Assembly: GCF_039503195.1 (NCBI RefSeq) | Contig: NZ_JBCJKP010000001.1 | Coordinates: forward strand, 868,001-932,000 | From: Streptomyces mirabilis | Lineage (GTDB): Bacteria > Actinomycetota > Actinomycetes > Streptomycetales > Streptomycetaceae | Direction: 5' to 3' | Length of the DNA: 64,000 nucleotides | Shown: positions 1 through 64,000 of the stretch, piece by piece | How positions within the stretch are numbered: position 1 is the first letter of the stretch | Layout: each line of letters begins with the position of its first letter | Notes under the pieces: model-generated | Told to the model about the DNA's origin: nothing | Seen by the model: the letters and a program-made list of their open reading frames with translations, nothing else | Databases searched by the model: none | Made by a program: the position numbers and the translations under genes

Positions 1-476
1 CGAGCGCCCGCTGCCAGTCCCGGGAACCCGCCCAGGGCGAGGCCGACCAGCACAGTGCGAGGCAGCCACCGGGCCTGAGCCAGGTGTGGGCGAGTCCGGC
101 GACCGCGGCGCGGCGGAGCCGGTGGAAGGCATTGCCGATGACGATCGACTCGAAGCTGTCCGGCCCGGCGGGCAGATCCTCGGCGCCGACGGTGATCGCG
201 CGAATGTGTGTCGCGCCCACGGCGATCGCCTTGGCGCGGACCACTTCGGTCATGTCGGGCTCGGCGTCCACGCACCACACCTCCGCGGGAGCCGCGCAGC
301 GGGAAGGCGAGTTGGCCGGTGCCGCAGGCCAGGTCGAGCAGCCGCCCACGCCCCGAGGGGGCTGCCCGGCGTACGAGATCGGCGATCATCGCGTCGGGGT
401 AGGGAAGCCGGAACCGGTCGTAGTAGTGGGCCGTACCGCGGTACAGATCGGGCTCGAATCTCACGTCACCTGCCAT
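1..476 (-). pseudogene. class I SAM-dependent methyltransferase, frameshifted and cut by window edge
   Basis: Reading from the ATG at 476, the protein shows the usual N-terminus of small class I methyltransferases (YDRFRLPYPDAMI) and motif I LLDLACGTGQLAFPL, the SAM-binding loop. Just after LAFPL the reading frame breaks. The continuation (AEVWCVDAEPDMTEVV, then IVIGNAFHRL and LRPGGCLALCW) is intact but lies in another frame. One extra base near 288-297 restores continuity if removed, so this is either a recent single-base frameshift or a sequencing error. The 3' part runs off the window start. It sits 11 bp downstream of the next methyltransferase gene and is probably co-transcribed with it. 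The substrate cannot be read from the sequence. Confidence 0.7.
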
Positions 477-487
477 GCGAGCACCCG

Positions 488-1345
488 TCAGGTAGTGGCC
501 ACCAACAGATCTTCTCCGCTCGACGGGCGAAGGTCGTCGGTCCGATCGGCGAAGTAGCGTTCGGCGAGGACGGTTCCCGACACGTGGTGGACGTCCTTGA
601 AGCCGGCGTCGCGGGCCAGCGCCAGCATCTCCTGCGGGGCGTAGAAGCTGATGAACGGCGTTCCGGCCGCCTGCGCCCGTGGCTTGGTCGCCTCGAGCGC
701 GGGGCGGTCGGCGTCATCGACGAGTTCGGCCGGCAGCATGAAGGTCACGGCGAGCGTCGAGCCGGGGGCGAGCAGGGCGAGTCGCCGCAGGGTCGCCGCG
801 GTGGCGTCTTTGGTGAGGTACATGGTGACGCCGGTGCAGGCGACGACCGTCGGCCGGCCGGGATCGAAGCCGGCGTCGGACAGTTGCTCCCACCAGTCCG
901 CGCCCGCCTCGAAGTCGACCGGCACGAGTCGCAGCCAGTCGGGGATCCCGTAGCCGAGTTCGATCAGGCGTCGGCGCTTCCAGGCCTGGGTGCCCGGCTG
1001 GTCGATCTCGAACACCCTCAGGCGGGCGGCGATCTCGGGCCTGCGCTGGGCGAAGGTGTCCAGACCGGCGCCCAGCACGACGTACTGGGCGACGCCGTGG
1101 CCGGCCCGCTCGGCCACCAGGTCCTCGATGAACCGGGCTCGGGCCACGATGGCCGCCCGGAACCCGCTGGTGCCCCGCGGATCCATGTCCGGGCGGCGCT
1201 GCCATCCCTCGTCAGGTGCCGCCAGTCGCAGCCCGATCTCGTCCTCGATCACGTGGGGCGGCGAGTCGACCCGCACGTGCATCGCCCGCCAGAGGGCGAC
1301 GCGCACCGCGGTGCTGTCCGGCACCTCGCTCTGCTCGTCCGCCAC
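488..1345 (-). CDS. SAM-dependent methyltransferase, leucine carboxyl methyltransferase-like (TIGR00027 type)
   Basis: About 285 residues, cytosolic. Recognisable pieces of the actinobacterial LCM-like family are the N-terminal RAMHVRVDSPPHVIEDE segment, ARARFIEDL, the SAM-binding motif QYVVLGAGLDTFAQR, the acidic ribose-binding FEIDQPGTQAWKRRRL, and VACTGVTMYLTKDA. Members methylate small molecules or carboxyl groups; many are linked to natural products and the substrate here is unknown. The GTG at 1345 was chosen over an upstream ATG at 1414 because AAGGAG lies 8 nt before it. It precedes the broken methyltransferase by 11 bp. Confidence 0.8.
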   Translation of the reverse strand: MADEQSEVPDSTAVRVALWRAMHVRVDSPPHVIEDEIGLRLAAPDEGWQRRPDMDPRGTSGFRAAIVARARFIEDLVAERAGHGVAQYVVLGAGLDTFAQRRPEIAARLRVFEIDQPGTQAWKRRRLIELGYGIPDWLRLVPVDFEAGADWWEQLSDAGFDPGRPTVVACTGVTMYLTKDATAATLRRLALLAPGSTLAVTFMLPAELVDDADRPALEATKPRAQAAGTPFISFYAPQEMLALARDAGFKDVHHVSGTVLAERYFADRTDDLRPSSGEDLLVATT

Positions 1346-1470
1346 GATGCCCCTCTCCTTGCGGTCAGTCTCCGAGTCGGCCGTGGACGACCGCGACGTG
1401 GGTTCCCGGCGCACCGGGCGACAGCGTCGCGATCAGTCGGGGCCACGACCATCCCACACGCCGGGGCGCC

Positions 1471-3027
1471 TCAGTAGCCGAAGCTCGTGGTGTAGGCGCA
1501 CTCGGTGTAGATGTAGCCGGACCGCAGCTCGGCCGTGTCCGAGGCGGGGGACTTCCCGGTTCCGCTCCGGGCCTTGTGCACGAAGTACGTGGTGCCCGCG
1601 GGCAGTCGGATGGTCCGTTGCGGATAGTTCTTCCCGCTGTCGTTGCACGGTGTGAAGCCTCGCACCAGCGTGCTGGCGAGGGAGTAGGACGTGCAACTCC
1701 CGCAGGCCTTGAGAGGGAAGCTTCCCGTCACCGGCCCCGTGTACATCACGGTGATGTCGTCGGGGCTGTCGTTCTTGACGGTGACGGAGATACTGCCGCC
1801 GGACGCCGTCGTGGGCAGCCTCTTGCCCGCGGCGGGCACCGTCTGGGCGATTTCCGCCGCGATGGCGATCTTCTGGGCGCGGGCTCGGTTCGTGTGGTGC
1901 GGATGGTTCTTGACGAAGTCGTTCATCGTGGTGACGGCCTCGTCGAAGCGTCCGTTCTTGTACTGGTCCACTCCGCAGGCGTACGTACCCGCGTCCGCGG
2001 TCCTGTCGGCCCGGTCTGCGTCCTTGCCGAGGTCCGCGGCCACACCCGCCTCTTCTCCGGGCAACGCGCGGACCTGGGTACCCAGGCTGTTGAGGTGCTG
2101 GACGGCCGTGCAGGGATCGCCGCCGGCCACCTGTTTCGCGGCCTTGTCGACCGCGGTCTTGACCGCCGGCTCCACCTTCGCGGCCGCCGCGGACCGCGGG
2201 AACGTCGTCAGGAGATCGCTGAAGTGCGTGGTCCAGTCCGCCTCGCCACCGCTCAGCGACCGCGACGCGCACGCGTAGAGCGAGGTCGCCAGCCGATCGT
2301 CGGGCCACGTGGACAGTGCTCCGAGGTCCCGCTTGCCCATGGTCCTCGGCACCGTGCGCAGGTACTTCAAGGGCGCTATGGCGTCGCAGTAGTTCTTCCG
2401 GTCGAAGGGCGCACCGACTGTGGCGTAGTACGTCTTGAGCCGATCGGGGACCCGGGCGGCCGCGCGTGAGCCGGGATGGTCGCCGCGCAGGCCCCGATAG
2501 ACCGTCAGTGCCCGACGGTAGTCGGCCTCCGCCGTCGCGAACGGCTGCTTGCCGGCGGTCTGGACGAGCTTGTCCGCCCGCTCCAACCGGTCCATGAGCA
2601 TCGCCTCGGTGGCCTCGTCACGCGCGCCGTCATAGAGGACGACGCCTCCGGTCGGCACGGCCAGAAGGACGACCCCGAGCGTGATCGCGAGCCAGGCGCG
2701 CGGCGCCCACACCAGACGGGTCCGCAGACCCACGACCGCCCCGTGAACGACCGCGAGACCGAGGAAGACCAGGTAGGCGACGACGGCTGCGCCCGGGACG
2801 CCGTCCGGGTCCGCGGGAAGGGCCACCCAGAGCAGCAGCGCGGTCGCGACCCAGCACAGCGCCATGAGTCCCCGACGGCGCACCAGCGCATAACCCAGGC
2901 CCAGTCCGCACAGGTTCAGCAGTGCCACCGCGGCCGCTCGCAGCCCGTCAGCCGCAGCGGGCGGCGGTGCGCTCGGCATCGGCGGTACGACGAATCCGGC
3001 GCGCGGGCCGTTGTTGTCCCAGGACAT
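1471..3027 (-). CDS. multi-pass membrane protein with large extracytoplasmic TPR-like region
   Basis: 518 residues; family not recognised with certainty. After a short proline-rich N-terminus there are about five hydrophobic segments in the first 150 residues (for example VALLNLCGLGLGYALV and LAITLGVVLLAVPTGGVVLY). A long soluble region of about 370 residues follows. It contains repeated helical stretches with regularly placed aromatics, such as DEAVTTMNDFVKNHP, resembling tetratricopeptide repeats. The C-terminal 110 residues are rich in Cys and Thr (KACGSCTSYSL, TPCNDSGKNY) and look like an exported beta domain with disulfides. The ATG at 3027 follows GGGGGAG by 5 nt. Regulation and partners are not evident; a cell-surface role is inferred from topology only. 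Confidence 0.7.
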   Translation of the reverse strand: MSWDNNGPRAGFVVPPMPSAPPPAAADGLRAAAVALLNLCGLGLGYALVRRRGLMALCWVATALLLWVALPADPDGVPGAAVVAYLVFLGLAVVHGAVVGLRTRLVWAPRAWLAITLGVVLLAVPTGGVVLYDGARDEATEAMLMDRLERADKLVQTAGKQPFATAEADYRRALTVYRGLRGDHPGSRAAARVPDRLKTYYATVGAPFDRKNYCDAIAPLKYLRTVPRTMGKRDLGALSTWPDDRLATSLYACASRSLSGGEADWTTHFSDLLTTFPRSAAAAKVEPAVKTAVDKAAKQVAGGDPCTAVQHLNSLGTQVRALPGEEAGVAADLGKDADRADRTADAGTYACGVDQYKNGRFDEAVTTMNDFVKNHPHHTNRARAQKIAIAAEIAQTVPAAGKRLPTTASGGSISVTVKNDSPDDITVMYTGPVTGSFPLKACGSCTSYSLASTLVRGFTPCNDSGKNYPQRTIRLPAGTTYFVHKARSGTGKSPASDTAELRSGYIYTECAYTTSFGY

Positions 3028-3198
3028 GACGGCTCCCCCAGTCAATCACGCCCGAAGTTCCATGACTTGTCAGAGTACGTTCAATCTTTCGGGCGCGACA
3101 GAGGATGCGCCGCGGCAGTGCGGACACGCGGTGAGCGGAGTGTCGGCGTCGGGGATCACCCTGTCTCCGTCGGAGATCACCCGCTCGTCATGACCGAC

Positions 3199-3248
3199 AT
3201 TTTATTTGCCAGCCCAGACTGATAAACCTATTGTTAGTACTTGTGCAG
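3199..3248 (+). promoter_or_regulatory. AT-rich promoter/operator region of the marR-MFS unit
   Basis: A short AT-rich island (TTTATTTGCC to GATAAACCTATTG) in otherwise GC-rich DNA directly precedes the MarR gene. TAGTAC at 3235-3240 could be a -10 box, placing transcription start at the GTG at 3249 (leaderless). MarR proteins usually repress their own operon from such a site. No clean palindrome is visible, so the operator is inferred. Confidence 0.35.
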
Positions 3249-3710
3249 GTGGAGAGAGAAGCAGGTACCGATCACCCCCACGGACCGCCCGACACCGTCC
3301 GGCTCGCCTCCGACCTGCGCCTCGCCGTGGGCCGCATGACCAGGCGACTGCGCCAGGCCCACGCCGTGGGGGACGTGTCACTCTCCGGCGTTTCGGTGCT
3401 CGCGCGGCTCGCCGCCGACGGCCCCGGCTCCCCGGGATCCCTCGCCGACCTGGAACGCGTACGGCCACAGGCGATGGCCGGCACACTCGCCGTACTAGAA
3501 CAGCGCGGGCTCGTCGGTCGTGGCCCCGACGCGGCGGACGGGCGACGGATCATCGTGGCGATCACCGAGGAGGGACGGGCCATGCTGGCGGAGCGGCGCT
3601 CCGAGTCCGTACACCGGCTCTCGGCCGTCCTCGACGAGTTCACCCCGGAGGAGCGCGGGACACTCGCGTCGGCCCTGCCCCTCCTCGACCGACTGGCGGA
3701 ACGGCTGTGA
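3249..3710 (+). CDS. MarR-family transcriptional regulator
   Basis: About 153 residues. It has the winged-helix MarR layout: N-terminal dimerisation helix (TVRLASDLRLAVGRMTRRLRQ), recognition helix (LERVRPQAMAGTLAVLEQRGLV), the wing GRGPDAADGRRIIVAITEEGRAML, and a C-terminal dimerisation helix. It lies directly upstream of a DHA2-type drug exporter and overlaps it by 4 bp (GTGA), so it very probably controls that exporter in response to a ligand or phenolic drug. In-frame starts exist at TTG 3231, GTG 3243 and GTG 3249; none has a good Shine-Dalgarno. GTG 3249 fits a leaderless transcript from the TAGTAC box. Confidence 0.85.
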   Translation: MEREAGTDHPHGPPDTVRLASDLRLAVGRMTRRLRQAHAVGDVSLSGVSVLARLAADGPGSPGSLADLERVRPQAMAGTLAVLEQRGLVGRGPDAADGRRIIVAITEEGRAMLAERRSESVHRLSAVLDEFTPEERGTLASALPLLDRLAERL

Positions 3711-5485
3711 CCGCGCGCACCTCACGCTGGACGCGCCGGAAGGACACCCCCGCGGGCCCCGGCTACAAGTGGGTCGCCCTGTCCAACACCACGCTCGGTG
3801 TGCTGATCGCCACGATGGACGCCTCCATCGTGATCATCTCGCTGCCCGCGATCTTCCGCGGGATCGGGCTCGACCCGCTCGCGCCCGGCAACATCGGCTA
3901 TCTGCTCTGGATGATCCTGGGGTATCTCCTGGTGTCGGCCGTACTCGTCGTCGTCCTCGGCCGACTCGGCGACATGTACGGCCGGGTCAAGATCTACAAC
4001 CTCGGTTTCCTCATCTTCGCCTGTGCCTCCGTCGCGCTGTCCCTCGACCCCTTCCGGGCCGGCGCCGGCGCGATGTGGCTGATTCTCTGGCGCATCGTGC
4101 AGGCCTTCGGCGGCTCCATGCTCACCGCCAACTCGGCCGCGATCCTCACCGACGCCTTCCCCACCCGGCAGCGCGGCATGGCCCTCGGCATCAACCAGAT
4201 CACCGCGCTCGCCGGCCAGTTCCTCGGCCTCCTCGCCGGTGGCCTCCTCGCCGCCGTCGACTGGCGCGCGGTGTTCTGGGTGAGCGTGCCGATCAGCGTC
4301 ACCGGCACCATCTGGTCGTACCTGAGCCTGCGCGAGACCGCGGCGGGACGCCCCGGCCGCATCGACTGGCTGGGCAACATCACCTTCGCCGCGGGCGCCG
4401 GAATCCTGCTGGCCGGCATCACCTACGGCATCCAGCCCTACGGCTCCGACGCCACCGGCTGGGGAAATCCGTGGGTGCTCAGCGGCCTGATCGGCGGCGT
4501 CGTACTGCTGCTGCTCTTCTGCTACGTCGAGTCGCGCGTCGCCGACCCCATGTTCACCCTGTCGCTGTTCAAGGTACGGGCGTTCGCCGCGGGCAACCTG
4601 GCGGCGCTGCTGACCGCGATCGCACGCGGCGGGCTGCAGTTCATGCTCATCATCTGGCTGCAGGGCATCTGGCTGCCCCTGCACGGCTACGCGTTCGAGG
4701 ACACCCCGCTGTGGGCGGGCATCTTCATGTTGCCGCTGACGCTCGGCTTCCTGATCGCGGGTCCGGTGTCGGGTTACCTGTCGGACCGGTTCGGCGCCCG
4801 GATGTTCTCCACGACCGGCCTGGTCGTGGTCGCGGTCTCCTTCCTCGGGCTGCTCGCGCTACCCATCGACTTCGACTACGGGCTCTTCGCGGCGCTGCTC
4901 CTGCTCAACGGGCTGGGCCAGGGTATGTTCTCCGCGCCGAACACGTCCTCGATCATGGGCAGCGTGCCGCCCGAGTACCGGGGCGTCGCCTCGGGCATGC
5001 GCTCCACGTTCCAGAACTCGGGCACCGCTCTGTCCATCGGTGTGTTCTTCTCCCTGATGGTCTCCGGACTGGCCTCATCCCTGCCCGGGGCGCTCAGCAG
5101 CGGACTCCAGGCGCACGGCGTACCGGCCGGCACCGCCGAGCACGCCGCGTCGCTGCCCCCGGTGAGCACGTTGTTCGCCACGTTCCTCGGCAACAACCCC
5201 ATCGAGCATCTGCTCGGATCCGGTGGAACCCTCACCCACCTCACCGCGGCCCAGCACGCCGCCCTGACCGGTCACACCTTCTTCCCGCAACTGGTCTCCG
5301 GTCCGTTCCACCACGGCCTGGCCATCGTCTTCGGCGTCGCCGCGGGCATGGCGCTGGTCTCCGCCCTCGCCTCGGCCCTACGCGGCGGGCAGCGTACCGC
5401 TCCGGACAACCCGCCGCGGAGCCGACCGCCCACTGTGGCCGACCCGGCACCGGCGGAACAGCGCCGGAACAACGCACCCTCGTAG
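3707..5485 (+). CDS. MFS drug:H+ antiporter, DHA2 (14-TM, EmrB/QacA-like)
   Basis: 592 residues with about fourteen hydrophobic segments, the size and topology of DHA2 exporters. Family motifs include the motif-C-like region after TMDASIVIISLPAI, the loop motif GRLGDMYGRVKIYNLGF between TM2 and TM3, and the second-half RGVASGMRSTFQNSGTALSIG typical of EmrB-like pumps. It exports toxic compounds or the strain's own metabolites across the cytoplasmic membrane using the proton gradient. The GTG start at 3707 overlaps the marR stop as GTGA, giving translational coupling. The C-terminal tail is charged and Pro-rich. The substrate is unknown. Confidence 0.9.
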   Translation: MTARTSRWTRRKDTPAGPGYKWVALSNTTLGVLIATMDASIVIISLPAIFRGIGLDPLAPGNIGYLLWMILGYLLVSAVLVVVLGRLGDMYGRVKIYNLGFLIFACASVALSLDPFRAGAGAMWLILWRIVQAFGGSMLTANSAAILTDAFPTRQRGMALGINQITALAGQFLGLLAGGLLAAVDWRAVFWVSVPISVTGTIWSYLSLRETAAGRPGRIDWLGNITFAAGAGILLAGITYGIQPYGSDATGWGNPWVLSGLIGGVVLLLLFCYVESRVADPMFTLSLFKVRAFAAGNLAALLTAIARGGLQFMLIIWLQGIWLPLHGYAFEDTPLWAGIFMLPLTLGFLIAGPVSGYLSDRFGARMFSTTGLVVVAVSFLGLLALPIDFDYGLFAALLLLNGLGQGMFSAPNTSSIMGSVPPEYRGVASGMRSTFQNSGTALSIGVFFSLMVSGLASSLPGALSSGLQAHGVPAGTAEHAASLPPVSTLFATFLGNNPIEHLLGSGGTLTHLTAAQHAALTGHTFFPQLVSGPFHHGLAIVFGVAAGMALVSALASALRGGQRTAPDNPPRSRPPTVADPAPAEQRRNNAPS

Positions 5486-5565
5486 GCGCGGGTCATCGCC
5501 CAGGCCGGCGGTGCGACGCCGGTACGGGCGGCACGAGAACGACCGTCGACCGCTTCCGGGCGATC

Positions 5566-6291
5566 TCAACCGGCGATCTCAACGCTGAGTTGGGAGCCCA
5601 GTTCCACGAAACCCAGTACGGCGGCAACACGTCGGGAGGCGGGAGGCCGCGCGCGCCATTGCGGCAGGAGTCCGGCAGCGAGGGCATGCGCGACCGTCGC
5701 CGAGCCGGTCACCCGGGCCAGCCCGCGTCCTCGCGCTCCTGGCGCCGTCAGTACGCCGATGTGTGCCGTCCGACTCGGCCAGGCCCGATACCCGGCAGCA
5801 GCGACCACCTGACCATGCTCTCGGACCACGAACACGGGCGACGTGATCTCGTCCAGTACGGCCTCGCCGGCGTCCTCACGACCTGCCGCCCGCTCCAGGA
5901 GCCGCAGTTCCGGGTGACTGGCGGGCAGTTGCTCCACCGTCGACGCACCGGCTTCCACCGGCCGGAAAGCCTCCGCAGACACGTACGCCAGCGCCGCCGG
6001 CCCCAGCACCCGGGCCACGGGCAGCACCTCCCGGACCGCAACGCCATCCACGGCGTCTTCCACCGACAGACCCGCCAACGCGTCGCGAACGATCACGGCG
6101 GCACGCGCGCTCGGCACGGTCACGATCGCCGATCCGCCCAGGGCGACCACGCCGACCCAGCCGACCGGGCACATTTCGGACTCCGGGGATTCCACCACGC
6201 TCACACCGCCCGTCGGCGCGAACGACACCGGCACCCGGGCCAGGCCCTCCCACAGCCCACGGGCTCTGACCAGCAGCGCTTCTCTCGACAT
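5566..6291 (-). CDS. GNAT-family N-acetyltransferase
   Basis: 241 residues. The N-terminal half (ALLVRARGLWEGLARVPVSF) is a less conserved substrate-side region seen in many streptomycete GNAT proteins. The C-terminal half has the fold's acetyl-CoA signature: SPVFVVREHGQVVAAAGYRAWPSRTAHIGVLTAPGARGRGLARV, where the GARGRG loop binds the pyrophosphate of acetyl-CoA. It would N-acetylate a small molecule or protein amine; the acceptor is unknown. It converges with the MFS gene. ATG 6291 was preferred to ATG 6300 because GAGG precedes it closely; both are possible. Confidence 0.75.
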   Translation of the reverse strand: MSREALLVRARGLWEGLARVPVSFAPTGGVSVVESPESEMCPVGWVGVVALGGSAIVTVPSARAAVIVRDALAGLSVEDAVDGVAVREVLPVARVLGPAALAYVSAEAFRPVEAGASTVEQLPASHPELRLLERAAGREDAGEAVLDEITSPVFVVREHGQVVAAAGYRAWPSRTAHIGVLTAPGARGRGLARVTGSATVAHALAAGLLPQWRARPPASRRVAAVLGFVELGSQLSVEIAG

Positions 6292-6399
6292 GGCCCTCAT
6301 CCTGCACGGCTGGAACATCGAGGACCTCCCGTACGCCACCTCCACCGACGGCGGAGCACCAGCGACCCGTCCCTCCTCGTGCTCAAGGAACCCGACCCG

Positions 6400-7105
6400 T
6401 CGGCGCCCGAACCTCCCCAGGCGATAAGCCCGTTCGACACGATGAACAACGGCGTCCACCAGAACGCGGACGTCTGGCTCAACGGCGTGCACCTGGGTTT
6501 CCTCCCTTACGGCTACACGGCGTTCGCCGACGACCTGCCCCCGCACCTGGGGCATACGTGGCTGACCGTGCGGGGCCTGTGCGGATCCCGCTCCGGGGCG
6601 TTCACGTGACGACGCCCGAGGTGAGCGAGCACCGCTCGGGTGTCGGTCGCCAACCTCGGCGCACGGGCCGCCCCTGCGTACGTACGGGTCACGGTCCTCG
6701 ACCCGCGCGGGCACGCGACACGCTCCTGCACGGAGTGTCGGATCGAGCGCCACGGCCGACTCCTCGCTCGACCTCCCGATCGAGCGGGCCGCACTGTGGT
6801 CCCCCGACTCACCGAGCCTCCACACCGCACGCGCCGAGCGGGCGGCCGTGTCCGGCGTCGGCCCGGTGGACATGCCGGTGGAGCGTGCGACGTTGCCGGG
6901 GACCGAGCAAGTGGTCGTCTGGTGGGGCGACTTCGACGAGTTGGCGAGCTGGCCCTGGGACGTCGGGCCCGGCCGCCCGATGACGCGCGCGTGCTCGTCG
7001 AAGTGACTGACAGCCACGGCCGTCTCGTCCCCGACGCGACGCTCAAGGTGATGTTCAGGGTCGACGACGCGGGTGGGCTCGCCGCCGTCGGAGAAGGGGG
7101 TCGGG
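6400..7105 (+). pseudogene. remnant of a GH2-type beta-galactosidase/glycosidase
   Basis: Pieces of a glycoside hydrolase family 2 protein lie in order but in different frames. They are NADVWLNGVHLGFLPYGYTAF, the family-typical sugar-binding jelly-roll (about 6460-6530); GVHVTTPEVSEHRS (about 6600); VSVANLGARAAPAYVRVTVLDPRGH (about 6640); LWSPDSPSLHTARAE (about 6795); then a C-terminal-type stretch VTDSHGRLVPDATLKVMFRV (about 7000-7060). The TIM-barrel catalytic domain between them is absent. Several frameshifts plus a deletion of well over 1 kb are implied. No functional product is expected. Boundaries are approximate. Confidence 0.6.
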
Positions 7106-7284
7106 GGCACCAACACCGGGCTCACCGCCGCTCGTTCGGAGGACTTTCCCTGCGTGGTGTCGCCGCTCTGTCTCCGAATCCCCGCGGAATTGTCCGTGAT
7201 CGGTAACGGACGCATCCCCCGGCGGCCCATCGCCGTCCTCACGGATGCACGAGATCCACGAGCACGACGAGGAGTGGGGCGGAC

Positions 7285-8079
7285 ATGTCGCGGCATGGGG
7301 GACGGAGTTGGCACGGTCGGGTTCTCGCGGCGGCGGTCGGGGTGACGGCTGCGGCTGCCGCCACCTCGATGTGGACCGCGCAGGCCAATCCCGTCGAGGG
7401 GCAGCACACACCGGCCGCCAGCTCGGCGCACTCCGGCGCGCCGAACGCCGGGTCCAAGGCTCCGGGCGGGACGCCGGTGTCGGTGGACATCGCCCATTCC
7501 TCCGACCGCGGGGCCCGCGGTGTCAACATCACCATCGACGACGGACCGGACCCCACGTGGACGCCGCAGGTCCTCCAGGTGCTGCGGGACAACGGCGTGA
7601 AGGCCACCTTCTGCATGGTGGGCACCCAGGCCCAGACCCACCCTGACCTGGTCAGGGCGGTGGTGACCGCCGGACACCGGTTGTGCGACCACACCGTCTC
7701 GCACGACACCACCATGGACACCAAGTCCCAGGCCTACCAGTCCCAGCAGATCCTGGACGCCGAACGCATGATCACCCAGGCCTCCGGAGGCGTCCGGCCG
7801 GAGTACTACCGCGCCCCGGGCGGCGCCTTCACCCCCTACAGCCGCCACCTGGCCGCCTCCCACCGCATGCGACCGCTCGGCTGGAACGTCGACTCCAAGG
7901 ACTTCGAACACCCCGGCACGGGCGCCATCGTCGCCACCGTCAAGAGCGAGATCTCCAACGGCCCGACCATCCTCTTCCACGACGCCGGCGGGGACCGCTC
8001 CCAGACCGTGGCCGCCCTGCGTGAGGTCCTGCCCTGGCTGAAGCAGCAGGGCTACTCCCTCGGCTTTCCCGTGCGCTGA
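7285..8079 (+). CDS. secreted polysaccharide deacetylase (NodB homology, CE4)
   Basis: 264 residues with an N-terminal signal peptide (RVLAAAVGVTAAAAATSMW, likely cut near ANP) and a Ser/Ala-rich linker. A NodB domain follows. Motif 1 is TIDDGPD (Asp85/Asp86), motif 2 is HTVSH (His136 and His140, metal ligands), motif 3 is RAPGG (Arg176), motif 4 is WNVDSKDF, and motif 5 is FHDAGG near residue 222. All catalytic and metal-binding residues are present. Such enzymes remove N- or O-acetyl groups from peptidoglycan, chitin oligomers or xylan; the substrate cannot be decided here. The ATG is preceded by GGAG. It converges with the binding-protein gene that ends at 8120. Confidence 0.88.
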   Translation: MSRHGGRSWHGRVLAAAVGVTAAAAATSMWTAQANPVEGQHTPAASSAHSGAPNAGSKAPGGTPVSVDIAHSSDRGARGVNITIDDGPDPTWTPQVLQVLRDNGVKATFCMVGTQAQTHPDLVRAVVTAGHRLCDHTVSHDTTMDTKSQAYQSQQILDAERMITQASGGVRPEYYRAPGGAFTPYSRHLAASHRMRPLGWNVDSKDFEHPGTGAIVATVKSEISNGPTILFHDAGGDRSQTVAALREVLPWLKQQGYSLGFPVR

Positions 8080-8098
8080 GTACCCGCCACTCGTCCTC

Positions 8099-8140
8099 TC
8101 AGCGGGTGAGTCCGACCCTTCAGCGGGTGAGTCCGTCCTT
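8099..8140. repeat. 21-bp tandem duplication at the 3' end of the sugar-binding protein gene
   Basis: Two adjacent 21-bp units (8099-8119 and 8120-8140) agree at 19 positions; both begin TCAGCGGGTGAGTCCG. The inner unit encodes the last residues and stop of the minus-strand lipoprotein, and the outer unit is a near copy just beyond the stop. It looks like a local slippage duplication of the gene end and leaves a back-up stop codon. Confidence 0.6.
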
Positions 8141-9205
8141 TTCGCAGGCGGGCCGGAGCTCGGCGGTGCAGATCTCGTCGACCCTGTACATGCCGTCCTT
8201 GACGAGCGTCGGCTTGATCTTGTCCACCGTCACCGCCCTCGGCGTGAGCAGGACGGAGGGGATGTGCCTGGTGGTGGGACTGTCGGTCGTCGTCGTGGCG
8301 ATCTTGCGCAGTTCCTCTCCGCGTCCCAGGGCGACGGCCATGGCGGCGGCCGCGTCGGCCTCCGCCTTGAAGGGTTTGTAGACCGTCATGTACTGCTCGC
8401 CCTTGACGATGCGCTGCACGGCGTCAAGGTTGGCGTCCTGGCCGGTGACGGGAGGAAGGTCCTTGACCCGGGCGCTCTTCAGAGCGGAGATGACGCCCGC
8501 GGCGATGGTGTCGTTGGCCGCCAGGACGCCGTCGATCCGGTCCGGGCCCAGGGCCGCCATCGCGGCGGACATGTTGGCGTGGGCGCTGTCCATGCTCCAG
8601 CCCTGGGTGTCGTACGCCCTTCCGATCTTCACCTTGCCGGAGACGACGGACAGTGCGCCGCGACGGAACCAATCCGCGTTGGGGCTGCTCGGATCACCGT
8701 TCATCATGACGACGTTTCCGCCGTTCGCCTTGTCGCCCATCGCCTTCAGGAGCGCCTCGCCCTGGAGCCTGCCGACCTGCGCGCCGTCGAAACTGACGTA
8801 GCCCGAGATCGGGCCTTCGGCGAGCCGGTCGTAGGCGAGGACCGGGACACCCGACTCGTGCGCCTCCTGGATCGAGGAGCGCAGCGCCCTGGTGTCGGTG
8901 GCGTCCAGGATCAGGACCCTGACCCCTTTGGTGATCATGGAGCTCATCTGTTGCCGCTGCCTCATCGCGTCGTTCTGGGCGTTGGCGTACTCCAAGGTGC
9001 AGTGGGGGCACAGCTGCTTCAGCCGCTTCTCGATCAGCGGCTTGTCGGACCGCTCCCAGCGGGGGATGGTTCGGCTCGGGAGCAGCAGGCCGACGGTGAA
9101 GCCGTCCTTGCCCCTCCCCTCTTCCAGTTCTTCGCAGGCGGCCAGGGACGTCGTCATGAATCCCGCGACGAGCACCGCGACGACGTGCCATGTACGGGTC
9201 CTCAT
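8120..9205 (-). CDS. xylose-type sugar ABC transporter substrate-binding lipoprotein (paralogue 1)
   Basis: 361 residues. It starts with a lipoprotein signal ending in the lipobox LAAC (Cys24). The mature part is a type-I periplasmic binding protein: FTVGLLLPSRTIPRWERSDKPLIEKRL, VRVLILDATDTRALRSSIQEA, PVLAYDRLAEGPISGYVSFD, VVMMNGDPSSPNADWF and GVLAANDTIAAGVISAL are all XylF-like. It would bind a pentose or related sugar at the outer membrane face. Its ATG overlaps the stop of the upstream SpoIIE-type phosphatase (ATGA) and GGGGG precedes it, so the two are translationally coupled. There is no transporter gene on this strand; it may share the permease encoded at 13045-15116 or act as a sensor. 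It is a close paralogue of the protein at 11918. Confidence 0.88.
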   Translation of the reverse strand: MRTRTWHVVAVLVAGFMTTSLAACEELEEGRGKDGFTVGLLLPSRTIPRWERSDKPLIEKRLKQLCPHCTLEYANAQNDAMRQRQQMSSMITKGVRVLILDATDTRALRSSIQEAHESGVPVLAYDRLAEGPISGYVSFDGAQVGRLQGEALLKAMGDKANGGNVVMMNGDPSSPNADWFRRGALSVVSGKVKIGRAYDTQGWSMDSAHANMSAAMAALGPDRIDGVLAANDTIAAGVISALKSARVKDLPPVTGQDANLDAVQRIVKGEQYMTVYKPFKAEADAAAAMAVALGRGEELRKIATTTTDSPTTRHIPSVLLTPRAVTVDKIKPTLVKDGMYRVDEICTAELRPACEKDGLTR

Positions 9206-11736
9206 GGCAGCCCCCTTCGCTGCGTCCGGGGCCCCGGGTCCACGTGGGGCTGCTCGCAGTGCGGCACGACGAGCTCGCTCCACACCTGCTTGCCGCCGGC
9301 CACCGGCACGGAGCCGAAGGACTCCGACATCGCTTCGACGAGCAGCAGACCTCGGCCGCCGGTCGCGTCCCAGTCCACGATCACCGGCTTGGCCGGGGCA
9401 CGCGGCGAGCAGTCGCTCACGCTGACCCGCACCCGGTCTCCGCGGAGCATCAGGTCGACGCGAACCGGGCCCTGCGTGTGCACGAGGCCGTTGGTGACCA
9501 GTTCCGACACGACCAGCAACGCCGCGTCGGTCACTTCTTCGACCTTCCACCGACGCAGCGCGCGTGCGGTGAAGCGGCGTGCGTGCATGACGGCGTCGGG
9601 CAGCCGCCACACCGCCCAGCCGGCCCGTATCGGTCGGGTCTTCATGCCGTCGTAGCGCAGCAGCAACAGCGCCACGTCGTCCTCTCGAGGGTCGAGTTCG
9701 CCGAGCAGCTGGTCGGCCATTTCCCCCGGATCCGCCGGATCAGCCGCGGCGAGCGCGGTGCGGGTCCGGTCCATGCCCTCGTCCAGCGGCAGGTCGACGC
9801 CCTCGACCAGGCCGTCGGTGACCATGACGATCACCGTGCCGGGGGCCAGGGCGCAGGTGGTCATGGGGAACTCCGCGTCCGCGAGGATGCCCAGCGGGAG
9901 TCCGCCCTCGACCTGTACCTCCTCGGTCCTGCCGTCGGGGTGGCGCAGGAGCGGTGCGAGGTGCCCGGCCCGTACGAACAGGGCGTTGCCCTCCTCCATG
10001 TCCAACTCGGCATAGCAGCAGGTGGCGAACAGATCGGTCTCCATACCGACGAGGAGCCGGTTGGCGTGCGAGACGACCACGTCGGGCGGATGGCCCTCCA
10101 CGGCGTACGCCCTGATCGCGGTACGCATCTGGCCCATGATCGTCGCGGCTCCGGCGCTGTGTCCCTGGACGTCACCGATGACGAGCGCCACCCGGTCCTC
10201 GGAGAGGGCTATGACGTCGTACCAGTCACCGCCCACCTGCAACCCCCGCTTCGCGGGCAGATAGCGGGCGACGGCCGTCCCGCCGGGCAGCTCGGGCAGG
10301 CGCCGGGGCAGGAGACTGCGCTGCAGCATCGTCGCGAGCTCCTGTTCGGCGTCGTGTGCGCGCGCACGTTTGAGGGCCTGTCCCACCAGTGCCGCGGTGG
10401 CGGTCAGCAGGAACCGCTCCTCGGGGACGAACTCGTGCGGCTGGTCCCAGCCGACCAGGCACACGCCGGCGACCCAGCCCTTGGCGGGGAGCGGCAGGAC
10501 GGCCAGACCTCCGGCGCCGATGCCCGCGAGCCCGGGTTCGAGGGCCGCGCCGGCGGACCACAGATCCATACGTCCGTCCCGCAGAGCCATCTGAAGGGTG
10601 GGCAGGGCACTGAGGGGCGCGTCGGGCCACTCCGAACGCCACTCGGAACGCCACCACTGCGGCCAGGCGGCGGGCTCGGGCGGATCGAGCACGGTGACGG
10701 CGAACCGGTCGTCCTGCAACTCGGCGAGCGCCACCCGGTCTGCGCCCAGCGGCTCGCCCAGCGCGGTGACCACCACCCGGCTGACGTCACGGACCGTTAC
10801 GGCATCGTCGAGTGCGGCAGTCAGCCACTGGATCCTGGACACGTCGTCGGCGCTCTGCCGCAGGACCGAGGTCGCCGTCACCACACCCAGTACCTGTTCG
10901 GGCCGGCCGTCACAGCCCGCCGCCACCCGGCAGCTCAGGCTCAGCCAGCGCATCTCACCGGTCGGGCGGCGGACACGGAACTCCAGCTCCCGCCGGCCGA
11001 CCGTCTGGGTGGAGGGCTCCAGGACCGACATCAGCGCGTGCATGTCCTCCGGGAGGGCATGCGCGAGCAGCGTGTCCGCCTTGCCGTCGAAGTCATCGGG
11101 CGTGATGCCGGCCAATTCGAGCAGCGTCTCGTCCGCCTCGATCAGACCGGTGTCCGGCGTGATGACGAAGGAGCCGACGCACAGACTCCGCAGGGCCGGA
11201 CTCAGTAGCGGCGACGGGGCGGGCCCGCCCGTTCCCGTCCGGAGCACGGCGAGGACCGCGTCGGCGTACTGCTCCAGGAAGCGGCGTTGTTCGGCCTCGA
11301 AGCCGTCCGCCGAATCCCCCACGACGACGAGGCAGCCCAGGCGACCGCGCTCCGTCCCGAGCGGCAGTGTGGCGAGCGACGCCTCCGGCCGCGGGGGTGT
11401 GGGCCCGCCCGTGGAGTAGGAGGCGAGCGCCTCGGACGTCAGCCACAGTGGCCGGCCGGTGCGAAAGGTGTGCGCCGCGGGTGAGTCGCCGGACAGCGGC
11501 AAACGCTCCGGCAGCCCGTACTCGCGACGGGCGCTTCCGGCGGTTTCCACCAGCCGAAGCTCCTGGTTCCCGGCACCGGGCAGATAGACCGCTGTCAGCG
11601 CCGCCCCCACGAACGTCAGGGCCCGCTCGCTCGTGACCGCCTCCGGCACCGGAGGCGGTGAACCGGTGTCGAAGGCGTCGGCCTCGCGTGCCCGTGGCTC
11701 CGAGACCCCGGTCCGGGCACGGCCGTCATGAGGCAT
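9202..11736 (-). CDS. SpoIIE-family phosphatase with GAF, PAS and C-terminal HATPase domains
   Basis: 844 residues, no membrane segment. Approximate order: GAF (35-165), PAS (185-300, FVITPDTGLIEADETLLELAGIT), a second GAF-like region (305-455), PP2C/SpoIIE phosphatase (470-680, with GGDWYDV, GDVQGHSA, RAGHLAPLL and EDDVALLLLR holding the metal-binding acids), then an RsbW-like ATPase (695-835, SELVTNGLVH and GGRGLLLVEA). One polypeptide thus combines an RsbU-like phosphatase and an anti-sigma-type kinase, as in streptomycete partner-switch regulators. It probably dephosphorylates an anti-sigma antagonist (STAS) protein in response to a signal bound by GAF or PAS. It is coupled to a sugar-binding lipoprotein, which is unusual. 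Confidence 0.88.
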   Translation of the reverse strand: MPHDGRARTGVSEPRAREADAFDTGSPPPVPEAVTSERALTFVGAALTAVYLPGAGNQELRLVETAGSARREYGLPERLPLSGDSPAAHTFRTGRPLWLTSEALASYSTGGPTPPRPEASLATLPLGTERGRLGCLVVVGDSADGFEAEQRRFLEQYADAVLAVLRTGTGGPAPSPLLSPALRSLCVGSFVITPDTGLIEADETLLELAGITPDDFDGKADTLLAHALPEDMHALMSVLEPSTQTVGRRELEFRVRRPTGEMRWLSLSCRVAAGCDGRPEQVLGVVTATSVLRQSADDVSRIQWLTAALDDAVTVRDVSRVVVTALGEPLGADRVALAELQDDRFAVTVLDPPEPAAWPQWWRSEWRSEWPDAPLSALPTLQMALRDGRMDLWSAGAALEPGLAGIGAGGLAVLPLPAKGWVAGVCLVGWDQPHEFVPEERFLLTATAALVGQALKRARAHDAEQELATMLQRSLLPRRLPELPGGTAVARYLPAKRGLQVGGDWYDVIALSEDRVALVIGDVQGHSAGAATIMGQMRTAIRAYAVEGHPPDVVVSHANRLLVGMETDLFATCCYAELDMEEGNALFVRAGHLAPLLRHPDGRTEEVQVEGGLPLGILADAEFPMTTCALAPGTVIVMVTDGLVEGVDLPLDEGMDRTRTALAAADPADPGEMADQLLGELDPREDDVALLLLRYDGMKTRPIRAGWAVWRLPDAVMHARRFTARALRRWKVEEVTDAALLVVSELVTNGLVHTQGPVRVDLMLRGDRVRVSVSDCSPRAPAKPVIVDWDATGGRGLLLVEAMSESFGSVPVAGGKQVWSELVVPHCEQPHVDPGPRTQRRGLP

Positions 11737-11800
11737 GTCGGCGACCTACCTCCCGTCGATGCGTCAGGTGCCGACGGATGGAAATCAGGCACCCGCACAC

Positions 11801-11836
11801 CAGAATCGTATATGGGTATCAATAGGACATATCCAT
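11801..11836. promoter_or_regulatory. AT-rich divergent promoter/operator between phosphatase and sugar-transport genes
   Basis: The 181-bp gap between two divergent units contains one AT-rich stretch. In it, ATATG (11810-11814) and CATAT (11828-11832) form short inverted arms around GGTATCAATAGGA. This is the obvious place for the divergent promoters and a shared regulator site. No regulator gene adjoins it. The assignment rests on composition and the weak inverted repeat only. Confidence 0.35.
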
Positions 11837-11917
11837 CAGCCGGTGTCACACTTACGACGTGGTCGTCCTGCCACCGGGCCCTCGCCGCGCGAGGTGAAGG
11901 ACAGGGAGGTCTCTCGC

Positions 11918-13006
11918 ATGAAGGCCTGCATCCGGGGCGCGGTCGTCGTCGTGACCGCGATCTCGACGGCCGTCGCTCTCACGGCCTGCGGGCACGACGC
12001 CGGGAGCGGCTCCGGCGGTGGCAACAACCTGACGATCGGTGTGCTGCTGCCCGACGCCGCCACGACTCGTTGGGAGACACAGGACACGCCGCTGCTCACG
12101 AAGAAGATCACGGAGCTGTGCCACGACTGCACGGTCGAGCACGTCAACGCCAAGGGCGACGTGGCCACCCAGCAGGAGCAGATGGACTCGATGATCACCA
12201 GGGGGGTCGATGCCATCGTGCTCGCGGCCGTCGACGCCAGATCGCTCGGCGTCGTGGTCAAGAAGGCCCATGCGGCAGGTATCCCGGTCATCGCCTACGA
12301 CCGTCTCTCCCAGGGCCCGATCTCCGGTTATGCCTCCTTCGACGGCGAAGAGGTCGGCAGGCTCCAGGGCAGGGCACTGCTGAAGGCGATGGGCGCCAAG
12401 GCGCGCACCGGCGCGGTCGTCATGATGAACGGCGATCCCAGCGACCCCAACGCGGTGGCGTTCAAGAAGGGCGCGCTGTCCGTGCTCAACGGGAAAGTGA
12501 AGATCGGCAAGGCGTACGACATCCTCCAGTGGCGGCCGGAGGGCGCGAACCTCGACATGTCCGGCGCCATCTCCGCTCTCGGTGTCTCCGCCATCCAGGG
12601 GGTCTACGCCGCCAACGACGGCCTCGCCGCCGGCAGCATCTCCGCCCTCAAGGCGAACAAGGTCGCCCCACTGCCTCCCGTCACCGGACAGGACGCCGAA
12701 CTGGGAGCCCTGCGGCGCATCGTCGCCGGCGATCAGTACATGACCGTCTACAAACCCTTCGCTCCCGAGGCTTCCGCGGCCGCGGCCATGGCCGTGGCCG
12801 CGGCCCGCCATGAAAACCTCGACCGGGTCACCACGGGCAAGGTGAGGACCCGCGACGGGAGGACGGTTCCCGCCACCATGCTCACCCCCGTGTCCGTGAC
12901 CGCCGACAACATCAAGAACACCCTGGTGAAGGACGGCGTCTACACGATCCGGCAGATCTGCACACCCCAACTCGCGGCCGCCTGCGGCAAGGCGGGGCTC
13001 ACCTGA
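11918..13006 (+). CDS. xylose-type sugar ABC transporter substrate-binding lipoprotein (paralogue 2)
   Basis: 362 residues with a lipoprotein signal ending at LTAC (Cys24), then a type-I periplasmic binding fold: LTIGVLLPDAATTRWETQDTPLL, DAIVLAAVDARSLGVVVKKA, PVIAYDRLSQGPISGYASFD, VVMMNGDPSDPNAVAF, GVYAANDGLAAGSISAL. It shares long identical stretches and the C-terminal (Y)R(V/I)xxIC and LxxAC positions with the paralogue at 8120-9205. A local inverted duplication around the phosphatase gene is likely. GGGAGG precedes the ATG at 11918. It is followed within 40 bp by its ATPase and permease genes and should deliver a sugar to them. Confidence 0.9.
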   Translation: MKACIRGAVVVVTAISTAVALTACGHDAGSGSGGGNNLTIGVLLPDAATTRWETQDTPLLTKKITELCHDCTVEHVNAKGDVATQQEQMDSMITRGVDAIVLAAVDARSLGVVVKKAHAAGIPVIAYDRLSQGPISGYASFDGEEVGRLQGRALLKAMGAKARTGAVVMMNGDPSDPNAVAFKKGALSVLNGKVKIGKAYDILQWRPEGANLDMSGAISALGVSAIQGVYAANDGLAAGSISALKANKVAPLPPVTGQDAELGALRRIVAGDQYMTVYKPFAPEASAAAAMAVAAARHENLDRVTTGKVRTRDGRTVPATMLTPVSVTADNIKNTLVKDGVYTIRQICTPQLAAACGKAGLT

Positions 13007-13044
13007 CGGGCAGGTACCGAGCAGGTCCGGGCCCCGGGAAGGAG

Positions 13045-13827
13045 ATGGTGACCGTGCCGACTCCCCCCTTGTTGGCGCTGCGTGGCGTGTGCAAGCGCTA
13101 TGGCGTCGTCGAGGTGCTCACCGACATCGAACTGGAGATTTACGCCGGCCAGGTCGTCGCTCTCCTGGGGGACAACGGTGCCGGCAAGTCCACCCTCGTC
13201 AATGTCATCTCCGGCGTCGCCCCCGCGGACAAGGGCACCATCGAGTGGGAAGGCCGGGCGGTCCCCATCAAACGCCCCCACGACGCCCGGGACCTCGGTA
13301 TCGCCACCGTCTATCAGGACCTCGCGCTGTGCGGGAACCTCGATGTCGTCGGCAACCTCTTCCTCGGACGCGAGATCCGCAGGTTCGGGTTCCTCGACGA
13401 GGTGGAGATGGAGCGCCGCACCAGGCACCTGCTGGAACGCCTGACCAAAGGTGTCCCCGATCTGCGGGTCCCCACCGTCTCACTCTCCAGCGGCCAGCGG
13501 CAAACAGTCGCCATCGCCCGCTCACTCCTCGGCAACCCGCGGGTTCTCCTCCTGGACGAACCGACCGCGGCTCTGGGATTCGAGCAGACGCGCGAGGTCC
13601 TGGACCTCGTCGACCAGCTGCGCGACCGCGGCCTGGGAGTACTGCTCATCAGTCACAACATGGGCGACGTCAAAGCTCTCGCGGACCGGGCCGTCGTGCT
13701 GCGGCTCGGTCGCAACAACGGCTTCTTCGACGTGAACACCGCATCTCAGGAACAGATCATCTCCTCCGTCACCGGCGCCACGGAGAACGAGCCCCACCGG
13801 ATGGCCTCCCACGAGTCGGGGTGGTGA
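13045..13827 (+). CDS. sugar ABC transporter ATP-binding protein (single-NBD XylG/MglA-like)
   Basis: 260 residues. Walker A is GDNGAGKST, the Q-loop region is VYQDLALC, the signature is LSSGQRQ (usual form LSGGQRQ), Walker B is VLLLDEP, and the H-loop is LLISHN. Escherichia coli XylG carries two fused nucleotide-binding domains; this one has a single domain, as is common for the actinobacterial xylose-type systems. It energises the permease encoded next, overlapping it as GTGA. Start is uncertain: GGAAGGAG abuts the ATG at 13045, and GTG at 13048 or 13054 would have better spacing. Confidence 0.9.
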   Translation: MVTVPTPPLLALRGVCKRYGVVEVLTDIELEIYAGQVVALLGDNGAGKSTLVNVISGVAPADKGTIEWEGRAVPIKRPHDARDLGIATVYQDLALCGNLDVVGNLFLGREIRRFGFLDEVEMERRTRHLLERLTKGVPDLRVPTVSLSSGQRQTVAIARSLLGNPRVLLLDEPTAALGFEQTREVLDLVDQLRDRGLGVLLISHNMGDVKALADRAVVLRLGRNNGFFDVNTASQEQIISSVTGATENEPHRMASHESGW

Positions 13828-15116
13828 AAGGGATGCGCAGGACGGCGGACAACGCTCGGGCCGAACCCACCGAACCCGACGCCGAGGCCCCGCGGCCCCG
13901 TCACGGGCAGGCCTTCGTCCGCGCCGTCGTTGGTGTCGTCCATCGCTGGGCCGCCGTCGCCCGGCGCAAGCTCAGCGCCGGCGAACTGGGCTCACTGCCC
14001 GTCGTCCTCGTCCTCGCCGCGGTCTGGATCACCTTCCAGTCCCTGAACCAGAGCTTCCTCTCGCCCCGGAACCTGTCCAATCTCAGCGTGGACGTCGCGG
14101 GCACCGGTCTCATCGCGGTAGGCATCGTCTTCGTCCTCCTGATCGGTGAACTCGACCTGTCGGTCGGCTCGATCAGCGGTCTCGCGGCGGCCGTCTTCGC
14201 CGTTCTCAACGTGAACAACGGCGTGCCCGAATGGCTTGCCGCCATCATCGGGGTGCTCACGGGTACCGCGGCGGGAACCATCCAGGGCTTCTCCTTCGCG
14301 AAAACCCGGGTGCCGGCGTTCGTCGTCACACTCGCGGGACTGCTCACCTGGAACGGCTTCATGCTCTACATCCTCGGGACCAGCGGCACCGTCAACCTCG
14401 ACGAGAAAGGGCTCGTCGCCAAGCTGACCAGCTACTACTTCACCAACGACGCCGTCGCCTACGGCTTGGCGGCGATCGCCGCGGCCCTGGTCTTCCTCGT
14501 GGGCTACCAGGACAGGCGGCGCCGCAAGACCGTCGGCATGCCGTACCGCTCGCTGCGGGGAATCGTGGCGCGCACCGGACTACTCGCGGTGATCGCGTTC
14601 ACCGGCGCGTATCTGCTCAACCGCTTCCAGGGCCTGCCGCTCGCCCTCCTGATCTTCCTCGTCGTGGTGGCCGGCCTGGACATCGTGCTGCGCCGCACAC
14701 ACTACGGGCGGCAGATCTACGCACTCGGCGGCAGCCTCGAGGCAGCCCGCCGCGCCAGTCTCAGTGTCACGGGGGTGCAGACCGCGGTGCTCGCGATCTC
14801 GGGCACCATGGCCGCGATCGGCGGTCTGTTCCTGGCCTCGCGCATCACCTCGGTGAGCCAGAGTTCGGGCTCGGGCGTCCTGCTCCTCAATGCCATCGCG
14901 GCGGCCGTCATCGGGGGCACCAGCCTGTTCGGAGGACGCGGCACGACCTGGTCCGCCGCGCTCGGCATGCTGATCATCCAGTCGATCGCCTCGGGCATGG
15001 CACTCACGGACATCCCCGCTGCCGTCCAGTTCGTCATCACGGGCGGGGTGCTCTTCGCCGCGGTGGTCATCGACTCGCTGTCACGCCGCTCGCAGAAGGC
15101 ACACGGGCGGGCTTGA
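13824..15116 (+). CDS. sugar ABC transporter permease (XylH-like)
   Basis: About 430 residues, a BPD_transp_2 type permease with roughly ten to twelve hydrophobic segments. Diagnostic pieces are LLIGELDLSVGSISGLAAAVFA, FVVTLAGLLTWNG, the cytoplasmic EAA-like loop YALGGSLEAARRASLSV, and AAVIGGTSLFGGRGTTWSAALGMLIIQ. It forms the membrane channel for the sugar captured by the lipoprotein at 11918. GTG 13824 overlaps the ATPase stop; ATG 13833 is an alternative. An Arg/Pro-rich cytosolic N-terminus of about 45 residues precedes the first membrane segment. No metabolic genes for the sugar follow. Confidence 0.88.
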   Translation: MKGMRRTADNARAEPTEPDAEAPRPRHGQAFVRAVVGVVHRWAAVARRKLSAGELGSLPVVLVLAAVWITFQSLNQSFLSPRNLSNLSVDVAGTGLIAVGIVFVLLIGELDLSVGSISGLAAAVFAVLNVNNGVPEWLAAIIGVLTGTAAGTIQGFSFAKTRVPAFVVTLAGLLTWNGFMLYILGTSGTVNLDEKGLVAKLTSYYFTNDAVAYGLAAIAAALVFLVGYQDRRRRKTVGMPYRSLRGIVARTGLLAVIAFTGAYLLNRFQGLPLALLIFLVVVAGLDIVLRRTHYGRQIYALGGSLEAARRASLSVTGVQTAVLAISGTMAAIGGLFLASRITSVSQSSGSGVLLLNAIAAAVIGGTSLFGGRGTTWSAALGMLIIQSIASGMALTDIPAAVQFVITGGVLFAAVVIDSLSRRSQKAHGRA

Positions 15117-15266
15117 CGGGTGTGGCCCGAGATCACCGTGGCAGGTTTGGCCGCGAGCTACGAGGCTGCTGTGAATTCGTGCGGCGTTTGAACGCTACCG
15201 GGCTCGCCTGCGTATGGGACGGGGGATTTCCATGCCTGGCCTGCCACGGGACGTAGGAGTACACAC

Positions 15267-17360
15267 GTGAGACGCAACACGCGCAGACGCCCCATGGGGG
15301 CACAGCGTGCAACCTTTGCCGCAGCCGCACTGATACTGGGCGGAGGAGGGCTCGTAGCGGTCAATGTCTACGCTTCAGCGACCGAGAGCGGCTCGGCCGG
15401 TGCGCCCGGTCAGGCGAACCCGAGCAACCAGACCTGGTCGGGAGCCGCCACGATCGACTGTCCGGACGTGGGCAGCAAACTCGCCGAGGTGCCACAGCAG
15501 GCACGGGCGGACGTCGACAAGGAACTCGCCCTTCTCGACCAGCAGATCTCCGAGGCGTACGCACGAATGACCTCGGAGCAGCAGGCCAAGGCACAGGACG
15601 CGGACTTCGTCCAGAACGCGATCCTCGGTCCGCTGAAGGAGAAGCGGGGCGCGGTCATCGACCGCATCAAGACCGGCTTCAAGAACGCGGGCGCCGAAGC
15701 CCCGAACTCGCTCGACGCTCTGGCCACCTGCACCGCGGTCCCCGCGGACCAGCCCCAGAACAACGCCGGTGGCCAGAACGGCAACGGCCAGCAGCAGAAC
15801 AACAACGGCGGCCAGCAGGGCGGGCAACAGGGCGGCGGCCAGCAGGGCGGCGGCGCGAGCGCCGCCAGCGGCCCCGTCGCAGCGGACTTCGTGGACATCA
15901 CGACGCTCCAGCCGAACGTGCCGCAGAAGCCGGGCAGCGGCGGCAACGCCTCGACCGGCACGTTCACCAGCTCGTGCGGTGTGAACGCCAACAAGAAGTT
16001 CAACACCGACAACGTGATCGTCGCCCCCGGTGTCACCAACGGCGCCCACCACCTGCACGACTACGTCGGCAACCAGTCGAACGACGCGTTCGCCACGAAC
16101 GACGATCTCGCCAAAGCCGCGACCACGTGCCAGAACCAGGGCGACAAGTCCACGTACTACTGGCCGGTGCTCCGAGTGCAGGACGGTACGCAGGAGTTCG
16201 ACGCCGACAAGAACGGGGGCGGCCTGGAGGGCAACGTCGGAAAGGTCCTGCAGGCGAAGCAGGCGCAGATCGAGTTCATCGGCAACCCGCAGAGCAAGGT
16301 CGTCGAGATGCCGACGTTCCTGCGCATCATCACGGGCGACGCGAAGGCGTTCACCAACGGCCCCGCGAACGCCAACGCCCACTGGAGCTGCACCGGCTTC
16401 GAGGACAAGGTGCAGCTGACGGACAAGTACCCGATCTGTCCCCAGGGCAGCAGCGTGGTGCGGTCGTTCGCCTTCCAGAGCTGCTGGGACGGTCAGAACA
16501 TCGACAGCGCCAACCACCGCACGCACGTCGCCTTCGCCGACGCCAACGGCAACTGCGCGGGCGGCTTCAAGGCGATCCCGCAGCTGACGATGCGCCTGGT
16601 CTACGACGTTCCGGCGCCGACCCTCGAGAACGGCCAGGTGAAGAACCCGTACGCCGTGGACGGGTTCCCGGAGCAGGTGCACAAGGCGATCACGGACCAC
16701 GACGACTTCATCAACGTCTTCGACGCATCCCTCATGCGGGAGATGGTGGACTGCATCAACGCCGGGCGACAGTGCGGCGACGGTGCCGGTGGAGGGGCCG
16801 GCGGCGGTGCCGGTGACAATGGCGGTGCCGGTGGCAACGGCGGAGCCGGCACGGGCGAGCCGTCCCCGAGTCCTGACGCCTCGTCCGGCGGCAACGACGC
16901 GACAGCCTCCGCAACCCCCACGGACACGCAGACCACGCAGCCTCCGGCCAGTACGCCCGGCACCACCGAACCGACGCGCGGCGGCCAGACCACAGGCACC
17001 GGCACCGGTACCGGCCACACTGTCGTCGTGCCCAAGGCGGACACGTCACCCTCGGCCGAGGCGAGCGACACGGCCGCCGCACCGCAGGGCGGCGCGCACG
17101 GGCACCACGGCAGCGAAGCGACCCACCGACCGCAGACGCCGGCCGCGGGCGCGGGCGCGGACACCCCGTCCACGCAGGCGACAGCGCAGGACACGTCACC
17201 GGCAGGTTCGCAGTCGCAGTCGCAGTCGCAGACCGAACCGCAGACGGTCACCGGCGATCTGGCCGACACCGGCACGAACCTCTGGCCGGCCGCGGCCGGA
17301 GGGGTTCTCGTGATCGCGGGCCTGGTGCTCCTGCGCCGCATCCGGCGCGGCTCCGTGTAA
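15267..17360 (+). CDS. secreted DUF1996 protein with C-terminal LAxTG sortase signal
   Basis: 697 residues. N-terminal signal peptide ([21 protein letters not shown]), then a helical region of about 100 residues ([20 protein letters not shown]) and a Gln/Gly/Asn low-complexity linker. A DUF1996 domain follows at about 205-490, with the family's Cys and His positions: [39 protein letters not shown]. Next comes a long Ser/Thr/Pro/Gly-rich wall-spanning stalk. The tail is LADTG, a hydrophobic helix, then RRIRRGSV. LAxTG is the recognition motif of class E sortases in streptomycetes (known from chaplins), so covalent attachment to peptidoglycan is expected. DUF1996 function is unknown. The GTG start follows GGAG by 8 nt. 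Confidence 0.85.
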
Positions 17361-17399
17361 CAACACCCCCGGGGTAACGACACCCCCGAACCGCACATA

Positions 17400-17443
17400 C
17401 CGCGCCGCCCGTACCCGCAACTCCGCGGGTACGGGCGGCGCGG
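17400..17443. terminator. bidirectional rho-independent-like hairpin
   Basis: A perfect 19-bp inverted repeat (17400-17418 with 17425-17443) around a 6-nt loop lies between the convergent DUF1996 and glycerol kinase genes. No long U-tract follows, as usual for streptomycete terminators. It can serve both strands. Confidence 0.8.
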
Positions 17444-17506
17444 TGTTCGTCGTTCCCGGCAGCCCACGGCCGGGCACTCCGGCGCGCGGTCGACGTCGCC
17501 CGGGAA

Positions 17507-19021
17507 TCACCTGGCCCTCGGCGGTTTGATCCACCCCAGCGACCGCTCGACGGCGCGCTGCCAGTTGTCGTATTCGAGGTCCCGCCGCTCGGGGTCCATG
17601 TCCGGCAGCCACTGGGCGGCCCGATGCCAGTTGCGGCGCAGCACTTCCAGGTCCGGCCAGTAGCCGGAGGCAAGCCCCGCGGCGTAGGCGGCGCCGAGGG
17701 AGACCGTCTCGGCGACCATGGGCCGCACCACGGGCACATCGAGCACATCGGCGACGAACTGCATGAGCAGGTTGTCCGCCGTCATGCCGCCGTCCACCTT
17801 GAGCTCCTTCAGCGCGACCGGGAAGTCGGCGTTCATGGCGTCGACGACCTCGCGCGTCTGCCAGCCGGTGGCCTCCAGGACGGCTCTGGCCAGGTGTCCC
17901 TTGGTGATGTAGGAGGTCAGACCGACGATGACACCGCGTGCGTCGCTGCGCCAGTGGGGTGCGAAGAGACCCGAGAACGCGGGGACGATGTAGCAACCGC
18001 CGTTGTCATCGACCGTCCGCGCGAGCGTCTCGATCTCCGGCGCGCTGTTGATCAGTCCCAGTCGGTCACGGAACCACTGGACCAGCGAGCCGGTGACGGC
18101 TATCGATCCTTCCAGGGCATAGACCGGGGGCTGGTCCCCGATCTTGTACGCGACGGTCGTGAGGAGTCCGTGCCGGGACCGCACGAGATCGGTACCGGTG
18201 TTGAGCAGCAGAAAGCTGCCCGTTCCGTACGTGCACTTCGCCTCACCCGGTGTGAAGCAGGTCTGGCCGAACAGAGCGGCCTGCTGATCACCGAGGGCTG
18301 CCGTGATGCGGACACCCGGGAGGACCGAGCGGGCATCCCCGTAGCCCTCGGCCGAGGACCGGATCTCGGGCAGCATGGGGCGGGGAACCCCGAAGAACTC
18401 CAGCAGCTCCTCGTCCCAGGTGAGGGCCCGTATGTTCATCAGCATGGTGCGACTGGCGTTGGTGGCGTCGGTGATGTGCAGACCACCGTCCGCGCCCCCG
18501 GTGAGGTTCCAGATCAGCCAGGTCTCCATCGTGCCGAACAGCACCTCGCCGTCCTTGGCGCGCTGATCCAGCCCGTTCACGTGGTCGAACAGCCAGCGGA
18601 TCCGCGGTGCCGAGAAGTAGGTCGAGGGGGGCAGACCGCAACGCTCGAGAAAGAATTCGTCCCCGGGCCGCTTTCTCAGGTCCTCGACGAGCGGTGCCGT
18701 ACGCGTGTCCTGCCAGACGATCGCCCTGCCCAGCGGCGCACCCGTCCGCCGGTCCCACAGCACCGTCGTCTCGCGCTGATTGGCGATACCGATGGCGGCG
18801 ACCTCTCCCGCGCCGACGTCGGCGTCGGAGAGCGCCTCGGGCATGATGCGCCGCAGATTGCGCCAGATCTCGACGGCGTCGTGCTCGACCCAGCCGGGCT
18901 TGGGGAAGTGCTGCTGATGCTCCCGCTGGACGACCGACACCAGCCGCCCGTGGTGGTCGAACAGAATGCATCGGGTGGAGTTGGTGCCCTGATCGATGGA
19001 CATCACATACCGTTCAACCAT
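17507..19021 (-). CDS. glpK: glycerol kinase
   Basis: 504 residues, the normal length for GlpK. It phosphorylates glycerol to sn-glycerol 3-phosphate with ATP in the cytosol. Diagnostic FGGY-kinase segments are MSIDQGTNSTRCILFD, AIGIANQRETTVLWDRRTG, WQDTRTAPLVEDL, KCTYGTGSFLLLNTG, ALEGSIAVTGSLVQWFRD, PAFSGLFAPHWRSDARG and LKVDGGMTADNLLMQFVADVL. It follows an IclR-type regulator by 42 bp on the same strand. Unlike the usual streptomycete glycerol operon, no facilitator (glpF) or dehydrogenase (glpD) gene adjoins it, so it is probably a second, stand-alone copy. Confidence 0.95.
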   Translation of the reverse strand: MVERYVMSIDQGTNSTRCILFDHHGRLVSVVQREHQQHFPKPGWVEHDAVEIWRNLRRIMPEALSDADVGAGEVAAIGIANQRETTVLWDRRTGAPLGRAIVWQDTRTAPLVEDLRKRPGDEFFLERCGLPPSTYFSAPRIRWLFDHVNGLDQRAKDGEVLFGTMETWLIWNLTGGADGGLHITDATNASRTMLMNIRALTWDEELLEFFGVPRPMLPEIRSSAEGYGDARSVLPGVRITAALGDQQAALFGQTCFTPGEAKCTYGTGSFLLLNTGTDLVRSRHGLLTTVAYKIGDQPPVYALEGSIAVTGSLVQWFRDRLGLINSAPEIETLARTVDDNGGCYIVPAFSGLFAPHWRSDARGVIVGLTSYITKGHLARAVLEATGWQTREVVDAMNADFPVALKELKVDGGMTADNLLMQFVADVLDVPVVRPMVAETVSLGAAYAAGLASGYWPDLEVLRRNWHRAAQWLPDMDPERRDLEYDNWQRAVERSLGWIKPPRAR

Positions 19022-19063
19022 GATCCGGTCTGCCTTCCGATGTGTCGAGGAGGCGGGGTTCTC

Positions 19064-19828
19064 CTAGCGTGCTGCTCCCAGATCTCTGGAGATCGCCCGT
19101 GCGGCCTCGCGAAGCAGGGTGATCAGGTTCGGCCGGGGACGGCCGTGGCTGTCGCAGATCCTCTCGACCGGGCCGGAGAGGCCGACGGCGCCCACGACGA
19201 GGCCGCCGTGCCCGCGGATCGGCGAGGCGATACCGGCCTCCCCCATGCTCATCTCCTGGATCTCCGCGGCCCAGCCGACTTCCCGGACCCCGGCGAGCGC
19301 GCGGGTGAGTTTCTCCGGTGCGACCAGGGTGTGCCGGGTGTAGGCCTCCAGCCCGGCTTCCGAGGCCGACTCCAGGGACGCGGTTCCGTACGCCAGCAGC
19401 ACCTTGCCGAGCGAGGAGGCGTGCAGAGGCAGCAGTGAACCCACGTCCAGGGTCTGGAGGGTGTCGTCCGGCCGGAACACGTGATGGATCACGAGGACCT
19501 GGCCCTCGAAGGGGGTGCCCAGGCGGACCGCTTCCCCACTACGGGCGGCCAGGGCATCGGCCCAGTTGATGGAGCGCGACCGCAGCTCATTGATGTCGAG
19601 GTAGCTCGTGCCGAGGTGCAGCAGCGCCGCGCCGAGCTGGTACTTTCCCGTCGACGCGTCCTGCTCCACGAAATCCACGTGCTGGAGGGTGCGGAGAATG
19701 CCGTGCGCCGTGCCCTTCGCCAGCCCGAGCGAGGCCGCCACCTCGCCGAGCCCGAGTCGACGGGGCCCACCAGCGAGCAGACGCAAGATCGCCGCCGCCC
19801 GTTCGATCGACTGGACTGGGCCGGCCAT
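19064..19828 (-). CDS. IclR-family regulator, GylR-like
   Basis: 254 residues. An N-terminal winged helix (QSIERAAAILRLLAGG, then LGLGEVAASLGLAKGTAHGILRTLQ) precedes an IclR effector domain (YQLGAALLHLGTSYLD, LHASSLGKVLLAYG, EAGIASPIRGHGGLVVGAVGLSGPVERI). It resembles GylR, the glycerol-operon regulator of streptomycetes, from memory of that protein; together with the following glpK, a glycerol or glycerol-3-phosphate response is the natural inference. No Shine-Dalgarno is seen. TAGGCT lies 6 nt before the ATG, so the mRNA is probably leaderless. Confidence 0.85.
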   Translation of the reverse strand: MAGPVQSIERAAAILRLLAGGPRRLGLGEVAASLGLAKGTAHGILRTLQHVDFVEQDASTGKYQLGAALLHLGTSYLDINELRSRSINWADALAARSGEAVRLGTPFEGQVLVIHHVFRPDDTLQTLDVGSLLPLHASSLGKVLLAYGTASLESASEAGLEAYTRHTLVAPEKLTRALAGVREVGWAAEIQEMSMGEAGIASPIRGHGGLVVGAVGLSGPVERICDSHGRPRPNLITLLREAARAISRDLGAAR

Positions 19829-19834
19829 GAGGCG

Positions 19835-19967
19835 AGCCTAGTACCGCCACGGAGGGTTCGCTTTACGTGCAGGCCACCGTCGGTTCACCACCGGGCGAAG
19901 GTGAGCGTTCGGTAATGGCGACCGCCGTTCATTGACCGGCCCCACTTCGCTTCCTACCGTTCACTGA
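19835..19967 (-). promoter_or_regulatory. iclR-glpK promoter with repeated GTTC elements (candidate operator)
   Basis: On the minus strand a -10-like TAGGCT (19835-19840) sits 6 nt from the iclR ATG. Upstream, read on the plus strand, four related elements occur: GGTTCACC (19882-19889), GCGTTCGGTAAT (19905-19916), CCGTTCATTGA (19924-19934) and CCGTTCACTGA (19957-19967). The last two agree at 10 of 11 positions. Such an array upstream of an autoregulated IclR gene is a plausible binding region; binding itself is inferred. Confidence 0.4.
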
Positions 19968-20026
19968 GGCCCGGCAACGCGCGCTGAGGCTCGGCAACCC
20001 GCCGACAGCGCTCCGGAGGAGAAGAC

Positions 20027-20452
20027 ATGGCGGCACAGCTCAATACGATGCTTCGGGAGGCGGTCGAACACGTCGGTCCGCTGCCTCACGTCGCCGAGGT
20101 CGTCTCGGCCGCACGCCGGCGGGTGAAGGCGGTCCTCGCCGACTGGAACGTGTCCTGCGAGATCGCCGAGGACTGTCTTCTGGTGGTGTCGGAGCTGCTC
20201 ACCAACGCGATCGTCCACGCCCTGCCCCCGGCGGAGCTGCGCCTGTCCTGGGTACGGGCCGAGGGGCTCAGCACGCTGCGCGTCGAAGTCACCGACGCAG
20301 GATCCAAGCTTCCGGCCGGACAGTCGCCCCCGGGAATCGATCCGGACGAACACGGCCGGGGCCAGGAGATCGTCCACGCGCTGGCGGCTCGGCACGGCAT
20401 ACGTGTCCACTCCGGCGGAATCACTCGCTGGGCCGATCTCGTCGCACCCTGA
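20027..20452 (+). CDS. RsbW-like ATP-binding (anti-sigma type) regulatory protein
   Basis: 141 residues, a lone HATPase_c_2 domain. The N-box is LLVVSELLTNAIVHA, followed by LRVEVTDAGSKLP and the G-box region DEHGRGQEIVHALAARHGI. Streptomycetes carry many such small kinases. They bind sigma factors or phosphorylate STAS anti-anti-sigma proteins, and only a few have known partners. GGAGGAG lies just before the ATG. It is divergent from iclR and has no adjacent sigma or STAS gene, so the partner is unknown. Confidence 0.8.
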   Translation: MAAQLNTMLREAVEHVGPLPHVAEVVSAARRRVKAVLADWNVSCEIAEDCLLVVSELLTNAIVHALPPAELRLSWVRAEGLSTLRVEVTDAGSKLPAGQSPPGIDPDEHGRGQEIVHALAARHGIRVHSGGITRWADLVAP

Positions 20453-20506
20453 GAGCAAACCTCTCGTTGGGGCATGTCTCACTCCGTGTGAAACGAACTC
20501 TGCCGA

Positions 20507-21541
20507 TCAGCCGTGTCGGCGCAGGTCGTGGAAGAAGTCCTCGATGACGTGGAGGTGCCCGGAGCGGGCCGTCTCGTTGTAGACGTATGCGCCGACGGCG
20601 AGGTCGAGCACACCGAGTCCGAAGGGTGAGAACACCAGGGGCCGGTCGGTGGGCGGTGTCACTCGGCCGGTCATGACATCGGCGAGTGTTCCGTGCAGGA
20701 AGTCACGGTTGCCGGTGAGCTGCTCGGCCAGATGGGGGGACGTGCCGGCCTTGAGGCAGTGGTCCACGTCGTCGACGATGTTCGCCGAGGCGAGGATGAC
20801 CTCGGGTGCGAGGTCGCGCAGGGACACGTGCAGGACCAGGGGGTTGTGGTCGAACCAGGCCGGGTCGCCGATGTGCGGCCGGCCCGCGACGGTGGCGAAG
20901 ACGACGAGGTCGCTGGAGCGGATGACCGCCTCGGGAGTCTCGTGCACGGTGACCTGTCCCGTGGCGTCGCTCTGTTGGACGTGGTCGCGGAAACCGGCGG
21001 CACTGTCGCCCGACAGGTCGTGGACGCCGGTCTCCTCGAAGGACCATCCCAGGGCTGTCAGGAAGGTGTGGATGTAGCGGGCGATCAGACCCGTACCGAA
21101 GAACCCGATGCGGGTGGGGCGCAGCCGGTTGCGGGTGAGGTGGTCGGCGGCCAGTGCCGCCGACGCGGCGGTTCTGGTGGCGCTGATGATGGAGCTTTCC
21201 AGGCAGGCGAAGGGGTAGCCCGTGTCGTGGTCGTTGAGGATCAGCACCGCGGAGGCCCTGGGGATGCCGGCCTGGACGTTGTCCGGAAAGCTGGAGATCC
21301 ATTTGATGCCGTCCACCGGCGCCGGTCCGCCGATCGAGGCGGGCAGCGCGATGATCCGGGCGGTGGGCCGGTCGGGAAAGCGCAGGAAGTAGGACGGGGG
21401 GTTGACCGACTCTCCGGCGGCGTGCAGGTGATAGGTGGCCTCGACGAGGTCCACGATCTGCTTCTCCCGATCCTGAAGGGCGTACTGGACCTGGGCGCCG
21501 GAGATCACTGCGAAGGTCGGCACGAGGTGCGGCTGGGACAT
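20507..21541 (-). CDS. sbnB: SbnB-like N-(2-amino-2-carboxyethyl)-L-glutamate dehydrogenase (Dap synthesis)
   Basis: 344 residues of the ornithine cyclodeaminase/mu-crystallin family. Visible are PSYFLRFPDRPTARIIALPA, GIKWISSFPDN, RASAVLILNDHDTGYPFACLESSIISATRTAASAA, and the Rossmann stretch IGFFGTGLIARYIHTFL that binds NAD. SbnB oxidatively hydrolyses N-(1-amino-1-carboxyl-2-ethyl)-glutamate to L-2,3-diaminopropionate plus 2-oxoglutarate. The SbnA partner lies across the cluster at 27564-28550, which supports this over an ornithine cyclodeaminase. ATG 21541 follows GGAG by 6 nt. It is the last gene of the minus-strand operon. Confidence 0.85.
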   Translation of the reverse strand: MSQPHLVPTFAVISGAQVQYALQDREKQIVDLVEATYHLHAAGESVNPPSYFLRFPDRPTARIIALPASIGGPAPVDGIKWISSFPDNVQAGIPRASAVLILNDHDTGYPFACLESSIISATRTAASAALAADHLTRNRLRPTRIGFFGTGLIARYIHTFLTALGWSFEETGVHDLSGDSAAGFRDHVQQSDATGQVTVHETPEAVIRSSDLVVFATVAGRPHIGDPAWFDHNPLVLHVSLRDLAPEVILASANIVDDVDHCLKAGTSPHLAEQLTGNRDFLHGTLADVMTGRVTPPTDRPLVFSPFGLGVLDLAVGAYVYNETARSGHLHVIEDFFHDLRRHG

Positions 21542-21584
21542 GACGGGCTCCAGTGCGAGGGAAAGGTCGGGGGTCGTACGGCGC

Positions 21585-21776
21585 TCACCTCGCCGGTCGG
21601 CGACCACGCGGCCCTGCGCAGCGGCTCGGCCATGGCGAGGACCTCGCGTGGCCCTTGGAAGGCCTCGCTGCTGTGCGCTCAGGCAGGCGAACAACAGGGA
21701 TGTCGGTGTGCGGGGTCGGGGGTCCGCCGGGGTTCAGGTGCACCTCGACGAGGGACGCCGGGGCCGCGTACCGCAT
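21585..21776 (-). CDS. possible small protein in the Dap polymer operon
   Basis: A 63-codon reading frame. Its ATG at 21776 is preceded at good distance by AAAGGA, which belongs to the triple repeat next to it. The first 30 residues (MRYAAPASLVEVHLNPGG...) look protein-like; the rest is Arg/Pro-rich like non-coding frames. It does not carry the MbtH signature. It may be a real small peptide, a leader for sbnB, or a truncated relic. No homologue is recognised. Confidence 0.35.
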   Translation of the reverse strand: MRYAAPASLVEVHLNPGGPPTPHTDIPVVRLPERTAARPSKGHARSSPWPSRCAGPRGRRPAR

Positions 21777-21784
21777 GGTGCTGA

Positions 21785-21844
21785 TCCTTTCGATGTCGGT
21801 CAGGTCCTTTCGATGTCGGTCAGGTCCTTTCGATGTCGGTCAGG
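21785..21844. repeat. perfect 3 x 20-bp tandem repeat containing a Shine-Dalgarno sequence
   Basis: Three identical 20-bp units, TCCTTTCGATGTCGGTCAGG on the plus strand, run from 21785 to 21844. On the coding (minus) strand each unit contains GAAAGGA. The outermost unit overlaps the NRPS stop codon (21840-21842), and the innermost supplies the ribosome binding site of the small ORF that starts at 21776. Copy number could change by slippage and alter spacing between NRPS and downstream genes. Confidence 0.85.
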
Positions 21845-24395
21845 CGGAGGTCGGTGGTGGGGTCGTGTGGCGTTGGGGTCCGTGGTCGACCAGCGCGGCG
21901 AGGTCGGTGAGGACCGGGTGTGCGGTGACGTCCTTGAGGGAGACCGCGCGGTCCAGGGTGATGGCGAGCTTCACCGCCGAGAGGGAGGTGCCGCCGCGGT
22001 CGAAGAAGTGGTCGCGGCGTCCGATCCGGTCCTGCGGGACACCGAGGACCTTCGCCCAGGCGGCCGCCAGGCGCTGCTCGGTCGACGTGACCGGCGGCTG
22101 GTGCTCGTCGTCGGTGGTGGCGGGTGCTGCGGCGAGTGCCGCCAGGGCCTTCTTGTCGATCTTGCTGTTGGCGGTCAGCGGCAGGCTTTCGCGCCAGTGG
22201 AAGGCCGACGGGACCATGTACTCGGGCAGCGACTCGGCGAGCCGGTCGCTGAGGGTCCCCGTGTCCAGGGGTTTCGGGCCGGAATAGAAGGCGACCAAGT
22301 GCTTGCTCCGGTCGGCGCGTTCGACCGTCACCACCGCGCCGTCGCGGACACCGGGGAGACGAAGCAGAGTGTTCTCGATCTCGCCGATCTCGATCCGGAA
22401 GCCGCGGATCTTGACCTGGGCGTCGCGGCGGCCGAGGAACTCCAGCTTGCCCGAAGGGTGCCAGCGGCCGTGGTCGCCGCCGAGGTACAGCCGTGTGCCT
22501 TCGCGGTGCGGATCGACCAGATAGGAGGCCCGGGTGAGTTCGGGGTCGTTGATGTAGCCGCGGCCGACGCAGACCCCGGAGAAAGCGATCACGCCCGGAG
22601 CGCCGAGCGGCACCGGGGTGAGGTGTTCGTCGACGACGTGGACGCGTACGTTGTTGACGGCGCGGCCGAGCAGGATGCGGTCCGGCGCCCGGTCCATGAC
22701 CTCGTGGTTGGTGTCGTCCGAGGTCTCGGTCAGCCCGTAGGCGTTGACCAGCTTGATCCCGGGCTGGACGGCGAACCAGCGCTCGGCGAGTTCCTTCTTC
22801 AACGCCTCGCCGGTGACCGACACGAACCGCAGGTCCGGCAGCGGGCGGGGGCGCTGTTCGAGCTCCGTCAGGACGGCTTCGAGGTAGGACGGCACGACCT
22901 GGAGGACGGTGACCTCGCCGTCGGTGAGGGTGTCGAGGAAGCGGGGTACGTCGAGGATGACGTCCTGTGCGACCAGCAGGGTCCGCCCGCCGACCAGCAG
23001 CGCGCAGACCAACTGCCACAGGGAGATGTCGAAGCACTGGGGCGCGGTCTGGGCCACCACGTGTCCCTCGCCGACGTGGAGGTCGTCGATCTTGGCGTAG
23101 AGGTGGTTGAGCATGCCCGCGTGCTCGCACATCGCGCCCTTGGGCTCACCGGTGGAGCCGGAGGTGAAGTAGATGTAGGCGAGCTGGTCGGGCGTGACCG
23201 GGATGCCGAGATCACCGTCGGGGTGGTCTTCCGCGTAGGCCGTGTCGACGAGGAGCCGCTCGGTTCCGGGAAGGGAGTCGAGGGCCCGGTCGAGGGTGGT
23301 GGTGCTGCCGGGTTCGGTCAGCACCAGGGTGCATGCGGCGCGGGAGAGCGTGGCGGCGATGCGTGCGGCCGGGAAGTGCGGCTCGACGGGGAGGTAGGCG
23401 CCTCCGGCCTTGAAGACCGCGATGACGGCGGCCAGCCAGTCCAGATTGCGTGCGGTCACCACCGCGACCACGCTTTCGCGGGCGAGCCCACGAGCTACCA
23501 GGGCGCGGGCGAGCCGGTTGGCCCGGGCGTTGAGTTCCGCGTACGTCCACTGCCGGTCGGCATGCACGGCGGCGACGGCGTCCGGATGCTTGCGCACCCG
23601 GTCCTCGAACAGCTCGTGCATCCGCGCGTCGGGCAGTTCCCGGACCGGTCCGGCCAATTGGTCGAGCTGGAACCGCAATTCCTCGGCGGACAGCAGGCTC
23701 TGGTGCGTGTGCTCGGCATCGGGGTCGGCGGTGATCAGCGCGAGCGCGGTCAGGTGGTAGCCGGCGATACGGGCGGCGCTGTCGGCGTCGAGCGCGTCGG
23801 TGCGGTAGCGCAGCCGCAGTACGAGCCGCCCGTCGTGGTGACGGACGCCCACCCGCAGTGCGGTGTCCTCGGTGAGGGCTCCGTCGATCGCGGCGGGATC
23901 GAGAACGGACTCGGTGGGGTCGAAGAGGGTCTCGGTGAGGTCGAGGACGGTCCCGAACAGCGGCCCGGTCAGGCCCAGTTCGCTCTTCAGAGCGTCGATG
24001 TCCTCGGCCGGGACGTCCTGGTGCGCCGGCAGTTCGGTGGCGACCTGGTGGGCGTGGTGCAGCAACTCGCGCCAGGAGGCGGGCGCGGTGGTGAGCCGGC
24101 ACAGGAGCGGGCTGCCGCCCCGGGCGACGTAGCCGGTGGTGATCTCCCTCTCTCCGGACAGTGCCGCGACCACCTTGGCGTGCGCGGTCAGCAGGAGCGA
24201 GGCCGGTGGTACCGCCAGCTCCGCCGCCAGACGGCGCAGCCCGGTCACGGTGTCCTCGGGGACCGGTGTCTCGTACTCCCCCACGCCGGGCACGGGCTGA
24301 AGGGTCCAGCGTGGGGCGGGGGTGAAGCCCCCGGCTGTCAGTGCGTCGCGCCAGTATGCGCGGGCGGTCCGACTGGGACTGACATGCGTGTCCAT
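21840..24395 (-). CDS. NRPS adenylation-thiolation protein with partial condensation-like N-terminus
   Basis: 851 residues. Residues about 1-240 resemble only the second half of a condensation domain (RAYWRDALTAGGF to GYHLTALALI); the catalytic HHxxxDG half is missing. A complete A domain follows (about 265-765): A3 FTSGSTGEPKG, A4 FDISLWQLV, A5 NAYGLTETSDD, A8 GRRDAQVKIRGFRIEIGEIE, A10 LTANSKIDKKAL. A T domain is at about 775-840 (FFDRGGTSLSAVKL, phosphopantetheine Ser). Read by eye, the pocket residues are D-I-W-S-S-T-A-D-D-K; the two inner Asp fit a cationic substrate such as Dap. It lies between the Dap genes and a Pls-like membrane protein. GAGGAAAG precedes the ATG. Confidence 0.88.
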   Translation of the reverse strand: MDTHVSPSRTARAYWRDALTAGGFTPAPRWTLQPVPGVGEYETPVPEDTVTGLRRLAAELAVPPASLLLTAHAKVVAALSGEREITTGYVARGGSPLLCRLTTAPASWRELLHHAHQVATELPAHQDVPAEDIDALKSELGLTGPLFGTVLDLTETLFDPTESVLDPAAIDGALTEDTALRVGVRHHDGRLVLRLRYRTDALDADSAARIAGYHLTALALITADPDAEHTHQSLLSAEELRFQLDQLAGPVRELPDARMHELFEDRVRKHPDAVAAVHADRQWTYAELNARANRLARALVARGLARESVVAVVTARNLDWLAAVIAVFKAGGAYLPVEPHFPAARIAATLSRAACTLVLTEPGSTTTLDRALDSLPGTERLLVDTAYAEDHPDGDLGIPVTPDQLAYIYFTSGSTGEPKGAMCEHAGMLNHLYAKIDDLHVGEGHVVAQTAPQCFDISLWQLVCALLVGGRTLLVAQDVILDVPRFLDTLTDGEVTVLQVVPSYLEAVLTELEQRPRPLPDLRFVSVTGEALKKELAERWFAVQPGIKLVNAYGLTETSDDTNHEVMDRAPDRILLGRAVNNVRVHVVDEHLTPVPLGAPGVIAFSGVCVGRGYINDPELTRASYLVDPHREGTRLYLGGDHGRWHPSGKLEFLGRRDAQVKIRGFRIEIGEIENTLLRLPGVRDGAVVTVERADRSKHLVAFYSGPKPLDTGTLSDRLAESLPEYMVPSAFHWRESLPLTANSKIDKKALAALAAAPATTDDEHQPPVTSTEQRLAAAWAKVLGVPQDRIGRRDHFFDRGGTSLSAVKLAITLDRAVSLKDVTAHPVLTDLAALVDHGPQRHTTPPPTSA

Positions 24396-24430
24396 CGGGT
24401 CTTTCCTCTGCTTGTCGGCGGCGCGCGGTG

Positions 24431-27076
24431 TCAGAGGCCGCGAGCCGGGGCGGACTGGCTGGTGTGGGGTTCCTTACCGGCCTCGACCTGGGTCCTGTGG
24501 TCCGGCATCTCCCGGGCAGGGTTGCCTCCCCATTGGGCGTGCGAGGGGATCTCCTCGCCCTTCATGAGGAAGGAGTCGGGGGCCAGCGCGGCGCCGTCCG
24601 CGATGGTCACGCCGTAGTGGACGAAGGCGCCGACGCCGAGGGTGCAGCCGTTGCCGAGGGCACTGCGGTCGGACTTGAAGGCGCCGTCCTCCTGCGAGTG
24701 GCACTGGACCACGGTGCCCGCGTTCAGCGTGCTGTCGTCGCCGATGGTGACGAGGGTGCGCTCCGGGAAGAAGCAGCCGTCGTCGAAGACCCGCTTGCCG
24801 ATCCGGGCCCCCAGCAGCCGCCAGATCACGTTCTTGAACGGGGTGCCGTCGAAGGCCTGGATGTAGTGGACCGAGGCCATCTTCCAAAAGCGTTCGTGGC
24901 GCCAGAAGGAGGGTTCGTAGATCGAGCAGTACAACGGCTTCTGGGGCTTGAATCCGGTGGAGGCCCGCTCGACGAGCGCGAAGTGGACGACGGTGTACGT
25001 CAGGGTGAGGACACTGGCCAGTGCGATCGCCAGCGCGCCGAACGACGGGTAGAGGTCGACCGCGCCCATGGTGATGAGGGTGATCACGAACAAGTGGATC
25101 AGCCGCGCGAGCAGATACAGGCCGGCGGTCGCCGCGTTGTGCCTGTTCTTGGCGGCCAGGCGGCGGCGCAGTTCGTCGCCGGTCTCGAGGTGGTTGAACC
25201 GGTTGTCGCGCATCACCGTGCGCGGGATCTCGAAGCTGGGTGAGCCCAGCAGGCCCACGCCTTCGCGCACGGGTCCGTCGATGGGGACCATGACCTTCGT
25301 CGCGAGCAGGCAGTTGTCTCCGGTCCTGCCCTGCGCGGGGTAGGCGATGCGGTTTCCGAGGAAGTTGTGCGGCCCGATCGACGTGCGGGACACACGGAAG
25401 GACGTGCTGGAGAAGTCCGCGTTCATGAGGGACAGTCCGTCGGCGATCATGGTGCCGGTGCCGACCGAGCTCAGGTAGGGGTTCTCGTGCTGCACTTCGG
25501 TGCCGAAGTTCGACCCGGTCTGCTCGACGCGGGACAGGTCGTATCCGAGGTAGCGCAGGTAGTGGACGATGCCGGAACTGTCGCCGAAGAGGGTGGTGAG
25601 GGACTTCCTGTTGGTCATCACCGCGATCGCCCGCTGAATGCCGTAGTGGAAGCCGTACAGCGGATAGACCTTGCCGGGTTGGACGGCCCGGCTCAGAAAA
25701 CGCGGCACGGTGCCCACGACGAGGAGGCCGGCGAGCAGGGATCCGAACAGGAGGACCACGGAGGCGATCAGGGCATCGACGTAGAACGCCGGGCTGGCCA
25801 TCGGCTGCGGGTTCAGGAACGTCTGAAGCTGCGGGAGACCCGTGAGCAGGGCGGTCACGCCGCCCAGCGCCAGCGGCAGGTACACCGCCAGCAGGCTCAG
25901 CAGCTGTACAACGCCGTACGCGGTCCTTTTGGCGGTGGAGCAGTCGGCGGGGTCGACCCTCCGGTAGTCCACCTCGGTCGGCTGCGCGGGGGAGCCGTGT
26001 CGGCGTTCGCCGGCGGGCACCACCTGGCCGGTGTGCAGGGAGGATGCGTGACCCAGCTGGGCGCCGTCGCCCATCGAGGTCTCGATGTCCAGGACCGTGT
26101 GCTCGCTGACGAGCACGTTGCTGCCGAGAGTGACCGGGCCGGTCTGGATCACGCCGGCGTGGGCGCGGTAGCAGGACAGCAGCACGTCCTTGCGGATGAT
26201 CGTGCCCTCGCCGACGGTGAGCAGGTCGGTGCAGACCGGGATCGTGTGGGAGAGGATCGTGACGCCCTTGCCGATCCGTGCCCCGAGCGCCCTGAGGTAG
26301 AGCACGTAGAGCGGTGAACCGGCGAACAGACGCACGGGGCTGGTGCGGATCAACGTCTTGACGACCCAGAAACGCACATAGGCCATGCCCCACAGGGGGA
26401 ACTCCCCGGACCGCCAGCGGCCGACGAGCGTCCACTTCACCACGATCGGAAGGGCGCACAGGCCGAGGAAGCCCGCGCCGGCGAGCAGGACGGACCGCAG
26501 ATAGAGGTCGAACAGGCCTGATCCCGCGGAGATCCACTCATGACCTTCCTCGACGGCCAGGGCGACAAGGCAGGAATAGCCCAGGAAGATCAGGAACTGC
26601 AGCACTCCACAGACGACGTAGCGCCGTGTACGAGCCGCCGCCTGCGCCTCGGCCCGCGCCGTCCCCTCTGCAGAGGCCCGCACGTCGGTCGGTGTCCGCG
26701 CCGGTGACGGCGCCTCCGCGGACGGGGACGGGACGGGGGCGGCGGTGGAGATGGGGGCAGGAGCGGGAGCGGCATCGACGAGCGCGGTGGCCAGGCTCCG
26801 GATGGTGGGGTGCCGGTAGATGTCCTTCATCGACACCGCCGGCATGTCCCCCCGCTTCCTGACCCGCGCGCAGAACTGGGCCATCACCAGGGAATCGGCA
26901 CCCAGGTCGTTGAAGAAGTGGCCGTCGACCGGGACCTGCTCGACGCGGACGACCCCGGCCAGCACGTCGGCCAGAAGCCTTTCGGTGTCGGTCGCCGCAT
27001 CGGCGTCCCCACTGCCCTGGAGGGGTGGGATGTCAGCCGGTTCGGCCGTCAAGACCTCCACGGATTTCTCTAGCAC
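24431..27076 (-). CDS. Pls/PosA-like thiolation plus membrane hexapeptide-repeat protein
   Basis: 881 residues from GTG 27076, which follows GAGGAG by 5 nt. Order: T domain (about 30-105, FFNDLGADSLVMAQF, Ser62), Pro/Ala linker, two TM helices (GVLQFLIFLGYSCLVALAV; SVLLAGAGFLGLCALPIVV), a left-handed beta-helix domain (ARIGKGVTILSHTIP...), two TM helices, a second hexapeptide domain (TGTMIADGLSLMNADF...), two TM helices, and a third (ARIGKRVFDDGCFFPERTLVTIGDDSTLNAG...). Six TM helices around three tandem soluble domains are the C-terminal half of epsilon-poly-L-lysine synthetase (Pls), which links amino acids iteratively. Here the A domain is on a separate protein, encoded 35 bp downstream. 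Confidence 0.85.
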   Translation of the reverse strand: MLEKSVEVLTAEPADIPPLQGSGDADAATDTERLLADVLAGVVRVEQVPVDGHFFNDLGADSLVMAQFCARVRKRGDMPAVSMKDIYRHPTIRSLATALVDAAPAPAPISTAAPVPSPSAEAPSPARTPTDVRASAEGTARAEAQAAARTRRYVVCGVLQFLIFLGYSCLVALAVEEGHEWISAGSGLFDLYLRSVLLAGAGFLGLCALPIVVKWTLVGRWRSGEFPLWGMAYVRFWVVKTLIRTSPVRLFAGSPLYVLYLRALGARIGKGVTILSHTIPVCTDLLTVGEGTIIRKDVLLSCYRAHAGVIQTGPVTLGSNVLVSEHTVLDIETSMGDGAQLGHASSLHTGQVVPAGERRHGSPAQPTEVDYRRVDPADCSTAKRTAYGVVQLLSLLAVYLPLALGGVTALLTGLPQLQTFLNPQPMASPAFYVDALIASVVLLFGSLLAGLLVVGTVPRFLSRAVQPGKVYPLYGFHYGIQRAIAVMTNRKSLTTLFGDSSGIVHYLRYLGYDLSRVEQTGSNFGTEVQHENPYLSSVGTGTMIADGLSLMNADFSSTSFRVSRTSIGPHNFLGNRIAYPAQGRTGDNCLLATKVMVPIDGPVREGVGLLGSPSFEIPRTVMRDNRFNHLETGDELRRRLAAKNRHNAATAGLYLLARLIHLFVITLITMGAVDLYPSFGALAIALASVLTLTYTVVHFALVERASTGFKPQKPLYCSIYEPSFWRHERFWKMASVHYIQAFDGTPFKNVIWRLLGARIGKRVFDDGCFFPERTLVTIGDDSTLNAGTVVQCHSQEDGAFKSDRSALGNGCTLGVGAFVHYGVTIADGAALAPDSFLMKGEEIPSHAQWGGNPAREMPDHRTQVEAGKEPHTSQSAPARGL

Positions 27077-27563
27077 GTGAGCTCCTCGATGACGTTTCAT
27101 TCGGCGTCGGTCGGTACGGACGGATTCGTGATGTCCGCGCCTCTCCAGTAGGCCCGGCCGAGGGCTTCGTGTCCTGCCCCTGCATTTCGGGGCTTGACGA
27201 AGCGCATGGGTCTTGACAGTCCGGCCATTTTGCCCGTCTTCGCCCCGCGATCCCCTACTTTCCGTGCGCGTCGCGCAGGCTTAGGACCACGCCTCACAGA
27301 GCCCCGTTCGACCCGCGGGAAACCCACCCGGGAATTGGGCTGAACGGCCGCGCCCGGCCCGGTCACGACTGCTTTTGCCCGCAGACAGCGCGTGTCAAGT
27401 CCCGAATTTCGGTGGCATGACAGGGGGCCTGGATTCGGGCGTACTGAAGTCGTTCCGGCGACTCGCGACTCGCCGCTCCGAATTCCTCTCCACGCCGCAC
27501 CCGGACGGATCAGCGGCAGGACGACCGGATGACGATCCCACCCCCGCAGTGAAGGAGACGACC
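27077..27563. other. 487-bp divergent intergenic region of the Dap polymer cluster
   Basis: No coding frame is supported. The stretch separates the minus-strand Pls-like operon from sbnA on the plus strand and must hold both promoters. It is less GC-rich than its surroundings in places (27180-27240 and 27395-27430). TTGACA occurs at 27213-27218 on the plus strand but no -10 box lies at the right distance. No convincing iron-regulator box or other operator was found. Confidence 0.4.
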
Positions 27564-28550
27564 ATGCCCGTCATATCCGTCCCCCAGGACTACAACGAGG
27601 ACGATCTCTTCGTCGACCTGGAGGGAATGTTCGGGCACTCGCTGTTCCTCAAGTGCGAGGGCTTCAATTTCGCCGGTTCGATCAAACTCAAGGCCGCCAC
27701 CGAAATGGTCGAGGCCGCCGAACGCGACGGCCTGCTGAGGCCGCGCTCGGTTCTGGTCGAGTCGTCCTCGGGCAACCTGGGCGTGGCTCTGAGCATGATC
27801 GCTGCCGCCAAGGGCTACCCGTTCCTGTGCGTGACCGACTCCCGCTGCAACCTGGCGACCCGGCTGATGATGGAAGCCCTGGGAGGCCAGGTCCACGTCA
27901 TCACCGAACCCGACCCCGTCAGCGGCTTCCTCGGCGCGCGCATCGACCACGTCCGCGCGCTGTGCGCCTCCGAGGACCGCTATGTGTGGCTCAACCAGTA
28001 CACCAACCCCAACAACGGCATGGCCCACTACCGCAGGACCGCACCGGCCGTCGCCCGGCAGTTCCCGGACCTGGACGTCCTGTTCGTCGGGGCCGGCACG
28101 ACCGGGACCCTGATGGGCTGCGCGCGCTACTTCCGCGAGTGGCACCGCCCGGTGCGCGTCGTGGCCGTGGACAGCGTGGGCTCCGTGACGTTCGGCGGCG
28201 ACGCCGGTCGGCGGATGATTCCCGGCCTGGGCGCCAGCAGACGCCCGCCGATGCTGGACGAGTCGTATGTGGACGACGTGGTGCGCGTGGCCGAGACCGA
28301 CACCATCCGGGCCTGTCACCGGCTGGCCGGGCGCGGGTTTCTGTTCGGAGGGTCCACCGGCACGGTGGTCAGCGGCGCGATGGACTGGCTGGCCCGGCAC
28401 CAGGAGCGGGAGTTGACCGCGGTGGCCATCGCCCCGGATCTGGGTGAGCGGTATCTGGAGACCATCTACCAGACCAACTGGGTGCGGGACCTGTACGGCG
28501 AGGACGCCGTCGACTCCCAGGCGTTGACCGGCACGTCCCGGGCCGCCTGA
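27564..28550 (+). CDS. sbnA: SbnA-like O-phosphoserine-dependent 2,3-diaminopropionate precursor synthase
   Basis: 328 residues, fold-type II PLP enzyme related to cysteine synthase. The PLP lysine is Lys41 in FAGSIKLKAA. The substrate loop is VESSSGNLGVALSMIAAAKG, the phosphate-binding loop is GAGTTGTLMGCARYF, and the C-terminal FGGSTGTVVSGAM follows. SbnA couples O-phospho-L-serine with L-glutamate to N-(1-amino-1-carboxyl-2-ethyl)-glutamate, which SbnB then converts to L-Dap. AAGGAG precedes the ATG by 8 nt. It is divergent from the polymer operon. The siderophore staphyloferrin B uses the same pair, but no siderophore synthetase of that type is present here. Confidence 0.85.
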   Translation: MPVISVPQDYNEDDLFVDLEGMFGHSLFLKCEGFNFAGSIKLKAATEMVEAAERDGLLRPRSVLVESSSGNLGVALSMIAAAKGYPFLCVTDSRCNLATRLMMEALGGQVHVITEPDPVSGFLGARIDHVRALCASEDRYVWLNQYTNPNNGMAHYRRTAPAVARQFPDLDVLFVGAGTTGTLMGCARYFREWHRPVRVVAVDSVGSVTFGGDAGRRMIPGLGASRRPPMLDESYVDDVVRVAETDTIRACHRLAGRGFLFGGSTGTVVSGAMDWLARHQERELTAVAIAPDLGERYLETIYQTNWVRDLYGEDAVDSQALTGTSRAA

Positions 28551-28599
28551 CCCCGTGTCCGTTCAGCGTCCCGCAACCGTTACGGAAACTGACGGCAGG

Positions 28600-28914
28600 T
28601 CAGGGGCAGGACCGCTTGGTGTTGTTCTCGGCGGTGGTGCGCGCGGTTGCGGCGAAGTCGGCGAATCGACCGGCGAGGGCGGCGAGCGCCTCGGGCCTGA
28701 GCCGGTAGTAGACGAACCGGCCGCACGGCTCCGTCTCCACGATCCCGGACTCGCGCAGCACCTTCAGGTGGTTGGAGAGGTTGGTCTGCTTGGCGCCCGT
28801 CTCCTCGATCAGGTGCGTGGTACAGAGCGTCTCCCGGGCGAGGAGGGTCACGATCCGGAGTCTGAGGGGGTCGGCCAGGACCCGCATCAGATCAGCATCG
28901 GCTGACGTCAGCAT
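28600..28914 (-). CDS. arsR: ArsR/SmtB-family metalloregulator
   Basis: 104 residues with the ArsR winged helix: LADPLRLRIVTLLARETLCTTHLIEETGAKQTNLSNHLKVLRESGIVETEPCGRFVYYRL. The classical As(III) site ELCVC of the recognition helix is here ETLCTT, with one Cys; further Cys occur at EPCGR and near the C-terminus (RSCP), so arsenite could be bound by a different Cys set. It is divergent from the arsenate reductase gene and should repress it until metal binds. No Shine-Dalgarno is visible. TGATAC occurs twice in the 127-bp gap (28920-28925 and 28943-28948). Confidence 0.85.
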   Translation of the reverse strand: MLTSADADLMRVLADPLRLRIVTLLARETLCTTHLIEETGAKQTNLSNHLKVLRESGIVETEPCGRFVYYRLRPEALAALAGRFADFAATARTTAENNTKRSCP

Positions 28915-29041
28915 GGACTGATACTGTCACATCACTCGAGGCTGATACGAGTTCCGGCCGACACCGACCAGGGTTCACGCCCTCCGGGCCGACACTCACC
29001 CCCTCACGACTCACGACCCGTTGACCGCGAAAGAAGTACCG

Positions 29042-29461
29042 ATGTCTGCCACTCCGCTCGCCTCCGTGCTGTTCGTCTGTGTGCACAACGCCGGGCGTTC
29101 ACAGATGGCGGCCGGCTTCCTTTCGCATCTCGCGAGCGACCGGATCGAGGTCCGCTCGGCGGGTTCGATCCCGGGCGAGCAGGTCAACCCGGCCGCGGTC
29201 GAGGCCATGCGGGAGGTCGGCGTCGACATCGCCGGCCGACAGCCGAAGCTCCTCACCACCGAGGCCGTCCAGGCGTCCGACTACGTGATCACCATGGGCT
29301 GCGGCGACGCCTGCCCGGTCTTTCCCGGCAAGAAGTACCTCGACTGGGCCCTGGAGGACCCGGCAGGCAAGGGTGTGGAGTCCGTGCGCCCCATCCGGGA
29401 CGAGATCAAGGCCCGTGTCGAGAACCTGATCAGCGAGATCGATGCCCGGCCGGAGGCGTGA
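29042..29461 (+). CDS. arsC: arsenate reductase, low-molecular-weight phosphatase type
   Basis: 139 residues. The active-site P-loop is CVHNAGRS (Cys13-x5-Arg19), a second Cys pair GCGDAC gives Cys87 and Cys91 for the disulfide cascade, and the general acid lies in LEDPAG (Asp106). It reduces arsenate to arsenite in the cytosol with thioredoxin or mycothiol as electron donor. ATG 29042 follows GAAAGAAG. No arsenite exporter (Acr3/ArsB) gene adjoins it, so export must be encoded elsewhere. Confidence 0.9.
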   Translation: MSATPLASVLFVCVHNAGRSQMAAGFLSHLASDRIEVRSAGSIPGEQVNPAAVEAMREVGVDIAGRQPKLLTTEAVQASDYVITMGCGDACPVFPGKKYLDWALEDPAGKGVESVRPIRDEIKARVENLISEIDARPEA

Positions 29462-29503
29462 GGCCGTCGGCCCTCCCTCCAGGTGCGCGTCGACCGCGGC
29501 TCC

Positions 29504-29530
29504 GTCTCATTCGAGCGGGACGTAGGGTAC
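29504..29530 (+). promoter_or_regulatory. candidate SigB/SigF-type promoter for ppx operon
   Basis: GGGTAC (29525-29530) matches the -10 of streptomycete SigB-family promoters (GNNT, 14-16 nt, GGGTAC). GTCT lies 17 nt upstream at 29504-29507, slightly too far. It sits 130 bp before the ppx start, in a gap with no other gene. A SigB/SigF-type factor is encoded at 57269. The link is inference. Confidence 0.3.
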
Positions 29531-29659
29531 ACGCTTGGTGAGGGAACGTGCACGCAGTGGACCGGAAGTCCCGGCACGTCGGTGACGGGGCCGTCGGACG
29601 ACGGGGAGACGCAGTCGATCCGTTCCGACATGGAGGACGAGACCAGGGGAGGCGATGGG

Positions 29660-30652
29660 ATGCGGCAGGCCGGTGTACTCGACGTCGGGTGCCACAGCGC
29701 GCTGCTCACGGTGGTGCGATCGCGGCCGGGCCATGTGATGGAGCCGGTGTTCTCCCACAAGGTGCGGCTGCGACTGCACGAGACGCTCGACCGCAAGGGC
29801 CGACTCGACGACGCCGGGGTGGAGAGCGTCGAGCGCGCCGTCGCCCAGGCGATCGCCGCCGACCCCCGACTGCGCGGCACCGACATGTTCGCGTTCGCCA
29901 CCTCCGTCATCCGGGACGCGCCCAACCGCGACGAGGTCATCAGGCGCGTGGCGCGCAGAACCGGCACCCAACTGAGCGTGCTGGACGGCGAAGAGGAAGC
30001 GCGGCTTGCCTACGTGGCCGCCCGACAGTGGGTCGGCCCGGCGGCCGGCCGACTGCTGGTCCTGGACGTCGGCGGCGGCACCGTGGAGATCGCCTCGGGT
30101 ACCGGAGACCAGCCGAACAGCGTCCACTCCCTGCCCCTGGGCGCCCGCAGAATCACCCGGGACTGGCTGCCCGGCGGCATCGCCCCGTCCAAACAGGGTC
30201 TCACCGAGATCCGTCGGTATCTGCGTCGAAAGCTGGAAGCCGTCCCCGATCTGCCGCGGGCGGAACCGGGCACCCACGTGCTGGCCTGCTCCAAGACCTT
30301 CGAGCAGCTCGCCCGGCTCGCCGCCGCCCGGGGCAAGGCACACCGCTCGCAACGGAGGCTGGCCCTGTCCCAGTTGCATGCCTGCGTCCCGGTACTGGCC
30401 GCCGCGAATCCGGCGCGCCGCGCCAAGCTCCCCGGCATCTCCCGGCACCGTGCCGAGCAGTCCCTGGCCGGAGCTCTGGTCGCCGAGGCCCTCATGGAGG
30501 CCTGCGAGGCGAAGGCGGTCGAGGTCTGCCCCTGGTCCACCCGCGAAGGCCTGCTGCTCGAGCACCTCGCCGCCCTCCACGACACACCCGGTGGTCCGGA
30601 GTCTCACCGGTCTGGGCGGACCGGGAAGTCGGACATGAGGGTGGGCGAATGA
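29660..30652 (+). CDS. Ppx/GppA-family exopolyphosphatase/pppGpp phosphohydrolase
   Basis: 330 residues, the short actinobacterial form. ASKHA-fold motifs are VLDVGCHSALLTVV at the N-terminus, FATSVIRDAPNRDEVIRRV, SVLDGEEEARLAYVAARQ, and the phosphate-binding VLDVGGGTVEIASG. Such enzymes remove phosphate from polyphosphate or hydrolyse pppGpp. The N-terminal motif is usually DxGSxS/T; here DVGCHS carries Cys-His at the tip. GGAGG lies 7 nt before ATG 29660. The stop overlaps the start of the next gene (ATGA). Confidence 0.85.
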   Translation: MRQAGVLDVGCHSALLTVVRSRPGHVMEPVFSHKVRLRLHETLDRKGRLDDAGVESVERAVAQAIAADPRLRGTDMFAFATSVIRDAPNRDEVIRRVARRTGTQLSVLDGEEEARLAYVAARQWVGPAAGRLLVLDVGGGTVEIASGTGDQPNSVHSLPLGARRITRDWLPGGIAPSKQGLTEIRRYLRRKLEAVPDLPRAEPGTHVLACSKTFEQLARLAAARGKAHRSQRRLALSQLHACVPVLAAANPARRAKLPGISRHRAEQSLAGALVAEALMEACEAKAVEVCPWSTREGLLLEHLAALHDTPGGPESHRSGRTGKSDMRVGE

Positions 30653-31248
30653 CGAGCCGAGTGATGATGATCTCTCCCGCGATCAGTGCGGCGCTGCGGG
30701 AGGCGCGCTTCGACGACGGATGCCCGCTCGAGGCCACCGGCGCCGCGCGAGCGCGATCGGCCGCGGGCTCCCTTCCGGCAGCACAGCGGCTACTCGTATC
30801 CCCCACTCCGCGATGCCGGGAGACCGCGTCGGCGTTGGGGTTCGACGGCGCTGTCGAGACCGCGCCGGCCGGGCTCGACGTGGGTGGTTGGCGGGGCCGT
30901 ACGCTGGCCGACGTCAGCGCCGACGCCCCGGACGCCGTCGCCCTCTGGCTGGCGGACCCGGCCGCCGCACCGCACGGCGGTGAGTCGGTGCACCAGTTGT
31001 GCGAGCGGGTCGCGGCCTGGCTGGACGAGGCCGCGGGGTTCTCCGGACGGACCGTCGCCGTGGTGGAGCCGGAAGTCGTACGAGCCGCGGCCGTTCGGGC
31101 ACTCGGGGCACCGGAGTCGGCGTTCTGGCGGATCGATGTACCGCCACTGACCGCCACCGAGTTCAGCGGTCGCGCCGGACGCTGGAACGCGACGTTCGGG
31201 AGACCGCTCGGTCTCGCCGCGGGCGGCGATCAGGGCGGCACCCACTGA
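30649..31248 (+). CDS. histidine-phosphatase-fold protein lacking the catalytic motif
   Basis: 199 residues with the layout of the phosphoglycerate mutase/histidine phosphatase superfamily: CPLEATGAARARSAAGSLPAAQRLLVSPTPRCRETASALGF, then GGWRGRTLADV, GGESVHQLCERVAAWLDE, and VAVVEPEVVRAAAVRALG. The hallmark RHG motif, whose His is phosphorylated, is replaced by SPA near residue 10, and the second catalytic His (usually VTHG) is Glu-Pro. It is therefore unlikely to be a classical phosphatase and may bind ligands or have a scaffold role. It is translationally coupled to the Ppx/GppA gene. Confidence 0.7.
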   Translation: MTSRVMMISPAISAALREARFDDGCPLEATGAARARSAAGSLPAAQRLLVSPTPRCRETASALGFDGAVETAPAGLDVGGWRGRTLADVSADAPDAVALWLADPAAAPHGGESVHQLCERVAAWLDEAAGFSGRTVAVVEPEVVRAAAVRALGAPESAFWRIDVPPLTATEFSGRAGRWNATFGRPLGLAAGGDQGGTH

Positions 31249-31327
31249 ACTGACACACGCGACCTGACGGCTGCGCCCGGCCGACTGTGGGATCGGATCA
31301 CGGGGACCCGCTGCGACTCGGATCGCC

Positions 31328-32347
31328 TCAGCTGGACTCGCGGACGATCAGTCGGCACGGGACGGTGTGCACGCCCGGTGCCGGGTCGGCGTCGATGGCT
31401 TCGAGGAGTCGCAGGGCGGCGATCCGGCCGATCTCGGTGAGGTCCATGTCGATCGTCGTGAGGGGCGGCCTGCTGGCCAGGGCCATGGTGTCCCAGTTGT
31501 CGTAGCCGACGACCGCGATGTCGCCGGGCACGTTGACGCCCCGCTCGCGCAGCGCGTCCGCCACACCCCGGGCGATCTGGTCGTTGCCGCAGAAGAAGGC
31601 GTCCGTGTCCGGTGCCGTGCGCAGGACCGCGTCGGCGGCGCGGCGCCCCCACGCCTCGCTCCACTCCCCGTGGTGCACCCGCCCCGTCGAGAGTCCGAGG
31701 GAGGCCCGCTCCAGATGCTCGACCGCGTGCCGGGCCCGGTCGCGGGCGGCCGCGTGGTGTTCCGGGCCGGTGATGTGGGCGATGCGCGTGCGGCCCGCGG
31801 CCAGCAGGTGCTCGACGGCCAGTACGGCCCCGCCCCGGTCGTCGGAGACCACCGAGGTGTCGGCCGGATCGGTGGACGGCGAGAGCGCGTAGACGATGGG
31901 GACGGCCTCGATGCCGTCCAGGGGCGGACGGGGGTCCGTACGGCGGCCGGTGACGATGATGCCGTCCACCCGGCGGTCCATCAGGTTGCGCAGGTGGTGC
32001 TGTTCCCGGATCGCGTCGCCGCGGGTGTCGCACAGCAGGACGGAGATCTTGCCGGCCCCGAGCGCGTCCTCGGCACCGAGCAGTACGGGGGTGCTGAAGC
32101 GGCCGATGCCGTCGGTCGTCATCAGCCCGACCGTCCAGCTCCGCCCGGTGTGCAGGCTCTGCGCGTGCTGGTTGGGCCGGAACCCGAGTGCGTCGACGGC
32201 GTCGAGGACCCGCTGGCGGGTCTCGGGACGCATCCGCCCGCCGCCGTTCAGCGCCTTCGACGCCGTACCCACACTGACGCCCGCCAGGGCGGCGACGTCG
32301 GCGAGCTTCGCCGGGCCGGCGGAGCGGGAACCTGGAGCAACGGTCAC
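31328..32347 (-). CDS. LacI-family transcriptional regulator of the arabinoside cluster
   Basis: 339 residues. The N-terminal LacI helix-turn-helix is KLADVAALAGVSVGTASKALNGGGRMRPETRQRVLDAVDALGFRPNQHAQSL, followed by a periplasmic-binding-protein-like effector domain (VGLMTTDGIGRFSTPVLLGAEDAL, DRRVDGIIVTG, FFCGNDQIARGVADALRERG, VPGDIAVVGYDN). GTG 32347 is preceded by AGGAAAAGG. It is divergent from a GH127/ABC-transporter operon and should repress it until a sugar is bound. A sequence shared with the operon leader overlaps its own ribosome binding site, which suggests autoregulation. Confidence 0.9.
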   Translation of the reverse strand: MTVAPGSRSAGPAKLADVAALAGVSVGTASKALNGGGRMRPETRQRVLDAVDALGFRPNQHAQSLHTGRSWTVGLMTTDGIGRFSTPVLLGAEDALGAGKISVLLCDTRGDAIREQHHLRNLMDRRVDGIIVTGRRTDPRPPLDGIEAVPIVYALSPSTDPADTSVVSDDRGGAVLAVEHLLAAGRTRIAHITGPEHHAAARDRARHAVEHLERASLGLSTGRVHHGEWSEAWGRRAADAVLRTAPDTDAFFCGNDQIARGVADALRERGVNVPGDIAVVGYDNWDTMALASRPPLTTIDMDLTEIGRIAALRLLEAIDADPAPGVHTVPCRLIVRESS

Positions 32348-32501
32348 GAGCAAACCTTTTCCTGGACGGCAACGGCCCGTCCATCGTCGCAGCCTCCCGG
32401 GGGTGAGTGCCAGCCACGGGCAACAGAAAAAATCTCTTGCCGCGACTCTTGACCCGACTACCCCGCTGCCCTCTACTTCTCGGCAGGAAAAACGGTTGCT
32501 C
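32348..32501. promoter_or_regulatory. divergent regulatory region with two inverted copies of a candidate LacI-type operator
   Basis: Between the LacI gene and the GH127 gene two related sequences face each other. On the minus strand 32364-32348 reads CAGGAAAAGGTTTGCTC; on the plus strand 32484-32501 reads CAGGAAAAACGGTTGCTC. TTGACC at 32449-32454 followed after about 17-19 nt by TCTACTTC may be the operon promoter, placing the plus-strand copy just downstream of the start point. This suits repression by roadblock. The motif role is inferred. Confidence 0.5.
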
Positions 32502-32594
32502 AAACGAGTTCCGAGAACCACTCGCCTCTTGAGCACGGGGGCCGTCGTGCCCTGCCCCGCAGCCCGGCCCCTCCCTCCCCCCTCTCGGAGAACC

Positions 32595-34616
32595 ATGCCC
32601 CGCACAGACTCCGCCCTGCCCTTCCGCACCGACGTCTCGGCTGCCACCGAACGGGGAGCTGCCCCCGTGGGCCCGGTCCGGCTCGGCCCGGACGCCCCCG
32701 CCGCGCTGCGCCCCGCCGCCGCGGAGGTGCGCACCGGCTTCTGGCACGAGCGGCGCGAGGTCAACGCGCACACCTCGATCCCGCAGGGCCCCGCTCTGCT
32801 GGAGTCCGCGGGAAACCTGCACAACCTGCGCCTGGCGGCCGGCACGGCCCAGGGCGCGTTCCAGGGCGGTTACCCCTTCGTCGACACCGACGTCTACAAG
32901 TGGCTGGAGGCCGCCTCCTGGCAGCTCGCCCGCAGCGGGCCACCGGCCGACGGTGAGGAGAACAGCCCCCACCTGCGTCAACTCGCCGCCGAAGTCGAGC
33001 GGATCATCGCCCTGGTCGCCGACGCCCAGCAGTCCGACGGCTACCTCAACACCTGGTTCCAGGTCCGCAAGAACGGTGAGCGCTACCAGGACCTGCGCTG
33101 GGGGCACGAGTTGTACTGCGCGGGCCATCTGATCCAGGCGGCGGTGGCCCATCACCGTGCGACCGGTCGCGACGAACTCCTCCTCGTGGCGCGACGGTTC
33201 GCCGACCACCTCGACTCCGTCTTCGGCCTTCCCGGCAGCGGCAGGCCGATCGACGGCGTCGACGGCCATCCGGAGGTGGAGACCGCCCTGGTCGAGCTGT
33301 ACCGGGAGACCGGCGAGCGACGCTATCTGGATCTCGCCGGCTACTTCGTCGACCGTTACGGCCACGGCCTGCTCGGCGGCGAGGCGTACTGCCAGGACCG
33401 CGTGCCGTTGCGCGAGGCGGTCACCGTCGAGGGGCACGCCGTGCGCCAGTTGTATCTGCTGGCCGGTGCGACGGACGTGGCCACCGAGACCGGCGACGCC
33501 GAACTGCGCTCCGCCGCCGAGCGGTTGTGGCGGGCGATGACCACGACCAAGACCCATCTGACCGGTGGTCTCGGGGCGCACCACGACGAGGAGGACTTCG
33601 GCGACCCGTTCGAGCTGCCCAACGAACGCGCCTACTGCGAGACCTGCGCCGCCATCGCCTCGATCCAGTGGAGCTGGCGCATGGCCCTGCTCACCGGCGA
33701 GGCCCGCTACAGCGACCTGATCGAGCGCACCCTGTACAACGGGTTCCTCGCCGGTGTCTCGCTGGACGGCGAAGGCTGGCTGTACGTCAATCCGCTCCAG
33801 GTCCGTGACGGCCACACCGACCCCGGTGGCGACCAGTCGGCCCGCCGCACCCGCTGGTTCCGCTGCGCCTGCTGCCCCCCGAACGTGATGCGGCTGTTGG
33901 CCGGGCTCGAGCACTACCTCTCCTCGACCGACGCCGAGGGACAGGGCCTGCAGATCCACCAGTACGTCGCGGGCCGCTACCGCGGTGACCTCGACGGCAC
34001 GCCCGTCACCGTGTCCGCCGAGACCGGCTACCCCTGGCACGGCGCGGTGTCCCTGACCGTCGAGGAGACCCCGCGCGAGCGGCCCTGGACGCTGTCCCTG
34101 CGCATCCCGCAGTGGTGCCACGAGTACCGCGTGCGGTGCGGCGACCGGACGTACGACCAGGCCGACGCCCCCGTCGCCGACGGCTGGCTGCGGCTGGAGC
34201 GCACCTGGGCACCGGGCGACCGGGTCGTCGTCGAACTCGGCCTGGAGCCCCGCCTCACCGCGGCCGACCCCCGGGTGGACGCGGTCCGCGGCTGTGTGGC
34301 GATCGAGCGGGGCCCGCTCGTGTACTGCCTGGAGCAGGTGGACCACCCCGGGGGCGGTCTGGACGACGTCGTCATCGACACGGCGCGGCCGCTCGCCGTG
34401 AAGCAGCGACCTGATCTGCTCGGCGGTGTCACCACCGTCGTCACCACGGGCCGTCGCCGCGCGGTCCCGGACACCGGCTGGTGGCCCTATCGGTCCGCCG
34501 ACGCCGACCCGGCCATCGCGCCCTCGGGCGAGTCCGTCGAGCTCACCGCGATCCCCTACTACGCCTGGGCCAACCGGCAGGACGGCAGCATGCGCGTCTG
34601 GCTGCCCACCTCCTGA
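32595..34616 (+). CDS. GH127 beta-L-arabinofuranosidase-type glycoside hydrolase
   Basis: 673 residues, no signal peptide, so intracellular. An alpha/alpha-barrel catalytic domain carries GGYPFVDTDVYKWLEAASWQL, DGYLNTWFQ, GHELYCAGHLIQAAVAH and PNERAYCETCAAIASIQWSWRM, then CACCPPNVMRLLAGLEHY. The zinc-thiolate active site of the family (Glu-x-Cys plus a Cys-Cys pair, as in HypBA1) maps to Glu349, Cys351, Cys426 and Cys427. C-terminal beta-sandwich domains follow. It releases beta-linked L-arabinofuranose from imported oligosaccharides. GGAG precedes the ATG. It is the first gene of the operon facing the LacI regulator. Confidence 0.88.
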   Translation: MPRTDSALPFRTDVSAATERGAAPVGPVRLGPDAPAALRPAAAEVRTGFWHERREVNAHTSIPQGPALLESAGNLHNLRLAAGTAQGAFQGGYPFVDTDVYKWLEAASWQLARSGPPADGEENSPHLRQLAAEVERIIALVADAQQSDGYLNTWFQVRKNGERYQDLRWGHELYCAGHLIQAAVAHHRATGRDELLLVARRFADHLDSVFGLPGSGRPIDGVDGHPEVETALVELYRETGERRYLDLAGYFVDRYGHGLLGGEAYCQDRVPLREAVTVEGHAVRQLYLLAGATDVATETGDAELRSAAERLWRAMTTTKTHLTGGLGAHHDEEDFGDPFELPNERAYCETCAAIASIQWSWRMALLTGEARYSDLIERTLYNGFLAGVSLDGEGWLYVNPLQVRDGHTDPGGDQSARRTRWFRCACCPPNVMRLLAGLEHYLSSTDAEGQGLQIHQYVAGRYRGDLDGTPVTVSAETGYPWHGAVSLTVEETPRERPWTLSLRIPQWCHEYRVRCGDRTYDQADAPVADGWLRLERTWAPGDRVVVELGLEPRLTAADPRVDAVRGCVAIERGPLVYCLEQVDHPGGGLDDVVIDTARPLAVKQRPDLLGGVTTVVTTGRRRAVPDTGWWPYRSADADPAIAPSGESVELTAIPYYAWANRQDGSMRVWLPTS

Positions 34617-34710
34617 CGCCGGCCGACCTGCACGGCCTCCTCCCGGCATCCGCGTACATCCCGTCACGCCGTCACCCCGCACGACCACTCATGACAACGA
34701 GGTCACCGCC

Positions 34711-35961
34711 ATGCGAATCACCCGCAGAACTCTCCTCGCCGCCTGTGTCGCCGCCGGCACCCTCGCCTCCGTCACGGCCTGCGGGGGCGGCGGTTCGGGT
34801 TCCTCCGACTCCACCGGCAAGTCGGCGACGTACACCTTCTGGGACCCGTACCCGCAGTTCGACACCTCCTCGGACTGGGGCAAGCGCGTCGCCCAGTGCG
34901 GTACCTCGGCGGGCGTCAAGATCAAGCGCACCGGCTACGACACCACCGACCTGGGCAACAAGGCGCTGCTGGCCGCCCAGCAGGGCAACGCGCCCGACGT
35001 GATGCTCGTGGACAACCCGGTCGTCTCCACACTGGTCGAGGCGGGGATCCTCAACAAGACGAACGACCTCGGTCTGGACACGTCCGCGATCCAGAAGAAC
35101 ATCATCGGCGCCGGCACCATCGACGGCGCCTCCTACGGCGTACCGATCGGCGCCAACACGCTCGCCCTCTACTACAACAAGAAGATCCTGACCGCCGCCC
35201 ACGTCGACCCCGCCTCCATCAAGGACTGGGCGTCGCTCACGGCCGCCCTGAAGAAGGTCAAGTCGGCAGGGAAGAAGGGCATCACCTTCTCGGCGATCGG
35301 CACGGAGGAGGGCAGCTTCCAGTTCCTGCCGTGGTTCTGGGGCGCGGGCGGCGACCTCACCCACCTCGACTCGCCGAAGAGCGCCGCCGCGCTGTCGCTG
35401 TGGAAGCAGTGGGTCGACGAGGGTCTCGCGCCCAAGGACGTCCTGAACAACACCCAGACCACCAGCTGGCAGGAGTTCGCCACCGGCGACTACGCCTTCG
35501 GCGAGAACGGCACCTGGCAGCTCGCCAACGCGGAGAAGGCCGGATTCCCCTACGGGGTCGTCAGTATCCCCGGGCAGAACGGCGGTTCGGCGCCGGTGCC
35601 GACCGGCGGCGAGTTCGTCACCGTACCCGTACAGCAGGACACCGCGCGTTACGACGTCAGCAAGAAGATCGTCACGTGTCTGACCAGCTCGGAGAGCCTG
35701 CTGGCGAGCGACACCGCCCTGACGTACGTCGCACCCACCGCGGCGGTCCAGGCCCAGCAGGTCCAGGCGAACCCGAAGCTCAAGCCGTGGGTGGCGGCCG
35801 TGGCCGCCGCGCGTGGCCGTACCAGTGGCGGTCTCGGCACGAAGTACCCCACCATCTCGCAGCCGATGTGGACGGCCGTACAGGCGGCCCTGTCCGGTGG
35901 CAAGAGCCCCAAGGCAGCTCTCGACGCCGCGCAGACGGCGGCCGGCAGGAGCAAGGGCTGA
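34711..35961 (+). CDS. sugar ABC transporter substrate-binding lipoprotein (CUT1 type)
   Basis: 416 residues. The lipoprotein signal (RRTLLAACVAAGTLASVTAC) ends at a lipobox VTAC. The mature protein is an MBP-like binding protein: TYTFWDPYPQFDTSSDWG, NKALLAAQQGNAPDVMLVDNPVVSTLVEAGIL, YGVPIGANTLALYYNKKIL and FATGDYAFGENGTWQLANA. It should capture an arabino-oligosaccharide outside the cell and hand it to the two permeases that follow. GAGG lies 8 nt before ATG 34711. It is 94 bp from the GH127 gene and probably in one operon. Confidence 0.9.
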   Translation: MRITRRTLLAACVAAGTLASVTACGGGGSGSSDSTGKSATYTFWDPYPQFDTSSDWGKRVAQCGTSAGVKIKRTGYDTTDLGNKALLAAQQGNAPDVMLVDNPVVSTLVEAGILNKTNDLGLDTSAIQKNIIGAGTIDGASYGVPIGANTLALYYNKKILTAAHVDPASIKDWASLTAALKKVKSAGKKGITFSAIGTEEGSFQFLPWFWGAGGDLTHLDSPKSAAALSLWKQWVDEGLAPKDVLNNTQTTSWQEFATGDYAFGENGTWQLANAEKAGFPYGVVSIPGQNGGSAPVPTGGEFVTVPVQQDTARYDVSKKIVTCLTSSESLLASDTALTYVAPTAAVQAQQVQANPKLKPWVAAVAAARGRTSGGLGTKYPTISQPMWTAVQAALSGGKSPKAALDAAQTAAGRSKG

Positions 35962-36044
35962 CGCGACCGGCCAGAGCAAGGGCCGACAGCGCGCGGCGCC
36001 CCAGGCCGCGTCCCGGACACCGCCACCCGCATCCAGGAGTTCGC

Positions 36045-37022
36045 ATGACCATCGCCCGAGTCGACCGCCGTCCCAAGCGGTCCCCGGCCGTGTCCGGAGC
36101 GGCGGGCGGCGCCGACCGGCGTGACGTGCCGCCACGCCGTCGGCGCGGCAGGGACCGGCTGACCGCGCTGGGCTTCCTCTCCCCGCTCGTGGCCTACCTC
36201 GTCGCCTTCTACCTCTATCCGCTCTACCGCAACCTCGATCTGAGCCTGCGTGACTACACGGTCCGCTCGTTCGTGGCGGGCGACGCGCCGTTCTCGGGCT
36301 GGGACAACTTCTCCCAGGTGCTGAACGACCCGACCTTCGGGCCCGCGCTGGGCAACACGATGGTGTTCACCTTCGTGTCGATCGCGCTCCAGTACGCGGC
36401 CGGGCTGGGGCTCGCGGTCTTCTTCAACCGGCACTTCCGTCTCTCCACCACGCTGCGGGCGCTGTTCCTCATCCCGTGGCTGCTGCCGCTGATCGTGTCG
36501 GCGTCGACCTGGTCCTGGATGCTGAACAGCGAGTCGGGCGTGGTCAATTACGCCCTCCACCTCGTCGGCGTTCCGCCCGTCGACTGGCTGACCTCGCCGC
36601 ACTGGGCGCTCGCGTCGGTCGTCATCGCCAACGTCTGGATCGGCATCCCCTTCAACCTCGTCATCCTCTACAGCGGTCTGCAGAACATCCCCGGGGAGCT
36701 GTACGAGGCCGCCTCGCTGGACGGGGCGAGCGGCCGGCAGCAGTTCCGGCGCATCACCTTTCCCCTGCTGCGGCCGGTCTCCGCGATCACGCTGCTGCTC
36801 GGACTGGTCTACACGCTCAAGGTGTTCGACCTGATCTGGATCATGACCAAGGGAGGTCCCGGCGACTCCTCGTCGACGCTGGCGACCTGGTCGTACCAGC
36901 TCGCGTTCGGCACTCTGCTCCCGCACTTCGGTCCCGGTGCCGCCGTCGGCAACATCCTCATCCTCATCGCCCTCGTCTTCGGCCTGCTGTACATCCGCGT
37001 CCAGAGGAGGCAGGAAGCGTGA
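36045..37022 (+). CDS. sugar ABC transporter permease 1 (MalF/UgpA type)
   Basis: 325 residues, six hydrophobic segments after a basic cytosolic N-terminus. The binding-protein-dependent permease loop is ELYEAASLDGASGRQQFRRITFPLLRP (EAA motif). Family pieces include LGFLSPLVAYLVAFYLYPLYRNLDLSLRDY and FDLIWIMTKGGPGDSSSTLATWSYQLAF. AGGAG precedes the ATG. The stop overlaps the second permease (GTGA). No ATPase gene is in the cluster; CUT1 transporters of streptomycetes commonly share the ATPase MsiK, so that is the likely partner. Confidence 0.92.
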   Translation: MTIARVDRRPKRSPAVSGAAGGADRRDVPPRRRRGRDRLTALGFLSPLVAYLVAFYLYPLYRNLDLSLRDYTVRSFVAGDAPFSGWDNFSQVLNDPTFGPALGNTMVFTFVSIALQYAAGLGLAVFFNRHFRLSTTLRALFLIPWLLPLIVSASTWSWMLNSESGVVNYALHLVGVPPVDWLTSPHWALASVVIANVWIGIPFNLVILYSGLQNIPGELYEAASLDGASGRQQFRRITFPLLRPVSAITLLLGLVYTLKVFDLIWIMTKGGPGDSSSTLATWSYQLAFGTLLPHFGPGAAVGNILILIALVFGLLYIRVQRRQEA

Positions 37023-37840
37023 AGTCCCCCGCGAGCTCCCGCCGTCACACCGCCGTCGGACTCCTGCTGACCGGGATCATGCTGTTCCCGGTGTACTGGA
37101 TGCTGAACGTGTCCCTCACTCCGCAGCAGGACATGCGCAAGTCCCCGCCCGACCTGTTCCCGCTGCACCCCACGTTCGAGGGCTACCGGGCCGTGCTGCA
37201 CGACCAGATGCCCTATCTCGGCACCAGTCTGCTGATCGGCCTCGGCACGGTCGCCGCCACCCTCGTCCTCGCCGCGCCGGCCGGCTACTCACTGGCGAAA
37301 CTCCGCCCCCGCGGCGGCGGCGTCATGGGCCTCGCCCTCCTCGTCGCCCAGATGATCCCCGGCATCGTCATGGCGATGGGGTTCTACGGGATCTTCCTCA
37401 ACCTCGGCCTGCTGAACTCCTGGTGGGGCCTGATCATCGCGGACTCCACCATCGCCGTGCCCTTCGGCGTCATGATCTTCACGGCGTTCATGTCGGGCAT
37501 CCCCGACGAGCTCACCGCCGCCGCGCGCATCGACGGCGCGGGTACCTGGCGCACCTTCTGGTCCGTCGTCCTGCCGGTGAGCCGCAACGCCGTGGTCACC
37601 GTCTCGCTGTTCAGCTTCCTGTGGGCCTGGTCCGACTTCGTCTTCGCCAACACCCTCGACGGCGGTGGCGATCTTCGCCCGATCACCCTCGGCATCTACC
37701 GCTACATCGGCAACAACAACCAGGAATGGAACGCGATCATGGCCACCGCCGTCGTCGCGTCCGTACCCGCCGCCGTCCTGCTCGTCCTCGCGCAGCGGTA
37801 CGTGGCCGCCGGGGTCACCGCGGGCGCGGTCAAGGACTGA
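37019..37840 (+). CDS. sugar ABC transporter permease 2 (MalG/UgpE type)
   Basis: 273 residues with six hydrophobic segments. The EAA loop is ELTAAARIDGAGTWRTFWSVVLPVSR. MalG-type features are LFPVYWMLNVSLTPQQDMRKSPPDLFPLHPTFEGY at the N-terminus and SLFSFLWAWSDFVFANTL near the end. It pairs with permease 1 to form the channel. The GTG start overlaps the previous stop, with GAGGAGGCAGGAAGC just upstream serving as ribosome binding site. Confidence 0.92.
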   Translation: MKSPASSRRHTAVGLLLTGIMLFPVYWMLNVSLTPQQDMRKSPPDLFPLHPTFEGYRAVLHDQMPYLGTSLLIGLGTVAATLVLAAPAGYSLAKLRPRGGGVMGLALLVAQMIPGIVMAMGFYGIFLNLGLLNSWWGLIIADSTIAVPFGVMIFTAFMSGIPDELTAAARIDGAGTWRTFWSVVLPVSRNAVVTVSLFSFLWAWSDFVFANTLDGGGDLRPITLGIYRYIGNNNQEWNAIMATAVVASVPAAVLLVLAQRYVAAGVTAGAVKD

Positions 37841-37893
37841 CCGGGACGTCAGCCCCCCATCCACCTCCTCATCCGTCAGGAGAGCCGCCACCC

Positions 37894-39666
37894 ATGCCTG
37901 TTCCGAGCTGTCAACCACGCACGCCCAGAAGGCCGTTCGACCGCACGGCCGCCGCCGTCCTCGCGACGGCCCTGGCCGCCGCCGCGACCGCCCTCACCGG
38001 CACACCCGCCCAGGCGGCCCCCACCACGTCCACGACCCTGGTCGTCAACGCCGCCCAGACCCTGCGGTCCGTCACCCATGTCGCCACGGGCAGCCTCTAC
38101 GGCCTCGCCGACGCGAGCACCCCGGCCGACAGCCTCGTCCAGCCGCTGAAGCCGAACACCTTCGTCCAGATGGCACCCGGCGGCCACCAGTTGCCCAACG
38201 GTGAACCGAGCCCCGCCGGAGACTCCCTGGTCGTCGCTCCCAAGGCGGCCAGGGCGGGTGCGAAGGTCGTCGTCCGGATGCCCGACTGGTACCCCGACTT
38301 CCCCTACAAGTGGGTGAGCTGGAACGACTGGCTGTCCGCCGTCGACACCCAGGTCGCCTCGGTCAAGTCCTCCGGCGCCGGGAACATCAGCGCGTACGAG
38401 TTGTGGAACGAGCCCGACTGGACCTGGGACACCACCAACGCCGGTGCCTTCGACGCGGGTTGGGCACGGACGTACAAGGAGGTACGTGCCAAGGACACCG
38501 CCACTCCCATCCAGGGCCCCAGCTACTCGGCGTGGAACCAGAGCTGGATGAGCCAGTTCCTCACCGACGCCAAGGCCAGTGGCACCGTCCCGGACGTCAT
38601 CGCCTGGCACGAGCTCCAGGGCAGCAAGGACATCGCCGCGCACGTCTCCGCCTACCGCTCCCTGGAGAGCGGCCTCGGCATCAGCCCGCGGCCGATCTCC
38701 ATCGAGGAGTACGCGACACCGAGCGAGATGGGCATACCGGGCGCTCTCGTCGGTTACGTCGCCAAGTTCGAGCGGGCGGGCGTCCACGACGCGGAACTCG
38801 CCTTCTGGAACCACTACGGAACCCTGGGCGACACCCTCACCGACACCGGCGGATCGCCCAACGGCTCGTACTGGCTCTACAAGTGGTACGGCGACATGTC
38901 CGGGAACATGCTCACCACCACTCCCCCGGCGCAGACCAGCATCGACGGCGCCGCCTCGCTCACCGGTGACGGCCGGCAGATCAGCGTGATCTTCGGCGGA
39001 GGCACCGGTTCGACCGCCGTCACGGTCAACGGACTCGGCTCCCTGCCCGCCTTCGGCGGCACGGTCCACGTCAAACTGGAATACACCCCGTCCAAGGGCC
39101 GCACCACGGCCGTCTCCGCCCCGTACACCATCTCCGAGAGCGACTATCCGGTCAGCAACGGCTCCCTCACCGTCCCTGTCGCGATGAACGCGTCCGACGG
39201 CTACCACCTGGTCGTCACGCCCAGCGGGACGTCCACCTCGCTCGCCGGGCGCTATCAGATCAGCAACAAGAACAGCGGGCTCGCGCTGGACACACAGAGC
39301 GCGGGCACCGCACAGGGCACCGCCGTCGTCCAGGCCACCTCGACCACCGGCACCGACCAGAACTGGACGCTGGTGTCGGCGGGTTCGGGCCTCTACAAGA
39401 TCGTGAACCAGGCCAGTGGTCTGCTGCTCGGCATCAACGGCATGAGCACCGCCGCCGGAGGTACGGCTCTGATCTGGGGCGACAACGGCACCGCCGACCA
39501 CCTCTGGCAACTGATCCCCGCCGACAACGGCTCCTACAAGATCGCCAACTACAACAGCGGCCTCCCGCTCGGGGTCACCAACATGAGCACCTCTGCCGGC
39601 GCCCAGGTTCTCCAGTGGGACGACAACGGCACCGCCGACCATCTGTGGAAACTCACCTCGCGCTGA
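37894..39666 (+). CDS. secreted clan GH-A glycosidase with C-terminal ricin-type carbohydrate-binding domain
   Basis: 590 residues. Signal peptide (AAAVLATALAAAATALTGTPAQA) followed by a (beta/alpha)8-type catalytic domain. YELWNEPDW carries the probable acid/base Glu173, and ISIEEYATP the probable nucleophile (Glu271 or Glu272), with FWNHYG between them and the barrel end. This pattern fits clan GH-A families such as GH39; I cannot assign the family. A beta-sandwich linker follows, then a ricin/CBM13 trefoil at about 455-590 with three Q/H-x-W repeats (DQNWTL, DHLWQL, DHLWKL). It would release arabinosides outside the cell for the ABC transporter encoded upstream. Confidence 0.8.
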   Translation: MPVPSCQPRTPRRPFDRTAAAVLATALAAAATALTGTPAQAAPTTSTTLVVNAAQTLRSVTHVATGSLYGLADASTPADSLVQPLKPNTFVQMAPGGHQLPNGEPSPAGDSLVVAPKAARAGAKVVVRMPDWYPDFPYKWVSWNDWLSAVDTQVASVKSSGAGNISAYELWNEPDWTWDTTNAGAFDAGWARTYKEVRAKDTATPIQGPSYSAWNQSWMSQFLTDAKASGTVPDVIAWHELQGSKDIAAHVSAYRSLESGLGISPRPISIEEYATPSEMGIPGALVGYVAKFERAGVHDAELAFWNHYGTLGDTLTDTGGSPNGSYWLYKWYGDMSGNMLTTTPPAQTSIDGAASLTGDGRQISVIFGGGTGSTAVTVNGLGSLPAFGGTVHVKLEYTPSKGRTTAVSAPYTISESDYPVSNGSLTVPVAMNASDGYHLVVTPSGTSTSLAGRYQISNKNSGLALDTQSAGTAQGTAVVQATSTTGTDQNWTLVSAGSGLYKIVNQASGLLLGINGMSTAAGGTALIWGDNGTADHLWQLIPADNGSYKIANYNSGLPLGVTNMSTSAGAQVLQWDDNGTADHLWKLTSR

Positions 39667-39703
39667 GTGCCCGACCGAATCTCGCGCCGAGCGCCCGGCC
39701 GAA

Positions 39704-39741
39704 CGCTCCCGCGCCTGCCGCCCACCGCGGGCGCGAGAGCG
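39704..39741 (+). terminator. hairpin after the arabinoside operon
   Basis: Arms 39704-39715 and 39730-39741 pair over 12 bp with one mismatch around a 14-nt loop, 38 bp after the stop of the last operon gene. It is a plausible intrinsic terminator; no U-tract follows. Confidence 0.45.
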
Positions 39742-40013
39742 TCGACGTCCACCTGCACGAATGCGTGAAATGGTCGGGTGAACGGTCCCGAACGTGACCG
39801 CGCACCCCTTTTCGGCGTGGTCCGATCTCCGGGCGCGGGGGCCGTGATGCCGACGACGAGTCCTCCCCGAAAGGCGCGTCGCACCCGTTGCGGCGTGCTC
39901 GCGCCTTGCTGCGCCCTCCCATCGGCGCTGATCGTGTTGCTCACCCAGGACGGCAGGCTCCACCTCCGCGACCCGCTGTCCGCCTATGAGGTACGCCGCC
40001 GACGACAGCTCCC
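39742..40013. other. non-coding or decayed stretch
   Basis: No reading frame with recognisable protein features is present on either strand. Together with the MFS fragment that follows, it looks like the debris of a deletion or rearrangement downstream of the arabinoside operon. Composition stays high in GC. No repeat or target-site duplication was found that would reveal a mobile element. Confidence 0.4.
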
Positions 40014-40246
40014 TGCCGGACCAACACCCTGATGCGGTCCATCGGTACATCGTTCGCCAGTGCCATCGCCGGTGTCGTCCTGGCGCAGATGACCACCGAC
40101 CTCGGCACCACCGCCCTGCCCTCGGAGAACGGCTTCAAGGTGGTCATGGCCATCGGTGCCGGTGCCGCCTTCCTCGCCCTCGCCCTCGCCGCCTTCCTGC
40201 CCGGCCGGCGGGCGGCGGGCTCGGCGACGCCGGCGGCCCGTGGGGT
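40014..40246 (+). pseudogene. C-terminal remnant of a DHA2-type MFS transporter
   Basis: From about 40014 the frame reads NTLMRSIGTSFASAIAGVVLAQMTT, then EDGF-like SENGFKVVMAIGAGAAFLALALAAFLPGRRA. This is the last one and a half to two membrane segments of 14-TM MFS exporters of the EmrB class, including their hallmark LMRSIGTSFASA. The preceding 400 or so residues are absent and the upstream DNA does not continue the frame. It is a truncated relic, different from the intact exporter at 3707. Confidence 0.65.
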
Positions 40247-40733
40247 TCGCGGCTTCGACCCGGCGTCCCCGAGTGACTTGGAGACCCGCCGCGCGCTGCC
40301 GGCAGTCCTCTGCCCTGCGGGACGGTGGACCGTGGTGCGCTCACCACAGGCCTGCCGGGCGGCCTGTGCGGTTCCTGGTGACGCTGCTGACCGGGGCCGG
40401 AAAGCGACCGCCCGGGCCCGAGTGGCCCTGGCTCCCGATCACCGCGGCGTCGACCACCGCGCCCACGGCAATCGTGCCGACCCCCTCCTGTGCCGGCGCC
40501 CCAGCGCTCGGTACGCGACGCGGGCCCCGTGCGTGTCACAGTCCATCGGCCATCCCGTTGCCCGAAGATGTCCCGTCCGCCGTCGGATGGAGGGTGACCC
40601 AGCGTCCGACCAGGCGTTCACACCTTGACAAGGCATCGCAGCAGCTGGCGCCCATCACCAGATCGAACGGTAATTCGACACGCATACTTATCGGCTCCTC
40701 GGGGAAGACGCGTCGACGACAACCACCCCAAAC
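40247..40733. other. 487-bp intergenic stretch without supported gene
   Basis: Neither strand shows a recognisable protein. TTGACA occurs at 40625-40630 on the plus strand, but there is no -10 box 16-19 nt downstream. The last 100 bp are somewhat richer in A and T (CGAACGGTAATTCGACACG, 40665-40683) and may contain the promoter of the acyltransferase gene. Confidence 0.35.
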
Positions 40734-41900
40734 ATGCCCAGTTCACCACCCCAGTCCCCCAGCGAACACCTCTCCTTGACCAACACAGGCGGTCCCATCG
40801 TGAGCAAGTCTTCCTTCGCCGAGCCGGAGCAATCCGAATCGCCGGTCCGATCGAAGACTCACCACCGCGAGGTGACCCACCCCGGTCCACTGCCCTCCCT
40901 CACCGGTCTGCGCTGGGTGGCGGCCCTTCTCGTCTTCTGCCTGCACACCCGCAATCTGGGCTACTTCAACGGGCAGGCCCGTCACTTCGCCGACTGGGGC
41001 TTCGGGGCGGGCTCCACCGGGGTCTCCTTCTTCTTTCTGCTCTCCGGCTTCGTCCTCGGCTGGTCCGCCCGGTCCGACGACCGCCCCACGGCCTTCTGGC
41101 GCCGCCGCTTCGCCCGCCTCTACCCCGTCCACCTGGTCACGGCCTGTATCGCGGTGTTCGTCATGGGCATGGGCAAGCCGGCCGGCAGCGCGGCGAATCT
41201 GCTTCTCGTGCACTCCTGGTGGCACCCGTGGTGGCAGACACTCGACCCCGTCAGCTGGTCGCTCGCGTGCGAGGCGTTCTTCTACGCGACCTTCCCCGCG
41301 TTCGCCCTGCTGCTGCGGCACGCCGGGGCCCTCACCGCGACCGCGCTCGCCGGCGCGAGCGTCCTGACCGTGCTCATCCTGACCCGGGCGGACCTGCATC
41401 TGGGGGTCGGCCGCACCCTGTACTCCTTCCCCGCCGCCCGGCTGCCGGAGTTCGTCCTCGGCGTCGCCGTCGCCCGCCTCGTGCTCCTCGGCCGCTGGCG
41501 CGGCCCCGGCCTGGAGGCGTCGGTGGCCCTGACGATCATCGGCTACTTCCTGGTCTCCCAGGTCGGCGGATCGTACGCCTGCGTCGCCTGCACCTTGGTC
41601 GGTTTCACCTGCCTGATCCCCGCGGCCGCCCTGGCCGACGTACGCGGCCTGCCCAGCTTGTGGCGGCATCCGGCCCTCGTCCGACTGGGTGAACTCTCCT
41701 TCGCCTTCTACATGGTCCACCTGCTCGTGCTGCGCGCGGGGCAGCACCTGTTCAAACCGTCGCCGATCGGCGCGCTCACCGCCTTCGGGATGTCCCTGGC
41801 CCTCGCCTGGCTCCTGTACGAGTACGTGGAGGTACCCGCCCGGCGATGGCTTCTGCGGCCCTTCCTGAGATCCCTGCGACGCACCCCGGTGTCGCGTTGA
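40734..41900 (+). CDS. acyltransferase 3 family membrane protein
   Basis: 388 residues with about ten hydrophobic segments. Acyltransferase-3 hallmarks are LPSLTGLRWVAALLVFCLHT, with the catalytic His near residue 69, GSTGVSFFFLLSGFVLGWSAR, the Arg-rich RRRFARLYPVHLV, and GELSFAFYMVHLLVLR near the end. These proteins O-acylate exported sugars, antibiotics or peptidoglycan using cytosolic acyl-CoA. Two starts are possible, ATG 40734 or GTG 40800; neither has a strong Shine-Dalgarno. The stop abuts the P450 stop on the other strand within a TGATCA palindrome, so the two genes converge with no gap. Confidence 0.85.
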   Translation: MPSSPPQSPSEHLSLTNTGGPIVSKSSFAEPEQSESPVRSKTHHREVTHPGPLPSLTGLRWVAALLVFCLHTRNLGYFNGQARHFADWGFGAGSTGVSFFFLLSGFVLGWSARSDDRPTAFWRRRFARLYPVHLVTACIAVFVMGMGKPAGSAANLLLVHSWWHPWWQTLDPVSWSLACEAFFYATFPAFALLLRHAGALTATALAGASVLTVLILTRADLHLGVGRTLYSFPAARLPEFVLGVAVARLVLLGRWRGPGLEASVALTIIGYFLVSQVGGSYACVACTLVGFTCLIPAAALADVRGLPSLWRHPALVRLGELSFAFYMVHLLVLRAGQHLFKPSPIGALTAFGMSLALAWLLYEYVEVPARRWLLRPFLRSLRRTPVSR

Positions 41901-43076
41901 TCAGGCGGGGCTGTCCCACAGGACATGCAGGGTGGGCGGCTTGCGGAAGACCAGCCCCTGCGGAGCGGCCGGACGGGCCGGGTCGAAACGCAGGGCGGGG
42001 AGGCGTTCGAGCAGGCGCTGAAGGGCGATCCGGGTCTCCAGTCGGGCGAGGTGCGCGGCAAGGCAGTAGTGCGGGCCGTGCGCGAAGGCCAGCTGGAGGC
42101 GCGCGTTCTCGCGGCGGACGTCGAACCGATCGGGATCGGGGAAGACGGCCGGGTCGCGGTTGGCGCCGGCCAGGGACACGGTGACCAGTTCACCCCGGCG
42201 GATCGTGGCCGGGCCGAGGACGGTGTCACGGGTGGCGTAGCGGTCCACGACCGCCGCTCCCGGTTCGAGGCGCAGCGATTCCTCGATCGCGCCGTCCAGC
42301 AGGCCGTCGTCATCACGGACGAGGGCGAGTTGGCCGGGGTGTCGCAGCAGGTGCAGCAACGCGTTGGTGATCATCGCCTCGGTGGTCTCTATCCCACCGA
42401 ACATCAGCACCGCGGCGTTGGACGCCACTTCGGGCAGCGCCAGCCGCTCGGCGGCGGAGCCGAGGAGCGACGCCGTACCCGGGTCGGAGACGGTGGCCTC
42501 GACGGCGGCCCTCAGCCGCGCGTACGCCTCGGCGCCCGCGGGTGCCGCCTCGTGTCCTGCGGTGATGTCCGAGACCGACCGGACGATGGAGTCGTACCAG
42601 GAGAGCACCGTGTCCGCGGTGGTGCCGACCAGCCCGAGCGCCTCGGTCACGACGGCGACGGCGAGCGGGCCGGCGAAGGCGCGCCGCAGTTCGACGGCGC
42701 CCGCCGGTTCCAGCGCGGTGATGAGCCGCTCGGTCTCCCGCTCGATGAACGAGGCGAAGCCGACGCGTACTTCCCTGGGGCGGAAGGGAGCGGTGAAGGG
42801 CTCCCGGTGGCGTGCGTGCTCGTCACCGTCCAGGGACAGCATGCTCGGACCGACGACCTGTGCGGTGGAGAACCGGGGGTCGTCGACGGTGAAGGTCGCG
42901 GGGTCGCGCATCACGTTCAGCGCCAGATCGCGGCGGGTCACCAGCCAGCCGTCCAGCTCGGGCAGCCAGGAAACGGGCTCGTGGGCACGGAGTCGCGCCA
43001 GCCGCGGATGCGGATCCGCGGCGAGTTCGGCGAGCGTGGTCGCGGCACCGAGCGGGAAGGAGCCGACCGCGCTCAT
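41901..43076 (-). CDS. cytochrome P450
   Basis: 391 residues, soluble bacterial class. I-helix VLMFGGIETTEAMI gives the oxygen-binding (A/G)GxE/DT, the K-helix is EESLR (ExxR), and the heme-binding loop is FAHGPHYCLAAHLARLE, with the thiolate Cys near residue 340. The N-terminus is short (SFPLGAATTLAELAADPHPRLARLRAHEPVSWLPELDGWLVTRRDL). It inserts oxygen into an unknown, probably small hydrophobic substrate and needs a ferredoxin encoded elsewhere. AAGG precedes the ATG at 43076. It is divergent from mutA. Confidence 0.92.
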   Translation of the reverse strand: MSAVGSFPLGAATTLAELAADPHPRLARLRAHEPVSWLPELDGWLVTRRDLALNVMRDPATFTVDDPRFSTAQVVGPSMLSLDGDEHARHREPFTAPFRPREVRVGFASFIERETERLITALEPAGAVELRRAFAGPLAVAVVTEALGLVGTTADTVLSWYDSIVRSVSDITAGHEAAPAGAEAYARLRAAVEATVSDPGTASLLGSAAERLALPEVASNAAVLMFGGIETTEAMITNALLHLLRHPGQLALVRDDDGLLDGAIEESLRLEPGAAVVDRYATRDTVLGPATIRRGELVTVSLAGANRDPAVFPDPDRFDVRRENARLQLAFAHGPHYCLAAHLARLETRIALQRLLERLPALRFDPARPAAPQGLVFRKPPTLHVLWDSPA

Positions 43077-43468
43077 CGCAAGCCTTGGCCGGGCACGGGG
43101 AATTGGATCACGACCAAGGCTAACAATCGTGCCGAAACCGCGGCTGACGGGGGCTGGCGTCGGCACCGGGATGCTCGACGTCCTGCTGCTGCCCGCCCCG
43201 GACGACCGGGCCTGGGCGGTGACCGGCCATCACGACACCACGGCGCTGAACTTCTTTTGCCGCCGGGACCGGCGCCGGACCGTGCACCCGCGGCCAGGGG
43301 CGCACCCCGCGCAGATCGTCCTCCTCGCTCCGCGGTACCCGGCGCTGTCCGAGATCGCTGTGCTGCCGTAGTACGAACCCGGCCTGTTGATCAAGACCAC
43401 CCCTGGGAGGTCAAGGTCACAGCCGCGTCCTCTGCTGCTCACCTGCGTATCTGGCCTAGCATCCGAGC
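43077..43468. other. 392-bp divergent region between P450 gene and mutA
   Basis: No gene is supported here. A plus-strand open frame crosses the region but shows no family features and no ribosome binding site. The region must contain the P450 promoter on the minus strand and the mutA promoter on the plus strand. Confidence 0.4.
43457..43462 (+). promoter_or_regulatory. -10 box for a probably leaderless mutA transcript
   Basis: TAGCAT lies 6 nt before the mutA ATG, and there is no Shine-Dalgarno. TANNNT at 6-7 nt before an ATG is the usual picture of leaderless streptomycete genes. Confidence 0.5.
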
Positions 43469-45274
43469 ATGACGGTCCTGCCTGACGACGGGCTCTCGCT
43501 GGCCGCCGAGTTCCCTGACGCGACCCATGAGCAGTGGCAACGCCTGGTTGAAGGCGTCCTGCGCAAGTCGGGCAAGGAAGTCTCGGGCGCGGCAGCGGAA
43601 GACGCCCTGTCCACCACGCTGGAGGACGGGCTGCGCGCCCGCCCCCTGTACACCGCGGACGACTCCGCGCCCGATCCCGGCCTGCCCGGTTTCGCTCCCT
43701 TCGTACGGGGCGGACGCCCCGAGGGCAACACCCTCGGCGGCTGGGACGTACGACAGCAGCACACGGCCGCCGACGGCGCTGCGGTCCTCGGGGACCTGGA
43801 GAACGGCGTCACCTCGCTCTGGCTGGTCGCCGGTGCGGACGGCATTCCGGTGTCCTCGCTCGACCGGGTCCTCGACGGCGTCTATCTCGACCTGGCGCCC
43901 GTCGTCCTCGACGCGGGACGTGACGTCGAGCCCGCCGCACGCGAGTTGCTACGGCTCTACCAGGAGCGCGGGGTCGCCAAGGAGGCGGCGCGCGGCAACC
44001 TGGGAGCCGACCCGCTGGGCCACGAGGCCCGCACGGGAGACGGCGGGTTCGACTTCGCGCCCGTCGCCGCCCTCGCGGGGCTGTGCGCCGAGGAGTACCC
44101 GGGGCTGCGGGCACTGACCGTGGACGCGCTGCCGTACCACGAGGCCGGCGGCTCGGCGGCGCAGGAGCTGGGCAGTTCGCTGGCGACCGGCGTCGCCTAC
44201 CTGCGGGAGCTGACCGAGGCGGGCCTGAGCGTCCAACAGGCCGTCGCCCAGTTGGAGTTCCGGTACGCGGCCACCGCCGACCAGTTCCTGACCATCGCCA
44301 AGCTGCGGGCGGCGCGCCGGCTCTGGGCGCGGGTCACCGAGGTCTGCGGGACCCCGGGCGGGCAGGTGCAGCACGCGGTGACCTCGCCGGTGATGATGTC
44401 CCGCCGCGATCCGTGGGTGAACATGCTGCGCACGACGGTCGCGACTCTGGCCGCCGGAGTGGGCGGCGCCGACGCCGTCACCGTGCTGCCCTTCGACCAC
44501 GCCCTGGGTCTGCCGGACGCGTTCGCCCGGCGGATCGCCCGCAACACCTCGACCATCCTGGTCGAGGAGTCGCATCTGTCCCGGGTGATCGACCCGGCGG
44601 GCGGCTCCTGGTACGTGGAGCGGCTCACGGACGAACTCGCCCATGCGGGCTGGGAGTTCTTCCAGTGGATCGAGCGGGAGGGCGGCCAGGCGGCGGCCCT
44701 GCGCTCCGGGCGGCTCGGCGAGGACCTCGCCCGCACCTGGGAGGCGCGCAGCGCGAAGCTCGCCAAGCGGCGCGAACCCGTCACCGGGGTCAGCGAGTTC
44801 CCGAACCTCGCCGAACGCCTCGTAGAGCGCGCTCCCGCCCCCGTACCGCCGTCCGGCGGCCTGCCGCGGGTGCGGCGCGACGAGGCGTTCGAGGCGCTGC
44901 GGGCCCGGTCCGACGCCCACCTGGCGGCGACCGGTTCCCGGCCGCGGATCTTCCTGGCCGCCCTCGGCCCGGCCGCCGCGCACACCGCCCGCCTCACCTT
45001 CGCCTCGAACCTGTTCCAGGCGGGTGGCATCGAGCCCGTCACCGTGGGCGCCTTCGAGGACAGCGGCGCCACCGAGGTCTGCCTGTGCTCCAGCGACACG
45101 CTGTACGAGGAGCGGGCCGCGGAGGTCGCCGGGGAGCTGAAGGCGACGGGCGCCGGGCACGTGTTCCTCGCGGGCCGTCCCGGGCAGTACCCGGATGTCG
45201 ATGCCTATGTCTTCGCGGGGTGCGACGCCGTCGCCGTGCTCTCCGCCACCCTCGACCGTATGGGAGTGTCCTGA
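43469..45274 (+). CDS. mutA: methylmalonyl-CoA mutase small (beta) subunit
   Basis: 601 residues, normal for MutA of actinobacteria. It is homologous to the large subunit across the TIM barrel ([69 protein letters not shown]). Its C-terminal domain lacks the DxHxxG cobalamin motif ([33 protein letters not shown]), so it is the non-catalytic partner in the heterodimer that interconverts succinyl-CoA and R-methylmalonyl-CoA. Its stop overlaps the mutB start (TGATG). The transcript appears leaderless. Confidence 0.95.
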
Positions 45275-47457
45275 TGGCAGCGAGGGGAATCCCCGACTTC
45301 TCCGGGATCGAGCTGGGGGTCCCGAAGGCCGACGGCGGGAACGACGAGTGGCGAAGCGCCGTCAAGAAGGCCACGGGCGGGGCCGATCTCCTGTGGGAGA
45401 CCCCGGAGGGCATCGCGGTCGAGCCGCTGTACACCGGGCAGGACCTGGAGGGCCTGGACTTCCTGGGCACCTACCCGGGCATCGCCCCGTATCTGCGCGG
45501 CCCGTACCCGACGATGTACGTCAACCAGCCCTGGACGATCCGTCAGTACGCCGGCTTCTCCACTGCGGAGGAGTCCAACGCCTTCTACCGGCGCAATCTC
45601 GCGGCCGGCCAGAAGGGCCTGTCCGTCGCCTTCGACCTGCCCACCCATCGCGGCTACGACAGCGACCACCCGCGCGTGACCGGTGACGTCGGTATGGCGG
45701 GCGTGGCGATCGACTCGATCTACGACATGCGCCAGCTCTTCGACGGCATCCCGCTGGACAAGATGACCGTGTCGATGACCATGAACGGTGCGGTACTGCC
45801 CGTACTCGCGCTCTACATCGTGGCCGCCGAGGAGCAGGGTGTACCGCCCGAGAAATTGGCCGGGACCATCCAGAACGACATCCTCAAGGAGTTCATGGTC
45901 CGCAACACCTACATCTATCCGCCGAAGCCGTCGATGCGGATCATCTCCGACATCTTCGCCTTCACCTCGCAGCGGATGCCGCGTTACAACTCCATCTCCA
46001 TCTCCGGGTACCACATCCAGGAGGCGGGCGCGACGGCCGACCTGGAGCTGGCGTACACGCTGGCCGACGGGGTGGAATACATCCGGGCGGGGCGGGAGGC
46101 GGGGATGGACGTGGACGCGTTCGCGCCCCGGCTCTCCTTCTTCTGGGCGATCGGCATGAACTTCTTCATGGAGATCGCCAAGATGCGGGCGGCGCGGCTG
46201 CTCTGGGCCAAGCTGGTCAAGCAGTTCGACCCACAGAACGCCAAGTCCCTTTCCCTGCGCACCCATTCCCAGACCTCCGGCTGGTCGCTGACCGCACAGG
46301 ACGTGTTCAACAACGTCACGCGTACGTGTGTGGAGGCGATGGCGGCGACGCAGGGGCACACCCAGTCGCTGCACACCAACGCCCTCGACGAGGCGCTCGC
46401 CCTGCCCACCGACTTCTCGGCGCGCATCGCCCGCAACACCCAGCTGCTGATCCAGCAGGAGTCGGGCACGACACGGGTGATCGACCCCTGGGGTGGCAGC
46501 GCGTACGTCGAGAAGCTGACGTACGACCTCGCCCGCCGTGCCTGGCAGCACATCGAGGAGGTCGAGGCGGCGGGCGGCATGGCCAAGGCCATCGACGCGG
46601 GCATCCCCAAGCTGCGCATCGAGGAGGCGGCTGCCCGCACCCAGGCCCGGATCGACTCCGGACGCCAGCCGGTCATCGGCGTGAACAAGTACCGGGTGGA
46701 GACCGACGAGCAGATCGACGTCCTCAAGGTCGACAACTCCTCCGTGCGCACCCAACAGATCGAGAAGCTGCGGCGGCTGCGCGCGGAGCGCGACGAACAG
46801 GCGTGCCAGGACGCCCTGCACGCCCTGACCCGGGCTGCCGAAGGCACCGGCAATCTCCTGGAACTGGCGGTGAACGCGGCCCGCGCGAAGGCCACGGTCG
46901 GCGAGATCTCCGACGCCCTGGAGAAGGTGTACGGGCGGCACGCGGGCCAGATCCGTACGATCTCGGGTGTGTACCGCACCGAAGCCGGCGAGTCGCCGTC
47001 CGTCGAACGCACCCGCACCCTGGTGTCCTCCTTCGAGGAGGCCGAGGGCCGTCGGCCCCGCATCCTGGTCGCCAAGATGGGCCAGGACGGGCACGACCGC
47101 GGCCAGAAGGTGATCGCCACCGCCTTCGCCGACCTCGGCTTCGACGTCGACGTCGGCCCGCTGTTCCAGACCCCGGGCGAGGTGGCGCGCCAGGCCGTCG
47201 AGGCGGACGTGCACATCGTCGGGGTGTCCTCGCTGGCCGCCGGGCACCTCACCCTCGTACCGGCGCTCAGGGAGTCGCTCGCCGAGGAGGGCCGCGAGGA
47301 CATCATGGTCGTGGTCGGCGGGGTGATCCCGCCGCAGGACGTGCCCACGCTCCTCGAGATGGGCGCGGCGGCCGTGTTCCCGCCCGGGACGGTGATCCCG
47401 GACGCGGCGTACGACCTGGTGCAGCGGCTGTCCGCCGACCTCGGCCACGACCTCTGA
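45274..47457 (+). CDS. mutB: methylmalonyl-CoA mutase large (alpha) subunit
   Basis: 727 residues. The N-terminal TIM barrel binds the CoA ester ([52 protein letters not shown]). The C-terminal cobalamin domain has [31 protein letters not shown], where DGHDRG supplies the His ligand to cobalt, then SSLAAGH and [10 protein letters not shown]. It catalyses the radical isomerisation of succinyl-CoA and methylmalonyl-CoA, feeding extender units to polyketides and degrading propionyl-CoA. The start overlaps the mutA stop, and meaB follows after 5 bp, so the three are one operon. Confidence 0.97.
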
Positions 47458-47462
47458 CCCCC

Positions 47463-48449
47463 ATGGCGATCGACCTCGACACCTATGTGAAGGGCGTACT
47501 CGACGGAAGGCGGGCACTGGTGGCGCGCGCCATCACGCTCGTGGAGTCGACGAGGCCCCAACACCGTGCCCTGGCACAGGAGTTGCTGACCGAGCTGCTG
47601 CCGCACAGCGGGAAGGCGCGGCGGATCGGCATCAGCGGCGTACCCGGTGTGGGCAAGTCGACGTTCATCGACGCGTTCGGCACGCTGCTCACCTCGCTCG
47701 GGTACCGGGTTGCGGTGCTCGCCGTCGATCCGTCGTCGAGTCGGACCGGCGGTTCGATCCTGGGTGACAAGACCCGGATGGAGCGCCTGGCCGTCGACCC
47801 GGCGGCCTTCGTACGCCCCTCCCCCACCGCGGGCACGCTCGGCGGGGTCGCGAAGGCGACCCGGGAGTCGATCGTGGTGATGGAGGCGGCGGGCTATGAC
47901 GTGGTCCTGGTGGAGACGGTCGGCGTCGGCCAGTCCGAGACCGCGGTGGCGAACATGGTCGACTCCTTCCTGCTGCTGACTCTCGCCCGCACCGGGGACC
48001 AGTTGCAGGGCATCAAGAAGGGCGTCCTGGAACTGGCGGACGTCATCGCGGTCAACAAGGCGGACGGCCCGCACGAGCGGGACGCCCGTGGTGCGGCACG
48101 GGAGCTGGCGGGCGCGCTGCGGCTGATGCATCCCGTCGACGCCGCCTGGACGCCGCCGGTGCTGAGTTGCAGTGCCCGTGAGTCGACCGGTCTGGACACG
48201 GTGTGGGAGCGCCTCGAACAGCACCGCACGCTCCTCGACTCCACCGGCCGCCTCGCCGCCAAGCGCCGCGACCAGCAGGTGGACTGGACGTGGACGATGG
48301 TCCGCGACGAACTCCTCGGCCGCCTGCACGCCGACGCTGCCGTACGCGCCCTCGCCCCCGGCCTCGAACAACAGGTGCAGGACGGGGAGTTGACGGCCAC
48401 GCTGGCCGCCGAGCGGATCCTGGGGGTGTTCGGCGGCGGGCGCGGCTGA
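47463..48449 (+). CDS. meaB: methylmalonyl-CoA mutase-associated GTPase MeaB
   Basis: 328 residues. A G3E-family GTPase with P-loop GVPGVGKST, Switch-region VDPSSSRTGGSILGDKTRMERLA, Walker B-like VVLVETVGVGQSE, and NKAD for guanine recognition. MeaB loads adenosylcobalamin into the mutase and protects it from inactivation, using GTP hydrolysis. It lies 5 bp after mutB, the standard order. The start ATG 47463 follows the mutB stop too closely for a strong separate ribosome binding site, so coupling is likely. Confidence 0.95.
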   Translation: MAIDLDTYVKGVLDGRRALVARAITLVESTRPQHRALAQELLTELLPHSGKARRIGISGVPGVGKSTFIDAFGTLLTSLGYRVAVLAVDPSSSRTGGSILGDKTRMERLAVDPAAFVRPSPTAGTLGGVAKATRESIVVMEAAGYDVVLVETVGVGQSETAVANMVDSFLLLTLARTGDQLQGIKKGVLELADVIAVNKADGPHERDARGAARELAGALRLMHPVDAAWTPPVLSCSARESTGLDTVWERLEQHRTLLDSTGRLAAKRRDQQVDWTWTMVRDELLGRLHADAAVRALAPGLEQQVQDGELTATLAAERILGVFGGGRG

Positions 48450-48535
48450 ACCGCGTACGGGGCGCACCGGGTGATGCGGTGAGCCCTGTACGCGCCCCTG
48501 TGTGCCGGGGAAAGTGCGCCATGTCGACGGTCATA

Positions 48536-48561
48536 CGGCTGAGGTAGTGCCTACTCAGCCG
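48536..48561 (+). promoter_or_regulatory. imperfect palindrome upstream of the orphan FAD-domain gene
   Basis: The sequence from 48536 has arms CGGCTGAGGTAG and CTACTCAGCCG that pair over 11 bp with one bulged base. It lies 30-55 bp before the GTG at 48591, with an AT-rich ATTTTCC next to it. It could be an operator for an unknown dimeric regulator or a small hairpin in the leader. No regulator gene adjoins it. Confidence 0.4.
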
Positions 48562-48590
48562 CTCATTTTCCAGGAAGCAGGTCGGCTGCC

Positions 48591-49331
48591 GTGCTCTTGC
48601 GTCTACCCACATCCGTGTCCGAAGCACAGGAGTGCATGGCCGAGGGGGCGGTGCCCATAGGCGGGGCGACCCTGATATGGGCCACCTGGCAGCGGGACGG
48701 CTTCCCCGAGCAGGCCATGTCGCTGCGCGACCTGCCGGAAGCCACCATGATCGGCCGCGAGAGGCTGGGCGGGGCCGTGATACTGAACCGGATCGACGAC
48801 CGCGTGCCCGAAGCACTGCGCCGGGCGGCCGCCACCGTGGGGACCGGAGCCGTGCGCCGCACGGCCACCGTCGGCGGCAACATCGTCGGGAGCACCCTGC
48901 GCTGTCTGCTGCCCGCCGCACTCGTGCTGGAAGCGCGCGCGGTGGTCCTGGATCCGGACAGCGTCTACGAGACCGACCTGACCGAGGTACTGGCCAAGGG
49001 CCACCTGCTGCTCGGCCTCCGCTGGCGCGATCCGATCACCAGCGCGTACCGCAAGCTGCCCGGCGAAGCGGGCGGTCCGCCACCACTGGTCGTCGCCGCC
49101 GCTCTGCACGCCGTCGGCACCGGGGGAACGCGCCTGCGCGTCGCCGTCCGCGACGGGTACGACGTACTCACCGAGGGCACCGAGTACGTCGCCGGTTCCG
49201 ACTCGGCCTCCGACGTCGAACAGGTCCTCGACGACCTGCGTCGCACGGCTGTCGGCGCACTGCACGCCACGGCCCGGGAAGCGGTCGACGAACTGGTCAC
49301 CGACCTCGTGTCCCGTCCCACCGGTCGTTGA
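48591..49331 (+). CDS. stand-alone FAD-binding domain of molybdenum hydroxylase type
   Basis: 246 residues resembling the medium (FAD) subunit of xanthine dehydrogenase/CO dehydrogenase enzymes: LLRLPTSVSEAQECMAEGAVPIGGATLIWA (FAD pyrophosphate loop, usually GGT), VGTGAVRRTATVGGNIVGSTLRCLLPAALVLEARAVVL (second FAD motif) and the C-terminal CO_deh_flav_C-like region. Large and iron-sulfur subunit genes are absent on both sides. It may be a redox protein with a new partner or a domesticated carrier. The GTG start at 48591 has AGG 10-12 nt upstream. Confidence 0.7.
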   Translation: MLLRLPTSVSEAQECMAEGAVPIGGATLIWATWQRDGFPEQAMSLRDLPEATMIGRERLGGAVILNRIDDRVPEALRRAAATVGTGAVRRTATVGGNIVGSTLRCLLPAALVLEARAVVLDPDSVYETDLTEVLAKGHLLLGLRWRDPITSAYRKLPGEAGGPPPLVVAAALHAVGTGGTRLRVAVRDGYDVLTEGTEYVAGSDSASDVEQVLDDLRRTAVGALHATAREAVDELVTDLVSRPTGR

Positions 49332-49411
49332 GGGCCCTCCCGAACACCGGCTGCACGGTCTTGGCGCCGCCGCCGTCGGCCCGAGGTCGCCCGTCGGGCA
49401 GGATGGGCGCC

Positions 49412-49945
49412 ATGACCGAGATCCACACGCCCCGCCTCCTCCTCCGCCGCTGGTCCGACGACGACCTCGTGCCGATGGCGGACATCAATGCCGACCCCCG
49501 AGTCATGCACTGGATCGACGACGGCTCCGTTCGCGACCTGGACCACACGGCGGAGGCCATCGAACAGTGGGAAGAGGAATGGGACGAGGAGGGATTCGGC
49601 CTCTTCGCCGTCGAACTGCTGGCCTCCGGCGAACTGGCCGGTTTCGTGGGCCTGTCCGTGCCCGAGTTCCTGCCGGAGGTACTGCCCGCCGTCGCCATCA
49701 GCTGGCGGCTCGGCTCACCGTTCTGGGGTCAGGGGTACGCCTCCGAAGCCGCCCAGGCCACGTTGGAGTTCGCGCTCCAGGACCGTGGCCTCGACCGCGT
49801 CATCAGCATCACCCGACCGGGGGACGACGCGTCCGAGAACGTCATCCGCAAGCTCGGTTTGACGCTGGAGCGCGAGACGACGCACCCGGTGTACGGCTAT
49901 CCCCTGTTCGTTCACGTCATCGATCTCACCGAGTTCCAGGCCTGA
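49412..49945 (+). CDS. GNAT-family N-acetyltransferase (RimJ/RimL-like)
   Basis: 177 residues. TPRLLLRRWSDDDLVPMADINADPRVMHWI is the N-terminus typical of the RimJ/RimL subgroup, and WRLGSPFWGQGYASEAAQATLEFAL carries the acetyl-CoA loop (Q/RxxGxG/A). The C-terminus ends in the usual NVIRKLGLTLE segment. It transfers an acetyl group to the alpha-amino group of a protein or to a small amine; the target is unknown. It is 80 bp after the FAD-domain gene and could be co-transcribed. Confidence 0.85.
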   Translation: MTEIHTPRLLLRRWSDDDLVPMADINADPRVMHWIDDGSVRDLDHTAEAIEQWEEEWDEEGFGLFAVELLASGELAGFVGLSVPEFLPEVLPAVAISWRLGSPFWGQGYASEAAQATLEFALQDRGLDRVISITRPGDDASENVIRKLGLTLERETTHPVYGYPLFVHVIDLTEFQA

Positions 49946-49972
49946 ACCCGTCGAGTCGTCGGTCCCCGCGGT

Positions 49973-50866
49973 TCATGCCCTGGTACGGTCCGGCGCGGCC
50001 GACGACGCGACGAGCACCTGGGTGAGCGGGATCCGCGCCAGCAGGATCGCTCCGTACAGGATCAGGGCGGCCCCGACGGTCTCGGGGATCAGCCACCAGC
50101 CGGTGCGTACCCGCTCCGCGTACAAGGTGACGCCCAGGACGAGGCTGACCAGGGCGTCACCGAGGGTGAGGGCGGGCTGGGAAGCGACGAGGGGGCCGGA
50201 CTGGACGGCGTTCTGCAGAAGGAACAGCGCGCAGACTCCGGTGGCGGCGAAGGCATAGGTCTGCCAGGCGAGAAAGAACCCGGTGACGCCGCCCGTCTCC
50301 CAGGCGTGCGTGGCGTCCTTGATCAGGGCCGCGGTGAGTGCGTAACCGATGGCCGCCGCGGCACCGAAACAGGCCGCGCGGGCGCGTCCGGCAGGGCACC
50401 GCAGGGCGACACCGACGGCAGCCACGATGACGCCGACGCAGCACACGATGGCCAGGATCCAGCCGCCGGTGGTGGGCCGGTCGGTCCCGACCGAGGGGGC
50501 GGCCGCGGCCAGCACGGTACCCAGCCCGACGGCGATGCACACCACGGCGATCCACCCGCGCCGGGTCACCCGACGCCGTAGCACCAGACCGCCGATGAGC
50601 AGAGCGAACGGCAGTTCCAGGACGAAGATCGGCTGTACGACGGACAGCGCTCCGTCGACCAGCGCCAGCGCCTGGAAGCATGCCGCCGCCATGACCGCGG
50701 CCATCCCGCCCAGCCACACCGGCCGGTGCAGCAGCTCGACGAGCAGCCTGGCGTGGAAGCCCTCGGACAACGGCACGTCCTGTGCCGCGCGGCGCTGGAG
50801 GACAGTGGCGGTCGCGTTGCTGACCGCGGCCAGCACCGCGAAGACGACGGAGAACACCAACGCCAC
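49973..50866 (-). CDS. DMT-superfamily permease (EamA-like)
   Basis: 297 residues with about nine to ten hydrophobic helices (VALVFSVVFAVLAAVSNATATVLQRRAA, PIFVLELPFALLIGGLVL, LVSLVLGVTLYAE). The layout matches the bacterial DMT transporters with duplicated EamA halves, often called magnesium-transporter-NIPA-like in streptomycetes. Substrate unknown. GTG 50866 was chosen because AAGGAGG lies 9 nt before it. It converges with the GNAT gene. Confidence 0.8.
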   Translation of the reverse strand: MALVFSVVFAVLAAVSNATATVLQRRAAQDVPLSEGFHARLLVELLHRPVWLGGMAAVMAAACFQALALVDGALSVVQPIFVLELPFALLIGGLVLRRRVTRRGWIAVVCIAVGLGTVLAAAAPSVGTDRPTTGGWILAIVCCVGVIVAAVGVALRCPAGRARAACFGAAAAIGYALTAALIKDATHAWETGGVTGFFLAWQTYAFAATGVCALFLLQNAVQSGPLVASQPALTLGDALVSLVLGVTLYAERVRTGWWLIPETVGAALILYGAILLARIPLTQVLVASSAAPDRTRA

Positions 50867-51439
50867 CGGCTTGCCCCTCCTTCTCTCCCGCTCCTCTCCC
50901 GCTTTCTCCCCCGGGCACCGACCGAGGCGCACGGGTCACCCCCATGTTCCCGCGCCACCATGAAGTCCGCCCCCTGGCACACCCAGGTGCCGTTGCCCGG
51001 ACCACGGACAAGACCACGCCATGGCCGCCACGCACTCGACGCGGTCAGCCCCGCGGCCGGAAATCACGCGTGGGCCGAGAACGTCTCCGCCTCACGAGCG
51101 ATAGCAACGGTTCCGCCGTTCCCGGCCCGGACGGTACTGGCCAACAGCGCTCCGTCACCCTGTGGAGCCGTGCGGCGGCGAAGGTCGCCGGGGTCGGTCG
51201 GCCGCACCCCGGCACCCGCCCGACCGGTTCTGCCATCTCGTCCACGGTGTGCCCGAGGCGCTCGTACCGCTCGGTCCCGTGACGGGAGAACCCCCCAATC
51301 CCTGGGCGCAGTTGACGCCCGCGCTGAGCGAGGCCGACTGAGTCCGGGGTCGCCGCGGACGCCGGGAAGGACGCGCGGGCGTCGACACGTGCCATGCTGG
51401 AACCGCCGATCATGGCGGAGAGCGAGGCAGAACAACAGC
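50867..51439. other. 573-bp region with a possible decayed minus-strand gene
   Basis: No intact gene is supported. On the minus strand, two neighbouring frames each give a protein-like stretch: DEMAEPVGRVPGCGRPTPATFAAARLHRV (about 51160-51245) and, in another frame, GNGGTVAIAREAETFSAHA (about 51065-51130). They could be parts of one frameshifted short gene, but no family is recognised. The rest must contain promoters for the divergent DMT permease and FUSC genes. Confidence 0.3.
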
Positions 51440-53716
51440 GTGAGGACAGCGACACGGCCGGTCCGGACGAGGATCTGGGACCGATTCGCGGCATCGGACC
51501 CCGGGCTGCTGCGGCTCATGGCCGGGCTGCGGACGGTGGGGGCCATCGCGCTCACGCTCGCCGTACTGGCGCTGCTCGGGGCCAGTAAGACTCACTTGGT
51601 CGCCGGTGCCATCGCGGCCATGGCCGCGACCTTCGCCATCAAGGAGAAGCAGCAGCGCAAACAGGCGGTCACGCTCGCGCTCGGGCTGGTCGTGGCGCTC
51701 GCCGCGATGTCGCTGGGGGCGGTGCTCAGCACCCACGTGGTCGCGGGTGACCTCTTCTTCCTGGCGCTGATCTTCGCGGCCGTGTACAGCCGCCGCTTCG
51801 GTGATCGCGGAACGGCGCTGGGCCTCATCGGGTTCCAGGTCTACTTCGTGTCGCTGTTCGTCCGGGCCGGCGTCTCCGGTCTGCCGGGACTGTGCGGGAC
51901 CCTGGTCGTCGCGTTCGTGTGCAGCGCGCTGGTGCGTTTCGTCGTCGTGCCGGAGACGCCCGAGCGTGTGCTGCGTCGGCTGCGCGCGGCCTTCCGGGCC
52001 CGTCTGGCGCAACTGGTGTCCACCCAGATCGAGTTGCTGGACGCCGGACCTGACCGGGTGGAGAAGGCTCTGCAGGAGGTCAGGCGGCACACCGCCCGGC
52101 TCCACGAGAGCGCGATGATGATCCAGGGACGGCTGGCGGAGGGGACCAGCGACAGCGCCACCGCCGCGCTCGTGCAGCGGCGTATCGCCGACGCCGAGAT
52201 CGCCGCCGAGCGGCTCGGGGTGCTCATCCTGACCGCTCGCAGCGCGGAACGCGCCGACACGCTCACCCTGCATCTGCCGAACGCACCCGTGCCCGCGGCG
52301 AGCGACCGGCTCCGGGCGCAGGACGACACCACCGCCACCCTGCGCCGTGATCTCGAAGCGCTGCGCCTGCTCGTCCTGCGCCCGGTCGCCGAGGACCGCG
52401 GCACCGGGGTGGCCCATGTGCGCAACCGGCTGCTCGGTTACCGCGACGAGGAGAACCTGCCGCGCGCCTCGGCGGCCGTCCAGGACGTCTTCCGCGGGAT
52501 CGGGGAGACGGGGCGTTCCGTCCTCGGGCTGCGGCTCGCCCTCGACGGGCCGCAGGACGAGTCCGACGACACACCGTCGACGACCCGTTCCCGTGAGGAG
52601 TTGGACGCCGAGGACATCGCCATCGCCAGGGAGGAAGAGGACGAGGAGGACGCGCACGACCCCACGGGGTGGAAACGTCCGACGACCCGCACCGCGGTCC
52701 AGGTGTCGGTGGGTTCGGCCCTGGCCATCGTCGGTGGGGAGTTCCTCTCCAGTCAGCGCTGGTACTGGGCCGTGCTGACCTGCTGGGTGGTCTTCCTGAA
52801 CACGGCGTCCACCGGAGAGATCCTGGTCAAGGGGTACCGGCGGCTGCTGGGCACCGTCCTCGGCGTCGTCGCCGGCGCCCTGCTGGCGAGTCTGGTCGGC
52901 TCCCACACCTGGACCGCGTTCGCCCTGGTGCTGCTGTTCATCTTCGCGATGTTCTTCACCGCGCCGCTGTCGTACGCCCTCATGTCCTTCTTCGTCACGG
53001 CGATGCTGGGCCTGCTGTACACGCTGCTCAACACCTACAGCACCGGGGTGCTCGTCCTACGTATCGAGGAGACGGCGCTCGGCGCCACCTGTGGTGTCAT
53101 CGCGGCCGCCCTGGTGCTGCCGGTGAACACGGACCGCCGTACCGACGAGCTGCTGGCCACGGTTTTGAAGCGGCTCGGGGAGGTCACCGGTGCGGCGGTC
53201 GACCAGCTGAGCGGCGGCCCGGCGATCGAGCTGCTGGACAAGGCGCGGGATCTCGACACGGCTCTGGACGATCTACGGTCCTCCACGCAGCCGTTGACCC
53301 ACCCGATCACCCCGCTGCGGGCCCGCCGGCAGACCGCGCGCTATCTCGTGGCGCTCCTGGAGACGTGCGCGTACCACGCGCGTTCCCTGGCGGCGACGGC
53401 CGAGCTGCTGCCCTACAGCAAGACCGTCGCGGCCGATCCCCGGCTCAAGGGAGCCGGCCGGCGCATCGCGCGCAACATCGACGTCCTTGTCGCAAGGGTC
53501 GAGGACGACGACACCGAGGGCGGGGCCGAGACCGGCCCCAGCCTCGCGTCCATGCTGGAGACGGACCGGCCGGGCCTTCCCCGGCACGACCGCGTGACCG
53601 ACCGGGTCCTGCGGCATCTGCAGCGCTTGGACGAAGGCGTGATCGGCCTCGCCCGCCCCCTCGGAGTACCGGTGTCGACCCCCGCGGACACGGCGTCCCG
53701 GGGACCCGCCGCCTAG
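51440..53716 (+). CDS. FUSC-family inner membrane protein (aromatic acid/fusaric acid exporter-like)
   Basis: 758 residues. Two copies of a membrane unit are separated by a long cytosolic helical region. The first block of about five to six TM helices spans 30-170 (VGAIALTLAVLALLGASKTHLVAGAIAAMAATFAIKEKQQRKQ). A helical, acidic middle follows (about 180-410, with IAREEEDEEDAHD). The second block is GSALAIVGGEFLSSQRWYWAVLTCWVVFLNTAS to LGATCGVIAAALVLPVN. A cytosolic C-terminal helical domain ends the protein. This is the YccS/FUSC arrangement found in exporters of aromatic acids. GTG 51440 is the likely start; ATG 51518-51520 is an alternative. Confidence 0.8.
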   Translation: MRTATRPVRTRIWDRFAASDPGLLRLMAGLRTVGAIALTLAVLALLGASKTHLVAGAIAAMAATFAIKEKQQRKQAVTLALGLVVALAAMSLGAVLSTHVVAGDLFFLALIFAAVYSRRFGDRGTALGLIGFQVYFVSLFVRAGVSGLPGLCGTLVVAFVCSALVRFVVVPETPERVLRRLRAAFRARLAQLVSTQIELLDAGPDRVEKALQEVRRHTARLHESAMMIQGRLAEGTSDSATAALVQRRIADAEIAAERLGVLILTARSAERADTLTLHLPNAPVPAASDRLRAQDDTTATLRRDLEALRLLVLRPVAEDRGTGVAHVRNRLLGYRDEENLPRASAAVQDVFRGIGETGRSVLGLRLALDGPQDESDDTPSTTRSREELDAEDIAIAREEEDEEDAHDPTGWKRPTTRTAVQVSVGSALAIVGGEFLSSQRWYWAVLTCWVVFLNTASTGEILVKGYRRLLGTVLGVVAGALLASLVGSHTWTAFALVLLFIFAMFFTAPLSYALMSFFVTAMLGLLYTLLNTYSTGVLVLRIEETALGATCGVIAAALVLPVNTDRRTDELLATVLKRLGEVTGAAVDQLSGGPAIELLDKARDLDTALDDLRSSTQPLTHPITPLRARRQTARYLVALLETCAYHARSLAATAELLPYSKTVAADPRLKGAGRRIARNIDVLVARVEDDDTEGGAETGPSLASMLETDRPGLPRHDRVTDRVLRHLQRLDEGVIGLARPLGVPVSTPADTASRGPAA

Positions 53717-53774
53717 GAAGTGCAGGTCGCGGCCCGGGAAGTGCCGGTGGTCGCGATGTAGGGGGTCACGGGGC

Positions 53775-54980
53775 TCACGACTTCAGGAATGCCGCCAGGC
53801 CCTCCAGCAGCCGTTCCACGTCGTCCTCGTCGTTGTACGGCGACAGTCCGAGGCGCAGGCCTCCGGTGTCGCCCAGGCCGAGGTGGCGCGATGCCTCCAG
53901 CGCGTAGAACGTTCCCGCGGGCGCGTGCACGCTCCGCGCCGCCAGGAAGCGGTAGGCGTCGTCCGTGTCGCGGTCGTCGAAGGTCAGGAGCAGCGTGGGG
54001 GTGCGGTCGGCCGCCCGGGAGTGGATCGTGACGCCCGCGAGTGCGGCCAGGCCGTTCTCCATCCGGTCCCGCAGCGCTCGCTCGTGCCGCTCGATCGACG
54101 CGAACGCGGACCGCAGCCGGGCGCGCCGGTCGTCCGCCGGACCGGTCCCGAGACCGGCGAGCAGGTCGACGGCGGCGCGGGTGCCGGCGAGGAGCTCATA
54201 GGGCAGCGTCCCGAGCTCGAAACGCTCCGGGACCGCGTCGGAGGAGGGCAGCAGCTTGTCGGGACGCAGCGTCTCCAGCAGGGCCGGTGCGGCGGCGAGC
54301 ACGCCGTGGTGCGGGCCGAGGAACTTGTACGGCGAGCAGACGAAGAAGTCGGCGCCGAGCCGTGCGAGGTCCACGAACGTGTGCGCCGTGTAGTGCACGC
54401 CGTCGACGTAGAGCAGTGCATCCGTGCGGTGGACCAGACGGGCGATCTCCGCGACGTCGGGGAGCGTGCCGATCAGGTTGGAGGCGGCGGTGACGGCGAC
54501 CAGCCGGGTGCGTTCGGTGAGCAGTTCGCCCACGGCCGAGGGCGGGAGTTCGCCGGTGGCCGGATCGAAGTCGGCCCATCGCACCCGGGCGCCGGTCCGC
54601 TCCGCGGCCTGGAGCCAGGGGCGGATGTTGGCGTCGTGGTCGAGCCGGCTCACCACGATCTCGTCGCCGGGGGCCCAGTCCTTGGCCAGCGCCCGGGAGA
54701 AGTCGTACGTGAGTTGGGTGGCGCTGCGGCCGAAGACGACTCCCGAGGACTCCCCGCCCAACAGGTCGGCCATGGTCTGCCGGAACTCCCTGACGAGAGC
54801 CTCCGCGTTCGCCTCTCCCACCGTGACGCTCCCCCGGTTCGACAGCGGGCGGGTGAGCGCGTCGGCGATCGCCGCGCCGACCGGCGCCGGCGTCTGGGTG
54901 CCTCCCGGACCGTCGAAATACGCGATGCCGGTCCGCAGAGCGGGGATCTGGGCGCGCAACGCGCCGACGTCGTAGGTCAC
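53775..54980 (-). CDS. cysteine desulfurase-like PLP aminotransferase class V (TIGR01976 type)
   Basis: 401 residues. N-terminal YFDGPGGTQTPAPVGAAIADAL, then GVVFGRSATQLTYDFSRAL, the His/Asp pair LYVDGVHYTAHTFVDLARLGAD, and the PLP lysine in FFVCSPYKFLGPHHGVLAA. These fit the cysteine-desulfurase-like subfamily rather than IscS/SufS; no catalytic Cys loop like that of IscS is evident near the C-terminus. The reaction is not known for this subgroup. AAGGAG lies 5 nt before the GTG at 54980. It converges with the FUSC gene. Confidence 0.85.
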   Translation of the reverse strand: MTYDVGALRAQIPALRTGIAYFDGPGGTQTPAPVGAAIADALTRPLSNRGSVTVGEANAEALVREFRQTMADLLGGESSGVVFGRSATQLTYDFSRALAKDWAPGDEIVVSRLDHDANIRPWLQAAERTGARVRWADFDPATGELPPSAVGELLTERTRLVAVTAASNLIGTLPDVAEIARLVHRTDALLYVDGVHYTAHTFVDLARLGADFFVCSPYKFLGPHHGVLAAAPALLETLRPDKLLPSSDAVPERFELGTLPYELLAGTRAAVDLLAGLGTGPADDRRARLRSAFASIERHERALRDRMENGLAALAGVTIHSRAADRTPTLLLTFDDRDTDDAYRFLAARSVHAPAGTFYALEASRHLGLGDTGGLRLGLSPYNDEDDVERLLEGLAAFLKS

Positions 54981-55028
54981 TCGGGCTCCTTGGGCTGCGA
55001 TGGCGTCGTCCGCTCGGGGACGACGCCA

Positions 55029-55394
55029 TCAGGCGAGGTGTCCGGGCGGCAGGCTTCGGTAGTAGCTGCCGACCCGGGCCAGGTATGCGGGGTCCAGGGT
55101 CTCGCGGTCGGTCTGGAAGACCGGTGCCGAGGTCATCTCCTCCCGGGTGCGGGCCATGGTCACCTTCCGCGCCCGTGTGTCGATGTCGGCGACGACACCC
55201 ACAGGTACCAGAACACTCTTGCCGAAAACCCACACGCCGGTGTCGACGATCAGGTGACGCATACCGCGATCGTCGGCCTGTCGGTCCACGTGTCCCATCG
55301 TCCCGTCGCTCGCCTCGACGGTGTAGCCCGTGAGGTCCAGCGCCTCGGGGCTGCCGAACCCCGGCGCGTACGACCAGATTCTGTCGATCGTCAT
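55029..55394 (-). CDS. PRC-barrel domain protein
   Basis: 121 residues. The PRC-barrel-like beta domain is LTGYTVEASDGTMGHVDRQADDRGMRHLIVDTGVWVFGKSVLVPVGVVADIDTRARKVTMARTREEM, followed by a short Tyr-rich tail (DPAYLARVGSYYRSLPPGHLA). Such small PRC proteins are stress-induced in many actinobacteria; the role is not established. AGGAGG precedes the ATG. It lies 31 bp after a small membrane protein on the same strand and probably forms an operon with it. A second PRC-like C-terminus appears at the right end of the window. Confidence 0.85.
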   Translation of the reverse strand: MTIDRIWSYAPGFGSPEALDLTGYTVEASDGTMGHVDRQADDRGMRHLIVDTGVWVFGKSVLVPVGVVADIDTRARKVTMARTREEMTSAPVFQTDRETLDPAYLARVGSYYRSLPPGHLA

Positions 55395-55425
55395 ACTGTT
55401 CCTCCTGAATCGTCCACCCCAGGTG

Positions 55426-55602
55426 TCAGCGCCTACGGCCGCGGGTCGCCCAGCCGCCGCCGACGCCGGAGACGTGCAGAGCGAGCAGGGCCAGGCCTAT
55501 GAGCATGACGTTGGTCGACGTGAAGACGTCGTTGGTCGAGAGGTCCGCGGCATTGATCAAGAACGCGATGAACAGCACGATCGCCGCAACGATTCCGAGC
55601 AT
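55426..55602 (-). CDS. small two-TM membrane protein
   Basis: 58 residues, too short for most gene lists. The ATG at 55602 has GAGGAG 5-6 nt upstream. Two hydrophobic stretches (LGIVAAIVLFIAFLINAADL and VMLIGLALLALHVSGVGGGW) flank a polar loop, STNDVFTSTN, and the tail is basic (ATRGRRR). Streptomycete genomes carry many such proteins beside stress genes; the family is not named. It precedes the PRC-barrel gene by 31 bp in the same orientation. Confidence 0.75.
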   Translation of the reverse strand: MLGIVAAIVLFIAFLINAADLSTNDVFTSTNVMLIGLALLALHVSGVGGGWATRGRRR

Positions 55603-55933
55603 GAACTCTCCTCATCCGAAGTGGTGGTGGAGTCCGAGTGCCCCCAGGAATCCTGTCGACACAACCTCGCGCATCGGTGCGCGCCCGGAACGGGAGCCGG
55701 TCTCCGTGTACCGCTCGCGCGGGCGGAACCCCCCGTACACAAGTCCAGCCGGCCCGGACGGGGCCGAACCGCGGGTCCTGCCGTCATCATGGAGCCCACC
55801 ACCTGGGCCGCGAGTACCGATCAGTCCGCTCCTGTCGCCGCACACGCCCCCACCGGCCCGCAGCTCATCGAAAGCAGACAGCCATGGCACACACCCCGGC
55901 CGGATCGGCCCGTTCTCCCGTCGGGGCCGCTTC
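55603..55933. other. 331-bp intergenic region
   Basis: No intact gene is supported. It lies upstream of the small membrane protein on the minus strand and of a tiny hydrophobic frame on the plus strand. A purine-rich GGATTCCTGGGGGCAC on the minus strand (about 55635-55655) is the only promoter-like hint, and it is weak. Confidence 0.35.
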
Positions 55934-56032
55934 GTGAACGCGGCCCGTGTCCCGGGACTGGTCCTGCCCCTGGTCTATCTCTGCGGGCTCGTCGCGGTCC
56001 TGGTCTGGTACTGGCGGCACCGCGGCGAGTAG
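55934..56032 (+). CDS. possible 32-residue single-TM peptide
   Basis: From GTG 55934 the frame gives MNAARVPGLVLPLVYLCGLV, then AVLVWYWRHRGE and a stop: one hydrophobic helix with a charged tail. No clear Shine-Dalgarno is present (GGGG 8 nt upstream). Single-helix peptides of this look occur next to stress genes in streptomycetes. It may be real or a chance frame. Confidence 0.3.
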   Translation: MNAARVPGLVLPLVYLCGLVAVLVWYWRHRGE

Positions 56033-56087
56033 AGCGCGTACGGCGAGCAGCGAGGGGCACGGCCGGCCCCGGGCGGAGCGACCGCGG

Positions 56088-57056
56088 TCATCTTCGGGCG
56101 AGATAGCTGCGTACGGTCGTTCCGGACGCGGCGGTGTGGACGCGTACCAGGTCGGACAGGAAGTGGACGAGGAGCAGGCCCCGTCCGCCGAGTTGGTCCG
56201 GGCGCACCGGGCGGCGGCCGGCCAGGGGGTCGGTCAGGTGTCCCTCGTCACGCACCTCGCAGACGATCTGCTCGCTCTCGGCCCAGATCCGCAGCGTCCC
56301 CGAACCGCCTCCGTGCACCACGCTGTTGGTCGTCAACTCCGCGACGACGAGGTTCAGATCCTGCAGCCGGGGCGGCGCCATCCCTCGCTCCCGTGCCTCA
56401 CGCAGCGCGAAGTCGCGTGCGGCAGGCAGCAGTCCGGCGGCGAAGCGGACCGTGGCCGCTCCCGGCGGATACGGCAAGGTCTCGTTGTAGCGCGCGAGGA
56501 CGCGTTCGGGATCGTAGGCGTGGCTGACGGCGGGCCGCCCGTCGCTGATCACCACGGGGTGCGTGGCGTGTGCGTCGGCGATCACGTCGTCGGAGTGGGT
56601 TCGGGCGTCGTAAGGGCAGAGGATGGTCGCGCCGCGGCCGTGGAACGCCGTGTTGATGAGGGCTTCGTGCTGGACGCAGGCCGGGTACTCGATCGGCTTA
56701 CGGCCGTACCAGATCGGCTCCCCGATGATGCGCACAGGGCGTCCGGGGTGGGCGTCGGCGAAGGAACGCAGGACGGCGGGGATGATCCGGCCGGGGTTCC
56801 GGCCGGCCCGTGTCATGTCGATCCAGCGGACCTCGTGGGCGACCGGTCCGAGTTCCGCCTTGAGCAGTGCCAGTCGAGACGGAGGTGCCGCCACCGCCAC
56901 GGGCAGGCCGACGGCGAGGCCCTCGGACACGAACGGCAGCGTGCCTTGGGCGTACTCCTGCTCGGAGCGGTACAGGAGCGCGGGGTGCGCGAACGGCTCC
57001 GCCCGGTCTCGGACGAAGAGCGACCGCGCTCCGTCTTCTCCCTGCTCCATGCCCAC
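56088..57056 (-). CDS. anti-sigma regulator with N-terminal MEDS sensor and C-terminal HATPase
   Basis: 322 residues. Residues about 20-185 form a MEDS (DcmR-type) sensory domain: HPALLYRSEQEYAQGTLPFVSEGLAVGLPVAVAA, RWIDMTRAGRNPGRIIP, VRIIGEPIWYGRKPIEYPACVQHEALINTAF. The C-terminus is an RsbW-like ATPase (LNLVVAELTTNSVVHGGGSGTLRIW, GGRGLLLVHFLSDLVRVH). This is the RsbA arrangement, in which a sensor controls an anti-sigma kinase. GTG 57056 follows GAGG by 7 nt. It is divergent from the SigB/SigF-type sigma gene, its likely target. Confidence 0.88.
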   Translation of the reverse strand: MGMEQGEDGARSLFVRDRAEPFAHPALLYRSEQEYAQGTLPFVSEGLAVGLPVAVAAPPSRLALLKAELGPVAHEVRWIDMTRAGRNPGRIIPAVLRSFADAHPGRPVRIIGEPIWYGRKPIEYPACVQHEALINTAFHGRGATILCPYDARTHSDDVIADAHATHPVVISDGRPAVSHAYDPERVLARYNETLPYPPGAATVRFAAGLLPAARDFALREARERGMAPPRLQDLNLVVAELTTNSVVHGGGSGTLRIWAESEQIVCEVRDEGHLTDPLAGRRPVRPDQLGGRGLLLVHFLSDLVRVHTAASGTTVRSYLARR

Positions 57057-57157
57057 TGGCTCACCTCGGATCCCACTGTAGGCGGCGACGGTTGCCGTCG
57101 GTGTGCATCCGGCGGAGGGCTTCGGCGAGAAGTAGTACGGGCCCCACCTCCGGCGGG

Positions 57158-57199
57158 CCGCGGAACAGAGACGTTCCGCGGGTTTCGGAGATTGGGTGG
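57158..57199 (+). promoter_or_regulatory. 9-bp perfect inverted repeat and candidate promoter upstream of the sigma gene
   Basis: CCGCGGAAC (57158-57166) and GTTCCGCGG (57173-57181) are a perfect inverted repeat with a 6-nt spacer. The right arm supplies GTTCC, and 16 nt further is GGGTGG (57194-57199), a rough match to the GNNT / GGGTAC promoter of SigB-family factors, which often control their own gene. The site lies in the 212-bp gap between the divergent anti-sigma and sigma genes. Confidence 0.4.
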
Positions 57200-57268
57200 C
57201 ATGACTGGCTTGAGACGGGGCAGACGGGCACTGTCTTCAATTCCTTCGAACGAACTGGGGTGGATCGC

Positions 57269-58150
57269 ATGGCAGCCGTGACGGCAGCGAAGGCAACCAA
57301 CACGGCACAGCAGGCAGGGACGGCACAGGAGGAGGCACTCCCCCTGATCGACGAGCCGCTGAAGATCAGCCCGAAGGACGCGCGCTCTTTGTCGCGTCAG
57401 TTCTTCGACCGGCTGGCCGTGCTGGAGGAAGGCACGCACGACTACCAGTACGCGCGCAACACGCTCATAGAGATGAACCTCTCCCTCGTGCGCTACGCGG
57501 CGGCCCGCTTCCGCAGCCGCAACCAGGACGAGATGGAGGACATCGTCCAGGTCGGCACGATCGGGCTCATCAAGGCGATCGACCGTTTCGAGCTGACCCG
57601 CGAGGTCGAGTTCACCTCCTTCGCCGTTCCGTACATCGTCGGCGAGATCAAGCGTTTCTTCCGCGACACCAGCTGGGCCGTCCATGTGCCCCGCCGTCTT
57701 CAGGAGGCGCGGATCGAACTCGCCAAGGCGACGGAAGAACTGCGCACCCGCCTCGGCCGCACCCCGACCACGCGTGAGCTGGCCGCGCTGATGTCCCTCT
57801 CCGAGGAGGAGGTCATCGAGGCGCGCAAGGCCTCCAACGGCTACAACTCCTCGTCCCTCGACGCCGCGCTCACGGCCGACGACGGCGCGGACGGGGACAC
57901 CGTTCTCGCGGACTTCATCGGCGAGGACGATCCCTCGCTCGAACTCGTCGACGACTTCCAGTCCCTGGCCCCGCTGATCGCCGAACTGGACGAACGTCAG
58001 CGCCGGATCATCCACATGCGTTTCGTCGAGGAGCGCACCCAGGCCCAGATCGGCGAGGAACTCGGCATCTCGCAGATGCACGTCTCGCGTCTGATCACCC
58101 GCATCATCAAGCGTCTTCGCACCGGGCTGCTCGATCCCGCGGTCGCCTGA
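57269..58150 (+). CDS. RNA polymerase sigma factor, SigB/SigF/SigG group
   Basis: 293 residues. Region 2 is LIEMNLSLVRYAAARFRSRNQDEMEDIVQVGTIGLIKAIDRFELTREVEFTSFAVPYIVGEIKRFFRDTSWAVHVPRRLQE. Region 3 is RLGRTPTTRELAALMSLSEEEV, and region 4 is DERQRRIIHMRFVEERTQAQIGEELGISQMHVSRLITRIIKRLR. This is the group 3 stress/development sigma type of streptomycetes. It is probably held by the divergent MEDS-HATPase protein. GGGG lies 8 nt before ATG 57269; an in-frame GTG at 57260 is an alternative. Confidence 0.92.
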   Translation: MAAVTAAKATNTAQQAGTAQEEALPLIDEPLKISPKDARSLSRQFFDRLAVLEEGTHDYQYARNTLIEMNLSLVRYAAARFRSRNQDEMEDIVQVGTIGLIKAIDRFELTREVEFTSFAVPYIVGEIKRFFRDTSWAVHVPRRLQEARIELAKATEELRTRLGRTPTTRELAALMSLSEEEVIEARKASNGYNSSSLDAALTADDGADGDTVLADFIGEDDPSLELVDDFQSLAPLIAELDERQRRIIHMRFVEERTQAQIGEELGISQMHVSRLITRIIKRLRTGLLDPAVA

Positions 58151-58218
58151 CGCGCCACGGTCGTCCGACGCACCCGCCCCGGGCTGCGTTCTACAGGGAC
58201 AGCGTTCGACCGGGGCGC

Positions 58219-58260
58219 CACGGGACGGTCCCGCCCGAAGTCGGGCGGGACCGTCCCGTG
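58219..58260. terminator. 20-bp perfect hairpin between convergent sigma and EF-G-like genes
   Basis: Arms 58219-58238 and 58241-58260 are perfectly complementary, separated by two bases. It lies 69 bp after the sigma gene stop and 3 bp beyond the EF-G-like stop, and can end transcription from both sides. Confidence 0.85.
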
Positions 58261-58262
58261 CG

Positions 58263-60362
58263 TCACCGGGCCACAGTCCCGGTTGCCGCCGTGCTCGGTG
58301 CCGGGGCGTACCCGGCGGGCCGGGCGGTGAAGACTCCCCTGCCCCGGGTCCGGCTGCGCAGCCGGGTCGCGTAGCCGAACAGCTCGACCAGCGGCACGGT
58401 CGCGGCGATCGCCGCGACGCCCGCCCGCGTGACGGAGCCCGTGACGTGCCCGCGTCGCGCCGCCAGGTCACCGAGGACCCCGCCCACGGCGTCGTCCGGC
58501 ACGGTGACCGTGACGTCCGCCACCGGTTCCAGGAGAACCATCGCGCAGGCGCGCAGTGCCTCCCGCAGCGCGAACCGGCCGGCCGTCCGGAACGCCCGCT
58601 CCGAAGAGTCCTTCAGATGGGTCGCTCCATCGGTGAGGACGACACGCACCCCGGTGACCGGATGCCCGCCGAGCGGCCCGTCGGCCAGCGCGTCACGGCA
58701 CCCGGCCTCCAGCGCCCGGACGTACTCCTGTGGCACCCGTCCGCCGACGACGGTCGAGCGGAACTCGAAGCGCGCCGCGCCCCCGTCGCCGTCGCCCGGG
58801 ACGTCCTCCAGCGGCTCCACGTCGAGCACGACATGGGCGAACTCACCGGCACCGCCGTCCTGTTTGACGTGCCGGTGAACCAGCCCCGACACTCCCCGGA
58901 CGACCGTCTCCCGATAGGCCACCCTCGGCCGGCCGACCCGGACGTCCAGACCGTGGGCGAGCCGGATCTTCTCCACCGCCACCTCCAGATGCAGTTCGCC
59001 CATGCCCGACAGGACCAGCTGGCCGGTCTCGGGGTCGGTGCGCACGACCAGCGAGGGATCCTCCTCGACCAGCCGCGTCAACGCGGACACCAACAGCTCC
59101 ACCTCAGCGCCGGCGACGGCCTCGACGGCCACCGAGACGACCGGATCGGCGACGGTCGGCGGTTCGAGAACCAACGGAGCCCCGGGGGCGCACAGGGTCG
59201 ACCCCGCGCGGGCCGACTTCAGCCCGACCACCGCGACGATGTCACCCGCCACCGCCCGCTCCAGTGGGGCGTGGCGGTCTGCCTGCACCCGCAGGATCCG
59301 GCCGATGCGCTCGGTGCGCCCCGTGCCCGAGTCCCACACCGTCTCTCCCTTCCCGATCGTGCCCGAATAGACACGCAGGTGCGTCAGCCGCCCCGTGGCG
59401 GTCCCGTTCACCTTGAACACCAGTGCCGCGAACGGTGCCGCCGGGTCGGCGAACCGCTCCTGTTCCCCACCGTCCCGGGTGCCGCGTACCGCGGGCACGT
59501 CGCGCGGCGACGGCAGGTAGGCCACCACGGCATCCAGCAGTGGCTCGATCCCGCGGTTGCGGTAGGCCGAGCCGCACAGCACCACCACGCCGTCGCCGGA
59601 ACGGGTCAGGTCGCGCAGTGCGGCGGTCAGGGTCCGCGCGGAGAGCCTCCCTTCCGCGCAGAACTCCTCGAGCGCGCCGGGGTGGAGTTCCGCCACCGCT
59701 TCCTCCAGCTGTCGGCGGCGGCCTTCCGCGGCGTCCCTCAGCGCCTCGGGCACCGGGCCTTCCTCGACCGTGTCGCGGCCTTCGGGCCAGACCAGTGACC
59801 GCATGCGCAGCAGATTCACCACACCGGTGAACCCGGCCTCCGATCCGATCGGCAACTGGACGACCAGCGGGGCCGGATGGAGCCGCTCCCTGATCGACTC
59901 GACCGCGGTGTCGAGGTCGGCACCGGCGCGGTCGAGCTTGTTGACGAAGGCGATCCTCGGCACGCCGTACCGGTCCGCCTGGCGCCACACCGCCTCGCTC
60001 TGCGGTTCGACTCCCGCGACGGCGTCGAAGACCGCCACGGCGCCGTCGAGCACCCGCAGGGAGCGCGCCACCTCGTCGGAGAAGTCCACGTGGCCCGGGG
60101 TGTCGATCAGGTTGATCCGGTGTGCGTCCCAGGCACAGCTCACGGCCGCGGCGAAGATGGTGATGCCACGATCGCGTTCCTGGGGGTCGAAGTCGGTGAC
60201 GGTGGTGCCCTCATGGACCTCACCCCGCTTGTGGGTGGTCCCGGTGAGGTAGAGGATCCGCTCGGTGAGGGTGGTCTTCCCGGCGTCGACGTGGGCGAGG
60301 ATGCCCAGGTTGCGGACGGCGGCGAGCGGGGTGTCGAGGTGACGGTGCAGGTCGGTACGCAC
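58263..60362 (-). CDS. elongation factor G paralogue (FusB/TetM-like translational GTPase)
   Basis: 699 residues. G1 AHVDAGKT, G2 region RDRGITI, G3 DTPGH, G4 NKLD are intact. Domain II, III, IV (GRVPQEYVRALEAGCRDAL, HVKQDGGAGEFAHVV) and V follow in EF-G order. It is far from housekeeping ribosomal genes, and its sequence drifts from canonical EF-G (LGILAHVDAGKTTLTERILYLTGTTHKRGEVHEG), so it is a second copy like the FusB of streptomycetes. It could give tolerance to a translation inhibitor or act in ribosome recycling; neither is proven. Start GTG 60362 follows AAAGG at a longish distance. Confidence 0.88.
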   Translation of the reverse strand: MRTDLHRHLDTPLAAVRNLGILAHVDAGKTTLTERILYLTGTTHKRGEVHEGTTVTDFDPQERDRGITIFAAAVSCAWDAHRINLIDTPGHVDFSDEVARSLRVLDGAVAVFDAVAGVEPQSEAVWRQADRYGVPRIAFVNKLDRAGADLDTAVESIRERLHPAPLVVQLPIGSEAGFTGVVNLLRMRSLVWPEGRDTVEEGPVPEALRDAAEGRRRQLEEAVAELHPGALEEFCAEGRLSARTLTAALRDLTRSGDGVVVLCGSAYRNRGIEPLLDAVVAYLPSPRDVPAVRGTRDGGEQERFADPAAPFAALVFKVNGTATGRLTHLRVYSGTIGKGETVWDSGTGRTERIGRILRVQADRHAPLERAVAGDIVAVVGLKSARAGSTLCAPGAPLVLEPPTVADPVVSVAVEAVAGAEVELLVSALTRLVEEDPSLVVRTDPETGQLVLSGMGELHLEVAVEKIRLAHGLDVRVGRPRVAYRETVVRGVSGLVHRHVKQDGGAGEFAHVVLDVEPLEDVPGDGDGGAARFEFRSTVVGGRVPQEYVRALEAGCRDALADGPLGGHPVTGVRVVLTDGATHLKDSSERAFRTAGRFALREALRACAMVLLEPVADVTVTVPDDAVGGVLGDLAARRGHVTGSVTRAGVAAIAATVPLVELFGYATRLRSRTRGRGVFTARPAGYAPAPSTAATGTVAR

Positions 60363-60796
60363 GGCCCATGGCCTTTCGGAATGATCCGGATGGGACGGCG
60401 CGATTTCCCGGACGACGCGGCCCGGGGTCGTGCCACGGGCCGTGCAAGGACCTCCGGCCACGGCACATCCCCATGGGGGCGTACGGAGCCGATCTGCCCG
60501 GCGACGGGCGGAGAGAGGTCAGATGTTCGTCACGGACCACCGGCGCCGGCCGCGCAGCCGGCACCGGGGACCCGGAGACACGAGGATCACCTCGTAGCGC
60601 GAAGGGGGAACGACGACAGCGGTGCGGTGACGCACGGCCCGGCTCCCCTCACTCGTCAGGACGCGCGCCGTGATGTTCCGCAGGTGCGGTGAGCGCGCGT
60701 TGTGGGGTGAGTGTAGGGAGCGCGAAGCGGTCGGCGCACCGGAATTTCGCTCCTCGCGCCGCGCCCGGTCCCGGAGTCGGTTCGGGGCATGTCCGG
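60363..60796. other. 434-bp gap between EF-G paralogue and alpha/beta hydrolase gene
   Basis: No gene is supported. An 11-bp stem with one mismatch (60540-60550 with 60557-60567, 6-nt loop) is visible about 180 bp upstream of the EF-G-like start. It could terminate the hydrolase transcript or form part of a leader that controls the GTPase gene. The role is open. Confidence 0.4.
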
Positions 60797-61531
60797 TCAG
60801 AGCAGGCCGGAGTCGGCCGCCGAAAGCGCGCGGGCGAGCAGTCCGCCGGGCGGCTCCGTGGGCCTCAGCAGTTCGGCGACGGCCGCCCCCGTGGCGCCGT
60901 GCCAGGTTCCGTACCGTCGGAGCATGGCGTGGTCACCGCCCTTGACCAGCAGCACACCCGCGCGGGAACCGGCGGCCCTGGCCCGGCGGACGAACGCGAT
61001 CGACTCCGACGGATCGGTGACGCGGTCGCGGTCACCGTGGAGCGCGATCACCTTCTTGTCCTGGAGGTGGGCCACCGGTTCGCCCTCCGGACACCAGGGC
61101 GCCAGCGCCACCACTCCTCCCACCTGTGTCGCCGCCGCGACGCGCAGAGCCGCCCGGCCGCCCATCGAATGACCCACGAGAATCACCGGCACCGCACCGA
61201 CGAGGCGGACGAGCTCCGCGAGCGCCCGCCGGACGTCACCGACGGGGTCGGCCCGTGAACCGTTCCAGCCCTGGAGGCGGTAGCGCACCTGTCCGAGGAA
61301 GACCTCGTCGTCCGGCACGGCCGCGGCGACGGCCCGGACCACGGGCCTCATCCGCAGCGCCGCCACGTTCCAGGGCCGTGAGCGGGCCAGACTGTCGGCC
61401 CGGCCCCCGTGCAGGACGAGCACGGCCGCACGCGCCGTGTCCGAGTGACGGACCGGCACCAGGGCGGTGTCGGCCCCGACCGGTCCACGCGTCGGTGCGC
61501 CAGAGGTCCTTGTCCGCGTTCGGCCGCGCAT
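60797..61531 (-). CDS. alpha/beta hydrolase
   Basis: 244 residues. LVPVRHSDTARAAVLVLHGGRADSLARSRPWNV gives the oxyanion-hole HGG, ILVGHSMGGRAALRVAA the nucleophile elbow GHSMG, LHGDRDRVTDPS the acidic residue region, and KGGDHAML the catalytic His. It is a cytosolic esterase/lipase-like enzyme of unknown substrate. ATG 61531 follows GGAAGAG; an upstream ATG at 61579 is less likely. Confidence 0.85.
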   Translation of the reverse strand: MRGRTRTRTSGAPTRGPVGADTALVPVRHSDTARAAVLVLHGGRADSLARSRPWNVAALRMRPVVRAVAAAVPDDEVFLGQVRYRLQGWNGSRADPVGDVRRALAELVRLVGAVPVILVGHSMGGRAALRVAAATQVGGVVALAPWCPEGEPVAHLQDKKVIALHGDRDRVTDPSESIAFVRRARAAGSRAGVLLVKGGDHAMLRRYGTWHGATGAAVAELLRPTEPPGGLLARALSAADSGLL

Positions 61532-61559
61532 CACAGCTCTTCCCGTGTTCCGACTCCGC

Positions 61560-61925
61560 CTGTGGGAGAAGTGTCCCACCGCCCACGGGTCGTCCGTCCT
61601 CCGGAGCGGATTCCAGGCGCTTGAGGTGGTGCCGGGTCAGCGCGAGGTTGCTGCGGCCACGGTCGAGTGCCAGGTGGAGGAAGAGCGGGGCGGAGGCGGC
61701 GTTGAGCGGCCTGATGAGGGGGTACTGCTCGCCGAGGGTGATCAGTGAGCGCCCGCTGCGGCACGGGACACGTGATCGTCACGGCGGTCGGCAGCCGCGC
61801 GTTGCTCGCCGTGGTTCGCCGACGAAGGTCTCGACCTCGCCGCGTTCCGCCGCGAGATCCCGGCGGTCGTGGAGGAACTCGCCCGGCATCTCGACGCCGA
61901 CGTGACCTCCTGCGGCGGCTCCTGA
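61560..61925. other. fragments of decayed genes on both strands
   Basis: On the minus strand about 61610-61745 reads LITLGEQYPLIRPLNAASAP, then LFLHLALDRGRSNLALTRHH, with no start and with a drift into the hydrolase leader. On the plus strand 61812-61925 reads WFADEGLDLAAFRREIPAVV, EELARHLDADVTSCGGS and a stop, again without an N-terminus. Both look like ends of former genes; neither can be assigned. Confidence 0.4.
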
Positions 61926-62071
61926 TCCGCGGCCCCGGGGCCCGGCCGTCGCGCCCCATCTCTCGCCCCGCCTCGCGACGAGGGAACGGTACCCGGAGTC
62001 GATGATGCCGACTGGCGAGAACCCGTCGCACTCTGTCATTCCGGCCACTGCCGGGGCCGCGATCACCCTCG

Positions 62072-62077
62072 TAGCGT
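62072..62077 (+). promoter_or_regulatory. -10 box for a probably leaderless DUF6010 gene
   Basis: TAGCGT ends 7 nt before the ATG at 62085 and no Shine-Dalgarno is present. A clear -35 element is not visible. Confidence 0.4.
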
Positions 62078-62084
62078 CTCGCGC

Positions 62085-62528
62085 ATGCTCTTCGTCGCAC
62101 CCGTACTCATCGGTGTTCTCTACGCGTTCCTCATGTCCCTGCTCCGCGAGCCCACGAGGCGGCGGTTCAACGCCATCATGGTCGCCGGGGCCGGAGCCGC
62201 CTATCTCAGCAGTGGCAGTTTCGGCGCCTGGGAGTTCGTCTTCACCGCCGCGGTCACCTACTGCGCCTACCGCGGCCTCGACTCGTACGTCTGGATCGGC
62301 GTCGCCTGGCTGCTGCACACCGCCTGGGACGCCCTGCACTACCTGCGGGGTGCCCCGATCATCCCGTTCGCCACGCACTCGTCGCTCGGCTGCGCGATCT
62401 GCGACCCGGTGATCGCCCTCTGGTGCCTGCGCGGCGGCCCCTCGCTCCCCACCCTGATCGGCTCCTGGTTCTCCAAGCGCCCCACGTCCCTGACCGACGC
62501 CTCCCCCACCGACGCCTCACACGCCTAG
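62085..62528 (+). CDS. DUF6010 family integral membrane protein
   Basis: 147 residues with four hydrophobic segments: LFVAPVLIGVLYAFLMSLL, IMVAGAGAAYLSSGSFGAWEF, FTAAVTYCAYRGLDSYVWIGVAWLLHTAWDALHYL, and a weaker one around LGCAICDPVIALWCL. His residues (LLHTAWDALHYL) and a Cys pair (CAIC) are placed as in the streptomycete members I recall under DUF6010. Function unknown. Its TAG stop overlaps the stop of the convergent oxidoreductase gene within CTAG. Confidence 0.75.
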   Translation: MLFVAPVLIGVLYAFLMSLLREPTRRRFNAIMVAGAGAAYLSSGSFGAWEFVFTAAVTYCAYRGLDSYVWIGVAWLLHTAWDALHYLRGAPIIPFATHSSLGCAICDPVIALWCLRGGPSLPTLIGSWFSKRPTSLTDASPTDASHA

Positions 62529-63784
62529 CCGCCCACGGGTGACTGTGCCGCCAGGTCCCGGGCCACCTCGCGGGCCGCGCGGGCCCCCGAGGCCAGGGCC
62601 CCCTGGACGGAGCCGGTGGCGCGGTGGTCCCCGCACACATAGCGTCGCCGGCCGACCCGGGCGGTACGGCTGAGCGGCTGTGGGGGCGGCATGGCCGGCA
62701 GCGCGTCGGGCACCGTACGCACGGTCAGCGGCTGCCAGGCGCCGGTGTCGGTGCCGTACGCCTCGGCGAGTGCTCCGCGCACCTCCGCCTCGCGGCCTCC
62801 GTGGTCCTGACCGCGTACCGAAGTGGCGATCAGCGCCATCCCGCCGGGCGCGTAGCCGGGCACCACCTCACTCAGGACGCAGGTGTTGAGGAATCTCCTC
62901 CTCACGTCCGTCACGAGGACGGGTTCGGCCAGCGGAGAGCGGGGCGCGGTGTGGTAGTACGTCGTCACGGTGCGGTACTCGGGCATCTCCAGTCCCGGCA
63001 GCAGTGCGGCTGCCTGGCCGGGCCCGGTCGCCACCACCACCGCCCGCGCGGCCAGTTCGCCCCCTGTGCCCAGGAGGACTCCGTCGTCCGTGAGCCGGGT
63101 CACCGGGGTGTCGAGGTGTACGGCGCCCGCCGGCAGCGCGTCGGCGAGCAGCCGCGGCACCGCTCCGATGCCCTCGGTCGGCAGGCACAGGGTGCCGCGC
63201 AGCATGCTGCGCCAGACGAGGTGGAACACCCTGCTGGACGTCTCCAACTCGTCCTCCAGGAAGACTCCGGAGAGGAAGGGACGGAAGAACCGCTCGACGA
63301 ACTCCTCGGAGAATCCGCCGGCAGCCAGTGCGGTGCGGGTGGTGCGGTCGTCGCCGTGCTTCACCGAACGGGCTGGAGCGAGCATGTCGCGGGCCGACAG
63401 GACACCCAGGGCGGCCAGGTCCCGACTGCCGGCCAGCCGTCCCGGACGCAGGTCGCCGAGCCTGCGGGGGCCCCGGGTCGGGTCACTGAAGCGGAGCGGG
63501 CCTTCGTCGGTGTGCACGAGGACCCCGGGGGTGAAGGGCCGCAGCCGCAGCGCGCGCAGTGCGAGGCGCCGTCGGACCTGGGGGTAGGAGGTGTTGAACA
63601 CCTGGAAGCCGCGGTCGATGACGAACCCCTCGTGACGGTCGGAGCGCATGCGCCCGCCGACCCCGTCCGAGGCCTCCAGGACGCGGACACCGAGTCCCGC
63701 CCGCGTCAGGTCGCGGGCACAGGCAAGTCCGGCGAGGCCGGCACCGACCACCAGCACGTCCGGCCCGCCACGAGTGGCGACCAT
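62525..63784 (-). CDS. FAD-dependent amine oxidase/phytoene-desaturase-like oxidoreductase
   Basis: 419 residues. The N-terminal FAD motif is VLVVGAGLAGLACARDLTRAGLGVRVLEASDGVGGRMRSDRHEGFVIDRGFQVF, with the ADP-binding GxGxxG and the GGR loop. The C-terminal FAD motif is RRYVCGDHRATGSVQGALASGARAAREVA. The middle region (GIGAVPRLLADALP) resembles the protoporphyrinogen oxidase/carotenoid desaturase superfamily. The substrate is unknown; a carotenoid or amine role is possible. GAAGGAG lies 7 nt before the ATG. It converges with the DUF6010 gene and shares a stop palindrome with it. Confidence 0.85.
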   Translation of the reverse strand: MVATRGGPDVLVVGAGLAGLACARDLTRAGLGVRVLEASDGVGGRMRSDRHEGFVIDRGFQVFNTSYPQVRRRLALRALRLRPFTPGVLVHTDEGPLRFSDPTRGPRRLGDLRPGRLAGSRDLAALGVLSARDMLAPARSVKHGDDRTTRTALAAGGFSEEFVERFFRPFLSGVFLEDELETSSRVFHLVWRSMLRGTLCLPTEGIGAVPRLLADALPAGAVHLDTPVTRLTDDGVLLGTGGELAARAVVVATGPGQAAALLPGLEMPEYRTVTTYYHTAPRSPLAEPVLVTDVRRRFLNTCVLSEVVPGYAPGGMALIATSVRGQDHGGREAEVRGALAEAYGTDTGAWQPLTVRTVPDALPAMPPPQPLSRTARVGRRRYVCGDHRATGSVQGALASGARAAREVARDLAAQSPVGG

Positions 63785-63901
63785 GGGAACACTCCTTCGA
63801 TCAACGGCTCCGTCGTCGCGGTGATGCCCGGCGCGGTGATGCCCGGCGCGGAAACGCCGGCACCGCCCCCGAAAGGGGCAGCACCGGCGGACGGGGCGGT
63901 G

Positions 63902-64000
63902 TCAGTGTCCGGACCCGTAGTGTCCGCCGAGCTGATCGCGGTAATGCGGGTCACCGAGGTGCTTCTCCTTGTCGAACTCCGGTGCCGACTTGATTTCGTC
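63902..64000 (-). CDS. C-terminus of a PRC-barrel-like stress protein (partial)
   Basis: The last 32 residues are visible: DEIKSAPEFDKEKHLGDPHY, then RDQLGGHYGSGH and a stop. The APEFDKEKHLGDP...YRDQLGGHY tail is reminiscent of streptomycete PRC-barrel proteins, but the domain itself lies outside the window, so the family is a guess. It is 118 bp upstream of the oxidoreductase start on the same strand. Confidence 0.5.
   Translation of the reverse strand, partial: DEIKSAPEFDKEKHLGDPHYRDQLGGHYGSGH

What the first reader, a model, noticed from the sequence alone, without database searches (positions are those of the whole stretch)
20507..28550. Split Pls-like synthetase with Dap biosynthesis genes: candidate poly- or oligo-diaminopropionate system
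SbnA- and SbnB-type enzymes, an A-T protein, and a T/six-TM/three-hexapeptide-domain protein lie within 8 kb. In epsilon-poly-L-lysine synthetase the A-T part and the membrane part are one chain; here they are two proteins encoded 35 bp apart. Dap supply and an A pocket with two Asp residues point to a cationic Dap polymer. Poly-Dap has been reported from Streptomyces albulus, to my memory from a Pls-related system; whether this split form is the same or new is open.
Basis: partly seen in the sequence, partly recalled or inferred. Interest (0 to 1): 0.85.

Follow-up and report, generated by a model that had tools for sequence, protein, structure and literature searches.

The report
Two-part Dap polymer synthetase, dioxygenase lost
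This Streptomyces locus encodes a membrane-bound peptide-polymer machine that has lost its own amino-acid-loading domain and is probably fed instead by a separate enzyme with the unusual amino acid diaminopropionate; an oxidising enzyme that usually belongs to the set survives here only as a remnant, so the product is unknown and can be tested.

Summary
The genes are real and placed as stated: a T/six-TM/three-hexapeptide protein (TIGR02353, 794 bits), an A-T protein and SbnB on the minus strand, SbnA divergent. Reading this as a Pls gene split in two is not supported. The A-T protein is an NRPS-type module with half a condensation domain and pocket DIWQSTADDK; its best-matching solved pocket is the Dap-bound A3 domain of sulfazecin synthetase. 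The membrane protein falls in a clade (56 of 85 rows, support 99) beside single-chain synthetases that neighbour 2,4-Dab supply genes. Best reading: a trans-fed, A-less Pls-type synthetase for a Dap oligomer or polymer, in a stripped copy. Product and function are untested. My paper searches showed no description of this arrangement; antiSMASH's NAPAA label may cover such loci.

The parts
24431..27100 (-). T / six-TM / three-hexapeptide-domain membrane protein, 889 aa, Pls/PosA C-terminal part without an A domain
   Evidence: TIGR02353 794.4 bits over cut-off 423.1, residues 163-862; AF2 model; Foldseek and VIA: hexapeptide acetyltransferases
26780..26977 (-). carrier (T) domain of the membrane protein, motif LGADSL with Ser70
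   Evidence: PF00550, residues 42-107; Ser70 invariant in 43 rows
24396..24430 (.). 35-bp gap between the membrane-protein and A-T genes (same strand, likely one operon; operon inferred)
   Evidence: ORF coordinates
21840..24395 (-). C'-A-T protein, 851 aa: half condensation domain, adenylation domain, carrier domain; no thioesterase in this copy
   Evidence: Pfam; AF2 and VIA; no TE match in the window
23676..24395 (-). C': C-lobe only of a condensation domain; N-lobe with HHxxxDG absent
   Evidence: Pfam Condensation profile 311-451 of 456, 20.3 bits, below the 30.6 cut-off; no HHxxxD in residues 1-260; model residues 1-6 align from residue 186-188 of EntF and SrfA-C
22161..23609 (-). adenylation domain, pocket code DIWQSTADDK
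   Evidence: best solved pocket match is Dap-bound SulM A3, 9n1u
21888..22076 (-). carrier (T) domain of the A-T protein, motif GGTSL
   Evidence: PF00550, residues 774-836
21785..21844 (.). three exact 20-bp tandem copies at the A-T stop, just upstream of the dioxygenase remnant, each holding GAAAGGA on the - strand
   Evidence: sequence
21542..21776 (-). remnant of a TauD/clavaminate-synthase-like Fe/2OG dioxygenase gene (5' end, a short middle piece and the 3' end kept, with large internal deletions). The long SbnB ORF wrongly includes part of it
   Evidence: alignment with intact copies in L006, L007, L009, L085; one intact family member elsewhere in the genome at E <= 1e-20
20507..21541 (-). 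SbnB-type enzyme for 2,3-diaminopropionate synthesis, 344 aa from ATG 21541
   Evidence: TIGR03944 428 bits over cut-off 326.9
27101..27563 (.). divergent intergenic region, presumed promoter region for both directions (inferred; no sigma-70-like match found)
27564..28550 (+). SbnA-type PLP enzyme for 2,3-diaminopropionate synthesis, 328 aa from ATG 27564
   Evidence: TIGR03945 386.8 bits over cut-off 350

Best explanation
This is a two-protein, trans-fed Pls/PosA-type synthetase for a Dap-derived isopeptide oligomer or polymer, in a reduced copy. Steps: (1) SbnA and SbnB make L-2,3-diaminopropionate (inferred from family membership). (2) The A domain of the C'-A-T protein adenylates Dap and loads it on its own T domain; the half condensation domain should not condense, because its catalytic lobe is missing (absence shown by sequence and model, inactivity inferred). 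(3) Dap then passes to the membrane protein, either from T1 to the T2 carrier or straight to the condensing domains, because the A domain that once sat in that chain is gone (inferred). (4) The three hexapeptide-fold domains form amide bonds repeatedly at the membrane, as proposed for Pls (inferred from family). (5) In complete relatives an Fe/2OG dioxygenase oxidises Dap while it sits on T1, and in some a thioesterase acts on T1 (inferred from two A-T-TauD fusions and gene order). In this window both are missing, so this copy should feed plain Dap unless the paralogous locus supplies the dioxygenase in trans.
For: Family matches over cut-off. Pocket DIWQSTADDK in 33 of 35 trans A-T proteins, window and L085 included (the others: one cut by a contig end, one DIWQCTTDDK). 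Best solved pocket match is SulM A3, solved with Dap bound. One clade of 56 of 85 rows, SH-aLRT 99, holds the A-less, decayed-A and dioxygenase-linked membrane proteins; two rows labelled partnerless lie outside it, L044 (cut by a contig end) and L076 (frameshifted), both with A-domain sequence upstream. Motifs A3, A8 and A10 altered or lost, A4 in some, in built-in A domains of that clade. Of 10 chains with a decayed built-in A (L031, L032, L033, L038, L052, L053, L064, L069, L083, L087), 9 have the C'-A-T gene alongside (of L033's only the C' part is seen before the contig ends); of 26 with an intact A none has (18 of these 26 with full flanks). Built-in and trans A domains are far apart. 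C'-A-T-TauD fusions with the same pocket in L111 and L112. Dioxygenase in 31 of 35 loci of the A-T-linked groups. All four window genes are intact, dN/dS 0.18-0.33 against S. olivochromogenes L008.
Against: No product, expression or enzyme data. The loss of the dioxygenase in this copy, and its loss with other breakpoints in L008, may mean decay rather than a working variant; dN/dS cannot date the loss. A thioesterase in 14 of 35 loci would suit a defined product. Transfer between the two T domains has no direct evidence. SbnAB-like enzymes can also make 2,3-diaminobutyrate (PMC4052310). In L057 the partner shows C', T and thioesterase but no A domain. 13 A-less rows of the clade have no C'-A-T in the stretch held (one, L088, has another AMP-binding gene upstream). 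L032 is a draft contig whose A-T gene is also split over two frames, so its decay may be partly sequencing error. The tree is a quick one, midpoint-rooted, and the k-of-n counts ignore kinship.
Confidence: 0.6

Rival explanations
1. The set makes a small defined Dap compound (dapdiamide- or monobactam-like building block), and the membrane protein acts only once, as an acyltransferase or release/export step, not as a polymerase.
For: Same gene kit as the dapdiamide-type cluster of Pantoea vagans: sbnA, sbnB, TauD, A-T, alpha/beta hydrolase in order (L090). Dap-activating A with thioesterase and 2OG oxygenase also occurs in sulfazecin (PMC6097109, PMC11298585). A-T with TauD and SbnAB also occurs without the membrane protein in the 18-kb stretches held, next to other A domains in L111 and L113. 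Thioesterase in 14 of 35 loci.
Against: No ATP-grasp, DdaG-type ligase or sulfotransferase among the window proteins scanned (not every ORF was scanned). The polymerase part is conserved over its full length (695 of 695 profile positions) with its T Ser and many invariant residues. Its nearest single-chain relatives carry Dab supply genes as poly-Dab synthetases do (PMC8225329).
Confidence: 0.2
2. The window copy is a decaying paralog with no present function; the complete copy at C1:6.83 Mb does the job.
For: Dioxygenase reduced to a remnant, thioesterase absent; complete second copy with dioxygenase and thioesterase in the same genome (L085).
Against: The other four genes are intact with dN/dS 0.18-0.33. 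The close homologue cluster of the membrane protein holds 106 member sequences (P0005, 98% identical). The thioesterase is also absent in relatives with an intact dioxygenase (L006, L007, L009).
Confidence: 0.12
3. The monomer is L-2,3-diaminobutyrate (methyl-Dap), not Dap; otherwise as in the best explanation.
For: SbnAB-like DabA/DabB make 2,3-diaminobutyrate in lipopeptide pathways (PMC4052310, passages). A SulM A3 structure with a methyl-Dap inhibitor exists (9n1v).
Against: L112 has a phosphoglycerate dehydrogenase beside SbnAB, which suits a serine-derived precursor.
Confidence: 0.06
4. Siderophore assembly of the staphyloferrin B kind.
For: SbnA and SbnB also serve staphyloferrin B (PMC4668381).
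Against: No IucA/IucC-type synthetase among the window proteins scanned and no match to the iron-box sequence that I searched (pattern recalled).
Confidence: 0.02

Closest known systems
Pls / PosA / PddA / PDAP synthetases (single-chain homopoly-amino-acid synthetases)
   Same: T domain, six TM helices in three pairs and three hexapeptide-fold domains (TIGR02353 over cut-off); diamino-acid monomer (inferred here)
   Different: no A domain in the chain; A-T supplied by a separate NRPS-type protein with half a C domain and its own T; pocket DIWQSTADDK instead of the D-x-E type (PMC10522769, passages)
S. albulus PDAP synthetase with NjxA/NjxB (PMC4668381, parts 1-3 of 5 read)
   Same: Dap monomer made by SbnA/SbnB-type enzymes; Pls-like terminal part
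   Different: one 4,338-bp ORF there, Dap genes not near it, the word dioxygenase does not occur in the paper (count 0); sequence not compared here
Dapdiamide / herbicolin I type cluster (ddaA-ddaE homologues in L090, Pantoea vagans pPag2)
   Same: SbnA, SbnB, TauD oxygenase and A-T NRPS side by side; DdaC acts on a carrier-tethered Dap derivative (PMC12451424, passages)
   Different: ATP-grasp and DdaG-type ligase genes there, none seen among the window proteins scanned; no Pls-like membrane protein annotated there; L085 oxygenase 33% identical to the P. vagans DdaC homologue; pocket of the P. vagans A-T protein DSEDIGVINK
Sulfazecin SulM module 3 with SulG/SulH and SulO
   Same: A domain that binds Dap (closest solved pocket), Dap genes, 2OG oxygenase, thioesterase in some relatives of the window set
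   Different: beta-lactam-forming Cys thioesterase and N-sulfonation there (PMC11298585, passages); a full C domain and lack of a membrane polymerase there are recalled

Membership tests
Pls/PosA single-chain homopolymer synthetase | C-terminal TM plus three tandem soluble domains (TIGR02353) | tested here: met
   794.4 bits over 423.1, full profile; model
Pls/PosA single-chain homopolymer synthetase | A domain in the same chain | tested here: not met
   only PP-binding and weak Hexapep in the 889-aa protein
Pls/PosA single-chain homopolymer synthetase | carrier domain with Ser in the same chain | tested here: met
   LGADSL, Ser70
Pls/PosA single-chain homopolymer synthetase | pocket with Asp at 1 and Glu at 3 (PMC10522769) | tested here: not met
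   DIWQSTADDK in the partner protein: Asp at 1, Trp at 3
Pls/PosA single-chain homopolymer synthetase | iterative isopeptide product | not testable with these tools
   needs enzyme or mass spectrometry
S. albulus PDAP synthetase | single ORF with A, T and C-terminal part; Phe at pocket position 2 | tested here: not met
   two ORFs; Ile at position 2
S. albulus PDAP synthetase | sequence closeness to EXU85975.1 | not tested
   sequence not obtained
Dapdiamide-type cluster | SbnA and SbnB homologues | tested here: met
Dapdiamide-type cluster | carrier-acting Fe/2OG oxygenase (DdaC) | tested here: not met
   only a remnant in the window; an oxygenase is present in 31 of 35 related loci
Dapdiamide-type cluster | DdaF/DdaG ligases | tested here: inconclusive
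   none among the 20 window proteins scanned with Pfam; not every ORF of the window was scanned
Canonical NRPS elongation module | complete condensation domain with HHxxxDG | tested here: not met
   N-lobe and motif absent
Dap-activating A domain | activates Dap | tested here: inconclusive
   closest solved pocket is Dap-bound SulM A3, but by my reading the PvdL columns DIWELTADD share more letters with ours; PvdL loading 2,4-Dab is recalled

The most novel reading that the evidence does not exclude
A widespread, undescribed class of two-component poly-amino-acid synthetases in actinomycetes. The polymerase has discarded its own A domain and takes Dap from an NRPS module on which a dedicated oxygenase has first oxidised it, giving a secreted oxidised-Dap oligomer or polymer (possibly with two kinds of linkage, using two carriers, as in the comb-like poly-Dap for which I saw no genes named). 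The window copy has lost the oxygenase and would make the unoxidised version.
Probability: 0.3. Interest if true: 0.8.

Novelty: new variant of a known kind. Interest (0 to 1): 0.6.

Why it matters
Single-module Pls-type enzymes load and polymerise one amino acid within one chain. Here evolution seems to have uncoupled the two and replaced the loading part with a module from another enzyme class, with surviving intermediates that suggest the order of events. If it works, it is a natural template for feeding other or modified monomers into a membrane polymerase. It also points to an unknown product family (Dap, with or without oxidation): relatives of the A-T-TE protein fill all 120 listed protein clusters at 78-98% identity, nearly all named ones from Streptomyces (their gene neighbours were not checked). 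The two copies in one genome, with and without the oxygenase, allow a direct genetic comparison.

Tried and rejected
Gene fission of a Pls gene: rejected. Siderophore: no synthetase among the proteins scanned, no iron-box match. Promoter or terminator signals in the divergent region: none found. Poly-Dap as the sister group: two single-chain loci tested have aspartate kinase and Dab transaminase nearby (L043, L048), and the kinase family is in 11 of the 26 single-chain loci, so that group looks like poly-2,4-Dab enzymes; PDAP synthetase itself could not be placed, as I had no sequence. Prevalence over the genus: not obtained (tool failures below). In the relatives sample 14 of 37 genomes of the window's genus have the A-T protein at E <= 1e-150, some of them without the membrane protein next to it. 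My first label 'fusedDegenA' (11 rows) is wrong for L057: its long ORF is a stop-to-stop artefact over SbnA, so it is not among the 10 decayed-A chains used here, but it is still among the 35 loci. L033's partner is cut by the contig end; L087 (plasmid record) has no partner in the stretch held and is the 1 of 10. A strict motif check on the 26 intact A domains found all of A3, A8 and A10 in 23; L047, L051 and L073 each miss one pattern. L001-L003 (duplicates of L086, L085 and W) and L079 (frameshifted) were dropped from the tree; W, L085, L086, L087 and L088 were left out of the counts. L005 looks like a joint of the two paralogous loci (assembly or recombination) and was kept. My recall that DdaD has a half C domain and a thioesterase was not borne out (578-579 aa; and PMC12451424).
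Full report
What is there. On the minus strand, in order of transcription, lie a T/six-TM/three-hexapeptide protein (24431-27100), an A-T protein (21840-24395, 35 bp on) and SbnB (20507-21541). SbnA (27564-28550) points the other way. The terminal domain matches TIGR02353 end to end at 794 bits (cut-off 423); SbnA and SbnB pass their equivalog cut-offs. The predicted structure of the membrane protein (mean pLDDT 67, pTM 0.68) shows a carrier domain, then three repeats of a TM helix pair and a left-handed beta-helix domain; the best matches of those domains in Foldseek and VIA-align are hexapeptide acetyltransferases.

How the two-protein form arose. A scan of genome contigs gave 80 loci (L005-L084, the best 80 of 119). 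In a tree of 85 membrane-part rows (quick method, midpoint root), 56 rows form one clade with SH-aLRT 99. Outside it lie 26 single-chain proteins with intact A domains (25 with DFECLSVVTK, one DFECLSAVTK), the own-genome enzyme L086, and L044 and L076, which are cut or frameshifted. Eleven of the 26 loci have a gene of one family whose two scanned members are aspartate kinases, and the two Dab-transaminase-family genes scanned (L043, L048) match that family, as expected for poly-2,4-Dab synthetases. Actinokineospora, named as a source of PddA/PddB homologues in PMC8225329, is among them. Inside the clade the built-in A domain is decayed (L031, L032, L033, L038, L052, L053, L064, L069, L083, L087: motifs A3, A8 and A10 altered or lost) or absent. 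Of these 10 decayed chains 9 have a C'-A-T gene next to them (L033's is seen only in its C' part before the contig ends); of the 26 with intact A none has, 18 of them with full flanks. The A domains of the two types lie more than five changes per site apart in a tree with two single-chain rows. So most likely an NRPS loading module was recruited and the built-in A domain then decayed; the chain was not split. The counts ignore kinship, L052 and L053 are identical rows, and L032 comes from a draft contig with other frame breaks.

The missed fifth gene. Downstream of A-T many relatives have a TauD-type oxygenase of the clavaminate-synthase kind, with HxE and the distal His kept in the rows aligned. 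Counting the A-T-linked groups without W, L085, L087 and L088, it is in 31 of 35 loci (SbnA 31, SbnB 30, thioesterase 14; L057, whose partner lacks an A domain, is among the 35). In the window, 21542-21776 keeps only the 5' end, a short middle piece and the 3' end of this gene; S. olivochromogenes L008 has also lost most of it, with other breakpoints. In two other genomes of the genus, C'-A-T and the oxygenase are one protein with the same pocket code, next to SbnA and SbnB and with no match to the membrane protein in the 18-kb stretches held (L111, L112). That fusion is the best evidence that the oxygenase works on Dap held by the A-T carrier, as DdaC does on a tethered Dap derivative in dapdiamide synthesis (PMC12451424, passages) and unlike SulO, which acts after release (PMC11298585, passages).

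Two copies in one genome. The host genome (11.1 Mb, close to Streptomyces mirabilis by the 98% match P0005) has a second, complete set at L085: SbnA, SbnB, oxygenase, C'-A-T-TE and membrane protein, and a single-chain enzyme with DAESIGTVVK (L086), which has the Ala at position 2 that PMC10522769 links with lysine. One intact oxygenase of this family was found in the genome at E <= 1e-20. The window genes are intact, with dN/dS 0.18 (SbnB), 0.22 (membrane protein), 0.30 (A-T) and 0.33 (SbnA) against L008; much of that divergence may predate the losses.

How it most likely works. Shown by sequence: the parts, their families, the pocket, the missing C lobe, the missing built-in A domain, the remnant. 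Inferred: Dap synthesis; loading on T1; transfer to the membrane protein; repeated amide formation there; oxidation on T1 in complete relatives. How Dap gets from T1 to the membrane protein is the open step. The conserved Ser70 of T2 argues that T2 is used.

Known or new. Single-chain synthetases for Lys, Orn, Dab, beta-Lys and Dap are known (PMC10522769, PMC9606270 and PMC8225329, passages; PMC4668381, parts 1-3 of 5). The S. albulus poly-Dap enzyme is one 4,338-bp ORF and its Dap genes lie elsewhere. I found no description of an A-less, trans-fed form in searches, judged from their listings and the passages read; the library lacks most subscription papers. antiSMASH tables list 'NAPAA' regions whose best known match is stenothricin at 13% (PMC10272871, PMC10458361, passages). 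These may be such loci, but I did not check. A comb-like poly-Dap is cited by two papers (passages); I have not read the original and saw no genes named for it.

Noticed in passing
window 21785-21844: Three exact 20-bp tandem copies, each with a GAAAGGA ribosome-binding-like stretch, just upstream of the dioxygenase remnant; the five other sequences aligned do not show three exact copies.
   Followed up: partly
L005 (S. diastatochromogenes) 5645-17156: The locus joins a window-type membrane and A-T gene (97%, 96%) to a thioesterase, oxygenase and KAS-like gene 98-99% like L085, with SbnB and a second SbnA only 78% and 77% like the window's: recombination between paralogs or a chimeric contig.
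   Followed up: no
L010, L015, L019, L021 and others: A-less membrane proteins without a C'-A-T partner in the stretch held; L010, L015 and L019 share an upstream gene family (DUF418/acyltransferase-3 in L010), and L019 and L021 show a second T-domain match. They may be fed from elsewhere in the genome.
   Followed up: partly
L025, L028, L030, L041, L046: A second trans-fed form: membrane protein, the same oxygenase family, a stand-alone A domain of another type (DASVATMRSK) and a short neighbouring protein family that is a carrier protein in L028. The five membrane proteins form one clade with support 100.
   Followed up: partly
L112: C'-A-T-TauD fusion with SbnA/SbnB, a phosphoglycerate dehydrogenase and ketosynthase-like genes: possibly a different Dap-derived metabolite.
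   Followed up: no
L085 301-2112: KASII-like gene with an N-terminal extension of about 190 aa next to SbnA of the complete paralogous set; also present in L005.
   Followed up: no
L087 (Pseudonocardia plasmid): Single-chain Pls-type protein with a decayed A domain and three T-domain matches, followed by the oxygenase, with no A-T gene or Dap genes annotated in the stretch.
   Followed up: partly
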